Part shown: positions 1 through 64,000 of the stretch, piece after piece | Layout: each line of letters opens with the position of its first letter | Position numbering within the stretch: the first letter of the stretch is position 1 | Source: Mortierella sp. BCC40632 | Lineage: Eukaryota; Mortierellomycota; Mortierellomycetes; Mortierellales; Mortierellaceae | Assembly: GCA_011634665.1 (NCBI GenBank) | Contig: WAEK01000011.1 | Coordinates: 1,358,501 to 1,422,500 of the forward strand | Direction of reading: 5' to 3' | Length of the DNA stretch: 64,000 nucleotides | Notes under the pieces: model-generated | Databases searched by the model: none | What the model saw: the letters and a program-made list of their open reading frames with translations, nothing else | What the model was told of the DNA's origin: nothing | Program-made: the position numbers and the translations under genes

Positions 1-2865
1 CACTGTTGGGGGAGGAGTGAGCACAAGACCCAAAGTAGCCCCGAATGGACTCGCGACTGGGCTTTCTCTCTTCTTCCCACACCAAACAACACAGACAAGC
101 AAAGAACTTCTGACCATAAAAAAAAATCATTGAGGGTAAGCAACAAGATAGGAATGGACGCGAAACGAAAGAAGCGGCCAAAAAAAAAAAAAAAAAAAAA
201 AAATAGGGCCAAGAGGAAAGGGGAAGGGCCTAACAAACAAACCAGATTCCACACAAGAGTGAGTGAGAAAAAAAATGGAGGGAAAACCAGCGCGATGCAT
301 GACGGGTTCAAGACAGGTCAAAAGAGAACCCTTGCTTTTATTTCGCGTCTGTCCGGGTGCAAAGCAAAAAATAAAAAGGTTGAAAATACTCCGGTGGTGG
401 GCGGCATGCCAGCTTTTTTTTTTTTTTTTCGCTCGACAAGCACTCTGCCTGTGGCAAAGGGCCAAACAGAGCGAAGGGGAATAGTCCTCTCCGCACCTTC
501 CGAGATACCAAGCAGGCAGAGCGAGAGTTTCCTGAAAGAGGTTTGCCTCCTCCAGAGAGTACGTCGGGGCATGAACAAGACCACGAAACCAATCGCCCAC
601 AGACAGCGCTTGGACAAGGCTTTGCTGAACGGACCGTGTGAGCATTTGTGATTGACGGAGGCGCAAGGGCCGCTAGGCGAGTAAGGCAAATGGAGGAGGC
701 CGCGCCGGGGGTGTGAGAGACCCATTTCGCACCAAGCCCGTGTGGGGAGGCGAGAGACGTATCTCTGTTACTGTAACCTGCCCCGAGAGGAAGGGAGAGG
801 ATCGACAGAGACAAAGAGAGCAAAAACAAAAAACAGAATTAGAGGGCGGGCGCGGGAACAAGGAGAGCGAGTCCAGACTCGAAGCGTATTTCCTCCTCTT
901 GACCATCATTGAGAACATTGGCCGCGTAGAATACGCGTACAACCTAAAGCGCCCACACACACAATTATACACATCTCACATACAATCATACAATCACACA
1001 CTAACATTTTTCGGACAATACGCCGGTACCGCCACTGTGTCGTCTCTCTGTCCTCTCAGCCTGTGAGGTCATGGCGTGGCGGGCGCCTTTCTTTCTCACT
1101 CCGCAGGTCTAGCATGAATCGCAGTAGATACCATGGGCAATGCATACCGGTCCTGTGGGCCTGCATCTCCGGATAGCCTATCTGGACGCCGGGAGAGACG
1201 AGATGGAAAAGGTAAAAGGGGACAGGGACAGGGGGGTGGGGGACAGGGCAGGTGCACACAAGGTGGGACAAGGTGGGACAAGAACAGAGGGCGCCGTCTG
1301 ATGCCACCCCATGCGCCTGGTGTTCTCTTGCATGTTTTGTCCAGCATCGTCCAGTTCTTTCCCGTCTCTTCGGTACTCCGCATCGTGCATGGCCGCATGG
1401 TTTGCATGTTGCATACCAGCCCTACGACGGAAGGGTAGGGCTGTCTCGCCCATGCCATACCACCTGTCCTGTAAGTCAAGATGGGCATATGCGACATACC
1501 ACAAGGCATGCTCTGTCCTTAAACCACCTATCATAACCAAACCACCATCACCACCACCACCACCTCACCGCCTTCCGATTGCAGTTCGACCTTCTTGGTT
1601 CCCCTTTTCCTCCGCACCTCCTCGTGCCCCAGCTATCAGCTGGGTCTGCTTATGCATCGCGCGGGTCTTTCAACCTATCCCCTGCCAGCTATTCCGCTTG
1701 CTGTCTTATGTCCTTGCTTTCCTCTCCTCGCCCACCACTCCACATTCCAGCGTCCTCTCTTTGTCTTTTCCTCCTGTGTGTTTTCCCCTCCTTTATTCGC
1801 TCCTGTGTTGCCATGCTCCCATGCATCGGTCTTCTTTTTTTTTCCCTTACCCCTAGGAGGTAGACTAATAGCCATGCGGGCTAGGGCTGCCGAGGCTCGG
1901 ATAGCCTTTTTCTTTCCCCTCACGAGTACATACGCGTGTGCATGCCTGCCAAAGGGAGAGGGAGAAGAGAAGAAGAGGGGGGAGGAGGAGGAGGATCGGT
2001 AGGGAGACTGAAAGAGACGACCATGTCTTGTGTAAGGATGAGTTGCATGTCAATCTACAGAGAACTGTAATTCGATGGACAACAACAAGCCCGTCGTCGA
2101 GTTTTAGCACATGCTCATGCAAACATTAATCCTCCCTCTTCTTGGGCAAGCAAAAAAAAAAAGGAGTGGGAGAAGAGGATAGGCCAGAAGCGTTAGTGCT
2201 TATTTAGCTGCCGGTCTGCCAGTCAACGCGTCCCTATCATTGCGCAGGGCCCATCATCTCGAGATATGAGTGAAAGCTGAGGAGAAAGAGGAGAGGGACA
2301 AAAAAAATGGACCTTGTTCCAATTGTCCAAATCTTTCTCTCCATCGTGTTTACAAAATCAAGTTAGGAGGAAAAAAAAAAAAGCTCCAATACCTTTTGAG
2401 CATGTCTCTCTTGGATGAGAGGGATGGGGTCACCCGAGGGGTCCGAAGGTTACAAAGTCAGAAAGGGGTAGAACGGAGAACAAAAAAGAAGAAAAGAAAA
2501 AGAAAAGAAAAGAAAAAAAAAAAAAAAAGAGGCCAGGATAACGATGCAAGAGAAACACAAGTTCATCTCAAACGATTGCTCTTGCCTTTTTGCAATAGTC
2601 GTCGTACTACACCCATCATGTAGTTTTTTATTGTTTGAGGAGGATTCCTCCTCCATCCTAGATTACACATATACTACTACCTACATTGGTGCTCATTGCT
2701 CTCGAGAATAAAAAATAAAGGTCTCTCCCATGTATGTACTGTACAGTACACCATTGTACAGTATGCTCTTTTCTCCTTTCCCATGGTAGGTTTCTTGTCT
2801 CCATATGGCGTGTGCATTTTTTTTTCTTTTTTATTTCCACGTCGTGCTGCATGGGACCTGTAAGA

Positions 2866-2900
<35 letters not shown>

Positions 2901-5648
2901 GACGAATGAGAGGAAAGGAACGAGAGATAGTTAGGGGAAAAGGATACAAAGAAGAGAAGGGGGAACAAGGAGAAAAGACAAGAACCATGGTCTGACAATA
3001 CAATGCTTCAAGGTTGTGGACTTTTAGGATGTCAAAAGGTAGTTCCTAGATTTAGGCTTAGGAATCTTTTCCGTATGGAAAGAGAACAGAAGAGAACAAA
3101 AGAGATATACATTGCATTTTCTGGTTGGTTCATTGAGAGCGCCAATGCAGTAGGGAGAGAGTGGAGTTAGAAAAAAAAAGGCTAGAGACTTGAGTGTGTG
3201 TGTTGCGAACAGACACGAACAATGGGGGCATGCATCCGCAAAAAGAGATTGATAGAGAGATAGAGAGATAGAGAGAGAGAGAGAGAAAGAGAGTCACCCA
3301 GAGAGACCAGCCGGGTGGCCGGCATTGGGCCGCGGTAGTACGAACGCAAACCCAAAAGGAAAAACGAATGGTTATTTGTTGCGATTATTGCAATTTAGGC
3401 CTAGAGCTTGCTGGAGAAGGCAACAGGTTGCAGACACTGGGTTCACATTCAGTGTCTCCCTCCCTCCACTGATGGCTCGACAAGTTGGTGGACCCCGATG
3501 ATGGCCCATCGGAAATTGAGTGCATCCACACACCATTGACCCCCTCTCCCCTTGCTTTGTCTTTTGCCCCTTTATTTCGCCCGCAGGGCATGGAAGCGGA
3601 GAAGAGGGGAAAGAGAAAACAGAGCAAAAAAGTAAAAAAAAAAAAAAAACCAGAGAACATGAACAAGGTGATTGAGATGCCGAGTCGCCATTGTTGCACA
3701 GAAAACTCCATGTCCGAACAATTGGACGATCCGATGTGGATAATGGCCCATCGATTGCATTGGGGTAAAAGAAACGGGACAAGGGGAGAAGACGTGTCAG
3801 GCAGAAAAAAAAAATCGATAATTATAGAGAGCTGCTCTTCTATCATATCGATGAAAGAACAGAAAAGGGTCCCGCCCAAGGACTAACGGTTGCAACGGAG
3901 AGTGAGCCAGGCTCCGGCGCCCAAGAGACACCGTCAACGGATGGAAAAGGGATTGTCGTCAACCATGCTTGCTGACTGGCTCCGATCCCTATACGCGCTT
4001 GTTTCCCTTTGTAGAGTTAACCTGTAGAGCAAACGGGTCAGGATGGAGAACAGATCGAGTCCCCCTCTACGTGATCGTTTGACAGGTATCTGCGAATGTG
4101 TGTCCCAGCCTCCTTGATCGCGCATTCGCCTTCGATCACAACCTTGGACTCAATTATCTCTTCACGGGTCTGTCTATGCCTGGATTACCTGAACACTCTG
4201 CTGTCTACGTTTCCTAGCTCTGAGCACGTAGGCCTTGCGGCCCCGTCTTTCCCCCCTTTCAACCCCTCTCCTGTCGTTGAGACCTTTTTGGTAGCCGAGA
4301 AAGCGCGCTCTCTTTCTCTTTCTCGTTCTCTTTCTCGTTCTCTTTCTTGTTCTCGTTCTCCAAACTGGTGAGACTAGCATCGAGGTCGCTTTCCCGGTGT
4401 TGTTTGTCAGAATGGGTCCCTTTTTTTTTTTTTTTTTTTTTTTCCAAAATCCTATTTCCATCCTCTCTCTCTTCCTCTGCCCAACTCCTTTTCTACTACA
4501 CCGGATCTGAGTCGCCACAACAAAATGAAAGGGGAGGGGCGATAAAGGTATCGACCTCTTTTTTCTTTTTTGGCTGTGGATTCTGGAGAGGGTGCGAGAC
4601 GCCCAATGGGAGTGAGCATTTTCCATGAGGAAGGGGGATGAGGAGAAAGAGATAGAGAGGCGCCGAGTCCGTTGCAAGAGTAAAGAGCAAACAAGGGCCC
4701 AGCGATAGTGCGACACCGAGTTCGACGTTGAAAGCGTTAGAGGGCAAGTGTGTCAAGAGTAGTCCTTTGACTGTTGCTGAAAGACAACCTCTCGGTCCTG
4801 TTAAGGCTGTAGCTACCAGCAGCTGAGATCCTCTGGGATCTCGAGGCCGTGGTTTGCTTACCAAATCCCGCACGGATAGAGCTGGTCACTCGTGATGTGC
4901 GTCTAGCTAAAAAAGACGATGTGGTTGCCTGCACAACTGGCCAGTCTTCTTCCCTCCTCTTGAAAGGTTTCTGCCTCGGCTGGTCGCCGTTGCCGTCGCT
5001 GACGTGCCATCAGAGCTGTCTCCCCTCCATGTCAGTCTCCCTTGTCCCCCTTGGCCGGGAGGAGAAGGGCTGGCCTCCAGCCTTTCTCTTTCTTTTTCCA
5101 CACACATACACAGAGACGCATGTGTGCTGTGTGGTGAGGCATGACACATGTCAGAGGATCCTACGTAGTAAGCACTCTGCTGGGCCTGAGGCTTTGGCCA
5201 CCTACCTGGTGAGGCCTTCCACCCTTTTTCGGGGCGCTGACGAGAGACGCAAAAAAAAAAAAAAAAAAAAAAACTTTTGGATGTGTACTGCGCACAAACT
5301 GTGCCACTTATTGCTTATCTTGCGGTTTACCTGTGTCACCTGGTTTTGGAGGGGTGCAGGGCAGGGGACAGAGGAAAAGACGCTGTAACGCAGAACACAT
5401 CCAAAAATACATTTCTTCTTTCATTTTGCCCTGGGTGCCGGGCGGGCAACTGCGGTGGCCCCGTCCACATCGGGCGGTCAGATGCAAAGCTGCAGATACA
5501 GCCTAATCGTCATCATGAGCATCTGGCATTTGGCCTCCGTCATTGCTGTCATCATCGCGCCCCACATCATGCGAAGCGCCCTTCTACGCTGCAGCTTCCA
5601 ACGCGGTTCCCCCTCTATCAAAGATAGAGTGTGTGTGAGGGGCCAAAG

Positions 5649-5716
<68 letters not shown>

Positions 5717-7600
5717 TGACAGACAGACAGACAGATAGACATACAGAGAAAGAGAGGGAGAAAACGGGCAACGGGCGAGAACAAAGAGAGCAGACTGGAT
5801 GCATAATGGTTTCCTCCTTCCTCCCTTTCCCCACTCTGCTGCCCAGTGTCTGTCTATTGACATCGATTCCAAGGTTCATTTAAGGCAGAGTGGAAGGGGA
5901 AAGGGAGTGGAGAGAGGGATGGAGCAAGAGTCGAGCAGAAAAAAAAGAGCCAGGCCAACAGCAGCGGGGTGTGAGCTGACATTCGACACGACGTACGGAT
6001 AGAAAACCCAGGGAGAGGGGGAGGAAGGAGAAAGAGACGAGGAGGAGAAGCATCCATCCCGGGCAGTCCATGGCGAGGTTTACTGTTGTTATGCTACCGG
6101 CCGCGCCTGTTCTCCTTGCTCGCTTCGACTCCGTTTGGGCCGCGTTCGTGTAGCGGTTAGTGGAAATGCTCCTCCCAACAATGGTTTCACGGATATAGAA
6201 TCGCTGCGACTGAATTGCCCTGTCTGGTCGAGAGAACTCTGTTTGAATAGTGCGAACAAAAAGAAGAGGTCTCCTCTTCTCCATATGGAAAGGACAACGA
6301 ATAGTGAGTCCAATGCAATCGGTCCTGCACAGGGCTCTATATTTTTATATAACAAATCGCCCTCTTTGAATAGCAGCCGATACAAAAACGCCGGGGTGCG
6401 GTGCATCGCGGCCACGACCCAGCAGACAGAAAGGGTCTTGCGCTTGTGCAGAACAAGCAAAGCGCTGACCCGTCGAGGTTGCCTTGCCAACATTGGTTCC
6501 TGTTTGTGTGTTGTCCACAGTAGTTTACAGACTCATTATTGAATTGGAGAAAGAAAGAAAGTAACACTGCAACCCATCCTTTGCCCCTGACTCTGTTACT
6601 CTGTGTCTGTGTTCGTCTTTGGTCTTGCCCGCCCTGCATCCGCAGAGTGTGCAGAGTCATGGCCAAAATATTGAACAACGACGACGGGCCGTCCACACCC
6701 CATGTTGATGCCCGAGGCCAATGCTCAGCCGGGGCAAAAAGGACCATCTGGTGCTAGGAAGCCGTTACTCCTGCTCCTCTTCCACCTCGCTGTCCTCCAC
6801 CGCCTCGAGTCCTTCCTGAAGCTCTTCCTCTTCTCATTATTTCTCTGACCAAACTTGGATGAGTGGGTGGGTAACTGATGTTGGAAGGAGGAGGGGGGGC
6901 ACAAAAGGTAGGTCGAGAACAGTACGAGCAGGAAAACAAAGCCCAGTCAGGTCAACAACCCGACACAACCACCAATACATAGACACGAAGTAACCACATC
7001 GGCTACACACCCGCCGCGGCAGCAACATCCACCCACACAAAGGGTAAAAAAAAACCCCCCTCTCCTCTACCTACTCTTTCCTCTTGGTTCTATTCAATCA
7101 TATACGCTCTCAATAGCCTTCGATGCTTGACTCACATCGTTATCACTCCCCGAGTAGCCAGTCGAAAGGCACGGACGACACAGGCGCCGACCAGAGGCAT
7201 GAACATCTGCTGAGGCTTCCATCTCCCCTCCTCCTCGACCTCTGGAGGCCAGTCAACCCATTGGACCTGTTGGCTGGATATGCTGTAGAATGGCGATGTC
7301 GCAGTCTTTTTTTGTTGTGCGAACAGAATCGATGTGGCCGCGACGAGAGGGAGAATGAATGCATGCTACCGCTGCCCCATTCTGCGAGCACCGGAGGCGG
7401 AGGCAAGAAGGGGGTCGGCGAGCCTTTGCGTGTGTGTTGGCTCTTTGCAATCGACAGTATTCTGTCTCAGCGTCTCGACTTGGCCCGGCAGCCCCATGCA
7501 TCTTGCAGACAGCAATGCACGATACCTCTTCTTTTGCGCAATTCAATGTACAATTCAAAAAAATAAAATAAAAAAGTGCCGTGCGACGCCTGGCTTACCC
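1..7600. other. Gene-free, low-complexity region
   Basis: I see no supportable gene here. Open frames on both strands are short, overlap one another and translate A/T homopolymers and CT-rich or GA-rich tracts. None shows a recognisable domain or a consistent exon structure. The stretch holds long A runs (about 180-203, 2868-2899, 5251-5273), a GA/GATA tract near 3249-3292, a CTTTCTCGTT-like repeat near 4308-4355 and a GACA microsatellite. At most it is the long upstream region of the cyclin gene that follows, or it holds non-coding transcripts that cannot be recognised by eye. Confidence 0.6.
5654..5738. repeat. GACA tetranucleotide microsatellite
   Basis: About twenty near-perfect copies of GACA (read ACAG in register) run without interruption, then decay into GATA-like units. 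No gene overlaps it. Confidence 0.9.
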
Positions 7601-7623
7601 AAGAGTAAACAGGCAGCTGCGAG

Positions 7624-7632
7624 TATAAAAAG
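7624..7632 (+). promoter_or_regulatory. TATA box, candidate promoter of the cyclin gene
   Basis: TATAAAAAG lies about 500 bases before the cyclin start codon. The interval between them is strongly CT-rich (CTCACTCT-type repeats, 7840-8000), as in many fungal 5' leaders. The assignment is by position and motif only. Confidence 0.45.
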
Positions 7633-8128
7633 GGACCCTTTGAAGTCCCCTCTCCCCTTCCCCACGTCTTGTCCGTCCTCTCTGTCACTCTTGGTTCTCG
7701 TTTTTATTTTTTTTTATTCTCTTCTTCCTCTTCCTTGGCTCGTCCACGCTCCTCCATCCGTGTCGTCTTGTTCCTTTCCTCTCTCACACGCACTCTCGCT
7801 CAGACTCTCTGCCTCTACACAAACGCGACTAATAACACCTCCACCAAATACCTCTCACTTTCGCTTTCTCTCACTCTCACTCCCTCTCACTCTTGTTCAC
7901 TCTCTGTTTATATAACCCAGTCGACCTTTTTCTCTCTCACTCTCTCACTCACTCTCACATTTTCTCACTATCACCCTCTCACTCTCACTCTCACTCTCTC
8001 GCCTTGCTTCGCCTTGCATTGACCGACCAACGAGTACACCGCGCCTCGCCTCCTCTCCACCGTTCTTCCTCCCTTCCTTCCAGCCTCCCCCTCCCCCCAC
8101 CTATTGCTCCCGTCCACACATATCAGCC

Positions 8129-11100
8129 ATGCCTTCACTCGCAGAGCCAAAGACATTCTCGAGTCGAGCACTAGAACGACTCTTCCGTGGCCCAGTCACC
8201 CCACAAATGATCGGTACGTTGTTCGCCATGACTGGCCCAGGCCTGTGTTCTCCAGAGTGACCCACTCATATGCCTGCCCCCCTGGTTGCAATCATGTCTA
8301 CATGGAACATGGGCCGCGTCTTGCCTTGTGTGCGGCCGACCAGCCTCGACGCATGAACGCATAGACATCCAGAATGCAGTCAGGGAGGCGAGAAAGAGGG
8401 GAGTGGGGGCGAAATATGGTCGTGCAAAGTGGGAGTAGCAAAGCAATTAGAATATCGACAGCAGACACAGGGGGACTAATGCTACGCCGTCCTTTTTTTT
8501 CTCTCTCTCTTTCTCTTTCTCCTCTCACACACTCTACACCATCGACCATCGGCTCGCAATGTGGACACAGATCACATTGCCAGCTATGCCAGCACTGTGA
8601 TCGAGTGCAGCCCACCGCCCTCGCACCATGTCGACCCATACACACGCCTCCCCTCCCCCCCACATACGCCTGGCCACCGCACCTCTTCTCACACAAAGCT
8701 CTCGAACAGCAATAGCAGTAGCAGCATTGGAGCCGGTGCCGATGCCGGATCAGAGCCCTTTGTCGCCGTCCCGCCCCTACGAGACTTTATCCAGATCCTT
8801 GTCACTAACTCGAACGTCCAGCCTTCGACGCTCTTGCCCACGCTCGTCTATCTCGAGCGTCTAAAGTACAAGCTGCCCGTCGCCGCCAAAGGTGAGTCCA
8901 AGCGGACACAATTCATGATCGGGGGAGAGGAGGAGGGGAGGAGAACCACAAGAGGAGATCTGTGCCTGGCCCACTTTCTCTTTTTTTTTTTTTTTTTTTT
9001 TTGTCCGCCTCCCACCCCCCCCCTCGCCCCCATTTTTTTTTTTTTTTCTTTTTCTTTCTTTCTTTCTTCCCTGTGCATCCACCCGCTTGCAGGGCATGGT
9101 TTTTGCATGAGTCCACACACGGTTGTACCCTTTTTCTGTAATGAGCCCTGGGAATGGACGACTCGAGGCATGGCTGCAACCACCGATTGTGGCCCGTCCT
9201 CGTTTTTTTTCCTTTGCCTTTGGTTTTCTCCCCTACCCCCCTTCTGCCCCTTGCGTCCAAATCGCGACTCTTGGGTGTGCTCGCGTCGCGCATTGCTCCC
9301 TTTTAGTGCGGGTCAAATCCTTGTCATTCCTTCTCTTCTTCCTTCCCCACCAGCCCCACGGCGGTGCATCATCATCATGGTGCATCCACCAAAGGACCGA
9401 GCGGTCGCTCGTCATACTTGCAGAGAGTTTATGGCTTTTGGATATGTCTGCAAAGGAGAACGGCTTTAACAATATGCCTGCTATGAAGGAATGGGCTCGT
9501 CTTGGATACGATCCAAGGAGGTTCTATTCTGTGACAAAAGGTCCCGCATCCTCTTTTCTCTCTTTGGAACAACCCCCCCTCTCCCGACCCCCTTTCTTTT
9601 CTACTTTCAGGTCTCTACGAGTGAACAGTCTGGGCTACACGAGACAACACGGGCTGTGCAGTAAACCGAGCTCACCACCACCGACCCAACTGTGTTGAGC
9701 CTTCTGACTCTCTTCTTGGGGAGCGATGTAATGTTACATGGTGGTGCATTCAATCTCCCAATTGAACACACAACACTTGCTGCTAGCACATATACATTTG
9801 CGTAGCTACTGAGTTTCCATATCAAGCACGTTCATCCAGCAACGGGTGCATTGGGCGGAGAGAGAGAAAGGCAAGCGGATGAGAGCATTGACAGAGAGGT
9901 ACCATTGGGTTCCTTCTTCGCTCCCAAGGCCGACTGGCTCCATTGAGAGAGAAAGAGAGAGAGAAAGAAAAACAAGGTGTCCAATGTGTTTCTCCCTCTG
10001 GTTCGGATGTCGCCTTCCGTCATGTGCGACCATCCTCCACCATGGGCTGCATGCAAGGCAGTAGCTTTTCCTCCTCCCCGAGTCGCGTCTGGGCTGCTTG
10101 CTTGCTGCAAGTCGCCTTCCACCCTAATCCGCCCTGCCCCGCCCCCGCCCCGCCTCTCTCCTCCTTTGTCCTCTTCACCCCTTTCTTTTCCCTATTCCGC
10201 AGGGAATGCTGCCTGCATATGTTTCCGTCCAATACCACATACAGATGGCTCCTGGAGACACGTTTCCGTGCTTCATTCCGTCCTACCGCTCAACCATTGC
10301 AACTCGCCTCCCTTTTGGTTCACCCTCCCCCCCCCCATACCTTCTCCCTCTTTCCCCTTGTTCTCCGCTCCAAGAATTCTCTTGGAGCCGAGCCCACAGA
10401 TAGTCCTTTACAGTTTTGATACTTTTGGTTTTAATAGTCTGTCAGTGTAAAAGCTCAGTAACCCTTGTTAGGACAAAGTGAAATGGATGGGGGAGAGATC
10501 GACGGTTGGGAAGCTCGCCTAGTATTGTCAAAAACTTGATCTCCTAACCCAATTTGGTCCTTCCGCAACTCTCACATAGGTATGCACTGTACCTGCCACC
10601 GCGTCTTCTTGGCAAGCCTGATCGTTGCAGCAAAGTACCTCAACGACCAGTCGCCCAAGAACAAGCACTGGTCTGCTCACTCCACCGTCTTTTCGGTTGG
10701 TGAGGTCAATCTGATGGAGAAGCAGCTCCTCGGACTCCTTGTAAGTCATTTCTCTTGCTTTTTTGCATCCTTTCATTTCCGCAGCGTTACTCGCGCAACA
10801 CGCCTCCTTCGCTCCCCTGCTTCTTACAAGGGGTGGGGACACAGGGCAGACCAAAAGCTATGCATTCTTCACTGTTCGTTCGCAACGATCGGTTTGTTTA
10901 TGTCGAAGTAGCTGAGTTAGAGAGAGACATGTCAGTTCTATTCCCAGAACTGTTTGTTGGGGTCTCTCTCTCTCGCTCTGCTTTGGCTTTGCAGCTTGTC
11001 TGTCTGCGCTGTCTCCCTTTCTTCTATATGCCGTGTTCCACGAGACGCCTCCTGGACAAAAAGGCATATACCGGCTCTCTTTTGCTTTTTATTCGACAAC

Positions 11101-12183
11101 TAACCAATGCACAATGATGTTGGTGGTGGTTTTTATTTCTAGGATTTTGACCTTCGTATCACTGAGGCGGACCTTGCATCCAGCCTTCACGAGTTTATGC
11201 AGTTGCAACAGCAGTCAGCCGCCACGTTGCCCATTGAGTTGTCTCTTCCTAGTCGCTATGCCTCTGCCTCCAATGTCGCAACAACTGGTGTGGCCTCAAC
11301 GACGGCTGCTAAGGTGCTCCGGAAATCGAGCTCGAACTCGTCCATGACTTCGATCAACACGACCCCATCTCTAATCTCGCTCAGGACACCTTCTCCCAGA
11401 AACAGCTATCATCTCTCGTCCTCAACCCATATCTTGCCACTCACACAGCCCAACACGGTAATGAACAGCCGCCGTCGGTCCTCGACCAACCTCAAGACCT
11501 TGGCTCAATTGCAGCAACACTCTCAGCAGCAAATGTTGGCTCAACAGCAGCAACAGCAGCATTATCCAACTCTTGGATCGCGATCATCCATGGAAATGAT
11601 GGACTCGCTTGCTCGCCGGCGTCCATCCCTGCCTAACCAGCCATGTCTTGAGGAGGGTGAGGCCATGCCTGTATACAAGGGTCCTGTCCGGGGAGGAGCC
11701 GGACTGGCTAGCTACCATTATCCATCCCCCGATGGTGAGATTATTGATTCTGGGTATCCCTCGTCGACGATCCCTTCCTGCGTTCAGCACCCAGGTCGGT
11801 TGATGAAGGATGATGAGGAAATGACTCAAGTCTCACTCTCACCTGAGGATGAGGCCGTAGTCGCGTACCATCCCTTGTCGCATGTGTCTGGCCCAATTCA
11901 CCATCACCACCATCAAGCCCCATCTCATTATCACCATGGCCAGTCGCAGCACCAATTCCAGTATCATCAATACCCGACCCAGCACCAGCACCAGCACCAG
12001 ACTCGCAAGCCCTCTTGGATGAGCTCGCTCTACCAATCGCGACACCGATCGATGCCTCCACCCCCTCCTTCGTCATCGTCATCGTCAGCTTCTTCGGTTT
12101 CATCGACCTATGGTCACAGCCACGTGTCCGTTGAGGCCCAGTACTCCAGGAAGCAACTGTCTGCAAGCCGTGCCATGTGCTAA
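8129..12183 (+). CDS. PCL-type (Pho85-like) cyclin
   Basis: Four exons join in frame: 8129-8213, 8571-8891, 10580-10740 and 11143-12183, giving 535 residues. The cyclin box spans roughly residues 80-200. It contains the stretches [32 protein letters not shown] and [19 protein letters not shown], which are typical of fungal PCL/PHO80-group cyclins that activate a Pho85-like CDK at G1/S or in polarity control. The C-terminal 330 residues are Ser/Gln/His-rich and probably disordered, with Gln runs near 11520-11560 and His runs near 11900-11990. Introns are 357, 1688 and 402 bases, the middle one very long and low in complexity. The ATG was chosen because it gives the short conserved lead (..VTPQMIDHIASYA..) once intron 1 is removed. 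The family is clear; the exact PCL member is not. Confidence 0.87.
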
Positions 12184-13266
12184 ACAACAATAACAACAAC
12201 AACAACAACAAAAAAAAAGAAGAGCAGTTTTATTTTATCCTCACCACATTCACGCCTTTAACTCCAAGACTTGGGAAACGACACGATTATCAGGCAACGC
12301 CCCTCACTCCTCATGAACAGCACCTCTCCTCATGTTAATCAACCTTATTTTTTTTTTCTTTTCTTCCGACTCGCTCACTTCACGGCACACCAATTCGACA
12401 TCCGCAACGACAATTTCTTTCTTTTTAATGAACAACGACACGCGAAACAAAAAAAAGAAAAAGAAAAAGAACCCGAAAAAAAAAGGTGCTTCCGAGGAGA
12501 AAAAAATGAGGGTCTCTCGCTCTCATTCTCTCCAACCCTCTCCTGATCAACGAAACCCGGTCTACACAGCCTTGACCTGCTCTTTATACATATCTCTCTC
12601 TCACTCGTTTTTTTTGTATAGTCCCCCCCTTCTTTTCTTCCTACGGCTAGCCTCTTTCTTTCTTTCTTTTTTTTTTTTTTTTTTTTGTCCACGTTCTGCT
12701 CGCTATTTTCTTTTTTTTTCCCCTTTAACGCCCCTGTACAACAAGTCACTCTTCTCCCTTCACGACGATCCTGAACCTTTCATCATGATTCTCATGCTCA
12801 CGACCATCCGACTCTCTCATGACCTGCTGCGTACATATCTCTCTCTTTTTCTTTCTTTCTGTCGTGTACTCCGGTTTTCATCATACCCATTTCTCTTTCC
12901 CCCTCTTTTTTTTTTTTTTTTCCTTCTTCTTCTTTTTTTTCGTCCCTGGTCCTCTCTTCTGTCTTCTTTGCATAATGCAAGAAGTGGAAAAAAAAAGAAA
13001 AGAAAAGAAAAGAAAAGAAAAGAAAAAAAAAAACAGCCTGGGGACCCTTCCTCTTTCCATATTGCATATATATATCTATCTAATCTAATAAACCCATCAC
13101 CCTCCTCCTCTTCTTCTTCATTCCCCCTCCAATCCAACCAACCAATTGTCTTCTTCATATATCTAAAGCCTAGGGTATGTGTGTGTATTAAATTTAATCT
13201 TCACTTGTCATTTTTTTGACAGTCATACAAATGTCATTTCCAAAGTGCTCATTCAATATAAGGACG

Positions 13267-13307
<41 letters not shown>

Positions 13308-13350
13308 AATTGAGAGAAAAGTTCTTTGACGGAATCTGATTTGCGCGTGG

Positions 13351-13382
<32 letters not shown>

Positions 13383-14098
13383 ACAGAGAGAGAAGAGACA
13401 GAGAGAAATAAATACTATCTACTTGGGGTATATTGAATTTTTTTTTCTTCCTCTCTAGAAGAGGGCTATTAGTGATCTATCCATCCTCCTCCTCATCATC
13501 ATCCCCCCTCGCTCATTTTCTCTTTTTTTGTGTTCAACAACAGATTTTTTTTTTTTTTTTTTTTTTTCCCTCTTGTCTCGCGGAAATACGTTGATTCGAG
13601 TTGTTTGTGCACGTTGTCGTAATAAAGTCTACATCGTGGTTATGAGTGTGCATGCGCTCATAAGGTCTCTCCCCCCTCTTTTTTTTTTTTTTTTTTATGA
13701 CATTGCTCTGGCTCTGGCTCTGGCTCTGGCTTTGTTGACAATCGCGGATCGATGGTTTGCCACGAGGCAAGAAATGAGGCACAACAATTTAAGCCGATAG
13801 GTAATTATGATCTGCCCAAAGAGAAAGCACGCCATGTACCATGCAGCCTTTGATAATATAAGAAAAGAGAGAGAGAGAGAGAGAGAGAGCAAAAAAAAAA
13901 AAAAAAAAGGGTTTGTTTGCCTTAGTCTTCCTCTCACCCTCTCTATTCACAAATGTAATCCTCCGCCTCCTGTGTGGGGGTGTGTGGCTGGGTGGTAGGG
14001 GTCGGATGGGTGTGTCCTTTTCTCTCTCCCTCCCTCCTCTCTCTCTCCCTCTTTCTCTCGTTCCTGCTCAGCGATCCATCCATCCCATACTCTCCCTT
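12184..14098. other. Convergent intergenic region with microsatellites
   Basis: This lies between the convergent cyclin and DLT1-like genes. It contains CT- and T-rich DNA (12330-12950), two GA microsatellites (about 13271-13303 and 13350-13378), a T run (13543-13568) and a four-unit GCTCTG repeat (about 13708-13733). Long open frames here are translated low complexity. Both genes' 3' UTRs presumably lie inside; no further gene is seen. Confidence 0.6.
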
Positions 14099-16157
14099 TT
14101 AGTGCGTACCGCTCTCTTCCTCCTGCTGATCCATCTCTTCCTTCAATGCTTCCTCATCGTCTTGATTCCATCCAAGCTCCTGTAGGATCCAACTAAGTGC
14201 CTTCATAAACCGCACATAATCCTCCTCCTCGATCGTATCGCCACTCACTCCCGCATAACCTCCTCCTATCCCTACAATTCCTCCTCCAATATTGTGGATC
14301 GCCCCTCCAGGAACAATACTTCCTATGCCAGAGAGTCCTGCTCCTCCATTTGCATAGCTGTGCACTGTCGTCCGTAGCATACTGCTCACACCTCCAATCG
14401 AAAGCGTCGAGGTCTCTTGTCGTGTATGCCGACTCGACGAGTATTGTGAATTGCGATGTTGATGGTATGATGGTTGTGTTGGAGGATGGTACCCATACCG
14501 ATATTGACTAGGCTGAACCGAATGTTGACCCGATATCGAAGGTTGGAATTGAGAATGGCCTGTCATAGTCGTGGGGCTCATAGCATGTCCTCCAGGTCGT
14601 CCACTACCATTCATTGTCATGTTGTTGCCACCAACAGTGTCGTTCTTGGTGAGCGGACCGAATCGAGCGAGTTCATACCCTGCAATGTACTCAAGTCCAA
14701 TGTCCGCTGTGATCAGTCCCTGATCGATTAGCATGTGGATATAAGCAGAAATGGACATGAAAGGTGGGCGGGCCAAATCCGGAGAATGTGCCATGGCAGC
14801 CCGCTCTAATAGACATGACAATTAATACGACAATATAGTGGGGAGAATAAAAGTGAAGGGGGTTAGGGGGTTTGTTCCTTGAAATCCTTCACAACTGTGT
14901 ATTGGCATTCACATCATACCGATAAACCGAGGGGTACTGGCCATGAAGGTCTTGAAATGAGTACCATGCAGTAATGATCCTATAGCAACCGAAAGATAAA
15001 GTACCAAGAGTATTAGAACCCCTTTTTAGATCCTGGACCGATGCTTCATAATGATTACGGACAATACATGCACACACACGCACACACACAATCTTTTCTC
15101 TCTCAATCTCTCAGTTAGTCCTCGGTAGCTTCTTATTTACCTGGTTTGCCCCATCCTGGTTGAGCACTGTCTTCTAGTGTCGGGGTCGCTTTCTTGGTCA
15201 AAAGTGCTACCCGATCCAGCTCGGACTGAACAAACTCGTATACTTTCTGAAAGAGGCAGAGAAGGAATAAACAGAATCCAGAGTAAATATCATTGAGGAC
15301 GAAAGAAAAGGAGTCTCCGTCCATCGAAGCAATGAGGTCATGGATCATTCTTCAAGCTGAGTTAATCCTGATACGATATCCGTTCCTGAACCTTGGGGAC
15401 TGATTACTCCATTTCAATCTGGGATCCCGTCTGCTCCCAATCCTGAATCAAACGTCTCCCTCTCCTGCCCTCCTTCTTTCTTTCGACTGGTCGTTGGGAA
15501 ACCTGTAATGCTGCGCTCCATGTGTTGAAGGTAAAAAGATGGAGATATCCTCTTTGTACCTTTGGCAAGTCCTCCTCAGTGATAGGCATATATGTCTTTG
15601 GGATCGCCTGTTTCGCCAACTTGACAGTGACATAGCGCGAGAATCCAAAGATTGTTGCTAAGAGGCCCTATTTTTTTTTATGTTGTTGTTGTTGTTGTTG
15701 TTGTTGTTGAGAGAATGGGTGCAGTGTTCAGTTAGAAAGAAAGAAAGAAAGAAAGAAAGAGGACAAATTCGGTGTAACAGAGCTGAGGTATTGGGCTGAA
15801 AAAGAAAGGAGAAGAAAAAAAAAAAAAAAAAAAGGAATGCCATACCAAAAGAACATAACTTCCGCCAAAGACAGCCAGGTTCTTGTAGTTGGGGGTATCA
15901 CCTTGGTTCGCAGGGTGAAGGATCTGAAAGATCACATCATAGGCTGAGGCAAAGATACATATTCCTATGGTGTATAGAGAAGGGAAAGGGAACGAAACGA
16001 TAGAAATATGGCATTGTTAGTCCTAGCCTCAAAATGTCCGAGCGCACAAAAAAAAGAAAAGAAAAGAACAGAGAGGGCTGGATGGGACATTACCTGTGAC
16101 CGCCACCAGGAAGAAGAGAGAGCTCACATAGAAGCAGCTCGAGCGCGTCAGTGGCAT
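14099..16157 (-). CDS. DLT1-like membrane protein (defect at low temperature)
   Basis: Six exons on the minus strand join cleanly: 16157-16094, 15964-15846, 15667-15560, 15246-15141, 14979-14920 and 14805-14099, giving 387 residues. Exon 1 and the start of exon 2 encode a hydrophobic segment (SSLFFLVAVTGICIFASA) and exon 2 ends with a second (NLAVFGGSYVLL), so two N-terminal membrane spans are likely. Then come a cytosolic region with the stretch KTYMPITEEDLPKKVYEFV, a conserved patch TPRFIERAAM and ARPPFMSISAYIHML, and a Gly/Ser-rich tail ending in acidic residues. The YMPI..DLPK pattern after two spans fits fungal DLT1 proteins as I remember them; yeast Dlt1 is about 340 residues. The family call is from memory of the pattern. 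The exon structure is better supported than the name. Confidence 0.65.
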
Positions 16158-16435
16158 TCAGGCACTGTGAATGAGGAGAGTGAATGCTGAAGACTGAGGG
16201 AGAAGAATGAAATGATGTTCGAGAGAATGAGCGAGCGAGTGAGAGAAAGACGAACCTCCAAGGGCATTCGTCTTTCTCCTCTCGCTCACCCACAGCTCGA
16301 TACGTCACCGTAGCTTTGACCGCCGCCTATGCTGCATACTGCCGCAATGGTTGAGACTATGCGCTGAAGTTCTTACGCCATACCAGTTATATGTTAGTTC
16401 TGACTATAAGCAAACAACTCTTAACTTTTCGCGCT

Positions 16436-16915
16436 TCAGGGTCCCTGGACTGAACACGGAGCATGCTTCATGGGTTAATGACATAATGGAGGATAACGGG
16501 AAACGAAGGGAACATATCTTATCCTCGTTGAGAAGTTCTCATTTAATGGCAAGGAGTCAGCTGTGTCACTATATGAGAGAGAGCTCAACATGCCCAAGAG
16601 GAATTGGAGGCGACGTAGACACCTGAGATTATACCATGATGGCTTCGTTTTGACTGGCATAGGGCGGAGAACAGGGCAACAAAGAATCACGTTGAACCTT
16701 GAGGCACCACGCTTGAATATTGAGTACAGCTTTTCAATCGTCGCGGAGGGTCAGGATTTGAGTCAGGATTTTTATACCATACAACGGTATTGGGACATGC
16801 TTGGTGCTGACCGAGCGACAGCTAAAGGAGTTTTCCTGCCTTTTCAATCGTCAGAGATCAAGGCATTCCTCCAAGGCGACACTATTGCAACGTTTCTTAT
16901 TCTCAACTTGTGAAT
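16436..16915 (+). pseudogene. Unidentified ORF remnant inside copy 1
   Basis: Two overlapping frames read as one protein if a single shift near 16535-16560 is allowed. The upstream part includes PGLNTEHASWVNDIMEDNG; the downstream part includes the basic stretch NMPKRNWRRRRHLRLYHDGF, then a frame running to a stop at 16913-16915. Composition looks like real protein rather than low complexity. I do not recognise the family. It may be cargo or an N-terminal portion of the decayed element. Confidence 0.4.
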
Positions 16916-17587
16916 TGGTCTTGACATTTTAAGGCGACTGAGATGTAGTGCTTCTCAAAATTAATCAAAGTTATCGTGCCTTTTCGAGTCGAGCCTGGAG
17001 GTCGGCTCGACTTGAGACGTCGATTAAAACCCGAGTTGAGGACGCAGGACAGCTGCTTCCCGACCCACCGCCTCCAGACCAGAGCAAGGTCATTCAACTG
17101 TCCCAGCGGCAGCTGTACCAAAGGAAGAGGATACCGCTCTCACGGGCCGCAAGATAATGAGGTCGTTCCAGGTTACAGCGCCTCGGATCAATGAGGCATC
17201 AGGGGCACGATACGCAGCCAAGAAGAGATAAAGGCGACTCGAAGATCTGAGAGCGAGGGTGCGAGCGAAGCATTGAAGAGATTCACGGACAAAGAGCAAG
17301 TCTAGAAGACGACTCAAACGATAGAAGGGATCAATACAGCGGAGATACAGTGGCGATACTGCGCATCAACTGCTCCGGAACCCGTGCTTGGCATTGAAGG
17401 TATTCTAGAGATCCAGAGCACGATCGAAAGACTTGCACACCTAGTGACTCTGTGCACGAAGAGTACGGGAGAGTAGCAGCAGCGGAGCGGGAATATATGA
17501 CAGGTGTGATGATGAGGCCTCAAGACCACCATGTGGAACAAGAGAGAAAATGTAGTACATGTATCGATTTCACTAACTGTTGGCAGT

Positions 17588-17621
<34 letters not shown>

Positions 17622-18120
17622 AAAGGCTCATTGACTCGTCAAACCTTCGACAGAACCATCAAGTCGCTCACCAAAGGATACTTGCAGATTTTCGTCTGAC
17701 CATACGTTCAACATTAGCACAAGGATAACCATTGAGCAGACCACCATTGCTGCTCAGCAGTCTCATACAAACCAAGCATATGTGAAATACCAGCATTTTA
17801 TCGTCTGCTTAGTTGAGAAGCTCAAGGATGAACAGTGTCGGTACATATCTTTACTCATCTTAGACGCTCTTATATTTGTACTCTTCAATATGCGCCCCCA
17901 CAGGTTCCGAATAAAAAATTAAAAGAGCTTGGGGAGGTGTAATCAAGTGGATACTCTAAGCGGTGTAGTATCAATTCCAGAGGTTCAAAATAATTTGGAG
18001 CCTTGCCCTAGTCAAATACAATCAAATGATGGATCGTCCAATAAGGGGATGACTACTTAAAAGACATGGTGCGATACTATGTTTTTCTGAGACCCTATCT
18101 GCCACAATCAAGAGTTACTA

Positions 18121-18478
18121 GGCCCCAGAATGAGAAGTCTACGAAATTTAGTAGGCTCAGACATTGGATGGAGCAGAGAAGAGCTCGATAGATTAAAGAT
18201 GCCGAGTCGATCAGCCAGATTATAACGGGATTCCCACACTACCGCGGACCAGAAGCAAATATCGCAGATTACGTGAGGAGAATACAACAGGCAGAGAAAA
18301 CATTGAGTCCTTTTGTGGTGATACCATGTTAAGGAAGCATTTGTGGAATGCAAAGAAAGCTACTAAGGAGGAGCAGAGGTTGTCGTCAGGTTCGACCTTG
18401 GGTAGTTCTCCTCAGGAACGAGATTCCTTTGCATGCCTCACTTCAATCCTACTTTTGCAAAAAAAAAAAAAAAGCAAG
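18121..18478 (+). pseudogene. Remnant of Fanzor core, copy 1
   Basis: The nucleotide sequence follows the Fanzor copy at 29460-29909 closely but with many substitutions and indels. Shared landmarks include the segment encoding (R)W(M/L)EQRR, the stretch read as ADYVRR, the GDT.L.KHLWNA.KA.KEE block (18319-18378) and a decayed F.QK end just before an A run, where the intact copies have their last intron. Stops and frameshifts break the frame. The zinc ribbon and final RuvC motif are missing. Confidence 0.7.
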
Positions 18479-18692
18479 TTGGCAACGCAGTGGCCTAGCA
18501 CAAAACGCGATCACCCTACGTTATGCTCGCAACCTAAAATTTTTTCGGTGACGTGATTTAGGACGCCGGGTGGGGGACAATGGGCGCGATAATTCCTTCT
18601 GTTTCTAGTGGCGCAATAAAGTTCTTTCAATTCTAAGGCCTCTATTCGCGGTCAATTGACACAAGGGCTAAACTCATTTGACACGTCTTTAT

Positions 18693-19858
18693 TCACTGGC
18701 ATCTTCGACCAGCACCACTCTCATTGAGGCCTTTGACCTGAAGATATGTGTTGTGGAGTACAGCTATTGTCTCTTGGAGGTACTGCAGAGTGCACTTTCT
18801 TCTTTTTTTTGCCAGCAGGGCTTGATGAATCTTTTCTAAGAGTCTCATCAGCTGTGCTTCGGATTCTTCAAATACTCTTGCGTTCTCTGCCTCTCTGGCT
18901 ATTCTTGAGGCTTCCATCTTCTCAGCCCTCTGCTTCTGGAGCAAAAGAAGTAGTTGTGGAGAGAGCATCTTCTCCAAATCCAAAGATGAGTCGAGTGTGT
19001 TGTCGCCATTGTCCGTTCCTGCCGAGAGGGTCCCTGCTGGTTCACCTTCATAGCTGACCTCTACTTCGTGGTACAGTCTTGACACAAGGTACATGTGCTT
19101 ACAGGGCTCCTTGTGACGAACGTAGTCGTTGCAAGTGCAAGAAAATATACATGAAAAATTTGACTTCGCACTGACATGATGCGATTCGCCAGAATCAGAG
19201 AATGAGCGAACCACAAACTGTGGAGAGCAAATTAGTTAAAACAGAAACCATACAAACACAAGTAATATCATTTTTTCAAACACGACATACCCTTTTTTCT
19301 TGAAAAACTTCGGTAACCATGTCTTTCGCATCAATAAATGGTATCACCATCGCTTTTTCTTTCCTTTCTGCGGCCGACTCGGAAAGTGTAATGGGTTGTA
19401 ACCCGCGGCTAATCTTATAGTACGAGGTTCTAAAGTCAATGTCGACAGATCCTTGAAGTAAAAACACCAGGTCATCTGGGCGTAAGTCCCTCGCAAATCC
19501 CAAGTACTGCCTCTTGAAGAAGGTTTTGTGCCAGCTTTCAACTAAGTTATTTGTGTTGATATGCTGGTTGTTCTAAAATTGCAGACAGCCATTAAAGTTA
19601 GTTGCAAGCAACTTACAAAAAAGCAGGTGTCAGTGAAGGGTTGTCTCTCACCTCTCTGTGGAAGAGGGCCCATTTCGTTATTCTGTTTGGTTGCATCCAT
19701 GTCTTAATGTAGGCGATCAGCTTCTTGGCGCGTGGGAATGCCACTTGAAACTTCCTCCATGCTTCTTGGAGCTCAGTCTCGGAGTCGGCTTTCCGAATTG
19801 CATTCAATGCGGGACGCATCCTGACGCTATCTTCATCCTGATGAAATGTACAGGCCAC
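18693..19858 (-). pseudogene. MULE-like transposase with SWIM finger, 5'-truncated
   Basis: Three exons join in frame: 19858-19652, 19572-19291 and 19217-18693, about 337 residues. Landmarks in order: CTFH near the start (the His region of the MULE catalytic domain), KWALFHRE at the end of exon 1, TNNLVESWHKTFF in exon 2 (a pattern typical of Mutator-like transposases), and a SWIM zinc finger CTCNDYVRHKEPCKH (CxC..CxH) in exon 3, then a helical Arg/Glu-rich tail. The catalytic Asp residues upstream are missing: in-frame reading stops at a TAA near 19885, where the tail of Fanzor copy 2 begins. This is therefore a 5'-truncated gene, although what remains has no frameshift. Confidence 0.7.
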
Positions 19859-19863
19859 AAGGG

Positions 19864-20060
19864 CATTGTCTATGGTCAGTTATCCCTTAAACCGTAAGGT
19901 TTGGTAGGCAAATTTGCCGATTTAAAAAAATAATAATGAGTGGTTAGATTCCATTGAGCGAGCACAAAATACAGGGTATGTTTGTTTCAAACAAGAAATA
20001 CTTACTGAAACAGGATAAATAATGTCGAGTTCCACACTCGACTTTGGCTTCCCATTGTTC
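19864..20060 (-). ncRNA. Candidate omega (guide) RNA region downstream of Fanzor copy 2
   Basis: Directly after the Fanzor stop codon (minus strand) lie four perfect short hairpins: GTCGAGT/ACTCGAC at 20042-20024, TGTTTG/CAAACA at 19993-19979, the palindrome GGCAAATTTGCC at 19918-19907, and AAACC/GGTTT at 19902-19889. In TnpB and Fanzor systems the guide RNA scaffold is made from the 3' end of the gene and its downstream flank. The structures are seen; the RNA function is inference. It could equally be a structured 3' UTR or transposon end. Confidence 0.35.
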
Positions 20061-22810
20061 CTATTGACTTCGGCGCAAGAACCATGGCCACTCCATCTTC
20101 GACAGCCAGTGGTGAACCGCCATTGCCATGTTTTGCCCACCATTCACGTCGCGGTTGCGTGCTGACTCATGCTTGGCTTCTGTGTTGGCTCCCGCTGCAC
20201 TGGCTCTACTGGACTTGACGTTATGACACTCTGCCTTGCAAATTATCGATCTCTTGTTCTCCTCCGTGCTGTCGCCACAGAGACAACATCGCTGCGATGT
20301 GTTGTACTCGTCAACCAGACACACAAAAATACCCATCCCTAGTGCCTATTAGGCAGCAGTATCATATTAAAATCATAGTCTTGAAAAAAGATCCTTTGTC
20401 CTACGCCTTTACTTTTACCATCTGGCACAGTCTCTCCAGCACGAGATACGTTCCACTCGTTCCACCATTAAATGGCTTAAACACTCCGTCTCCAATGGCA
20501 AGAATGACCTGTCGCTTGGATGGCAGACTGGGCTTTGGCAGGGGTTCTTGCATCTCCTCTGCTGTCTCCAGATTGGCGATGCTAACAGCCGTCTGCAGAA
20601 TATGTGAAAGGCGCTGGTCTATCTCTGATCGATGTCTTTGCTGCTTTTGGTACTTGAGGATCTTGTAGGACATGGATCCGTAGAATGCTCCAAGCAACCC
20701 ATCAGCACCAAGTTTCGACCGGACATGCTCCTCACTGTTCTTGGAGAGTTGTCGCAGTCGTGACTCTTCTGGAACCTTGCCAGGGTCCTCAACGGTTACT
20801 GGAACAATCGCTTGCTCTGCTGTATTGATATCATCCGTCTCCTTGGCAAGCTGCATCAGGTGCCTGATCCACTTTGTGTGCCTGTTGTACGTTCCCCTGG
20901 ACAAGTGGTGATTTGAAGCCCGGTCGGGTCGGGCGCTATCAACTATCACCGCTGTGATGAGCTCGGCAATCCCAGGGTCAACCCCAATCACCACACAGCT
21001 TTTCCCGACAAGCCTGTCAACTGTCTCCTTATTTTTGAAGAGCTCGGTGACATACGGGATAGAATTCCGACCACCGTTGAGGGGGTGTGCAAGAGATTTG
21101 CTGGCTTTTGGACATGGGGTAGTACTGCCTGTCGCCTCTGCATCGCCTTTAGGACTCTGAACCTTTTTGGTCTTGGGATCCAGTGCGCGATAGGCAAGTA
21201 ACCGGAGCTGATATCCGTCTGTTACGATTGTTCCACGCAAACAATGTTTGTGGTGGTGTGGGTGTAGCTGCGGGTGTTCGGTATTGGCTGATTTTACATC
21301 TAGATTGCCCATCTGATGACATTTTCGCTGCCTTCAGTGCAGTGATCCATTCTTTTGCCTTTCCGACAAACCGACTCTTCAGCTCTCCATAGCTCCTCTT
21401 GGCCGCAGTCCCCTCAGGTTGTTCAGTATTGCTCTTCCCTCGCCCAGGCAATTGTTTGGCTGCCTCTTCAAGCTCCTCTTCCGCTGTAGCAACCGCCAAG
21501 CCAAAAGAGTCAAACAGTCCCGGAAGCTGGGATGTCGATGGTCTCCCAACACAGGTTGTTCTGTCATAGTTGGTCTTTTGTCTTCCTCCGACAAAGAGCC
21601 TGTAGCAGATCTCGCCTGGATGATCTGAAGCCCTCTTTGCCGCCTCAGCCTGAGTGGAGACTCCCAGCAGTTCTTTGATTATCCTTTGTTTTGCTTCGTT
21701 GACACGGTCCTGTCGAAAGATTGCGCGGACAAGATACTGCTCGGGGACTGTAAGGAAGGCTGTCGTGTCTCGAACAGCAGGGGCCAATTTCATCCGCTCC
21801 AGAGCTGGTAGTTGGAGGTTGAGAATCGTGAAGACCTCGGCCTGGCTGTACGCTTTCGACACTCCACTTTCCTCCACTGCTGCCAACAACGCTGCACCCT
21901 CTGTCGATTGGGCCCATGTCGGGTTTCTTTGGCGTACCTATAAAAAGTTATCATGGTTAGGATATGTTGAAATGCTGGACAATTCAAACTCTCAACATGG
22001 AAAGGTTCATGCTACTTACTCTGCTGATCAACTCTGGGACAAACTCGACAAATGTCTTGCGCAATAATTTGTGAAGACTCTGCCCCGACCCTTCAAAGAA
22101 GCAGTGGGGTACTTGGCCCCTGAAGGTGCGACTGAAATTGTTGTCGCTGCTGATCAAAATCAGTCCCGCTCTCTCGGCAAAGTCGCTGACCACTTCCTTG
22201 GCGAGGTTCATGCCTGGTGTCCCTCGCTTTGTCTTGTCACCGCAGTAGAGGTAAATTATAAGTTGTCGACAAAAATCCTCTGTGTCTACCGTCTGTAACC
22301 TTTTTTCGATCCTCTACTTGATTGTCCCCTGCAGAATACATGTTTGCGACTGTCCTGGCAATGAACCATTGGATGACATAGAGTGCAAGTTTAGTGGCCT
22401 CTGAGTTGCACTTTGCTATCGCTAGCAGTGTGTCACCAATGTACTGTGCGGCTGCTCTGCGTTCTGTTTCTGATATAGAAGGAAGCCGTTCTTTGAGAAC
22501 TGATTCTACTCGCCACTGGATTGGATCGCGCTTCTGGGTGATACAGTCAGATGTTGAGTTTAATACTTGGTCAATCAGGTTACCGGGCGATACTCTATTA
22601 GATGCTCCTGCTTCCGACTTGCTTTCTGCTCCCAGGGCCGTTTGAACAGCAAGTCTTGTAGCCTTTGCCCTCTTCAGCTTTCCGCGTCGTCGTTTTGTTA
22701 AAGGCTCCAGTGGGGTCCTTGCCTCACTTGCTTCGATCGTTGTCAGAGAATTCGCATCTTGTTCGTTTCTGTCATTCTCATCGGGTTGGCGCTTCTCGCT
22801 TTACAGCCCT
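20061..22810 (-). CDS. Fanzor-like RNA-guided nuclease, copy 2
   Basis: TnpB-like nuclease core on the minus strand. The last exon, 20345-20061, follows a 67-base intron (20412-20346). Motifs: LRGTIVTDGYQLRLLAY; RuvC-I VIGVDPG (Asp codon 20979-20977); VILAIGDGVFKP at the RuvC-II position with no Glu; alternative Glu in VDEYNTS (codon 20309-20307); CCLC zinc-ribbon half; and the final Asp in NRDVNGGQNMA (codon 20150-20148). The N-terminal part is spread over 21149-22810, with conserved-looking blocks such as KERLPSISETERRAAAQYIG and a likely 44-base intron near 22250-22310. Frame joins near 21300 are uncertain, so part may be decayed. An XPG/FEN-like region lies just upstream on the same strand and may belong to the same protein. 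Expected role: omega-RNA-guided DNA cleavage supporting element maintenance. Copies 3 and 4 are closer to each other than to this one. Confidence 0.72.
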
Positions 22811-22832
22811 AGTGAGAAAGATGGGTTAATCC

Positions 22833-22869
<37 letters not shown>

Positions 22870-23436
22870 CCTTAACCCAAGCTGCAACCTATATTGAAAC
22901 TTGCCTTTTGAGGAGCCGCTTATCGTGAACTGGCTGCTTGCTCACAGAACACTCCCGTTGTGGATTTTTAGATGTACTGGTCTCGACTCCCGAACGAGCT
23001 GTGCGCCAATTGTCAGTCTCGCCTTGACCAACAGCTGGCTCAGAGATCTCTTCTTCCTCTTCTTCCTTTCTCGGAAAGTTGTCAATCATTCCCATACCAC
23101 GAGGCTGGGTGATTTTGAGAGTCGGGACATTTCGTTCCTTGGTCATATGTCTTGTAGCACCGCTCTCGGCCTGGATTCGCATGGCGTTTTCATTCCGCTG
23201 TTCATCAGCACGCCGAAACGAGAACGAAGGTCTTGACAACGCTTGCGCTGCCACTATGCCTATACAAGTTTGAAAAAAAAAAAAAAAAAAAAAAAGTTGA
23301 TCATTAAAATAATGTCCCCTGTCATCAACTGGCTGCAGGCTTTGGAGAAGATTCAGTCCTACCCTGCGCCACTGCTTTCTTTTTTTAATCCTAGTGTTGA
23401 GCTTGCGAAGCTCCCCGGGGAATTTCTTGGCTGCAC

Positions 23437-24472
23437 TCAACAACTGGTCCGATAGGCAAAGTATCTCTGAGGGGGCGTCGAGGGAGGCACTAGTGGTGTC
23501 TCCTCTGCGTGGATGAAAATTTTGGTCGCATCGTCAAACTGGCTTGGATCCACTTCAAGAGCTTTGGCATACCCTGCTAACAGCGCTTGCACCGTCCTTT
23601 GACCTGCAGGCAATCGATCCCATAGTCCAACAAGAATTTTCTGGTTCTTGTTGATGCCATACCCCCTTGACATTTTCGCAATAGTCGTTCCCCGAGGTGA
23701 TCGCCACTGCTTGCCATACCACAAAGTCCGGAACCCTCAGTTGTCCCAGGAGCCTCGTCGTTGATCGTGTACAGCCAGAATGTGGACTTGATAGCGCGGT
23801 CTTGACTGATCAAATGAATGTTGGGGTAAAGAGCATATCGCTATCGACTGTCGCTACATAGATCCGTTGTCTAGACCCCAATGCTTCGCGCCTAATGCAG
23901 TTATCGGTCTCGCCAGAGCAAACATGAGCGCGGTGGCCAAGAGCCACGAGGTCATTGGCAACCTTGACCCGCATGCCCATATCGATCCGTATTGAACACT
24001 TCCAGGAAGCCATCATGTTCACAAATGCCCGGAGTAGGCGTCGGCGCAAGTTGCGTGCTGAGCGATCCCCACCATCAGGATACTCCTGGTTTGGTTGAAT
24101 TGCTGCGTTGAATGCGGACAGAGAGCTGGAACATTGCTCACGACTATCCACTTCATTTTGCGATCGATGTTTCCTGGCGACGACCTTTTCAGCGATAGGG
24201 AGTCCGTCGATGTGGATAATCGCGTCATTGGAAAAGCTGAGTTTGAGTTTCTTGCTTATTGCTTTGGCGATCCAGTCGGGCTCTTCGTCTGGCTCCTTGC
24301 CCCTGGAAGCCAGGCGCAGCAATTTCTTCTGGAACCAAAAAAGAATGGCAAGGAGATAGGATAAATAGAGTGCAAAGAGGTCGACGTGGACAGAAGGAAG
24401 CTCTTTCGGATCTACTGCAGACCGTAGGATACCAGCTTTTGCAATAGTCTTCCAAGCTTGTTTGACTGTCAT
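23437..24472 (-). pseudogene. XPG/FEN-like (PIN-fold) nuclease region upstream of Fanzor copy 2
   Basis: The first frame (24472-23810) shows the acidic pattern of the XPG/FEN1 superfamily: VHVDLFALYLSYL near residue 30, IIHIDGLPIAEKVVARKHR (compare the D-G-P..EK..R element of FEN proteins), SGETDNCI (E-x-D pair) and VATVDSDMLF (DSD). The downstream part continues in other frames (23813-23577, then 23724-23437) with LWYGKQWRSPRG and GINKNQKILVGLW, where a helix-three-turn-helix region would be expected. The frame breaks suggest decay or unresolved introns. The next 600 bases on the same strand are a charged linker (including KEEEEEE) leading into the Fanzor N-terminus. FEN-like enzymes cut flaps and nicked DNA; the substrate here is unknown. 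Confidence 0.6.
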
Positions 24473-25221
24473 GTTTTTTAATGGCTTTGTAGGCTAGTTG
24501 GGTGAATGTGAGAGGGGAGAAGTGCAAACAAAGAAAAAGGAGATTTTTGTTATTTTCAACAGCCCAAATGCTCGTGGATGTGGGAAAAAGGACTATTTTT
24601 GGGGGGGGGGGAAAGGACTATTTTGAAAAAAAGGACTCTTCTGAAAAAAAAGGACTCTTTCGAAAAAAGGACTCTTTTGAAAAAAAAAAAAAAAAGACAG
24701 GCGCTGCTAATACTTACACTGGCACAACCTTTTCAAAGTACCAAATGAGGCGTAAAACCGTTGCCAATTTGGTCCGCTCAGGCCTTCTCCTGAGGAGAGG
24801 CCCGTGCTTGATGTTCCATACTCACATGCATACTGCCCCAAAACCTACTGCCCCAAAACCTACTGCCCCAAATCCCTCTCTCTCTCATATCCTACTCTCT
24901 CTCTCAAATCCTACTCTCTCAAATCCTACTCTCTCATATCCTACTCTCATATCCTACTCTCTCATATCCCTCTCTCTCCTTTTTTTTTTTTTTTTTTTTT
25001 TTTTTGGACAAATAACACGCAACACTCGAGGAGTGAGAATACATTCGTCCGGGTTTATCGACAAAAAGGAAAAAGAAATGAGGAAATACACATGCTCTGT
25101 TTGCTATTTTTCATTGGGCCAAGTCGTTATCTTCAGAAAATGAGACAATGCGCCTACGCCTGAATGCATTGCCTCATGAGGGTCACGACAGCCTCGATTT
25201 GCTTGTTGCGGTGAGGGGGGA
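24473..25221. other. Low-complexity spacer with three minisatellites
   Basis: No gene is seen. It holds a series of GGACTCTTTTGAAAAA-like units (about 24592-24685), three copies of TACTGCCCCAAAACC (about 24830-24870), and CCTACTCTCTCATAT-like units (about 24880-24975), then a T run (24979-25004). The last bases, GTGAGGGGGGA, are a purine tract abutting the LTR at 25222. Confidence 0.55.
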
Positions 25222-25485
25222 TGTCATGTCCTATTAACTCTCCTCTTACTATAGGATCGCGGGCAAGTATCCTCCATCGGCAGATGGAGGAAAAAAGGTT
25301 GTGTTATACTTTCCGAAGTGCGCGAGCACTCGGAAAGGATGAAGTTTATTATTTTCGAACAAGAACAAAAATCTAGTATAAAAGGGCGCAATAGGCGCAT
25401 CCTATTTCCGTCAGTCTGCAATAAATATCTTTCCTTGCCCTTACCTTCCTGTCTCTAAAGGAGAGTCCTGTATTTGTCCATGACA
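25222..25485 (+). mobile_element. LTR (264 bp) of an unidentified retrotransposon
   Basis: It begins TGTCATG and ends CATGACA, giving a 7-bp terminal inverted repeat with the usual TG..CA tips. Internally it has TATAAAAGGG (25377-25386) followed by AATAAA (25420-25425). The eleven bases before it, GTGAGGGGGGA, look like a polypurine tract, so it reads as the 3' LTR of an element lying to the left whose body is gone. Immediately after it, gypsy A resumes in mid RNase H, so it was inserted into, or recombined with, that element. No duplication of the target was found. Confidence 0.55.
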
Positions 25486-25514
25486 CACGCCCAGTCGCTT
25501 TCACCTCGAGGAAA

Positions 25515-26864
25515 ATGAATAGCGCAGAACGCAACTACGCTACGCACGAACAGGAGCTCCTCGCCATCGTCCACGCCCTTAGAACTTGGAGGTACTACTT
25601 GGACGGGACCAAGTTCACTGTCTACACGGACCATGAAACGCTTCGGAATTTCCCAACTCAACCAAAGCTCACTAGACGACAGGCCAGATGGATGCAACTA
25701 TTACAAGAATATGATTTCGATCTAAAATACAAACCTGGAAAAGAAAATGTTGTTGCAGACGCCCTCTCTCGCCGACCAGACTACCAAAAAGACGAGCCAG
25801 TGGCAGTGAACAATCTCGAAATATCGCTTGAACCAGGTTTGAGGCAGCGCCTGATAGATGGGTATGCAGAAGACCCCCGTCTGTCCCCAATCTATGCAAG
25901 CTGCCTCCAGGGAAGTTGCCCAAAAAGATATTCACTGTTTAAGGAGCTACTTTGTGTTGAGCATAAAGGTGCACATCTGATTTGTATCCCCTCTAAGGCT
26001 GACATCCGTCTTGACCTTCTGCATGATGCTCATGACTCTGCAATAGCCGGTCACCTCGGTTTTGACAAGACCTATGATGCCCTCCGTCGATCGTTCTACT
26101 GGCCAAGGATTGCAAAGGATACCAGACGGTATATCGAGTCATGCGAGAGTTGCCAGCGCACCAAACCCAGTCGACAGCGCCCGGCTGGGTTATTACAAAC
26201 ACACGAGACCCCGGGGCAACGATGGGAGACAGTGACTATGGATTTTGCTGTTCAACTACCAAAGACAGAGCGAGGATTCGATGCCATTGCCGTGTTTGTG
26301 GACAAGCTCTCCAAACAAGTCCATTTTGCACCCTCAAAAACAACAGATACGGCCGCCGACACCGCACGTATATTTTTTGAGAATGTCTTCCGACTCCATG
26401 GCATGCCTCAAAAAATTATATCTGATCGAGACAGCAAATTTACCAGCAAGTTTTGGCAGGAACTCCATCGCCTCATGGATGTCAAGCTGGCACTGTCTAC
26501 TGCATTCCACCCACAGACGGATGGACAGACAGAGCGTGCCATCCAGACATTATCCGTTATGTTACGGGCCTATGCAGACGAAAGACAGACAAACTGGGAT
26601 ATCTTGTTACCATCCGTGGAGTTCGCCTACAACAACTCCGTTAACCCTACGACCGGCTTCTCTCCATTCTTCATGAACTATGGCTTCCATCCCCGTATTC
26701 CGCTTCCCTCCTACAACCCCCCGCGTCATCAGTACCTAGCGTGGAGGACTTTGTCAAAGAACAACACCTTGTACTCAGGGAGACCCAGGAGAACATTCGC
26801 CTCGCCCAGGAAAGACAGGTGTGGAACGCAGATCAGAGACGGAGAGATCATGATTTCAAAGTAG
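25515..26864 (+). pseudogene. gypsy A pol fragment: RNase H and integrase
   Basis: A single open frame of about 450 residues. RNase H: NYATHEQELLAIVHALRTWR and TDHETLRNF. Integrase: zinc-binding HDAHDSAIAGHLGF..CESC and the DDE triad in MDFAVQLP, SDRDSKF and TDGQTERAI, followed by VEFAYNNSVNPTTGFSPF. The frame is lost near 26720-26860 (shift), and the remainder continues in other frames to the chromodomain at about 27130-27300 (YEVERILNYRLYRRQHQF, LWKGYNNEDATWEPARN). It lacks the catalytic reverse transcriptase, so it cannot act alone. Confidence 0.85.
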
Positions 26865-27345
26865 GAGACAGAGTTATGTTGAACGCTGAAAATATCACCT
26901 TGCCCAAGGACAGAGGAGTGAAGACCAGAGCTCAGAAGCTACTTGCTCGATTTATTGGACCTTTCACTATCATCGAACAGCACTCCCCCCGTTACCTTCC
27001 GCCTTGAGTTGCCGCCGACTTACAAGATCCATGATGTTTTCCACGTGGACAGGTTCCGACACTACCACGAGTCACCCGAAGAACTTGGACAGCGAGCACC
27101 GCCTCGTCCAGACCCTGAGTTGATCGACGGCGAGGAGGAATATGAGGTAGAGAGAATCCTCAACTACCGCTTGTACCGTAGACAACACCAGTTTCTCGTC
27201 TTATGGAAAGGATACAACAACGAGGACGCAACATGGGAACCGGCCCGCAACCTCGACCACTGCAAAGGAGACTGTCGACAGATACAAGGAAGAACATGGA
27301 TTGGACTTCTAAAAAAAAAAAAAGGTCTGGCATCATCTTGATGAA

Positions 27346-27388
27346 CCTGGCATCCAATCAGAAATCGACATGTCATCAGGATGCCAGG
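27346..27388 (+). repeat. 10-bp inverted repeat between pol and 3' ORF, gypsy A
   Basis: CCTGGCATCC (27346-27355) and GGATGCCAGG (27379-27388) form a perfect stem with a 23-base loop. The same structure is kept in gypsy B at 36013-36055. Confidence 0.8.
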
Positions 27389-27520
27389 ACCAGATAATAC
27401 AAATTATGAATGGATGCTGAAATCGACAAACCTCTCTCTCTTCTCTCCTCATCAACCTCACCACCACCAACACACACACACACACACAATGGCCGCCGCC
27501 CCCTCCCCTAAGACAGCTAC

Positions 27521-27894
27521 TGCGGCGTAGAGGACCAGCACAGGGGGAAAGAGCTCGCACTACTTGGCAGGCAGGTGTGTGAAACCTATTGGGAAAGGGG
27601 ATTGCCAGCATAGAAGAGGGAAACATAATGATCACGACGCGTATCACCGTTCTATAGAGAGAGAACAAGGCAAGAGAAAAGACTCGCAAATGAACAATAT
27701 CTAGCTACAGGATCGCACCCGGGGGGCGGGCGGACGAGTGGACCTGCTCCAGACGGTAAGTATTCACAAACGGATCGGGGAAAATAAAAAGGAAGAAAAC
27801 CAAAACTCTTTTTATTGTCTGGTGTCGAGGGACACCATTTATACCCCCAGGCCCAGGGGCCAGAAGATCGCCCAGTCGTATTTACTACACCACA
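27521..27894 (+). mobile_element. Solo LTR (374 bp) inserted in gypsy A
   Basis: The ends are TGCGGCGTAG and CTACACCACA, a 10-bp imperfect terminal inverted repeat with TG..CA tips, flanked on both sides by the 4-base duplication CTAC (27517-27520 and 27895-27898). Removing it restores continuity with gypsy B (about 36190). No coding capacity. It is what remains after LTR-LTR recombination of another retrotransposon. Confidence 0.75.
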
Positions 27895-28558
27895 CTACCC
27901 CCCGTCCAAAAGACACCTGCCCCCCGTCCCAAAGACACCTGCCCCCCTCGCCCCCAACGACTCCCCCTCCCCTGCCCCAATGACGCCCCCCCTTCCACCC
28001 TCAAGGACGACCAAACCACCCTCCTCAGTGCCAGCGCAGGCACAGACCAGGCCACAGCAGCCGACCCCACAACAACAGCACCAACGACTGGGGCAAGGCG
28101 ACTCGGCACTGTCGGCAGAGGAGAGACAATGGAATTACTTGAGGGACACACGACAAACGCGCCAACCGTTGTCTTTCGAAAGGTTGATGCTCGCCATCGA
28201 GGATGAGTTAACATTCTCAAGAGCCATGGCTATGAGGTTCGAAAAGACTTGCGACACTGACTTGGACAAGGCTGGGGTGTTCTCTCGAGAAATGCAGCAA
28301 AGCAAAAAAAGGAGAGCAGAGTATAACGACCTTGCGCTGATGTATTTTCCGGAACAGGTGGATACAAAAAGAGTTCGCAAAGACCGCTCGACGACATGCA
28401 AGGATCAGCAACGCGAACTTTTGGACAAACACGTGGAGGCATTCATGGCCAACACCTCCTTGTTCAGGGAACTCTTCGTGAGAGAAGCGGACCATACTTC
28501 TCACGCACCCCCACCTAACCAACAACCAAAGAACCCTCCCCAGAGCCGTAGTAATTAG
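27895..28558 (+). pseudogene. gypsy A extra 3' ORF, split by a solo LTR
   Basis: The body of the 3' ORF described at 36166 in gypsy B: a Pro-rich lead, then PLSFERLMLAIEDELTFSRA, YNDLALMYFPEQVDTKRVRK and LLDKHVEAFMANTSLF. It is nearly identical to the B copy over this part. Its original start codon (27489) lies on the other side of the solo LTR. Confidence 0.75.
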
Positions 28559-28579
28559 ATTTTTTTTTAAATGGGAAGG

Positions 28580-28651
28580 TGCAGCAGTATATAAATACCT
28601 CTCACCACCCTCTAATAAACGACAGCTCTTTCTACGACTCTTGCTGTTGCA
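28580..28651 (+). repeat. Terminal repeat (3' LTR) of gypsy A
   Basis: It starts TGCAGCAGTATATAAATACC directly after the purine tract AAATGGGAAGG, and its first 41 bases equal those of the 74-bp LTRs of gypsy B, including the TATA element and AATAAA. The last 31 bases diverge. Fanzor copy 3 coding sequence begins immediately after. Confidence 0.7.
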
Positions 28652-30346
28652 CCTGCCCCTTGACGCTGTAGATCGGATAGATCCCATGAAGTCACCAATT
28701 GAGAACTTCATTACACTGAACAGGGTCGCAGGAAGTCGTCGATGTTTAGTGCCGATTTCCTCTTTTCAGGTCAAGTTTATTACTCTCTCCGAGCTTGATC
28801 TTACACGACTTTTTTGGAAGGATGATATCTTAAAGAGGAAACTGCAATTGTGTGCCCACTCTGATTTCCCGTCCGTCGAATACACCTCCGAGATCTCCCT
28901 CCCGGATATCGAACTCTGGCTTGGGAGGACTGAGCCAGGATACCTCATTAACCTACTGCTGACAGACATTGGAAGCTATTCGGTATACCATAGGAGAAAA
29001 CTGAGAAATTATTCAAAATCGACGCTCAGGATGACCATTAATGAGATGAAAGACCATGTCCAGACAATCCGACAGGAATCCTTCGATCCAGCATCGTACA
29101 CCAAGAAAGGGTATGCACTCCGGGGGTCGATTAGGACAGACGGTTTCCGGCTCCAGCTCCTTGCCTTTAAGCTCAATGAGCTCAACTGTGTGAAGTACAG
29201 ACGACTGCCCACTGAAAGGTTACCTCTCCGGATAACTTCGACTCTGGGCGGAACTGACTATTACATGACAGAGATCAGAAATGTGGTCAAATCCAAGGGT
29301 GACATTGACATGATTTGGGGTTGTGACCCTCATCAAATCAAGATCCTTGGGATCGATCTAGGGCAAGCATTCGTTGTGGGAGCAAGCGCCTTATTGCCCT
29401 CTTCTAACGGCCCCACTACATCTAATGACGGAGGAGCACCAGCAGAAGGACCTGTGACAAGCAAGCCGACCAAGTTTCACAACCTCTCGGTAAAACAAAA
29501 GGCGGTGTATCAGCCGGCCCTGAAGCTCAGACGCTGGTTGGAGCAGAGAAGAAATCGAGCAATCGAAGGCACCGAGTCTATCAGTCAAATCGAAGCAAGT
29601 TTTCCACATCGCCATGGACCAGATGCAAGTGTCGAAAACTACGTGAGAAGAGAGCGAGAGGTTGAAGCTGACCTTGTATCATTCTATGGCGATACGGTGC
29701 TGAAGAAGCATTTGTGGAATGCCAGAAAGGCGGCGAAGGAGGAATACAGGGTGATCGCTGATCGCTTACTAAAACTTGTTGGAGGATCAACAGGAGCATT
29801 GAGGAGCGACAAGAATAAGGTTGTCATCGGGATCGGTCTTGGAAAGTTCTCCTCGCAGATGAGACTGTCCTCATTGCATGATTCATTTCAAAGATATTTT
29901 GTACAAAAAGTAAGTTGAGAAACGTGATTTCTCTTGACTTCTCTGATGTCTCCTCGACCAAGCACTAATGTTCCTGTTGTTCCTGTTTATTTTAATAGGC
30001 GCGATCGCTTGGATACGTTGTAGTAGGAGTCAACGAGTACTACACCTCCAAGAAATGCCCTGTATGCGAAGAGTTTGTTGGGCAAGTCGATATCCGTCGC
30101 CTGTACTGCTCCAAGTGCAAGACGTACATGCACAGAGACGTGATGGCTGGCCACAACATTGCGAATATCGTCCAGGGCTACCTTCTTGGGCGGGGACGCC
30201 CTCTGTACCTTCAGCCCAAAGATGCCGACGACCATTACCCTTGGTCAACTGGCCCAAATCTCTATGCTAGACCCAAGCCTTCTCTCCCCAGTCTCCCCTC
30301 AAGTTCTGGATCAAGAGGTGTCAAACGAAAGGCCCCAGTAGAGTAG
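28652..30346 (+). CDS. Fanzor-like RNA-guided nuclease, copy 3 (5'-truncated)
   Basis: Exon 1 runs from the gypsy A boundary to 29909 and exon 2 from 29999 to 30346, together about 535 residues with no frameshift. Motifs: YALRGSIRTDGFRLQLLAF; RuvC-I ILGIDLGQAFVVGAS (Asp codon 29355-29357); KHLWNARKAAKEEY helix; VVIGIGLGKFSS at the RuvC-II position (Gly in place of Glu); alternative Glu in VGVNEYYTSKKC (codon 30035-30037); zinc ribbon CPVC (30056-30067) and CSKC (30107-30118); last catalytic Asp in MHRDVMAGHNIANI (30137-30139). The tail ends with a small basic cluster (KRKAP). The N-terminus, and any XPG-like part, was removed where gypsy A inserted. An internal ATG at 28686 could still serve as a start. 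The best-preserved core of the three. Confidence 0.82.
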
Positions 30347-30467
30347 GAAGAGAGAATTACTTTTTTTGTAGTCCTTTTGTGTATTAGCAAATACAGGACT
30401 GCGTTTGGGCTTCGGGAGCAGGACTTGTCCTGTTGGGCAAACATTTTCGTCACTCCGGTGACGTAAT
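30347..30467 (+). ncRNA. Candidate omega (guide) RNA region downstream of Fanzor copy 3
   Basis: Three hairpins in about 95 bases after the stop codon: AGTCCT..AGGACT enclosing GTATT/AATAC with loop AGCA (30370-30400); CAGGAC/GTCCTG with a 2-base spacer (30419-30432); and GTCAC-TCCG-GTGAC (30449-30462). The last runs into the conserved element-end motif CCGGTGACGTAAT (30455-30467). Position and structure fit a TnpB/Fanzor guide scaffold; expression is unknown. Confidence 0.4.
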
Positions 30468-30605
30468 ATCGCGCCTTGGGGGGGGCAAAATGGACTACGA
30501 TTAACTAAAAAAGGTAAAAGGGCAACAGATTTATTTGCCCAATTGCCCTGACGATGCCATGATAGTGGAGGGTTGCCATCACTAGTCTGTTATTCTTAGT
30601 AAATA

Positions 30606-30960
30606 TCATTTATTACACTCTTGAAGTTGTTGCAGTAAAGTTTTAGAGGAATTCACTGCAGCCTGGAGGTCCTCCAAGCTACAGGTTTTTGGCTTTTTGT
30701 TTATCAACTTGGCAATCGAACACCCATTGCTAAAGAGTTCCTTTTCTACATCTTCAAAGACCCTCTTCCTCTGCTCCTTCCGTCGATATCTCTCTTCCTC
30801 TTCGTCCGTGGCTCTCAAGTATTCGAGCTGGGTGTAGGCCAGTGGGCTGTGTATGGCTAACTGGTCTCTGAGTGAATCATTTTTGATGCTGCTGATGCTG
30901 CTGATGCCGCTGATGCTGCTGTTGCTGTTGATACTGTCGTTTTCTTTGTCTATGCTATCG
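30606..30960 (-). pseudogene. MULE transposase, C-terminal part (left of gypsy B)
   Basis: A Ser/Asn-rich stretch (DKENDSINSNSS..) then an Arg/Glu-rich helical tail (EEEERYRRKEQRKRVFEDV, LEDLQAAVNSSKTLLQQL) to a stop at 30606-30608. It matches the tail of the SWIM protein at 18693 in character. Read across gypsy B, after dropping one copy of the 5-base duplication TATCG, the frame continues directly from the SWIM half at 36983. So this is the displaced 3' end of one gene. Confidence 0.75.
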
Positions 30961-31034
30961 TGCAGCAGTATATAAATACCTCTCACCACCCTCTAATAAA
31001 CGGCAGTTCATTCTCAACCATCGTTCCTGTTATA
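30961..31034 (+). repeat. 5' LTR of gypsy B (74 bp)
   Basis: It holds TATATAAATA (30969-30978) and AATAAA (30995-31000) in 74 bases, identical to 36909-36982. It starts TG but ends TA rather than CA. The bases after it (TGATAGCAAAGG) do not match a tRNA 3' end that I recognise, so the priming mode is unclear. Confidence 0.8.
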
Positions 31035-31232
31035 TGATAGCAAAGGAATTTTTTCCACCCCTGACACCCTGAACATTACTTTTCAAGTTGACCTCCCCGT
31101 CGCCCCTGTCTTCCCCGTCCACCGCCCTAACCCTGTCCCCTGCTCTCTCCCCACACCCCCACACCCCTACCAAACGACCCCTGTCCCTACTCGACCCCCC
31201 TGTCCGCCGCATTCGACCGTTTGTCTATCACC

Positions 31233-32172
31233 ATGTCTACCGTTGCTCCCACCACACCTTCACATAAGTACCCCCTTCCAGACAAATTCAAAGGAGGTCG
31301 CGATGGATTTTCTGCACAAGCATGGTTAAAAGCGTTAGACGCTACCTCCTCGCCACCTCCGTCCCCGAGAACATCCAAACAATTGTCGCAGTTTCACTTT
31401 TGGATGTGGACGCGGCATGTTGGTTCGATGGATCAGGATTGAGCGACACTGCCTCCTTCATAGACTTTGAGAAAGACTTCTCCGAGATGTACATCCCTGC
31501 CGACTTCACACGCACCATCCGCTCCAAGTTGTTCAACCTACGAATGACTTCTACTGTCGAGACCTATGTTACCGAGTCAAAAAGACTTCTTACTGCCTTA
31601 CTGACCGAAGCTAAAACCGCCGAAGTCAGAGCTGATATCGAGAATACGGCCCACATCAGATTTGTCGATGGCTGCCCTAAAGCTCTCCAACAACTCCTGG
31701 AGGCCTTGTTCATCTCCAAGGATCTCTCTCTGTCTACGAGCTCTTCGCTGCAGCTGAGAAGTTCGACCGAATCTACAACTTCCAACCAGACCACGCTGGT
31801 ACCAAAAGTAAGAATACAACGAACACCCAACCTTCTGTCGTTGCTTCCAACTTCCAGCCCCAGCACCAATCGCCCATGGCCATGGAAGTGGACAATCTTC
31901 GGTTCGAGATTAATGCCCTCAGGAAGGAAAATAATAGGCTCAAGCAAAACGGCAATAATCGTCAGAATAAAACAGGCCTCAAACCCCTCTCACCTTCTGA
32001 GCGCCAATGGTTGCGAGACAATAACGGCTGCTTCAAATGCCGTGAGTTGGGTCACCATCAACGAGATTGCCACGTCAACAAACCCCCATCCCGGCCCGCA
32101 AGACTAAACAACATATCGGTTAATGAGGACTCCTCCCCAGAGTCGGGAAAAGTCTCCGGCAATCAGGATTAG
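31233..32172 (+). pseudogene. gypsy B gag
   Basis: It starts MSTVAPTTPSHKYPLPDKFK. The frame shifts near 31325-31345, continues through a capsid-like stretch (SVPENIQTIVAVSLLDVDAA, FEKDFSEMYIPADF, MTSTVETYVTESKRLLTALL), shifts again near 31745 and ends with one zinc knuckle CFKCRELGHHQRDC (CX2CX4HX4C, about 32029-32070). The stop is at 32170-32172. Two shifts make it non-functional as read. Confidence 0.8.
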
Positions 32173-32410
32173 TCCAGGACCTGATTGCCGATGCCCCTCC
32201 TCTTGTTCTCTGGACAAGGGGAGTGTATCTAGTTCCAGAGTTAAGTTGTAGTTCTTCTGAATTAAAAATTAAGCTCCAAAACCAAAACACTTCCCTTCGA
32301 ACATTCCTCATGCATGTAAACTTTTCAAAGAATCTGACGACAGTTACTCCGACCCTGTCACACCTACCCGTACCACGCCAACCACCCTTCTACCTAGGTC
32401 GATTGAGGCA

Positions 32411-35400
32411 GTGGACCTGGACCCATCTGACCCTCTCTCATCTCTAGAACCCGCCGTGGCCGCGCGCGCCATTCGCTTACAATCGGCTACATCGAACAGC
32501 ACGACAAATACACTCCTCACCTTTCTTGGCAAGATCGATGGCTACTCTGCTCGCATCCTCATCGATGGAGGAGCAGAAGGAAATGTACTCAGCAATACCT
32601 TTCAGGAACGCCATTCTCTTCCCCTCCACCCTTGCGCTGCCATTCCAGTTATTCTGCCGGATGGCTCTGTCTCAGTCATAAACCATGTTTCCAACATAGT
32701 TTTATCACACAAAACTTATTCGGCCAACCTGGAACCGATCCTTTATCCACTACAAAACTATGACCTTATTCTCGGCAAACCTTGGCTAGCCCTCGTGAAC
32801 CCCATGATCAATTGGCGCACAAACGAGGTGAAGTTTAAATCCAACGGTCGCGATATTCATTGGATATGCAACGACAGACTAGACGGCCTCAAAGACAAGA
32901 GCCCCAATCATGGTAACAATCATTGCAAACGAGTCAACGCCATCAAGTTCTGCAATATCGTCGCTCTTCCGGGTAGTGAATTATTTATTGCAAACCTACA
33001 ACCGATCCATGGGTCAAACAACCCCTCCGATCTCTCCCCTGAGGTTGCAGCAATCATCCAAAACGAGTTTGCCGATGTCTTTCCAACATCCCTTCCCTCG
33101 GGACTCCCACCTGACCGAGGGGACGCCATGAAGATAGAGACTGATCCAATGGCTGACCCTCCCGTTCGACCAGTCATCCGATTGTCCATTGCCGAACTAG
33201 ATGAGCTCAGGAAGCAACTGGACGATCTTCTAGAAAAAAGGGTTTCATCAAACCTAGCACCTCACCATTCGGCTCACCTGTACTTTTTGTTCGGAAAAAG
33301 AGGGCACACTACGTATGTGTGTCGACTATCGAGGACTGAATCAGATCACCAAGAAGAACAGACACCCTCTACCAAGGATCGATGAGCTTATCGACCGCCT
33401 TCAAGGAGCACGATATTTCTCGAAACTGGATCTCCTCTCAGGTTATCACCAACAAAGGATATTCGAAACCACACACTCACAAAACTGCCTTCCGTTGTCG
33501 ATATGGTCATTTTGAATGGAACGTGATCCCCTTCGGTCTGACTAATGCTCCTGCCTCGTTCTCTGCCATGATGAGAAATGTTCTTCACCCTGTTCTCGAC
33601 AAAAGTGTCATTTCATATCTTGACGACTTACTCATCTACTCCAGGACAAAAAGAGGAGCATCTTCAACACATTCGAGAGGTGCTGGCGTTATTAAGAAAA
33701 AATCAACTCTATGCAAAACTGAGCAAATGCTCATTCATGCAGAAACAAACAGAGTTCCTTGGCCACACGATCACGGAAGAAGGAATACAAATCAGTGCTG
33801 TTCACATCAAAGCCATCCAGGAGTGGCCCCGCCCTTCCAAGCAAAAAGACGTCCAACAGTTTGTAGGACTCGCACAATATTGTCATCAAGGTGTCAAGGA
33901 CTTTGCCGAGATCGCCCTTCCATTGACCAACCTCCTAGGGAAACAAGACATCCTTCTGCTGGGAGGATGAACATGAAAAGGCTTTTTATGAGACTCAAGA
34001 AGGCCATCACATCTGCCCCCATACGACGAATATTCGACCCTACACACTGACGACTATTGTGGGAGCGGATGCCTCTGGATTTGCACTAGGTGGATATCTC
34101 GCCCAAACGGATAGACAAGGTGTGACCCGACCTGTCGCATTCACCTCACGGAAATTGAACAGTGCCGAACGCAATTACAGAACTCATGAGCAGGAGCTGC
34201 TTGCGATCGTGCACGCCCCCTCAGGACTTGGAGGTACTACCTAGATGGCACCAAGTTCACAGTCTACACCGACCACGATACCTTTGAAACACTTCTTGAC
34301 ACAACCCAAACTCACTGGACGCCAGGCGCGGTGGATGGAACTACTACAGGAATATGATTTCGAAGTAAAACACAAACCTGGAAAAGAAAACATCATCGCA
34401 GACGCCCTCTCACGCCGCCCCGACCACCAGGAGGAGGAGCCGAAGACGATAAACAACCTGGAAATCTCAATGGAACCAAGTGTGAGACAACGTCTAATAG
34501 ATGGGTACTCAGAAGACCCCCCGTCTGGGCCCACCTATGCAAGCTGCTTAGAAGGAAGTTGCCCAAAAAAATTATGCCTTGTACAAGGGACTGTTATGTA
34601 TTGAACACAAGGGCGTTTATCTGATCTGCATCCCTAGCAAAGCCGACATCCGCCTTGACCTTCTCCATGATGCCCATGACTCTGCTATTGCCGGCCACCT
34701 CGGGTTCGACAAGACTTACGATGCCCTCCGACGCTCTTTCTACTGGCCTCGAATAGCCAATGATACCAGGCGTTATGTTGAATCTTGCGAAAGCTGTCAA
34801 AGATCCAAACCCAGTCGACAAAGGCCAGCCGGCTTTGCTCCATCCACACGAAACCCCCGAACAGCGCTGGGATACAGTGACTATGGATTTCGCGGTTCAT
34901 TTGCCAAAGACGGACCAAGGATTTGACGCGATCACGGTGTTTGTGGACAAACTCTCTAAACAAGTTCACTTCGCCCCTTCCAGGACCACAGACACAGCAT
35001 CAGACGTCGCCCGTATATTTTTAATAATATCTTCCGACTACATGGCATGCCTCGCAGGATCATCTCAGACCGCGACAGCAAGTTTACGAGTAACTTTTGG
35101 CAGGAACTTCACCGCCTCATGGATGTTAAATTAGCATTGTCGACCGCTTTCCACCCGCAGACGGATGGTCAATCCGAACGGGCTATCCAGACCCTTACAT
35201 CTGTACTAAGGGCTTACGCGGACGACAAGCAGACCAACTGGGACGTTTTATTACCGGCAGCCGAGTTTGCTTTTACAACAACTCTGTTAACCCCACTACA
35301 GGCTTCTCTCCTTTCTTCATGAACTACGGTTTCCACCCACGTGTTCCAACCGCACTGCTACAACCACCAACATCATCAGTGCCAAGCGTGGAAGACTTTG

Positions 35401-35952
35401 TCAAGGAGCAACAGCACGTATTGAAGACGACACAGGAGAACATTCGCCTCGCTCAAGAAAGACAAGTGTGGAACTCCGACCATAGACGACGCGACCATGA
35501 TTTCAAAGTAGGGAGACAAGGTTATGCTGAACGCTGAAAATATCACCTTGCCCAAGGACAGAGGAGTTAAGACCAGAGCTCAGAAGCTACTTGCTCGATT
35601 TATTGGACCTTTCACTATCATCGAACAACACTCCCCCGTTACCTTCCGTCTTGAGTTGCCGCCGACTTACAAGATCCATGATGTTTTCCACGTGGACAGG
35701 TTCCGACACTACCACGAGTCACCCGAAGAACTTGGACAGCGAGCCCCACCTCGTCCAGACCCTGAGTTGATCGACGGCGAGGAGGAATATGAGGTAGAGA
35801 GAATTCTCAACTACCGCTTGTACCGTAGACAACACCAGTTTCTCGTCTTATGGAAAGGATACAACAACGAGGACGCAACATGGGAACCGGCCCGCAACCT
35901 CGACCACTGCAAGGAGACTGTCGACAGATACAAGGAAGAACATGGATTGGAC

Positions 35953-35958
<6 letters not shown>
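32411..35958 (+). pseudogene. gypsy B pol: protease, RT, RNase H, integrase, chromodomain
   Basis: The polyprotein is spread over several frames. Protease: ARILIDGGAEGNVLSNTF (the usual DSGA or DTGA reads DGGA) near 32555. Reverse transcriptase: [44 protein letters not shown] and the YLDD active site (about 33616-33627), then [13 protein letters not shown]. RNase H: VGADASGFALGGYLAQ. Integrase: HDAHDSAIAGHLGF..CESCQ, MDFAVHLP, SDRDSKFTSNFW and TDGQSERAIQ. Chromodomain: ERILNYRLYRRQHQFLVLWK through 35958. At least six frame breaks occur between 33300 and 35530. Confidence 0.85.
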
Positions 35959-35989
<31 letters not shown>

Positions 35990-36012
35990 TCATGCTGGCA
36001 TCATGTGATGAA

Positions 36013-36055
36013 CCTGGCATCCAATCAGAAATCGACATGTCATCAGGATGCCAGG
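36013..36055 (+). repeat. 10-bp inverted repeat between pol and 3' ORF, gypsy B
   Basis: CCTGGCATCC (36013-36022) and GGATGCCAGG (36046-36055), 23-base loop. It is conserved in gypsy A, with a TATAAATTA-like box (36062-36070) just after it and before the 3' ORF. Confidence 0.8.
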
Positions 36056-36165
36056 ACCAGATGTATAAATTATAGATGGATGCTGAAATCGACAAACCTC
36101 TCTCTCTTCTCTCCTCATCAACCTCACCACCCTCACCACCACCAAAACACACACACACACACACA

Positions 36166-36882
36166 ATGGCCGCCCCCCCCTCCCCAAAGACAGCTACCCC
36201 CCCCGTCCCAAAGACACCTGCCCCCCGTCCCAAAGACGCCTGCCCCCCGTCCCAAAGACACCTGCCCCCCCCACCCCAACGACTCCCCCTCCCCTGTCCC
36301 AATGACGCCCTCCCTTCCACCCCCTCAAGGACGACCAAACCACCCTCCTCAGTGCCAGCGCAGGCACAGACCAGGCCACAGCAGCCGACCCCGCAACAAC
36401 CGCACCAACGACTGGGGCAAGGCGACTCGGCACTGTCGGCAGAGGAGAGACAATGGAATTACTTGAGGGACACACGACATATGCGCAAACCGTTGTCTTT
36501 CGAAAGGTTGATGCTCGCCATCGAGGATGAGTTAACATTCTCAAGAGCCATGGCTATGAGGTTCGAAAAGACTTGCGACACTGACATGGACAAGGCTGGG
36601 GTGTTCTCTCGAGAAATGCAGCAAAGCAAAAAAAGGAGAGCAGAGTATAACGACCTTGCGCTGATGTATTTTCCGGAACAGGTGGATACAAAAAGAGTTC
36701 GCAAAGACCGCTCGACGACATGCAAGGATCAGCAACGCGAACTTTTGGACAAACACGTGGAGGCATACATGGCCAACACCTCCCTGTTCAGGGAACTCTT
36801 CGTGAGAGAAGCGGACCATACTTCTCACGCGCCCCCACCTAACCAACAACCAGAGAACCCTCCCCAGAGCCGTAGTAATTAG
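36166..36882 (+). CDS. gypsy B extra 3' ORF, unknown protein
   Basis: An intact frame of 238 residues from the ATG at 36166 (context ACACAATGGCC); an in-frame ATG at 36076 lies only a few bases after a TATA-like box and is less likely. The first 90 residues are Pro-rich and repetitive (PVPKTPAPRPKD-type units). The rest is charged and helical: QGDSALSAEERQWNYLRDTR, PLSFERLMLAIEDELTFSRA, EMQQSKKRRAEYNDLALMYF, DKHVEAYMANTSLFRELFVR. There is no signal peptide or membrane span, so it does not look like an envelope protein. It is kept almost unchanged in gypsy A while pol has decayed. Function unknown; it could be a nucleic-acid-binding accessory. Confidence 0.7.
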   Translation: MAAPPSPKTATPPVPKTPAPRPKDACPPSQRHLPPPPQRLPLPCPNDALPSTPSRTTKPPSSVPAQAQTRPQQPTPQQPHQRLGQGDSALSAEERQWNYLRDTRHMRKPLSFERLMLAIEDELTFSRAMAMRFEKTCDTDMDKAGVFSREMQQSKKRRAEYNDLALMYFPEQVDTKRVRKDRSTTCKDQQRELLDKHVEAYMANTSLFRELFVREADHTSHAPPPNQQPENPPQSRSN

Positions 36883-36908
36883 ATAATTTTTTTTTTTAAA
36901 TGGGAAGG

Positions 36909-36982
36909 TGCAGCAGTATATAAATACCTCTCACCACCCTCTAATAAACGGCAGTTCATTCTCAACCATCGTTCCTGTTATA
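36909..36982 (+). repeat. 3' LTR of gypsy B (74 bp)
   Basis: Identical to the 5' LTR and directly preceded by the purine tract AAATGGGAAGG, as expected for the plus-strand primer of a Ty3/gypsy element. Confidence 0.85.
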
Positions 36983-39129
36983 TATCGGATGACATAGGCG
37001 AAAGAAAGCGACTGAGCCATAGGTCGTGAAAAACACGCTCGACAAGAAAGAGGTGTTTGCACGGAAGGGGCTTGCGCCTGAAAAAGTCGGGGCATGAACA
37101 TGAGACTAGCTGCCCGGATCTGGCAATTACAACAATAGTGTAAAGTTTATCTGGAGTGGTGGGGTCCAATGAATGTATGAAAATCTACCCGAGAAGCGGA
37201 AGAAAGATAGATAAAATCCATTATAAGTGACATTCGACTGAGCAAACGAATCCGGAATGGTTATCAACTGCCTCATGGTCATCAAACCATACTTGTAGAT
37301 GTCCATCATTGCAGGGTTGATCTTTGTTGAAGCTGATCTTGCGCTGTGCTTCGTCGAACGAAACTTCGTCTGCCTTCTGCTTCCTCACCTTATCCTCTTT
37401 CCTCCAAGGTATGGGCAGGAAGCCTCTTAGTCTTGAAGTATGCGAATCGAAACTCTCTATTGACTCGGCCCTGTAATAAATAAACAACTCGATCGACGCG
37501 GAGATTCCGTTCACCATCAAGGTGGTAGCCCTTCAAACGAGCATGCCACGACTCTATCCAATTATTGGTTGTGACAACTTGCCCGTCCTAATTAAATGAG
37601 ACGAGTGTATTATTTAACTGGTGATAATCATGACGATCGACGTGGAAAGGAATTGAGATACACTTTACCTCTCTTACCTCTCTGTGGAAAAATGCCCATC
37701 TCTCCAGCCTTCCCTTCTTGTCGAACCAGTTCTTCTGGATGTAATTAATCACTGGCGATGCAGCTGAATAAAGCTCTTTTGAACCTAATCCAGAGTGTCT
37801 GCTGTAACTCGGGTGACCTGGCTCTGCGAACCTCATTCAAAAAGTGGCCGCATCTGTTTTTCCGCCCTTCCTGTCGAATGAGTGCAACATATGAGTATAC
37901 GTCTAAGAATACTCTGTAGTTTCAGTTCAAAGAGAAGAGAGAGAGAGAGAAATGCCTACCGAGAACTTGAACAGCTGTTTCTCCCACAGCTGTCCGACAT
38001 GGAAATCGCAATAATAGATCTTTTTGACTCGGGGAAAACAGCCCCGATGGCGTGGGACTCGGCTTCTGCACAGTCCACCATGAATGAATCCGTTTTCAGA
38101 ACACATTCGTTCTTTAGCCATTGCAGCCACCGAATGATAGGATAGCTAATGGGTTTAAAGCACAAATAAAATACAAGTCCATTCAATCACATGTGGCACA
38201 GGTAACGATGCAGATGCACAGAAATAAAATGGGGAATCATACCGAGATTCAGACTTGCACGCCATGTAGGCGACAGGGATTCCTTTGATGGATATCTTTG
38301 TCATTGACAAGTAGAGTAAACAAATATGCTGAGCCGTGGACATTGCTGCCCCTCTTCGGTCGGTGTAATGTCCCTTATAGTCTTGTGAGTCGAATCCATA
38401 CAGTAGCAGCTGGAGTTTCCAGACATGACCTACATGGACATATTATTAAAAAGACATTGATAGTTGGCACATGCATGACTGAGAAGCTCGAACGCATGCT
38501 ATCTGTAGTTTACCATCAGCTGAAAGCTCGTGCACCATCCATACGCAAATCCTGTCAGTGCTGCATCCTCAACGAACATGGTCTTGCCACCCTTGTTTTC
38601 GATTTCTTTTGAACCACAGTTTGACGCTGTTGGCAACGCACCTATCCTTCTGATATTCCATTCTTTTTTCTCTTGGAGATAATTTGTCGAAAACCAGGGT
38701 CAATGAATAGGTTGCCAGAAACAATTCCCTTTGGAGTGATCATGGGCCGCGTCCTCCATTCAAGATGGTACGTTTGAAGACATTAGACACAAAACTACAC
38801 TGTTCAGGAAATAGGACAAAAGCCAACACTCTTACCGCTTGAAGGCTCTGCTCATCAGGGATGAGCCTGCTCGACAGAGAATACCAATCATAACCCTTTT
38901 TCCGCCAGACGCCGAACCCAGCTGCGTTCATTTTGACCAAGAGGCAGTTGTGCGCGATCATCATCATGATTGTGCCTCCATATTGTACCTGACCACAACC
39001 TTGTCCTCCTCTCCAACAGGTTGTGCCATAAAGAAGACCTGTGCCCCTGCAACGTTGACCCACTGATTCACGTGGGAGAGAGATATCTTTTTCTTGCGGT
39101 GGCGACGGCAGGCAAACGTGAGTCTCCAA
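36983..39129 (-). pseudogene. MULE transposase, catalytic and SWIM part (right of gypsy B)
   Basis: Minus strand, broken into several frames. In order: EDAALTGFAYGWCTSFQLM (about 38570), first catalytic Asp in MDSTHKT (about 38370), IKGIPVAYMACKSE, second Asp in FMVDCAEAESHAIGAVFP (about 38060), CDFHVGQLWEKQLF (about 37990), WAFFHRE (about 37690), TTNNWIESWHARL (about 37560), and the SWIM finger CSCPDFFRRKPLPCKH (about 37050-37100). The N-terminus beyond 38740 is uncertain. Frameshifts at short homopolymers near 38020 and 38290, plus the gypsy insertion, make it inactive. Mutator-like transposases move DNA with terminal inverted repeats by cut and paste. Confidence 0.75.
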
Positions 39130-39989
39130 GATTACATGGTCCTTGTGCCTGCAACTTGTTCAGATGTTTTTAAATGGAAGTGGAGTGCTCGGATCGTCCT
39201 TTTGATTATAGAAGGTTGAGTACTGATTGGGTCTATGAACCCACATACCAGTTTGCCGCTCTTCCGCCCACCATCTCACGAAATTCGTCGATAAAAAGTG
39301 AATTCCTTGGTGCTAGTGTCGTTTGATGATAATTGTTGAGGTTTGATGTTGTTTCTGGGGTCGTAGTTGTGAGCATGATAAGTTATCCTCCAATTTGAGA
39401 CCAGACATTTTTGGAGCAGCCGATTGTGGGGAGTTGTTGCAGTAGGCTCACAGAAACGTGACAGAGGGCCAGGGATGAGGGGAAAGGCCATGCAAAACCA
39501 AGTAATGCTGGCGATGGTATTGACAGGCAAGCGGATAGGAGTGAGTGTAGATGTGTATGTGGAGTGGCGCGTGTGTATGTGTCTGTTTGAGGGAGATAAG
39601 ACTGCGGAAGAGAAGGGGAGGATGAGAGGGAGCAAAAAGCGGAAAAGAGGAAAAATATTGCACGTACCACCTCAACCCACATGTTCATAGAATCCACTGC
39701 CCTTTCTCTGCCGAACTGATGCAGGGAAGAGATGCCGGTATTGCATTCCTCTCCTCCGCATTTCCTTTCTTTCCATGACAGCCCAATGCCGGCTGCAGGT
39801 CGCACCAGTATAGAACCTCCTCTTCCCGCTTCAATCTAAGCCACATATTCTTTAAGAACGCGTTCTGTTTCGCGTTTGATTTTGATTGCTTCACCTCATC
39901 TCCCCGCCATGGGCGTGAAACGCGCGTGGCAACTACCAGGCAAGAAGGGGTTTTTTCCAAACCCACAACACACAATCTCGTCAACCGGC
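39130..39989. other. Spacer between divergent MULE and XPG-Fanzor genes
   Basis: It probably holds the MULE N-terminus and a shared promoter region. I could not fix any exon. The frames include short, protein-like pieces on the minus strand (around 39280-39430 and 39690-39880), none recognisable. Confidence 0.4.
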
Positions 39990-41111
39990 GTCATCCGCGT
40001 TGATGTTCGCTCGACCCACAACGTCCTGATAAAAAATCATTTATGAGAACGCCACAGACTTAAATGCTGCACATGCCAAGCTCGAATGGTGGCTCACAAG
40101 ACTGGGGAGCAAGGATCAGCTGCGTTTCTATGTTGATGGTGAACCGGCACAAGAAAAGATGGATGTTCATGCCAGTCGCCGTCGACACCGTCAACAATCT
40201 CTATCGAGGGCTGCCGCCCCATTTATTTTCAATCCTCGAATCACGTCTCATTAAAAAGGCTCGGATTCTGCAAGCACCATATAAGCAACGCACGCGGGCC
40301 CCTGCGTCAGTCATCTTATTGGCCATTGGAGCAGCGCCGGAGTTTTGTAGAGTACATGAGCAATAAGGGCCATAACATCGTGTTGTGCGTAACCGAGGCA
40401 GACACGCTCATCGCAGCAGAATGCCAACCACAAGATGCAGTTGTATCCTGCGATAGTGATCTCCTGTTTTACAAGACCATTCGCGTTGTTTGGCGTCCTA
40501 TCGGGTCATACAAAGCACGCCGCTTTGTCCCGTACGAGAAAGGTGCCCTTCTCGAGGCACTCGAATTGTCTCCAAGCCAGATGACCGCTCTTGCTGTATT
40601 AAGCGGCAATGATTACGTCCCAAATATTCCCTACCTTGGACTTATGACCAATTACAAGATAATCAAGTCTTTGGAAGGTGGTAAGAAGGCAGGCGATTTT
40701 GATATTGACCTACTTGTTCTTAGTGCTCTGACAGCTAATATTGTCTCTACCGTCCGTCTTTAGATGAGAGAAGTATTGTCCAGCAGTACCTTACTCGCCC
40801 AGAAGTAAAAGCGACGCACGGACAAAGGGTGCGGAGATTGGACTGTTGAGACTTATAACAATGCTCTCAAAGTCTTCGTGGAGATGAAACAGGACAGAGT
40901 ATCAGACACAGCCTTTCCGTCCTCTTCGGCTACGAACAGCCCATCACCTTCGTATGCTACTCTATGCCAGCGGTTGGATCGATTCCTGGTTGAGTTTATG
41001 GCGTCCAAGAAGAAAGCGTATGAAGAACGCGTGGCCAAGAGGTATCAGGCGCCCGTCCTCGCATTTAACAGGCCTTGGCTACAAATCAAAACGATTACTA
41101 GTGAACACTAA
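39990..41111 (+). pseudogene. XPG/FEN-like nuclease region upstream of Fanzor copy 4
   Basis: It begins near RVDVRSTHNVLIKNHL (39996-) and, after a shift at about 40040, reads LEWWLTRLGSKDQLRFYVDG and GEPAQEK. It then continues in another frame with GHNIVLCVTEADTLIAAECQ (acidic pair), VVSCDSDLLFY (DSD at 40452-40460), ALAVLSGNDYVPNIPYLGL (the H3TH-like motif of FEN/XPG enzymes) and IIKSLEGG. A later frame (40861-41111) holds NALKVFVEMKQDRV and ends with a stop. The order of acidic motifs is that of the XPG/FEN superfamily. The frame breaks suggest decay or missed introns. Same strand and 40-200 bases from the Fanzor-side coding sequence, so a single fused gene is possible. Confidence 0.65.
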
Positions 41112-41149
41112 CCGTCTCAATGTTTCTACACCTTACGTATTTGCTGTCA

Positions 41150-44100
41150 ACAGAGCGGTGCGTGATAAACAGTCGAGAACCGGAGGAGCAGAACCCGAGC
41201 AAGCTAACATCTTTTTTACGACTGACCAGCCGAATCCTGCCAAAACCATCAATTTCGACCAAGATTCAGCCCCAAGGTCCGGTATGAACCTATGAAAGAA
41301 CATCCTGCCCCTGCGATCTCCAAAGAATACCAACTAAAGCCATGGAAGCAGGCACCTGAGAAGCCGTCGGTGGGGACACATACGCCAAAACCCAACAAAA
41401 CGAAGCCTGCGGACATCAAAGCCGAGATCAAAGAGAATGACAGCTTTGGGCGTAAGCAAATTTTAAACGCCCTATCGTTCGAGCACCCAATCGTATGTCT
41501 GGATCTTGGCCGCCTGGCCCCTAGTATTCATGCCGCCGTCAATGACGATGGGGCCGCCAAGGAAGTCATCGAGTGCATCCGTGGAGCTGTCCGCGCTGCG
41601 TGGAGTTGTAAACGGCGCTGTCAGATTTTGATTGGTCTATATCTGGAGTCTGTTTTCTATCCTCGGCCACACCCTGGCGCCCCTCGACCTGCGGCACCAG
41701 TGACAAGCATCACTCCACAAGATCGTGAGATCCTTGAAAACTTGTGCCCTTCTCTAACATCCAAGGAGATAGCTGACGACGACCCCGTCAGCTCTATAGG
41801 GGGGATGGTGAAGACGATCCATCTAATGTGCGCTTTCTCCATTCTTTCATCAGCTTTCTGTACTCCGGCAACCCGCCTCGTGAAAGGAAAATCTTAGTAT
41901 CCGGCAATCCGCCAGATACTAAGAAAAAAATTGGAACAGTCGTCAACTCCTTCATTAATCGACTGGAAGAGTTGGGCCATTTAGACACATCGAACCTCAC
42001 CAACGCAGTCATGATCCAGAATGTCAAGGAGTACACACCAACGCTGTTGGTCCGTTCGGTAGCTTCACAGCTTTCGGTAGAGCTCATGCGACACTATAGG
42101 CAAGGAACGAAAAAGCTGTTGGAAATGGTAATACGCCCGTCAATGTTAGTTATTTCCAATTTTGTCAAAATGGAGACAAACAATTCAAAAGTTAATTAAT
42201 CGTTTTTCTGTATATGTCACAATAGATCCGAAAGATGATCAGAAAGGGCCGATTGCCAAACAATCAAGCAATCGATTTGTCCTCTAACGAGCCAGCGATC
42301 CAGATCTTTGTACGAGCAAATGCTACGGCTGGCCGGCCTTGGCGACTCTCACCGCTGTCGCCAGAAGAGCATGGATACATGACGTTTACCGAGCTAGAGC
42401 TGGCCGCATTTCTACACAAGAGGAAAACATTGCATCCCATCCTGGCGAGGATTATTGGATCTGAGGACCGACAGAGAGATCTAACTCAGACAGAGCTGAC
42501 TCGTGACTGGATCCCACACCAGACGCCAGGCCTGTTCATCCAGCACATCATAGCTCCTGTGGACCCCAAGACTTTGACTGGTGATCGTGTTCGCGGTCGT
42601 GAGAAGAAGGAAGCCGGTGTCTCTGCCGCAGTCAAGATTGTTGATCCAGATGACATCCGGGACCACATCAATGATCTTCGCCGAGACGGATTTGACCCAA
42701 CAGCTTACGAAAAAGAGGGGATATTTCCTGCGTGGCTCCATAAAAACTGATGGATACAGCCTCCAGTTGCTGGCATATAAATTACGTGAGCTCAACTCGG
42801 TCAAGTTCAAGCGTTACAAGACCGAGGTTCTACCCGACCGTCTCCTCTCAACTACAGCCGGCACAAGCGACCATCTCACCGAGGTGCATAATGTCTTCAA
42901 GTCGACTGCTGATGTCGAGCGTTTGCTTGGGTGCACTCCAGGCGAAACAGATAGTGTGTCGTACCTAGGAATAGATCTGGGCCAGGCCTTTGTGGTAGGG
43001 GCGAGTGCGATTCTCCCGGAGGGTATGACCATCCGAGTCGGTAAGCGACGGCGACACCGGCAAAAAAAGAAACGAGGCAGCCGGGGCCGGCGCCCGAGAG
43101 GTAGCGGCAAGGGAAGGAAGATAGCCAGCCGGGAGGGCCGTGAGCGGTACATCAATCTCGCAGCCAATCAAAAGGCCGTTGCGCGACCAACTCTCGCTCA
43201 CAGAACCTGGCTTGAAAATCAAAAGTCGGCCGGCCTGACGCGCCCCCCCCCTCCAAACCCGAGTCATTAGTTGTACCGACCGTCAGCACAGACGCAACGA
43301 CTTCATTGACACTTCAGTCTTCCACCTCTTGTGTCAGTCCAACGGTGTCTGACCTCCTTTCGATTAGCTTGATCGAATCATCGCTTACTCCTCTGTGTGG
43401 TCCAGATGCCGACTTTTCCACACATGTGCAGCAGCGACAAGCGAACAAAGACCACCTGGACACGTTTTACAATGGCCGTCAATTCAAAGTCAAGAAGTAC
43501 ACGCAGATGGCAAAAAGGGCAAGGAAGAAGGAGTTTTGTCAGCTTGCAGACTCGCTACTGCGCATGGTTGGCGGTTCTTTGGGCGAAAGGAGGAAAGAGA
43601 ATGCCAAGGTTGTCATTGGCATTGGCATGGGCCAATTCACCTCTACTTCCCGACTGACATCCTTACATGGATCATTCGAGGCATTTTTCGTTCAGAAGGT
43701 AACATTTTATTGTAAGTTGCAGTGATTTCTTTTCCAATCCTGCTACTGATAGCTGTTGGATTGACTCTCTCTCCCCTCTTTCAATGGTATAGGTTCGAGC
43801 GCTCGGCTATGTCTTGGTTGGAATTAACGAGTTTTATACCTCAAAAAAGTGCCCAACATGCGAACAATTTGTCGGTGAGGCGGGCAGTATGAGACGCCTG
43901 TACTGTTATCGATGCCATAAGTTCCTCCACAGGGACATAATGGCAGCACACAATATGTGCACCGTCCTCAAGAGGCATGTGGAACAACAAAAACGACCAC
44001 TGTATTTGCAACCTGTAGATGCTGAAGGCAATTATCCATGGCTTGATAAATCCAGCGACTCTGACCCAACTCCAGACAGTCGTGGAGGTGGTGGTAGCAA

Positions 44101-44236
44101 GCGCCAGGCAAAGGAGATCGGCGAAGCCGATCAGGAGAAGAGTAGCAAGCGGAACAAGGCAACCAATGTCAAGAAAAAGTCGTCCAACACCACGAGTTCC
44201 AAGACAACAGCAACTGAGCAAGGGTTGGCAACGTAA
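41150..44236 (+). pseudogene. Fanzor-like RNA-guided nuclease, copy 4
   Basis: The N-terminal half (41150-42730) includes SFEHPIVCLDLGRLAPSIHA, VRFLHSFISFLYSGNPP and LFIQHIIAPVDPKTLTGD. The core: FLRGSIKTDGYSLQLLAYKL; RuvC-I YLGIDLGQAFVVGAS (Asp codon 42974-42976); a very basic insert (KRRRHRQKKKRGSRG.., about 43040-43130); VVIGIGMGQFTS in place of RuvC-II; intron 43699-43792; alternative Glu in VGINEFYTSKKC (43829-43831); zinc ribbon CPTC..CYRC; last Asp in LHRDIMAAHN (43934-43936); and a Lys-rich tail suggesting nuclear import. Three single-base shifts, each at a homopolymer (G6 near 41800, A/G run near 42712, C run near 43243), break the frame. Otherwise it aligns with copy 3 throughout. 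Confidence 0.78.
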
Positions 44237-44400
44237 CAAGCAGTATGCAGATTGATAGCTAGATAGCATTTATTTTTTTTTTACCTTGGGGTGTTCGTCA
44301 ACACCTTTGTCTACTATTGAGTAGATCTTGATTGCTGCGCAGGCCGAGCGCGTCTCCATCCGGTGACGTAATCGTAGTCCGATGCGCGGCCGTCCGCGCC
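44237..44400 (+). ncRNA. Candidate omega (guide) RNA region downstream of Fanzor copy 4
   Basis: Hairpins after the stop codon: GGTGTT-CGTC-AACACC (44290-44305), TCTACT-ATTG-AGTAGA (44310-44325), an imperfect GTCTC/GTGAC stem (44352-44367) leading into CCGGTGACGTAAT (44360-44372), and GCGCGG-CCGT-CCGCGC (44384-44399). The arrangement parallels copies 2 and 3, although the stems themselves differ in sequence. Function inferred from position. Confidence 0.4.
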
Positions 44401-44900
44401 TTTCAAAAATAACCTGATCTGATGAGAAGCGGAAATCTTACTTCTTGGTAGAACGCCAAACCCGAACAGGCAAGTGGATCATCAAACAGCTCCTGCAGGA
44501 ACATGGCTCCTTTGGCTGTACAGGAGAGAAGCGCACGCTCCACCATGGATTAGCCTCCATGCTTCTCTTTCTTTCTTTCTTTCTTTCTTTTTTTTTTTTT
44601 TTTTTTTTTCTTTTCTTTTCTTTCGTGGGAGACCATTTCTAAAAAAAAGACTAACATCTCTCTTTCTGATCTGTACTACCCTGATCGACCTTACTTTTTG
44701 ATCGACCGGGATCTCTTTCTCTTTATTCGACTCACTGCCTGGCGGATGGACATTCTATATCAACACCTCTCCAATAACCTGCTCGGACCCTGTTACTCTT
44801 TTACTGGACGTCACGTCTTTCTTTCTTTCTTTCTTTTTCTTTCCGACTTTTTCCAACATTCTGATCTTCCGTTCAACGGATATAGCAGGACCTTATCACC
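44401..44900. other. Boundary between mobile nest and host genes
   Basis: It contains CT/T-rich microsatellite DNA (44565-44630, 44818-44845) and presumably the promoter and 5' UTR of MRP10. No gene is seen. Confidence 0.5.
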
Positions 44901-45703
44901 ATGAGACTGAAGTACCTTCGCACAAAGCCTCGTAAGGTCGTTGAGGCCAGCCCTTGCATTGCCGAGATGGGCGCCATGATCCAGTGCTGGACCGCCTCGG
45001 GAGTCGATGATGCCAAGTGCCTTCAGACCGCCAAGATGCTCAGCGACTGCATGAAGAACTTGGTATGTGAACAGAGGCAATGTAGGGGTGTGGAAGAGAG
45101 AGAGGAGAGTATCGCTACTGTAAAACCGAGTGAAAAAAAAAAAAAAAAAAAAAAATGTTTATTTTTTGAGACTCTTAGATGGAAAAAGTGAGAGAATTTG
45201 TGAGAGAGAGAGAAAAAGGGAGTGAGGAACAAGAGTAGTATAGAAGAGGATGGTACCTTTCAGTCAAAAAAAAAAAAAAAAAAAAACGCAGCCTAGAGGA
45301 GTACTTGCAGAAAAAAAAGAGATATATCATTGTGTTGTTGATGATGCACACTCAGGAACCTCATCTCTACTTGGGAAGGAAAAGGAGGTCTTTGATGGCT
45401 CGGGAAAGAGAAACCACGCGCCAAAAGGTGGCTCTATCCCTTGACCTATCCTAGACCTGCGGGGGAGAGCGGGACAGAGGCAACCATTTGATCCAAATGT
45501 CCTTTTTGCCAATTAACAAAAAAAAAAAAAAAAGTCACGCAATGGGCTGTGAGCATTGAGAAGGAGACCAGGGGTTACACGATCGGTTTCTAACACTTTT
45601 CTTTCTGTCTCGTTCTTTTGTCGATCCCGTTCAATAGCCCACGAAGACCAAGAAGGTCAACACCATCAACTACCATCTTGCACGCCTCCAAAAGCAGCTG
45701 TAG
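44901..45703 (+). CDS. Mitochondrial small-subunit ribosomal protein mS37 (Mrp10/CHCHD1)
   Basis: Two exons, 44901-45062 and 45638-45703, encode 75 residues. It has a twin CX9C arrangement (CIAEMGAMIQC and CLQTAKMLSDC), the coiled-coil-helix-coiled-coil-helix fold imported and oxidised through the Mia40 pathway. It ends with INYHLARLQKQL, close to the Mrp10 signature. The protein is a component of the mitochondrial ribosome small subunit. The 575-base intron is long for so small a gene and contains A runs. Length and both motifs fit; no frame problem. Confidence 0.9.
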
Positions 45704-46206
45704 AGGATGGCAGGCCTACTCTTTTATTTGTCCTTTGAAACGCACTCTACAACTCTTTTTTTCCGTGTATAATAGAACCTTTTCCTTCCTTTAGAGTGAT
45801 CTAGTAGTCTCTCTCGTAAAAAAAGGTTGACTCGATCCGATTAAAAAAAAAAAAAAAAAAAAGCTAGACACTTTCTTTCTCTCCAGACAATGGTCCGAGT
45901 AAGGTTGACAATCTCATTTCTCTTTGGCTGAGGCTTACTCTAGATGGTTTGAGGTGCGAATTTACTGCATGGGCCAATACGACCTCTCCTCCTCCTCCCC
46001 CAAGGGATTCCCGATCCTCTCCTTTGTGGAACATCGTTTCATACACAGAAGATGGAGGAGGATTGGGGAGAGGAGGAACATGCGCATCTTTAGTCTACTA
46101 CACACGCTGTGTCCCTTTGGACCTTGTAGAAATCACTTTTACTGGTCTTTCATGCTTTTCTGTCTGTGTGTCAGCTTCATGTGCTTTTTTGCTGTAATTG
46201 CTGATC

Positions 46207-46238
<32 letters not shown>

Positions 46239-46446
46239 ATTGTTACTGCTTGTTGTTATTGTTGATGATCATTATGATGATGATGATGATAATGATGATG
46301 ATGATATTCTGTGGGCAGAGCAAGCTCGACAAGAAAGAGAGGAATGTGCGAGAAAGAAAGAGAAAGAGAAGAAGGGATGGTGCGTCGGAGAGAGCATTGG
46401 TAGACTAAAAAAAAAAATGCGGGGGAAGAGTACGAGAGAGAGAGAG

Positions 46447-46480
<34 letters not shown>

Positions 46481-47099
46481 AGTGAGAGAGAGGGACCAGG
46501 ACTTTTCAGGACTGAGGATAATATTGGTAGCCGCAAATAAGTTTTGGGTTATCCAACAAAAAAGAGAGCGGCAAGCCTCGGTGGGGGAAGAAAGGGACGA
46601 GCTCTCTTCTGTCCAAAAAAAGATGCTCCGGGGACACTATTCGCGACTGATCGCACACCAACATACCCTCGCCAGCAGACCGTGGGAGGGCTGGGGTAGG
46701 GGTGAGAGACCAAGGGAAACAGAGAGAGTGGCCGAACCGCGTGTGCGGGGAGAGAAAAATGAGGTGAGAGCGGGCGGTGAAAAATGCCGTGTTGTGACTG
46801 ACCACTGGTTCCGCATCCGCATTTGTTCGCCTTGCCTTTACTCGTCTCCTCCCCCGCACCCGCACCCGCACCCGCGCCAACGGCCCACAGGTGGCCATGG
46901 ATGCCCTTAAACGACGTGCCCCTTTCTTTCTGTTTCCTTCTTCTTCTTCTTCTTCTTCTTCTTCTTCCTCTTCTCCTTCTTTTTCTTCTTCTTCTCTCTC
47001 TCTTTCTCTCTTTTTCCCACACACTCTTCTCTCTCTCCCTTCTCTCTCCCCCAAGCTTCCCACTCTCCCACTCCCCAACCAAGTTCAAAACCACCAGCC
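45704..47099. other. Intergenic region with trinucleotide and dinucleotide repeats
   Basis: No gene is seen. It holds a GTT tract (46207-46239), a GAT tract (about 46262-46306), GA then GT dinucleotides (46433-46478), and a TTC/CT-rich leader (46925-47040) just before the aldolase start codon, typical of strongly expressed fungal genes. No TATA box was found. Confidence 0.6.
46207..46306. repeat. GTT and GAT trinucleotide repeats
   Basis: About eleven GTT units (46207-46239), followed after a short gap by GAT units with interruptions. Non-coding position. Confidence 0.85.
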
Positions 47100-48644
47100 A
47101 TGGGTCTCCTCGATATTGTCCCCGCCGGAGTCATCACCGGAGACGACGTCCGCAAGGTCTTTGCCTACGCCTCCAAGCATGGATTCGCCATCCCCGCCAT
47201 CAACTGCACTTCTTCCTCCACCGTCAACGCTGCTCTCGGTAAGCGCCACCTTTTTTTTTTTTTTTTTTTTTTATTTTTTTTTTTTTTTTTATGTTACTGC
47301 CTCGATTCCACTTCGCGTTCCTCGTCGTCTTGTCTGGACCATTTTCCCGCTGGCTGCAAAGCAAGGATAAAAAAAAACTATGTCAGGAACGGGACACGAG
47401 ACTCTCTACCTCCTTCAAGCTCAAAGCATCTCGACATTGCCTTTTCATTCGTCGTCATTCTGACTTTTTTTCTTCTCTTCATTCCTTTACTTTTTTTTTA
47501 TTTGAACGCGTTCTATTTTTTTGTTCTTCTGGTTGCTTCGTTCTGCAAAAACAGAGGCTGCCCGTGACATCAAGTCGCCCATCATCATCCAGTTCTCGAA
47601 CGGTGGTGCTGCCTACTATGCTGGCAAGGGCATCTCCAACAAGGATGAGAAGGCTGCTATCCTCGGTGCCATTGCTGGTGCCCACCACGTCCGTGCCGTT
47701 GCCAAGTCCTATGGTATCCCCGTTATCATTCACTCTGACCACTGCGCCAAGAAGCTTCTCCCTTGGTTCGACGGAATGCTTGCTGCCGATGAGGAGTACT
47801 TTGCCAAGCATGGCGAGCCCCTCTACTCGTCCCACATGCTCGATCTCTCTGAGGAGACCAAGGAGGAGAACATTGAGGTCTGCCTCAAGTACTTGAAGCG
47901 CATGGCCAAGATCAACTGCCACCTCGAGATGGAGATCGGTATCACTGGAGGTGAGGAGGATGGTGTCGACAACACTGGCGTCGACAATGCCTCCCTCTAC
48001 ACCCAGCCTCAGGATATTCTCGACATTTACAATGCCTTCAGCGAGGTCACTGACTTGTTCTCCATTGCTGCTGGCTTTGGTAACGTCCACGGTGTCTACG
48101 CTCCCGGCAATGTCCGTCTCCACCCCGAGCTTCTCGGAACTCACCAGGCTTACGTCAAGGAGCAGCTCAAGCTCGAGTCTGACAAGCCCGTCTGGTTCGT
48201 CTTCCACGGAGGCTCTGGCTCGACTGAGAGCGACATTGCCACTGCCGTCAAGAACGGTGTTGTCAAGATGAACGTTGACACTGGTAACGTCACACACTCT
48301 TTTTTGGCTCATTCAACTCGAGAAAGGAGAAGAAAAAAAGAAAATTGTCGGAACGATCGGACCTCAGAAGAGAGACTTGACTAGCCCTGACTAACCAAAC
48401 ACCCTATTTCTCTTCTCCCCCCTGAAAACAAATAGACACCCAGTGGGCTTACTGGGAGGGTATCAAGAACTTCTACGAGAAGAAGAGGGATTACCTCCAG
48501 GGACAGGTCGGCAACCCCGATGGTCCTACCAAGCCCAACAAGAAGGTCTACGATCCTCGTGTCTGGGTCCGTGAGGCCGAGAAGACCATGTCCACCCGTG
48601 TCCAGCAGGCCTGCAAGGACCTCGGCAACGTCGACCGTCTGTAA
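47100..48644 (+). CDS. fba1: Fructose-bisphosphate aldolase, class II
   Basis: Exons 47100-47238, 47555-48283 and 48436-48644 join to 358 residues, the usual length of fungal FBA1. It splits fructose-1,6-bisphosphate into DHAP and glyceraldehyde-3-phosphate in cytosolic glycolysis, using zinc. Visible motifs: IIHSDHCAKK (zinc ligand His and catalytic Asp), EMEIGITGGEEDG (Glu ligand and glycine loop), AAGFGNVHGVY (His ligand), FHGGSGST (phosphate and zinc site) and NVDTDTQWAYWEG. Introns are 316 and 152 bases. The CT-rich leader and C-ending codon preference fit high expression. Convergent with the KCH gene, 424 bases between stops. Confidence 0.97.
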
Positions 48645-48933
48645 ATATTTTTTTTTTTCTTCTTTTTTCTCATCGTCTCATTCCCATACTCATTACCTGT
48701 TAACTAGTTATATTCTCGCAAAAAAAACACACCTCCTCTCCCCCTCCCCCCCCAAAAAAACAAAAACACAGAGCGTCTCCCGTGTTTGTCCCAATAAAAC
48801 CTCTTCCAATGTATTTCCCTCTCTTTTTTCTTTTTTTTTCCATCAAGATTCTAATGGCCATGTAATACTTTTGATTGATTCTTCCTCATGTCTCTTTCGA
48901 ATGGGACCAGCAGAATGTATGAATGACCCTCCT

Positions 48934-48964
<31 letters not shown>

Positions 48965-49068
48965 GGTTATTATTTTTATTATTTACAACCCAATTCTTCA
49001 TAGAAAGAAAAAGAGAGAGTGAGAGTGAGAGAATCAGAGAGAAAAACAAGCAACTGTTTCAACAACAA
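48645..49068. other. Convergent 3' flank
   Basis: It holds the 3' UTRs of the aldolase and KCH genes. AATAAA at 48794-48799 suits the aldolase transcript. A long T run lies at about 48939-48964. Nothing else is seen. Confidence 0.5.
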
Positions 49069-50797
49069 CTACTGAAAGGGTCCTTGTGGCTGTGTAGGGA
49101 TCGTAGGCAATGGTGGACCCGCTGTCGAAGTCATGGGCTCATAAAGATCTCGATTCTCTCCATACTTTTCCCGTTGACGTTGTAAATGTTGCATTTGTGC
49201 ATATGAAAACGATCCCGGTTGAGGTTGAGGTCCTGTCGGTTGGAGCAAGGGTGTGGGTGGAGACGTTACCCCCCCTGGTCGTTCACTCATCTCTATCCGT
49301 TCTTCTCCTGGTCGACCATTACCAAGTCGAGTATGATCAACACTGAGTCGATGATTGGATGGTTGTGCAACAGGTCCTGGTCGTGAAGGTGGGTTCAGTG
49401 ACATGGGTCGAGGTCGGTACGCATAATGGTTGTAATCAATATGATCATCTTGTGTGTCTGTATCCCAAGCCAAGGCTGCCAATGAAAGATCAATGCCATT
49501 GTCATTCGCTCCTGGTACACGTCCTGCAACTTCATCTGCTTTATATTGTTCCAATTGTTGCTCTAGTCGGTTGTGTTCCCGCAAGGGCGCAGTGGATCCT
49601 GACTGTTTTGCCAACTTGTACATCCTGACAATTCTATTGTGAGCCGAAAAAAAAAAAAAAAAAGTGGCGGCGATGGCGGTGGTGGGAAACACAAACGGAG
49701 CGGAGCAAATTAATATCAAGGGCAAAGTAAACCTATTCGTCATCCCATCTCCATTTCTCCAATTTCCCGGGTCCCCTCTGCTCCCCTTTAGCCCCCTTTA
49801 AAAAAAAAAAAAGATACTCTACCGGACGTTGAGGTTGCGTTGACAATAAGTATGCAGATGTTCATCCTTTCGCAATGAAACCAATTTTTGTTGACGAGCA
49901 AGGAACATGACGGCAATGGCACCCAAGAACTGGATGAAGTTGCAAAGTTGAAGCATAATGTTGATCACGATCACAAAGTGGGTCCATCCAGAAAGTTCAG
50001 GCATAAACACACTTGGAGTCTCTCCTTTGTTCAACAATGACTTGTTGTAGGCCACTTGACCAAGAAGATAACAGTTGATGATGAGTCGAGGAAAGTCGCT
50101 AAGAGCATGCTGCATCCAGTCTGGATATAAACATAAAAAGGGGACGGTTAGTTTTTGCCAAAGAAAGAAAGAAAGAAAGAAAAAAGAGAGAAAATAAAAT
50201 AAAGGGACACAGACCTCGCAGAGTAAACCAGGCAAAAAACATGAGCGCGTCCTTGTATCCATGACCTTGTCCAAGTCGTTCAAAGAACAGGAACCGGTCT
50301 CTGGAAATAAGACAAACCCATCGATAGGCCTCTCTTGTGACAAAGATATCCTGAATATGCCGTCGCTTCAACGCCCCAAACGCCTTCCATGTCCCAAACG
50401 CCACAATCATCAACGAACCCACCGTCGAAATCGTATACACCACCAAAGGTCCAACATTCGCCTTGACTTTTCCTTGACCCAAAAGTGCTGCCGCTCCACT
50501 CTCTCGAACCCAGGCCGCCAAATAGGCGATCGAGAAACAATCGAGAAAAAGGGCCAACAACGGTTTGAAAAGGAGTAGACCAAACGAATACTGCTTTATG
50601 ACCGAGTACTTGTTTGGGTTGGCGATCGAGCCGAGGTCGAGTTCTTCCGAGAATGTAGGGACCGTCACCTGGACAGACTGGAGAAGGAGTGAACCCACAC
50701 GGGCAGGACGCGCGGCTCCGTTATACTCGGGTGGGTTGTAGAGAGTGCCTTCCTGGGCCTCATGGGCCGGTGGCTGTGGTAATGGGTTGTTGCTCAT
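49069..50797 (-). CDS. KCH-family potassium transport protein
   Basis: Exons 50797-50215, 50120-49823 and 49633-49069 give 481 residues. Two hydrophobic pairs: FGLLLFKPLLALFLDCFSIA with VVYTISTVGSLMIVAFGTW, and a second set in IINCYLLGQVAY with FVIVINIMLQLCNFIQFLGA. Between them, SRDRFLFFERL..DALMFFAWFTLRDWMQHALSDFPRLIIN follows the fungal KCH signature (compare yeast Kch1, ..TFF..LKD..R...DTPRQVIN). The C-terminal 190 residues are Pro/Gln-rich and disordered. Yeast Kch1 and Kch2 promote K+ influx at the plasma membrane during pheromone or calcium signalling. The family is well supported; subfamily and role here are inferred. Confidence 0.75.
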
Positions 50798-51605
50798 GTG
50801 TGTTGAGCCAATGTTGGATCACTTTTTTTTTTTCCACTATTCTTTTGTGATGTTGCAAGAAAAAAAAAAAAAAAGAAGAGAATAGGAGGAGCAAGGGTAT
50901 GAGAATGGAATAGGGTCAGAAGGATGGATGACTAGAAGAGAGGAAAGGATAAAATAGTGTGGGATGAATGAGCTGGATGAGATGGGATGGGATGGGATGA
51001 GATGGGATGAATGGAGTGGACAGGAAGGACTGGAGTGTGAGAGAGAGAACAAAAAAAAAAGAGGGGTCCGTCAGGTCAGGCACGCGCCTCCCTTGCTTGT
51101 TTGCTTTGTTTGCTTGCTTGCTTGACCAATCCAGCCCAGCTGGTCATTCAGCTTCACACATACCCAAACCCGCTCAAGGGGCGTCCAACAGAAAGAAAAG
51201 AAGAATGCTATCGCTGCAACAGCTCTCTCTCTCTCTCTGCTTGCCGAGAAGAACGGAGACACAATCTCTGACCCGGGTCGTTCATGGCTGATTCGCAGAG
51301 AATTCGATGTTTGGGTCGGATGACGGCAGCAGAGCCATTTCATGCCCGCCCGCCCGCCCGCCCAGCGGGGGAACAGGCATTCGCCCAGGACGGCTGAAGG
51401 CCCGTGTGTATTTTTAGCAGAGAGAGAGAAAGTTGCTGGCTGTAACAAGTACCGTCCTGGAGAGTTACTTGGCTATTGTATCCTTTCCACTTTTCCTTTC
51501 CTATACACCGATCCGTCTCATCCCCTATCTCCATCCAGAAAAAAAAAAAAAAAATGACAGACAACTCCTTGCTCAAACTTGAAAGGACAAAGTCCCTCCT
51601 TCTCC
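50798..51605. other. KCH upstream region and TELO2 3' flank
   Basis: No gene is seen. It contains GATGG-type units (50976-51012), a CTTG-rich patch (51090-51123) and four CCCG units (51344-51361). Confidence 0.55.
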
Positions 51606-54600
51606 TCACAGGTCGATCTTCATTAATTCAAAACATCTCTGCAAAAGGGCTGCACAATACATGGTCGCCTTGCCTCCTCCTTCACCTCCTCCTCCCTGGG
51701 ACAACTCTCCTTGATCCCATAGCTCCATGCCCCATTGCTGGCATTCCATGATCTCTGCATAAAATTCCCCGACCATCAGCTCGTCTGACAGCGTGTTTGT
51801 TGACGGTGTCACCAGAATCAGTAACCCAAACAAGATACTCTCCACCAGATCCATGTTCAAATCATACTTGTATCCTGTGGTGACACTCCTGCGCTTGCTA
51901 CCGCTACCAGTCCCTCCTAGACTAGACGACAAAGAGTTTGAATCACCTGGTAACTTTAGACTAGTGATCGCTGGTGTTGGGGATCCTGAGATGGTCGAGA
52001 GCATGGACGAGAGCGAGTCAGAGATCTTGGATGGCGAATTGCCAAGTCCTGCCATCGGTGGAGTCGCTTGAGGCGGAGGTATGTAATATCTTAAAGCGAG
52101 CAAGAACTGGAATAGTTCCCTTGTCATGGCCATCAAGTGTGGCGTGTTGCCTATCACAAAAAGAAGAAGAAGAAGAGGAGAGAAGGAGCCACCAGGTTAT
52201 GTTTCTTTGAAAGGAGTATCTTCCTCTCGACGATTTTTTTCATTCAGCTCTGATGAATAACGTTTTCTTTCTTTCTCTCTCTCTCTCTCTTACCAGAGTA
52301 ATATAAAAGGACTCCTAGGGTCATCACAAATTTCTGCAACAAAACCACAGGAGCTCTTTGAAGAACATCATATCCTCGTTCCATGCCTGCGCCTCGATTT
52401 CCTCCCCATCGTCCAAGTAACCCACCAATAAACACTGGTGCTAGGTTTGCAAATGGATTCGACTTGGGTGTGGGTCGACTCGCCTCAATCACCGACTTTT
52501 GAGAGAATCGACGCGTTTGAGCCAATGCAATCTGAGATGTGACCGAGTCAAAACTCGGTGCAGGCTTTCTTTCATGAGTCGTCGTCAATGTCGTGGAGGG
52601 CGCTGTTGCTTTTGTCGCGGCTGTTGCTGCTGTAGATCCTGTGGGTCTAGTCCCTGGGACTGTCGGTGGTGCGTCCATACCCGAGATCTCGCGCGCGCCT
52701 AGTGCTAGCGCTGTTAGGATATTAAGTCGTTGACCAATCGAGTTGCGCTTCTCGTAAAACTCTACCGTCAGAACCCTGATCAAAGAGTTGTTTAGTTTGT
52801 TTAGTAACTCTGTAATCCTTTCCTTCTCTTTTGGTAGAGGAAAAAAAAAAAAAAAAAAGGCCATGGTCCATCGACCCCTTACCCTACGACAGGAACGGGC
52901 ATCATTACGACAAGTGCCACAAGCGCATCTTCTCGTAATCTATAGAATCCCTTGGTATCAAAGTTATCCTGAGCCTGGACCAGCGTAAAGGCCAGCTTGT
53001 CCGCATAATCCTCTATATATTACCAGACATAGACAATGCCAAAGTGATGGATAGGTCAGTAAAAGAATTGGACGGTATCTAACCAACCAACATCTTCCTG
53101 TGTTCTTACCAAGCTCAAGACTTGCAGCCTTGCGTCGGATCAAATCAGCAGCCTTCTCCAATCCCATCTCAAACTTGTCCCTGTCTTCATTCGCCTTGAG
53201 GTAGGTGTTCAAGTCTCGAAGGTAGAGCGGCTGTGGAACCTTTGGTTTCTTGACCGCCCCAACATCCTCATCAGGATCTGACTCGTATTCCATTGCATAT
53301 GGCTTCAAATCTTCATCACTCTCCTCATCATTGCTGTCATCCTCTGTCTCGTCATCTGCCTCTACCCGTGTCCTTGAAAATCCGCCAATCACTTCATCAG
53401 GGTCTTCATCCTCATCCTCGTCTTCCGTCTCGAATTGCATCTTGGATTGTGACTCTTCTGGAGGTTGCTCCTCATCTGCCACTCTATCCTTGGAAGCGAT
53501 CTCCAAGGGGTGATAAGGTCGTGTACCATCTCTAAGGTGCACAAGAGATCTCGCAAGGAGGATTTCAGGATCCGATGGGTCCAGCTCAAAGTCGGCTACA
53601 GATCCTCCTGCATCCATGGCCCTAGAAAATTCCTCAGCAACAACAAGACTGATTGTTTTCCGTCGAGTATTCTCTAGATCCAGCCAATTGTTCATGCCAG
53701 CACCAAATACTGCAATCAGATCCATGCTGGCAAGAGTTCTGGAATCGAAATAGCCGAGCATCAACAAAATCTGGTACGAGATATCTAGAAGAAGAAGAAA
53801 TGTATAAGTCACTTGAGTAGAAGCTTTGTTTCACAAGACTGATGACTAGACCGCTCTGTTGACTTTTTTTTTTTTTTTTTTTTTCACTTACATTTTTGGT
53901 AGTCTACTGCAGAGTGTTTGACAAACATGGCGTCGGACCAAATTAATAACACCTTTACGAAGCATTGTGCAAGCACTGAATCTAATAAAAGTCAACTTTT
54001 GTTTAAGCAAAATTTTTTTTTTTTTTTTTCTTCTCCCTTCTGCTTTGTAGTTGCATGGACTCACTCCTATAAAAAATAAACAATGCATAAATACAAAATA
54101 ATACCTTTTGTAGCCTGTACAGAATCAGGCCATGCACTCTGGACACAGATGAGCATTCTCAAAATACCAAGACTGTATACCTTTCCTTGGTACAAGACTT
54201 GATCAAGCAGTCCATTGTTTTCGCCACCAATGCCGTATCCAAGTGCCACCAATAATTTGGCACCCTGATGAATTACAGACAGTCGTTGCTTTTCCCGTTC
54301 CTGTGTTGTTCCTGGTGTCCGTTGCTGCTGTTGTTGTGGAGGTTGTTTAGGGTCGATATAGCTGTGTTGAAGATGATCCATGAGAGCAAAAAGAAATAGT
54401 CGGGCAGTCCTTGTAGAGGATGGCAAAGTCAATACACGTTGACAAGCACTTGTAAGGATAGAATCAGGTGACTCCCACATAGTCGACATGAACACTTTGA
54501 TGAGGATCTCTAGAGGAGCGGCGTAATCAAAGTACAACAGTCAGGAAAAGAAGAAGAAGAAGAAGAAGAAAAGGACCAAAAACACCAGCACCACGAACTG

Positions 54601-54609
54601 ATATGAAAT

Positions 54610-54652
<43 letters not shown>

Positions 54653-55743
54653 AAAAGATCTTGCTTACTTGAATATCCAAGCTTCAGAAACTTGCCAAGC
54701 ACTTCCCCAAATGCCAATGTCGTTCGACTTTGTTGTTTCCGCAACAAAACCAATACCTCCTTCGAACCCCCTACTTCTTGACAAAGTGCTTGAGATTGAA
54801 CTCTCAAAACAGTTTCCTCACCCGTCGACTGCGCCATGGCCATGGTCTCAAAACAAGCCTTTAATTGCTCCGCTCGTCGTTCCAGAAACACCTCTTCCTG
54901 AAAACAAGACTCCAACTCCAAAGATGGACGATAAGGACTCGATTCAAATCGAGATCCCATCGCATTCGAAACTCGAGTCGGGATCGAAAAGACCTTGGAC
55001 AAGAATGCATCCCAGAAGGTATCTTCCACCTCCAATGTACCCTTTGTACTAATCAATCCCTCTTCTGACCCAACCTGGTCAACATCTCCTCGATGTCGAT
55101 CTAGACGACCCGTACCAGGTAGGTTCCAGTAAGAGGAAATGTAAACATGGTAATCCAATAGGGTAAAATGCTCTAGATGTTTCCTCAACAGTCTTAGGAT
55201 CGTCTTGTTCAAGAAGGAATGGTTTTCTTGAAACGCCCTTCTGGTGAACCGTCCGATCAGCGTCTGCAACGCCACGATGGCTACGCCCATCCTCGAGTCC
55301 GAGGACAGATCGAGTTTTTGAACATGATCCGAGTCATGGACGGGGGTTTGGATGGAGAACGGAGCAGTGCGGGGTACAAAGTAGATGTCAAAAAGTGTAG
55401 TCTGGGCAGTGGATGAAGGCAAGGCACTGAACCAGTCAACCGTGATCGAGTCCAAGATAAAGTCTAGATGGGACGGAAGTAGGTGTTGTACAAAATGACG
55501 ACAAAGTGCTCGAGTTGGTTGGACAGGACCATTCCAGGTGGGATAGAGGGGAGTTGTCGCAGTAGGTGTCGATCCTGCAGTATTGGCTTGAAGAGGAGGA
55601 GCAAGGCCAAGGAAGTGTAACGGTTCGGAGAGGACACGGATCGCGTTGGCCAGGGTTGGGGATGGGCCACGAATGAGGTTGTGGAGATCCGAGAGGTAGA
55701 CGGACAATGCAGCCCTGTCACTCTCGCCTCGTGGGTCTGACAT
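51606..55743 (-). CDS. tel2: TELO2/Tel2, telomere length regulation protein
   Basis: Seven exons join in one frame: 55743-54669, 54509-54105, 53975-53892, 53784-53110, 53012-52883, 52775-52294 and 52150-51606, giving 1131 residues. Tel2 is the core of the TTT (Tel2-Tti1-Tti2) co-chaperone that, with Hsp90 and R2TP, matures PIKK kinases such as TOR, ATM and ATR. Signature regions: VLLIWSDAMFVKHS; an acidic stretch (ETEDEDEDEDPDEV, SDEDLKPYAM); PLYLRDLNTYLKANEDRDKF; DNFDTKGFYRLREDALVALV; FYEKRNSIGQRLNILTALAL; and the C-terminal PLIGR-like lobe (GGLLGRWGG..VLLQKFVMTLGVLLYYSGNTPHL). The frame is open upstream of the chosen ATG, but that part looks like leader. A GA microsatellite (54612-54651) lies in intron 1. 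Confidence 0.9.
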
Positions 55744-56246
55744 TTCTTTATTATTGGTGGGATGTGATGCAAGGGAATTCTTTTTTGATCTCGTGCTGAT
55801 GGGTGCAAAGAGGTTGGAATGCAGAGTTGCAAGAAGATGAATGAGCAATTGGGTTGCCACTAGACCAATCTTCTTGCGCACAGTCCCACAACGGAGAGAA
55901 GAGACAGAGAGAGAAGAGAGCAACACGCGTTCGTTCGACAGACGAATGAACGCGGGAAAAACGGACAGAAATATGGTCGCTGTGGCGTGGCTTTTATATC
56001 ACCCTTGGACACCCCTCCCAGTCTCCCAGTCCTGTGTGTTTCTGTGTCAAGTCAGTTTATTTCGTGGTGCTGGTGCTGGTGTTACTGGTAGTGATGGCGG
56101 TGGTACGGTATACTTAGGGGGAAAAAGAGAGAGAGATAGAGAGAGACTAGATAATTACAAAAAAAGACCATTCCGTTCCAGGGGCACCACACAACAACCG
56201 AGAGTGAAGGAGGAGAGTCAAGCTAAATGAAGAAGAAAAACAAAAA
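55744..56246. other. TELO2 upstream region
   Basis: It contains the TELO2 promoter and the 3' flank of the next minus-strand gene. The open minus frame up to 55926 is a translated leader without recognisable features. Confidence 0.5.
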
Positions 56247-57555
56247 CTAGCGGACAGAAATATACGTGTGTTGATGCCATTCAGGGACTCCCAGACTTGG
56301 CCCTGTTGGTGACATACTGACGACAGTACCATCCTCCGGGTTCACGATCGAGACCCGTGATGCCATCCTTGTGGGTTGCTGTTGATGAGGATGATACGGA
56401 GGGACGAGTGGATGCATAGCCATGGGAGAAGAATAAAAAGGTGCTCCCAAGCTTAAACTCGGAGGACTCATACCCATCGCTGGAGAGCCTCCTGTGGGGA
56501 GAAACAATGGAGAAGGCAAAAAAAAGGGCCCTGGTGCCCCCGTTGCACCTTCATAGACCAGACCACCGAACAGACCCTCTTCCTGCGGGTGTTCCTGCGG
56601 ATGAAAGTAGGCCGTTTCAAACTCGGGGACAAAGCACAGATAAGGCGCAAAGGAAGACTCTGACTCTGTGCCAGGAGCACTGTGATACACAGGTGAACCC
56701 ATCTCAGCAGAGTCCTCTTCAGATCCAGAAGAGGCAAGGCTCGTCGTCGTCGTCGGGTCATGCTCAAATGGCGTACCCATCTCAATATAGCCCTCCTGCA
56801 TCGTTGGTGCAGTTTCGGCTGTCACCATCGTTGTCATGGTTGGGATCTGAGAGGGTGCCAGAGAAGAGGCAGTGTAGACACTCGTGGTAGGTGTAGCTAG
56901 TGGAGATCGAAGCGCTACTGCGTTCAATGGAAGCTGAACAGCTTCTCCGCTAGAAGGGTCCACAATGGGAATGGCTCGTGATGCCTGAGCGACGGGCGCA
57001 GAGGTAGGAGAGGACTGGATAGAAGATGACCCATAGACCAAAGGCGGTGACAACAGGGGAGGAGAATGAGGTGAAGATGGCGACGCTGGAGGCGAGAAGG
57101 AAGAAAGGGCAAGAGGCAGATGGAAGGGCCGAGACGGTCTCGACCGGCCCTCCTTTCGGGGCAAGATCGTGGACGACTGGAGAATATCACGTACCTACAA
57201 GACCAACGCCAAGGGTGCGTTTGTGAGTAAGACGGTTAGCATCTGGGCAATGCAAACAACAAAAGGGACCCGAGGGTCAATGTGGGGGCTCATGTATCTC
57301 TCTCTCTCTCTCTTCTTTCTCTTTGCTTCTCTCTCCCACACACTCTCAACACTCGCTCGGTCTTCCTCATCCGCCCACAACACATTCAATTGGCCGAGGC
57401 ACCGAGCGCTCCGCGAGACAACGAGGGACATCCGGACGTTTCCTCCTCAGCCCAGAGGAAACCGTTCTCGTGACATGAGCAACTTTAATCTGCCCCCCCG
57501 ACACATCCTGGGTTCCGTTATCATCGTCCTCACTCTTTATTTTTTTTTTTCATTC

Positions 57556-57593
<38 letters not shown>

Positions 57594-57922
57594 GAAAAGG
57601 AAAAGGAATAAAGACTTGCAGATCCAGGTAGCTTGTCTACTCACCTCTTTGGAGGTCAGGCTAGGACAAAAGTCAAGATCATCCTCAAAGCCCATGGCAG
57701 CCTCCTGCCTCTGTTGGTATTGCTCCAAGTAGATTGCTACATGCCATTGAGAGAGAGAGAGAGACAATAACAAGGGATTCATTGTTTCCTTGGTCAGCTC
57801 AACAGCAAGAGGAGAAAGAGGCCATGTTCTGCCGTCTGGACAGAACACAGGAGAGAAAGGCAAAAAGAGGGGAGGAGGGAGGAAATAAAGTTGAGCGGCA
57901 CGGCGTCTCTACCTTGTGCCAT
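56247..57922 (-). CDS. Hypothetical Ser/Pro-rich protein
   Basis: Three exons: 57922-57913 (only 10 bases), 57736-57645 and 57194-56247, giving 349 residues. The N-terminus is helical and acidic (AIYLEQYQQRQEAAM, GFEDDLDFCPSLTSKEVRDI) and looks like a short conserved segment. The rest is disordered: Ser/Pro-rich, with two related patches AIPIVDPSSGEAVQLPL and VSIVNPEDGTVVSM spaced far apart, resembling the I-V-(D/N)-P motif seen in various fungal disordered proteins. No catalytic domain or membrane span. I do not recognise the family. The start is set by the tiny first exon, which makes the acidic segment N-terminal; an alternative transcript start is possible. Confidence 0.6.
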
Positions 57923-58196
57923 AATCAGGAGCAGGCCACGCGTGAGTACAGAGAAGAGAGAGCGGAAGGAATGTAGTTGATGAAAATGAGAGAGAACGAG
58001 AGAGGGAGAGTGCGCGAGAACACAGCGGGAGTCAAGAGTGAACAAGAGTCGGTCAAGCAAGAATGAGTTGGGCTGAGTCAGGTCAGACTGGGCTAGGTTG
58101 GGTTGGACTTGAGCTTGGGCTGGGAGAGAAAACGAGCAAGGAGAAGGACAGTACAAGATAAGTGTGAAAGAAAAGAAAAGAAAAAAAAAAGAGAGT

Positions 58197-58231
<35 letters not shown>

Positions 58232-60754
58232 GAAATGAGTGGGAAAAACAAGAACAAAGGCAGACCCTTTTATGGGCAGAGACGGGGCTTTGGGCAAAAA
58301 AGAAAAAAAAAGGGCCGTGGCATCGTTCGTTTGCCTTCAAGGGCCACATCTCACACCTCTGTTGATGCACATCTTCCTATTTGACAACATATCCAACTCA
58401 ACCTCACGGGACTCGTCAAATGCAATCCGCCTGTGGGGGTTCGACTCCATGCATGATGACCCAGGGGACAGGGCCTCTTCTCCAGCATTACTCCTCCTTG
58501 ACCGCGTCTTCTGTCCCCGTTGGACATGACGTTTTTCTATTGGGTGGACTGATAACAATGCTTGGGAACGAGCCTGTCCTTGGGCAAAAAGTCAATCATC
58601 GTCATGGCTGTCGTCGCTTTCAAGGTCTCCTCAAGGCCCGTCGTTGACATTAGCCTGTCAGGAAGGGCGCAGGTATATTTTCTTTTTGTCCCTGTGCAAT
58701 CATTCCGTAAGGCAGATACCCTGGCAACAGTAAAAACTGGACCTTCCTCTGCCAATACAACGCTTCAAGGCGCCACTCATTCATTCATCTCGCCTGCGCA
58801 AATGGTTACTCGTTGCTCTGTTTGAGGCAATACCCTTGCAAAGAAAGAGCATGAGATCCTCTAAACACCGAGATTATTCACCACAGCCTCACACTCCAGC
58901 TGTCAAACATCAGGCACCGAGGAGGAGGGGGGGAAGAGATTGTCGAATACTATCATGAGGATAAGGTAGAGCCAATAGCACATTATGCCTGGCGAGAGGA
59001 TGTAAAAGTGTAGGTTGTGGCCCATAGGCCCAGTCAGAGGACATCAAAACTGTCAGGCTGTAATTCGATGGCTCTGTCGAAAGCAAAAGTCCTTTGGTCT
59101 GTGGTAGTCAGCTGGTGTGAATTTGGCGCGAGACTACTTTTCTTCTTCTTCCTGGGCTGCGATGGGTTGACGAGGAAAGAGGAAAGGAGAAGGAGAGGAG
59201 GCTTTGTGAGGAGGAGGAGGAAGGCTTGCGCAGAGCAATTGCATCCTACCCCTACTCCATGGTAACTAGCCAATTGAAGATGACTGTCATGTAGCAGGAA
59301 GGAGGAGGACGAGACATGTCCGGCGAAAGGGGGAAGAGATGCCTAAAAGATAGTCCTTGCCTTCCCAGGAGTGTCTACACTCATATACAAACAAACACAT
59401 ACACACACAACACACAACACACAACACACAACAGGCAAACACAATACGCCCAGTACAGGTCAGATATAGATCGTGAAGAGCCGTGGTGACAATGGTGAGG
59501 TTTTGGCCGATCGCGTGCCTTTGGACAGACAACAATCAACTGAGAGCCCGGGGCAAGGCCGTCCCGGTTTTTTTTTATTATTATTTTTTATCTTTTTAAA
59601 ATAAGAAAGAGAGCGGGAAATAGAGGAGGTTGGTGCAAGGTCAATGAGATCCTTCATCCTGCACAGACAATCCATTAAACCACAGGCTTAGGTGCGGGTA
59701 TTCAGCGACCAAAATATGGCTGAGTGCAGAAGGTGAGATGGACAAAAGGAGAGAACGTCAAGTGGTGCATATGGAACAAACAACAGCCAGAAGGCTCCGC
59801 TTGCAGATGCTGAGCAAAGCCAAAGCGCAGGCTGTGTGGCGACAAAAAAAAAAAAGACGGTTGCGGGATCCTGGGAACGAAAAAAGCGAACCTGAGGTAG
59901 GGAAGAGATAGAGCGGGGGGTACACTGCTGAGCTGATCAGACCCATGAACTATGCACACGTCAAACAGACACACGCGGAGAGAGAGAAAGAAGGAAAGAA
60001 AGAGAGAATGAAAGAGAGAAAGAGAGGAGCATTATCACGCAGGCAAGATGGTCCAGCAGCACACGAACACGAGAGATGACTGACTTCATCGCTAATTGAA
60101 TATCCGCCCGCATGGCTCGCTGCAGGACCTGAGCCGACTCTCTCTCTTACACTTTTGTTTTTTGCCTGGGTTAGTTCCTTGCAATGTTATTTGCATTCGA
60201 TCCCTGACCTTTCTCCGAGAATCCGTAGCTGGGCCCAGCGTCCTTTCCTCCGAGCCTTCGCGGACCTCGGTGAGCGTGTCACCATGGGCCACATCTCTCC
60301 TCGGATGTACAGTACTACGGTAATCACTGTTTCCCGAGACTAAGAAAGTAAGAAAGTGAGAAAGTAAGAAAGTGAGAAAGGCCGACATTGGGCGCCCTAT
60401 CTACCTTCTCTCTCTCTACCTCCCGACGCGAGGCTCTCAAACAGAGAGGCCTTTCCTCTGCTAAGGATGAATGCTTCGACGCTCCGCCTTTTGCGTGACG
60501 AGGACCAAGGTTCAGCTCATGGCGAACGCCTTGACTATATAAACCCCGAGAAGCGGGCGCCCCGCTCCTTGACCTGGTTTTTTTTTTTCTTTTTCTTTGA
60601 ACCTCTTCCACCATCCCGCTTCGCTTTCTTCTTGCTCTTCAGAACGTCCTCTCTTTCCCACCGCAACATTCTCATTTTTTTCTTTTCTTTTTTCATCCTT
60701 CAAGGGCCTTACTAAACTTTCAACGCTACTTTTCCTTTTTTACACGCGACACCA
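57923..60754. other. Divergent intergenic region, 2.8 kb
   Basis: No gene is seen between the unknown minus-strand gene and the PhoD-like gene. It holds GA tracts (58200-58228), a CA-rich patch (59395-59432), GAAAG-type repeats (59978-60028) and AAGTAAG/AAGTGAG units (60342-60380). The open frames are short and compositionally odd. Confidence 0.55.
60536..60543 (+). promoter_or_regulatory. TATA box, candidate PhoD-like promoter
   Basis: TATATAAA lies 212 bases before the start codon of the PhoD-like gene, followed by a T/CT-rich leader. Confidence 0.5.
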
Positions 60755-63510
60755 ATGGCCGCTGAGAAAGAACATTCCCGCATGTCGTTCATCGGCGACT
60801 TTGCGACGAGCATCGGAGGCAAGATCTTGGAACTCTTTGGCAAGGAAGGAAAGAAGGACGAGGAGGATGATGTTACGATCATCGACAAAGAGATGGTCGA
60901 TCCTCTTCTTGAGGAAGAAGAAGTCGAGGATACAGTGATCGAGGCCATCCGTCAAGAATACAGTCGCATCAAGCCTTCAACCCAGTTCAAGTGTGGACCT
61001 GTCTTGCGATTCCAGGACATGCAGGTCAAGCACAAACGTTGGGTTGGTTCCGTCTTGATCGTCACGGACAAGACCGGAGCCCCACCCCGTTTGGTCATTC
61101 GCGACACGACCAAGAAGCGTGTTGGTTACTCGGTGCCTCGTCATTTGGAGACCTGGCAGGGCAACCACTTTTACCGGTACGATATTCAGCTGACACTCAT
61201 GGCCCATCGTCAGAAGCGTATCGAGTACTGGTTCGAGTCGGAGGAAGGTCGTCGTGTCAACGGCAAGCCCTCGCAACAGTGGAACTTCCATGTTCCTGCC
61301 CTGGATGAGGGTTTCCATTGGGCTTTCTACTCCTGCAATGGCTTTACTTCTGATGTGGATGATCCAGAGACCAACTTCAATGGCGCGAACCCACTTTGGG
61401 ACGATCTCTTGGTCTCACACGACCGAAAGCCCTTCCATGCCTTGGTCGGTGGTGGTGACCAGATCTATAACGACGATGTCCTTGCCACTCCAGAGATGCA
61501 CGAATGGTTGGGAATGGAGAGCGATGCCCGAACCTCGGCCGAGTTCAACAACGAGAAGCGGTACGCTGTCGAGAAGTATTACTTTGACCATTATGTCCAG
61601 CATTTTACCAGCGGTACCTATTCCCAGGCTCTTTCCTTGATCCCCTCGGTCAACACCTGGGATGACCACGACATCATTGACGGCTACGGTTCTTACCCAC
61701 CCCATTACCAGCTCTGCCCAGTCATGCAAGGTACAGTTTCTTCCCTGTTGATTTTTCTTTTTTTTTTCTTTTTCTTTGCTATTGTTGTTACCTGGAGTGA
61801 ATCTCTGTTTGTTGGCGATCTCTCCTCTTCCTCTTCTTCCTCTCCTCCACCCGGAACAAAGTCCTTCCAGAGGCGAGAATCGCGCAGACGTGCAGTGACA
61901 GAATAGCGTTCCTGAGCCCATTCCTTAATCTAATTATGGTTTGGCCAGTGGCCCAGGCAAAAAAAGAGAGGAAAAAAAAATGCGAGCTGGTCCTCCCATT
62001 ATTATTATTATTTTTTTTTGCCGATTACCTGAACGAGCATTTTTGATCCCTCCCGTCCTGTTGCTGTTACTTTGTACATGTGCTTCAAATGTCCTTTGTT
62101 GGTCGTCTTGATCAGTCCAAAGATGGGAGATTTTGTGTGTATGTGGATCTCTGTGTCCGAGTCTGTGTCTAATCTCTTTTTTTTTGTATGATTTTCTTTC
62201 TCTCGCTCTTCCTTCCAGGCATCGGAGCTGCTGCTTCGCGGTTCTATCTTCTCTTCCAGCAGCATGCCAACGCTAATACGACGGACCAGGCCGGTATGAT
62301 GACATCCAAGTCTGGCAAGGGTTGGAGTCAGATCACTCACTTTGGCAAGAACACTGTCCTTGTCTTGCCCGATACTCGTTCTGAACGTACCAAGCAAATG
62401 ATTCTTTCCAATGACACATACGACATGCTGGAGAAGGAGATCAAGGAACGACTTTTGCCCACGACCAAGCATTTGGTTATTATCCTCGGTACACCTCTTG
62501 TTTACCCTGCCTTGACACTCTTTGAGGATGCTCTCGAAAAGATGGGTGACAAGTTGTCGCGTGGAAGTGCTATTGGCAAGATTTTTGGAAAGTGCAAGGC
62601 CTTTGAGAACGTGCTCGGTCAGTTTGGCCCCGAACTCTTGGATGACTTGGTAAGATTTTTTTTTTGTCTCTTTAGACCGTTGGCTAGGTTATGAAGTCTT
62701 GATAGCCATTTGTGCAAAAACCACTCATCGATATTAACGCCTTTTTTTTTTTATTTTTCCTTTTGAACAGGTCGACTCATGGGCATGCACAGTCCACACC
62801 GAGGAAAAGAGAAAATTGGTTGAGATGTTGCAGCAAATTGCCGTGCAGCGCACCGTTCGCGTTACTTTTGTTGGAGGAGATGTAAGGATTTTTTTTTTCT
62901 CTTTCTTTTTCATTTGACTGTTCTCCTCTCGTTCAGTAACTCTAGATTTCTGATCGTGGCTATTCTCTCTCCTGTTTGAAAAATAGGTCCACGTTGGTGG
63001 TGCAGGCCGTCTCTTTGGAACCGAGAGCAAGGACCGTCTCACAGATCCCTACTACATGGTTCAGGTTGTCTCTTCGGCTATCGTGAAGTAAGTCCCTCAT
63101 ATCCACGTACACGTACTCTTTCCTCTCTCCCCTATCAATTCACACGTCATTTGTCTCCTCTCCATATTGGCCTAACCCTCTTTCCTCTTTTCCTATTTCT
63201 CCCCCCTATCAGCGCTCCTCCACCCAGCGCCGTCATCTCTGCTCTTCACAGCAGTTCCAAGACCTATGAATTGAACGAATACACTTCCGAAAAGATGACC
63301 AAGATTTTCCCAGAGGATGTGGATGGCAAGCCTCTTGAGAACCAGAAGTTGCTTAACCGTCGAAACTGGTGTTCCGTTCGTGAGAGTGAGGCCATGGAAC
63401 AACTCAAGTTTACGTTGCATGTCGAGAATGTGGATCATGTTGGTGCCAAGAAGTATTTGATTCTGGTCAACAAGTTGCATGCCGCTAGCCCAGAAGCCAA
63501 AGAGGTATAA
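60755..63510 (+). CDS. PhoD-like metallophosphatase
   Basis: Exons 60755-61730, 62219-62649, 62771-62881, 62987-63087 and 63213-63510 join to 638 residues. The PhoD-type phosphatase fold is recognised from VGGGDQIYNDDV (metal ligands), SVNTWDDHDIIDGYGSY (D-D-H-D motif), FNGANPLWDDLLVSHDRKPF, TVLVLPDTRSERTKQMILS and VTFVGGDVHVGGAGRLFG (His ligand). The N-terminus is acidic (KKDEEDDVTIID) and has no signal peptide, as in the cytosolic or membrane-associated fungal PhoD-like group, whose physiological substrate is not established. The ATG has a good context (ACCAATGGCC). All splice junctions keep frame. Confidence 0.9.
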
Positions 63511-64000
63511 AGAAAGAAAGAAAAAAAGAAAAAAAAAAAAAGAAGAGAACACTTGGGAGGAAAGGGATACCTTTTTTTTTTTTTTTTTTTGGATCAGAGT
63601 TAGGAAAAGATATTTCATTTTTCCCCGAGTCTGGCACGATATACCACCACCACCACCACCACCACCCACCACACCCTGATGACTCGAAAGACCAACTTGC
63701 AGGGTGTCTTTTCTTTTCTTTTTTTTTTTTTTTTTTTTTTTTTTTTCTGTGTCTTGTTTGTGTTTTGGAATAGCTCGCTTTATCTTTGCAATTACGTTAC
63801 TTAAAAAGAAAAATATATAAATATATAAGAAAAAAAAAAGGTGTTTCATGCAAGGTGCTGGAAGCATCATTGTGGGAAGGAGAGACCCGTTCTCCACTTA
63901 TCTCGCAAGTGAAAAAAAAAAAAGTGGAAAGTAAGAAAAAAGAAAAAAAGAAAGTAAGATCTGGACATTTAATCCAGCTCAGTCAAATTCTCTTTCTCTA
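63511..64000. other. 3' flank of PhoD-like gene
   Basis: It holds A/T homopolymers (63528-63541, 63572-63590, 63719-63746) and a CCA trinucleotide tract (about 63642-63665). No further gene is seen before the window ends. Confidence 0.55.

Follow-up and report, generated by a model that had tools for sequence, protein, structure and literature searches.

Within a stretch of 64,000 nucleotides from contig C11 of Mortierella sp. BCC40632 (here the window; the genome comprises 49.9 Mb in 62 contigs) lies a gene that, as judged from sequence and structure prediction, encodes a FEN/XPG/EXO1-type 5' nuclease fused to a full Fanzor1. The fusion is spread across the Mortierellaceae, keeps the predicted active-site residues of both parts and is located in a mobile element (element 1, Table 1). 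The whole explanation, in which a transposon encodes the fusion and the fusion acts in the cut-and-process cycle proposed below, has about an even chance of being correct. A first-pass annotation of this DNA had recognised the pair of nucleases but overlooked the mobile element with its precise ends.

Table 1. Features of the XPG/FEN-Fanzor elements in the window
Feature	Position	Strand	Remarks
Element 3 right end, conserved	19881..19926	-	two predicted hairpins
Second, diverged XPG-Fanzor gene (element 3)	20061..24472	-	
Third Fanzor, fragment	28692..30346	+	retroelement on 5' side
Insertion-site motif TGACGTAATAT	30459..30469	+	immediately 5' of target duplication
Left target-site duplication CGCGCCTT	30470..30477	.	
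Element left end	30478..30503	+	12-bp inverted repeat at 30492-30503
Possible C-terminal part of MULE-like transposase	30606..30960	-	open frame; assigned by position and orientation
Nested retroelement-like insertion	30961..36982	+	not in C7 and C4 copies; nature judged by eye
MULE-like transposase pieces	36981..38429	-	38025-38429, 37672-37779, 36981-37118
XPG/FEN-Fanzor fusion gene	39909..44236	+	introns present; short frame breaks in window copy
FEN/XPG/EXO1-type nuclease exon	39909..40680	+	one 305-aa open frame in C2 copy
Probable intron, GT...AG	40681..40764	+	frames read against relatives P0001-P0003
Linker peptide SPKVRYEP...QYQLKPWK, conserved	41268..41348	+	
Fanzor WED/REC/RuvC region	41475..43698	+	RuvC-I motif at 42962-43003
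Probable intron	43699..43792	+	from GT-AG signals and alignment to relatives
Last exon: relocated RuvC glutamate, zinc ribbon (TNB), HRD	43793..44236	+	
Structured right end, candidate guide-RNA scaffold	44328..44394	+	12-bp inverted repeat at 44369-44380; element end 44394
Right target-site duplication CGCGCCTT	44395..44402	.	first 8 nt of guide (inferred role)

The first-pass annotation had placed the gene at 39990-44236; the end holds, while the XPG-type N-terminus (MGVKRAWQ...) marks a start at 39909, ahead of 39990. The XPG/FEN-type and Fanzor peptides that it quoted are present on the plus strand at 40123-43954. The nuclease part contains RFYVDGEPAQEK (40123-40158), TEADTLIAAE (40392-40421), VSCDSDLLFYK (40443-40475) and VLSGNDYVPN (40596-40625), and the Fanzor part YLGIDLGQA (from 42962), GINEFYTSKKC (from 43820) and HRDIMAAHN (43928-43954). 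The window copy is not one open frame because short frame breaks occur besides the introns. Copies of element 1 at C2, C7 and C4 are 98-99% identical, and beyond position 39900 a comparison of all four shows 44 differences, of which 36 involve a gap, short indels thus predominating over substitutions; the gap differences among these near-identical copies (the window, L036, L037 and L038) may be assembly errors or decay. The exons stand open elsewhere, with the 305-aa nuclease frame in the C2 copy and a 508-aa Fanzor frame in the C4 copy each being about 63% identical to the relative P0003.

A search with the 1232-aa read-through of the gene returned nine proteins at E <= 10, none of which was weaker than E 1e-147; the fungi of origin bear the names Podila, Linnemannia, Gryganskiella, Actinomortierella and Mortierella. 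Four of the nine cover 97-100% of the query, P0004 among them lacking the first part of the nuclease, and the read-through is 52% identical to fused proteins over 100% of its length. Protein searches with the nuclease part (37 matches) and the Fanzor part (62 matches) collected 95 proteins in total, and the genera named among them all belong to the Mortierellaceae. Both parts are held by 30 of these proteins, the nuclease only by 38, the Fanzor only by 26 and neither by one, shares which are not a census since many single-part matches are partial and the length limits of 0.55-1.75 times the query favour single-part proteins. The last catalytic motifs are spanned by 23 of the 30 two-part proteins. 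The suggestion of the first-pass annotation that a flap-type nuclease is partnered with or fused to a Fanzor is therefore supported, the search for unbroken fused proteins in related fungi, which it had recommended, having returned single polypeptides. Among the 25 proteins longer than 900 aa, 21 have a recognisable motif in the linker, R-x-R-[YF]-[SAT]-x-K-x-R, in most cases with QY-x-x-K after it; it was not recognised in the remaining P0053, P0070, P0088 and P0095. Database proteins are predictions and the window copy is broken, which would allow the fusion to be an artefact of gene prediction that joins two neighbouring genes; this is nevertheless highly improbable, given that two-part proteins come from several genera, that the stretch between the two domains codes for the linker motif, and that the same order and a spacing of 1.6-2.4 kb recur at 23 of 30 paired loci in the genome.

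The N-terminal part is predicted to adopt the FEN/EXO1 fold, including that of the catalytic core, in agreement with the first-pass reading, which depended on a PIN/FEN fold in the upstream region; this fold and the Fanzor1 fold are two separate predictions. The key residues comprise the catalytic acidic residues together with the K and R of the arch, and all ten are kept in 30 of the 33 domains that span all ten positions (Asp or Glu being allowed at one), the exceptions being P0009, P0016 and P0017. The K and R stand 7 and 14 residues past the DG aspartate, which is the spacing of K93 and R100 in FEN1. Among the matches listed, the nuclease is 13-18% identical to FEN1, EXO1 and Rad2/XPG, and it has Asp at the position of FEN1 E160; unlike these nucleases it is fused to a Fanzor and borne by a transposon. 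Of the profile searches that the first-pass annotation had proposed, that for the TNB zinc ribbon (PF07282) succeeds in the window with 38.2 bits against a cut-off of 26.3, while XPG_I (Pfam) remains just under its cut-off (23.8 against 24.9 bits). Among 13 relatives scanned only P0074 passes the XPG_I cut-off (28.1 bits); P0006 lacks the region. It could be argued from the 12 of 13 relatives under the curated cut-off, such as P0001 with 15.5 bits, that the nuclease is a DNA-binding module without catalysis, but this is quite unlikely considering the retention of all ten key residues in nearly all spanning domains and a dN/dS of about 0.2 (see below). A further option is that the nuclease acts on RNA or on an R-loop, for instance in 5' trimming of the guide RNA or in removal of an RNA strand. 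Folds related to the FEN/EXO1 nuclease include RNA 5'-3' exonucleases and P0008 has a weak XRN_N match (E 0.033), whereas the predicted fold and the pattern of residues point to the DNA flap/exonuclease type, and action on RNA is accordingly judged unlikely.

For the C-terminal part the whole Fanzor1 fold is predicted. The RuvC D/E/D triad is kept in 20 of 21 spanning relatives, with P0007 as the exception, and the RuvC glutamate is located six residues ahead of the zinc finger, as in Fanzor1. The corresponding pattern ExxxxxxCxxC, for which the window has EFYTSKKC, was found in 20 of the 95 proteins gathered, a set with many truncated sequences. The RuvC-I motif is DLG in element 1 and DPG in the second, minus-strand copy of the window, and 44 regular-expression matches comprise 27 DLG, 14 DPG and three others, at least two of which look misplaced; DPG is found 'near exclusively' in Fanzors according to PMC10711439. 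Compared with Fanzor1 proteins (SpuFz1, PpFz1 and GtFz1), the fusion carries an additional FEN/EXO1-type nuclease of about 300 residues and a linker at the N-terminus, and the fused proteins reach about 1,140-1,330 aa as opposed to the 400-700 aa given for Fanzor1 in the available part of PMC10432273. A different added domain, a cyclophilin-binding insertion in RuvC, is described for PpFz1 (PMC11423790, in part).

The two parts are also coupled in the genome, where two nuclease queries yielded 51 merged loci and two Fanzor queries 80. A Fanzor lies on the same strand within 10 kb downstream at 30 of the 51 nuclease loci, 23 of the 30 being spaced by 1.6-2.4 kb; six nuclease loci have an upstream Fanzor, and no opposite-strand Fanzor was found within 10 kb of any of the 51. 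Random placement gives a mean of 0.42 couplings and a maximum of three in 2000 trials against the 30 observed. The observed counts are lower bounds because the N-terminal searches (E <= 0.001) missed the window's own minus-strand copy, and they come from loci that are not independent because the copies are related. Coupling is present in at least two strongly diverged families, that of element 1 and the C10/C5 family, the nuclease of which is only 23-28% identical to P0003 yet keeps HIDG, E-x-D, DSD and NDY. Both this excess and the match to fused proteins over the entire query confirm that the pairing is beyond chance, as the first-pass annotation had maintained; the minus-strand pairing at 20061-24472, to which it had appealed, counts as separate evidence because it belongs to a strongly diverged family.

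Selection was estimated by Nei and Gojobori counting between the window's minus-strand copy and relatives at C25, C10 and C17. Compared with C25 (89-90% identical), dN/dS is 0.255 in the nuclease exon, 0.33 in a middle stretch and 0.44 and 0.19 in two Fanzor stretches. Compared with C10 and C17 (67-74% identical), where dS of 0.84-1.5 is near saturation, the respective values are 0.21 and 0.18 for the nuclease, 0.37 and 0.35 for the middle, 0.27 and 0.25 for the first Fanzor stretch and 0.12 and 0.12 for the second; since the two Fanzor stretches share sequence that is read in different frames, one of them is partly non-coding, which may raise its dN/dS. Both parts thus show dN/dS below 1, with ranges of 0.18-0.26 in the nuclease exon and 0.12-0.19 in the RuvC stretch. 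The divergence of the two parts is correlated (r = 0.715 in 208 pairs of 21 fused proteins), and none of 5000 permutations gave a correlation as high.

Comparison of the copies delimits element 1 as a 7.9-kb unit, which in the window extends over 30478-44394 including the nested insertion. MULE elements have inverted ends and a target duplication of 8-11 bp, and element 1 displays both. Its ends have no long terminal repeat, just the 12-bp repeat GGACTACGATTA, inverted and 14 nt from each end, which with one mismatch allowed occurs twice in the window against 0.11 occurrences expected. Duplications of 8 bp are clear in three of the four complete copies (CGCGCCTT in the window, CGTCTGGT at C7, GAGCGTCT at C4), and the fourth, at C2, lies within an A run. 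The end patterns recover four exact left ends and five right ends, in addition to a fifth left-end match with two mismatches and a different flank. All four complete copies share the motif ACGTMAY, picked only after inspection of the sites, at a constant offset ahead of the duplication (the C2 offset being read within the A run); the layout is ACGTMAY, 2 bp and the 8-bp duplication, and TG precedes the motif in three of four (TGACGT), giving a site like the CRE/ATF site. At the window copy this motif seems to belong to a different Fanzor element, as part of its right end. The right end of element 1 is predicted to fold at -30.4 kcal/mol (z -2.66), and right ends fold somewhat better than shuffled sequences, with z of -2.66 and -1.74 for element 1 and of -2.55 and -1.45 for element 3 subfamilies, which suggests a modest degree of structure.

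The MULE-like transposase pieces on the opposite strand of element 1 are matched in tblastn by the MULE frames of C6 (E 4.8e-15, 1.3e-6 and 2.7e-6); Pfam gave no match for these pieces and no relevant match for the frame at 30606..30960. At C6 itself a weak MULE match (PF10551, 25.8 bits against a cut-off of 27.6) is located 1.2 kb upstream of the fusion gene in divergent orientation. The transposase pieces of element 1 and the match at C6 would suit a nuclease that serves transposition, by flap removal or end trimming during MULE excision and insertion, with the Fanzor having a separate role. This is unlikely, however, as it is with the Fanzor that the nuclease is coupled, both sharing a single chain in which a linker motif lies.

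The preferred explanation is a cycle of cutting and processing by the fusion, in which guide RNA, cut, processing step and its benefit are inferred. The MULE-like transposase would move the element and generate the 8-bp target duplication, upon which the fused protein would bind RNA from the right end, the guide being the flanking DNA that starts at the duplication. The fusion could then cut the empty donor site or an element-free allele beside an ACGTMAY-like motif, and the N-terminal nuclease could trim a 5' flap or resect the 5' strand, which would favour repair that copies the element back in. It is plausible that both nucleases act together on one DNA. TnpB is considered to help its element by cutting the copy that lacks it, whereupon repair puts a copy of the element back (PMC10432273). 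More tentatively, and possible rather than probable, the element may be a self-contained homing machine in which a eukaryotic RNA-guided nuclease has its own 5' resection or flap nuclease in one chain, steers repair towards element copying and is re-programmed at each insertion by the flank next to ACGTMAY.

Fanzor1 elements with MuDR-like inverted ends have likewise been described from the fungi Rhizopus, Phycomyces and Mucor; in the available text these have 9-bp duplications, lack a MuDR transposase and are presented with no mention of a flap-type nuclease (Bao and Jurka 2013; PMC3627910), whereas the duplications of element 1 are 8 bp long, its repeats are short and subterminal, and it contains transposase pieces as well as the fusion gene. 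The viral Mariner element PGv-1 also combines a Fanzor with a second nuclease in one transposon, but there the two are separate genes and the second has the unrelated GIY-YIG fold (PMC3627910, in part). A fusion of Fanzor and XPG/flap-type nuclease was not found in the literature searched, outside which lie many subscription papers and preprints, and is unmentioned in the accessible portions of PMC3627910, PMC10711439, PMC11423790 and PMC10432273; no paper in that literature connects Fanzors with Mortierella or with a PIN domain either. The benefit of Fanzors to their carrier elements is stated to be unknown (PMC10432273, in part), a question which the fusion makes testable. The natural joining of a Fanzor to an end-processing nuclease points to events after the cut. 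It also hints at a built-in cut-and-process tool, and provides a naturally occurring template for guided nucleases that carry out resection themselves.

Element 3 has its motifs on the minus strand (HIDG at 24220-24185, DSD at 23851-23828, RuvC-I at 20994-20962 and EYNTSQRC at 20315-20277); in its family the last 46 nt are closely alike in 13 of 14 sequences with 11 distinct flanks, L057 being different, while the bodies of the subfamilies share about 68-69% identity. In the third Fanzor a GT-AG stretch like the intron at 43699..43792 ends at 29998, and the two nuclease-query genome searches gave no N-terminal match near it. At C6:2619718-2623841 the sequence directly after an XPG-Fanzor copy is the 3' portion of a large-subunit rRNA gene (L007:1915-2523; Rfam RF02543, 500 bits), as if the copy were inserted in rDNA; its left stretch (L044) contains no rRNA. 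Beside the C15 copy, L039:146-2920 holds a 925-aa open frame that has many low-complexity stretches and matches neither P0002 nor P0003. MULE-like transposase frames with a SWIM zinc finger just under the cut-off (18.9 bits) occupy 18693-19858 on the minus strand of the window, outside the Fanzor elements. Fanzor elements are clustered, several of them head to tail, at 19881-44394 of the window, C2:1626553-1645932, C15:122210-132843 and C1:548295-567917, and those of the window are interrupted by two related retroelement-like copies (25485-28633 and 30961-36982) which are 82-96% identical where matched.
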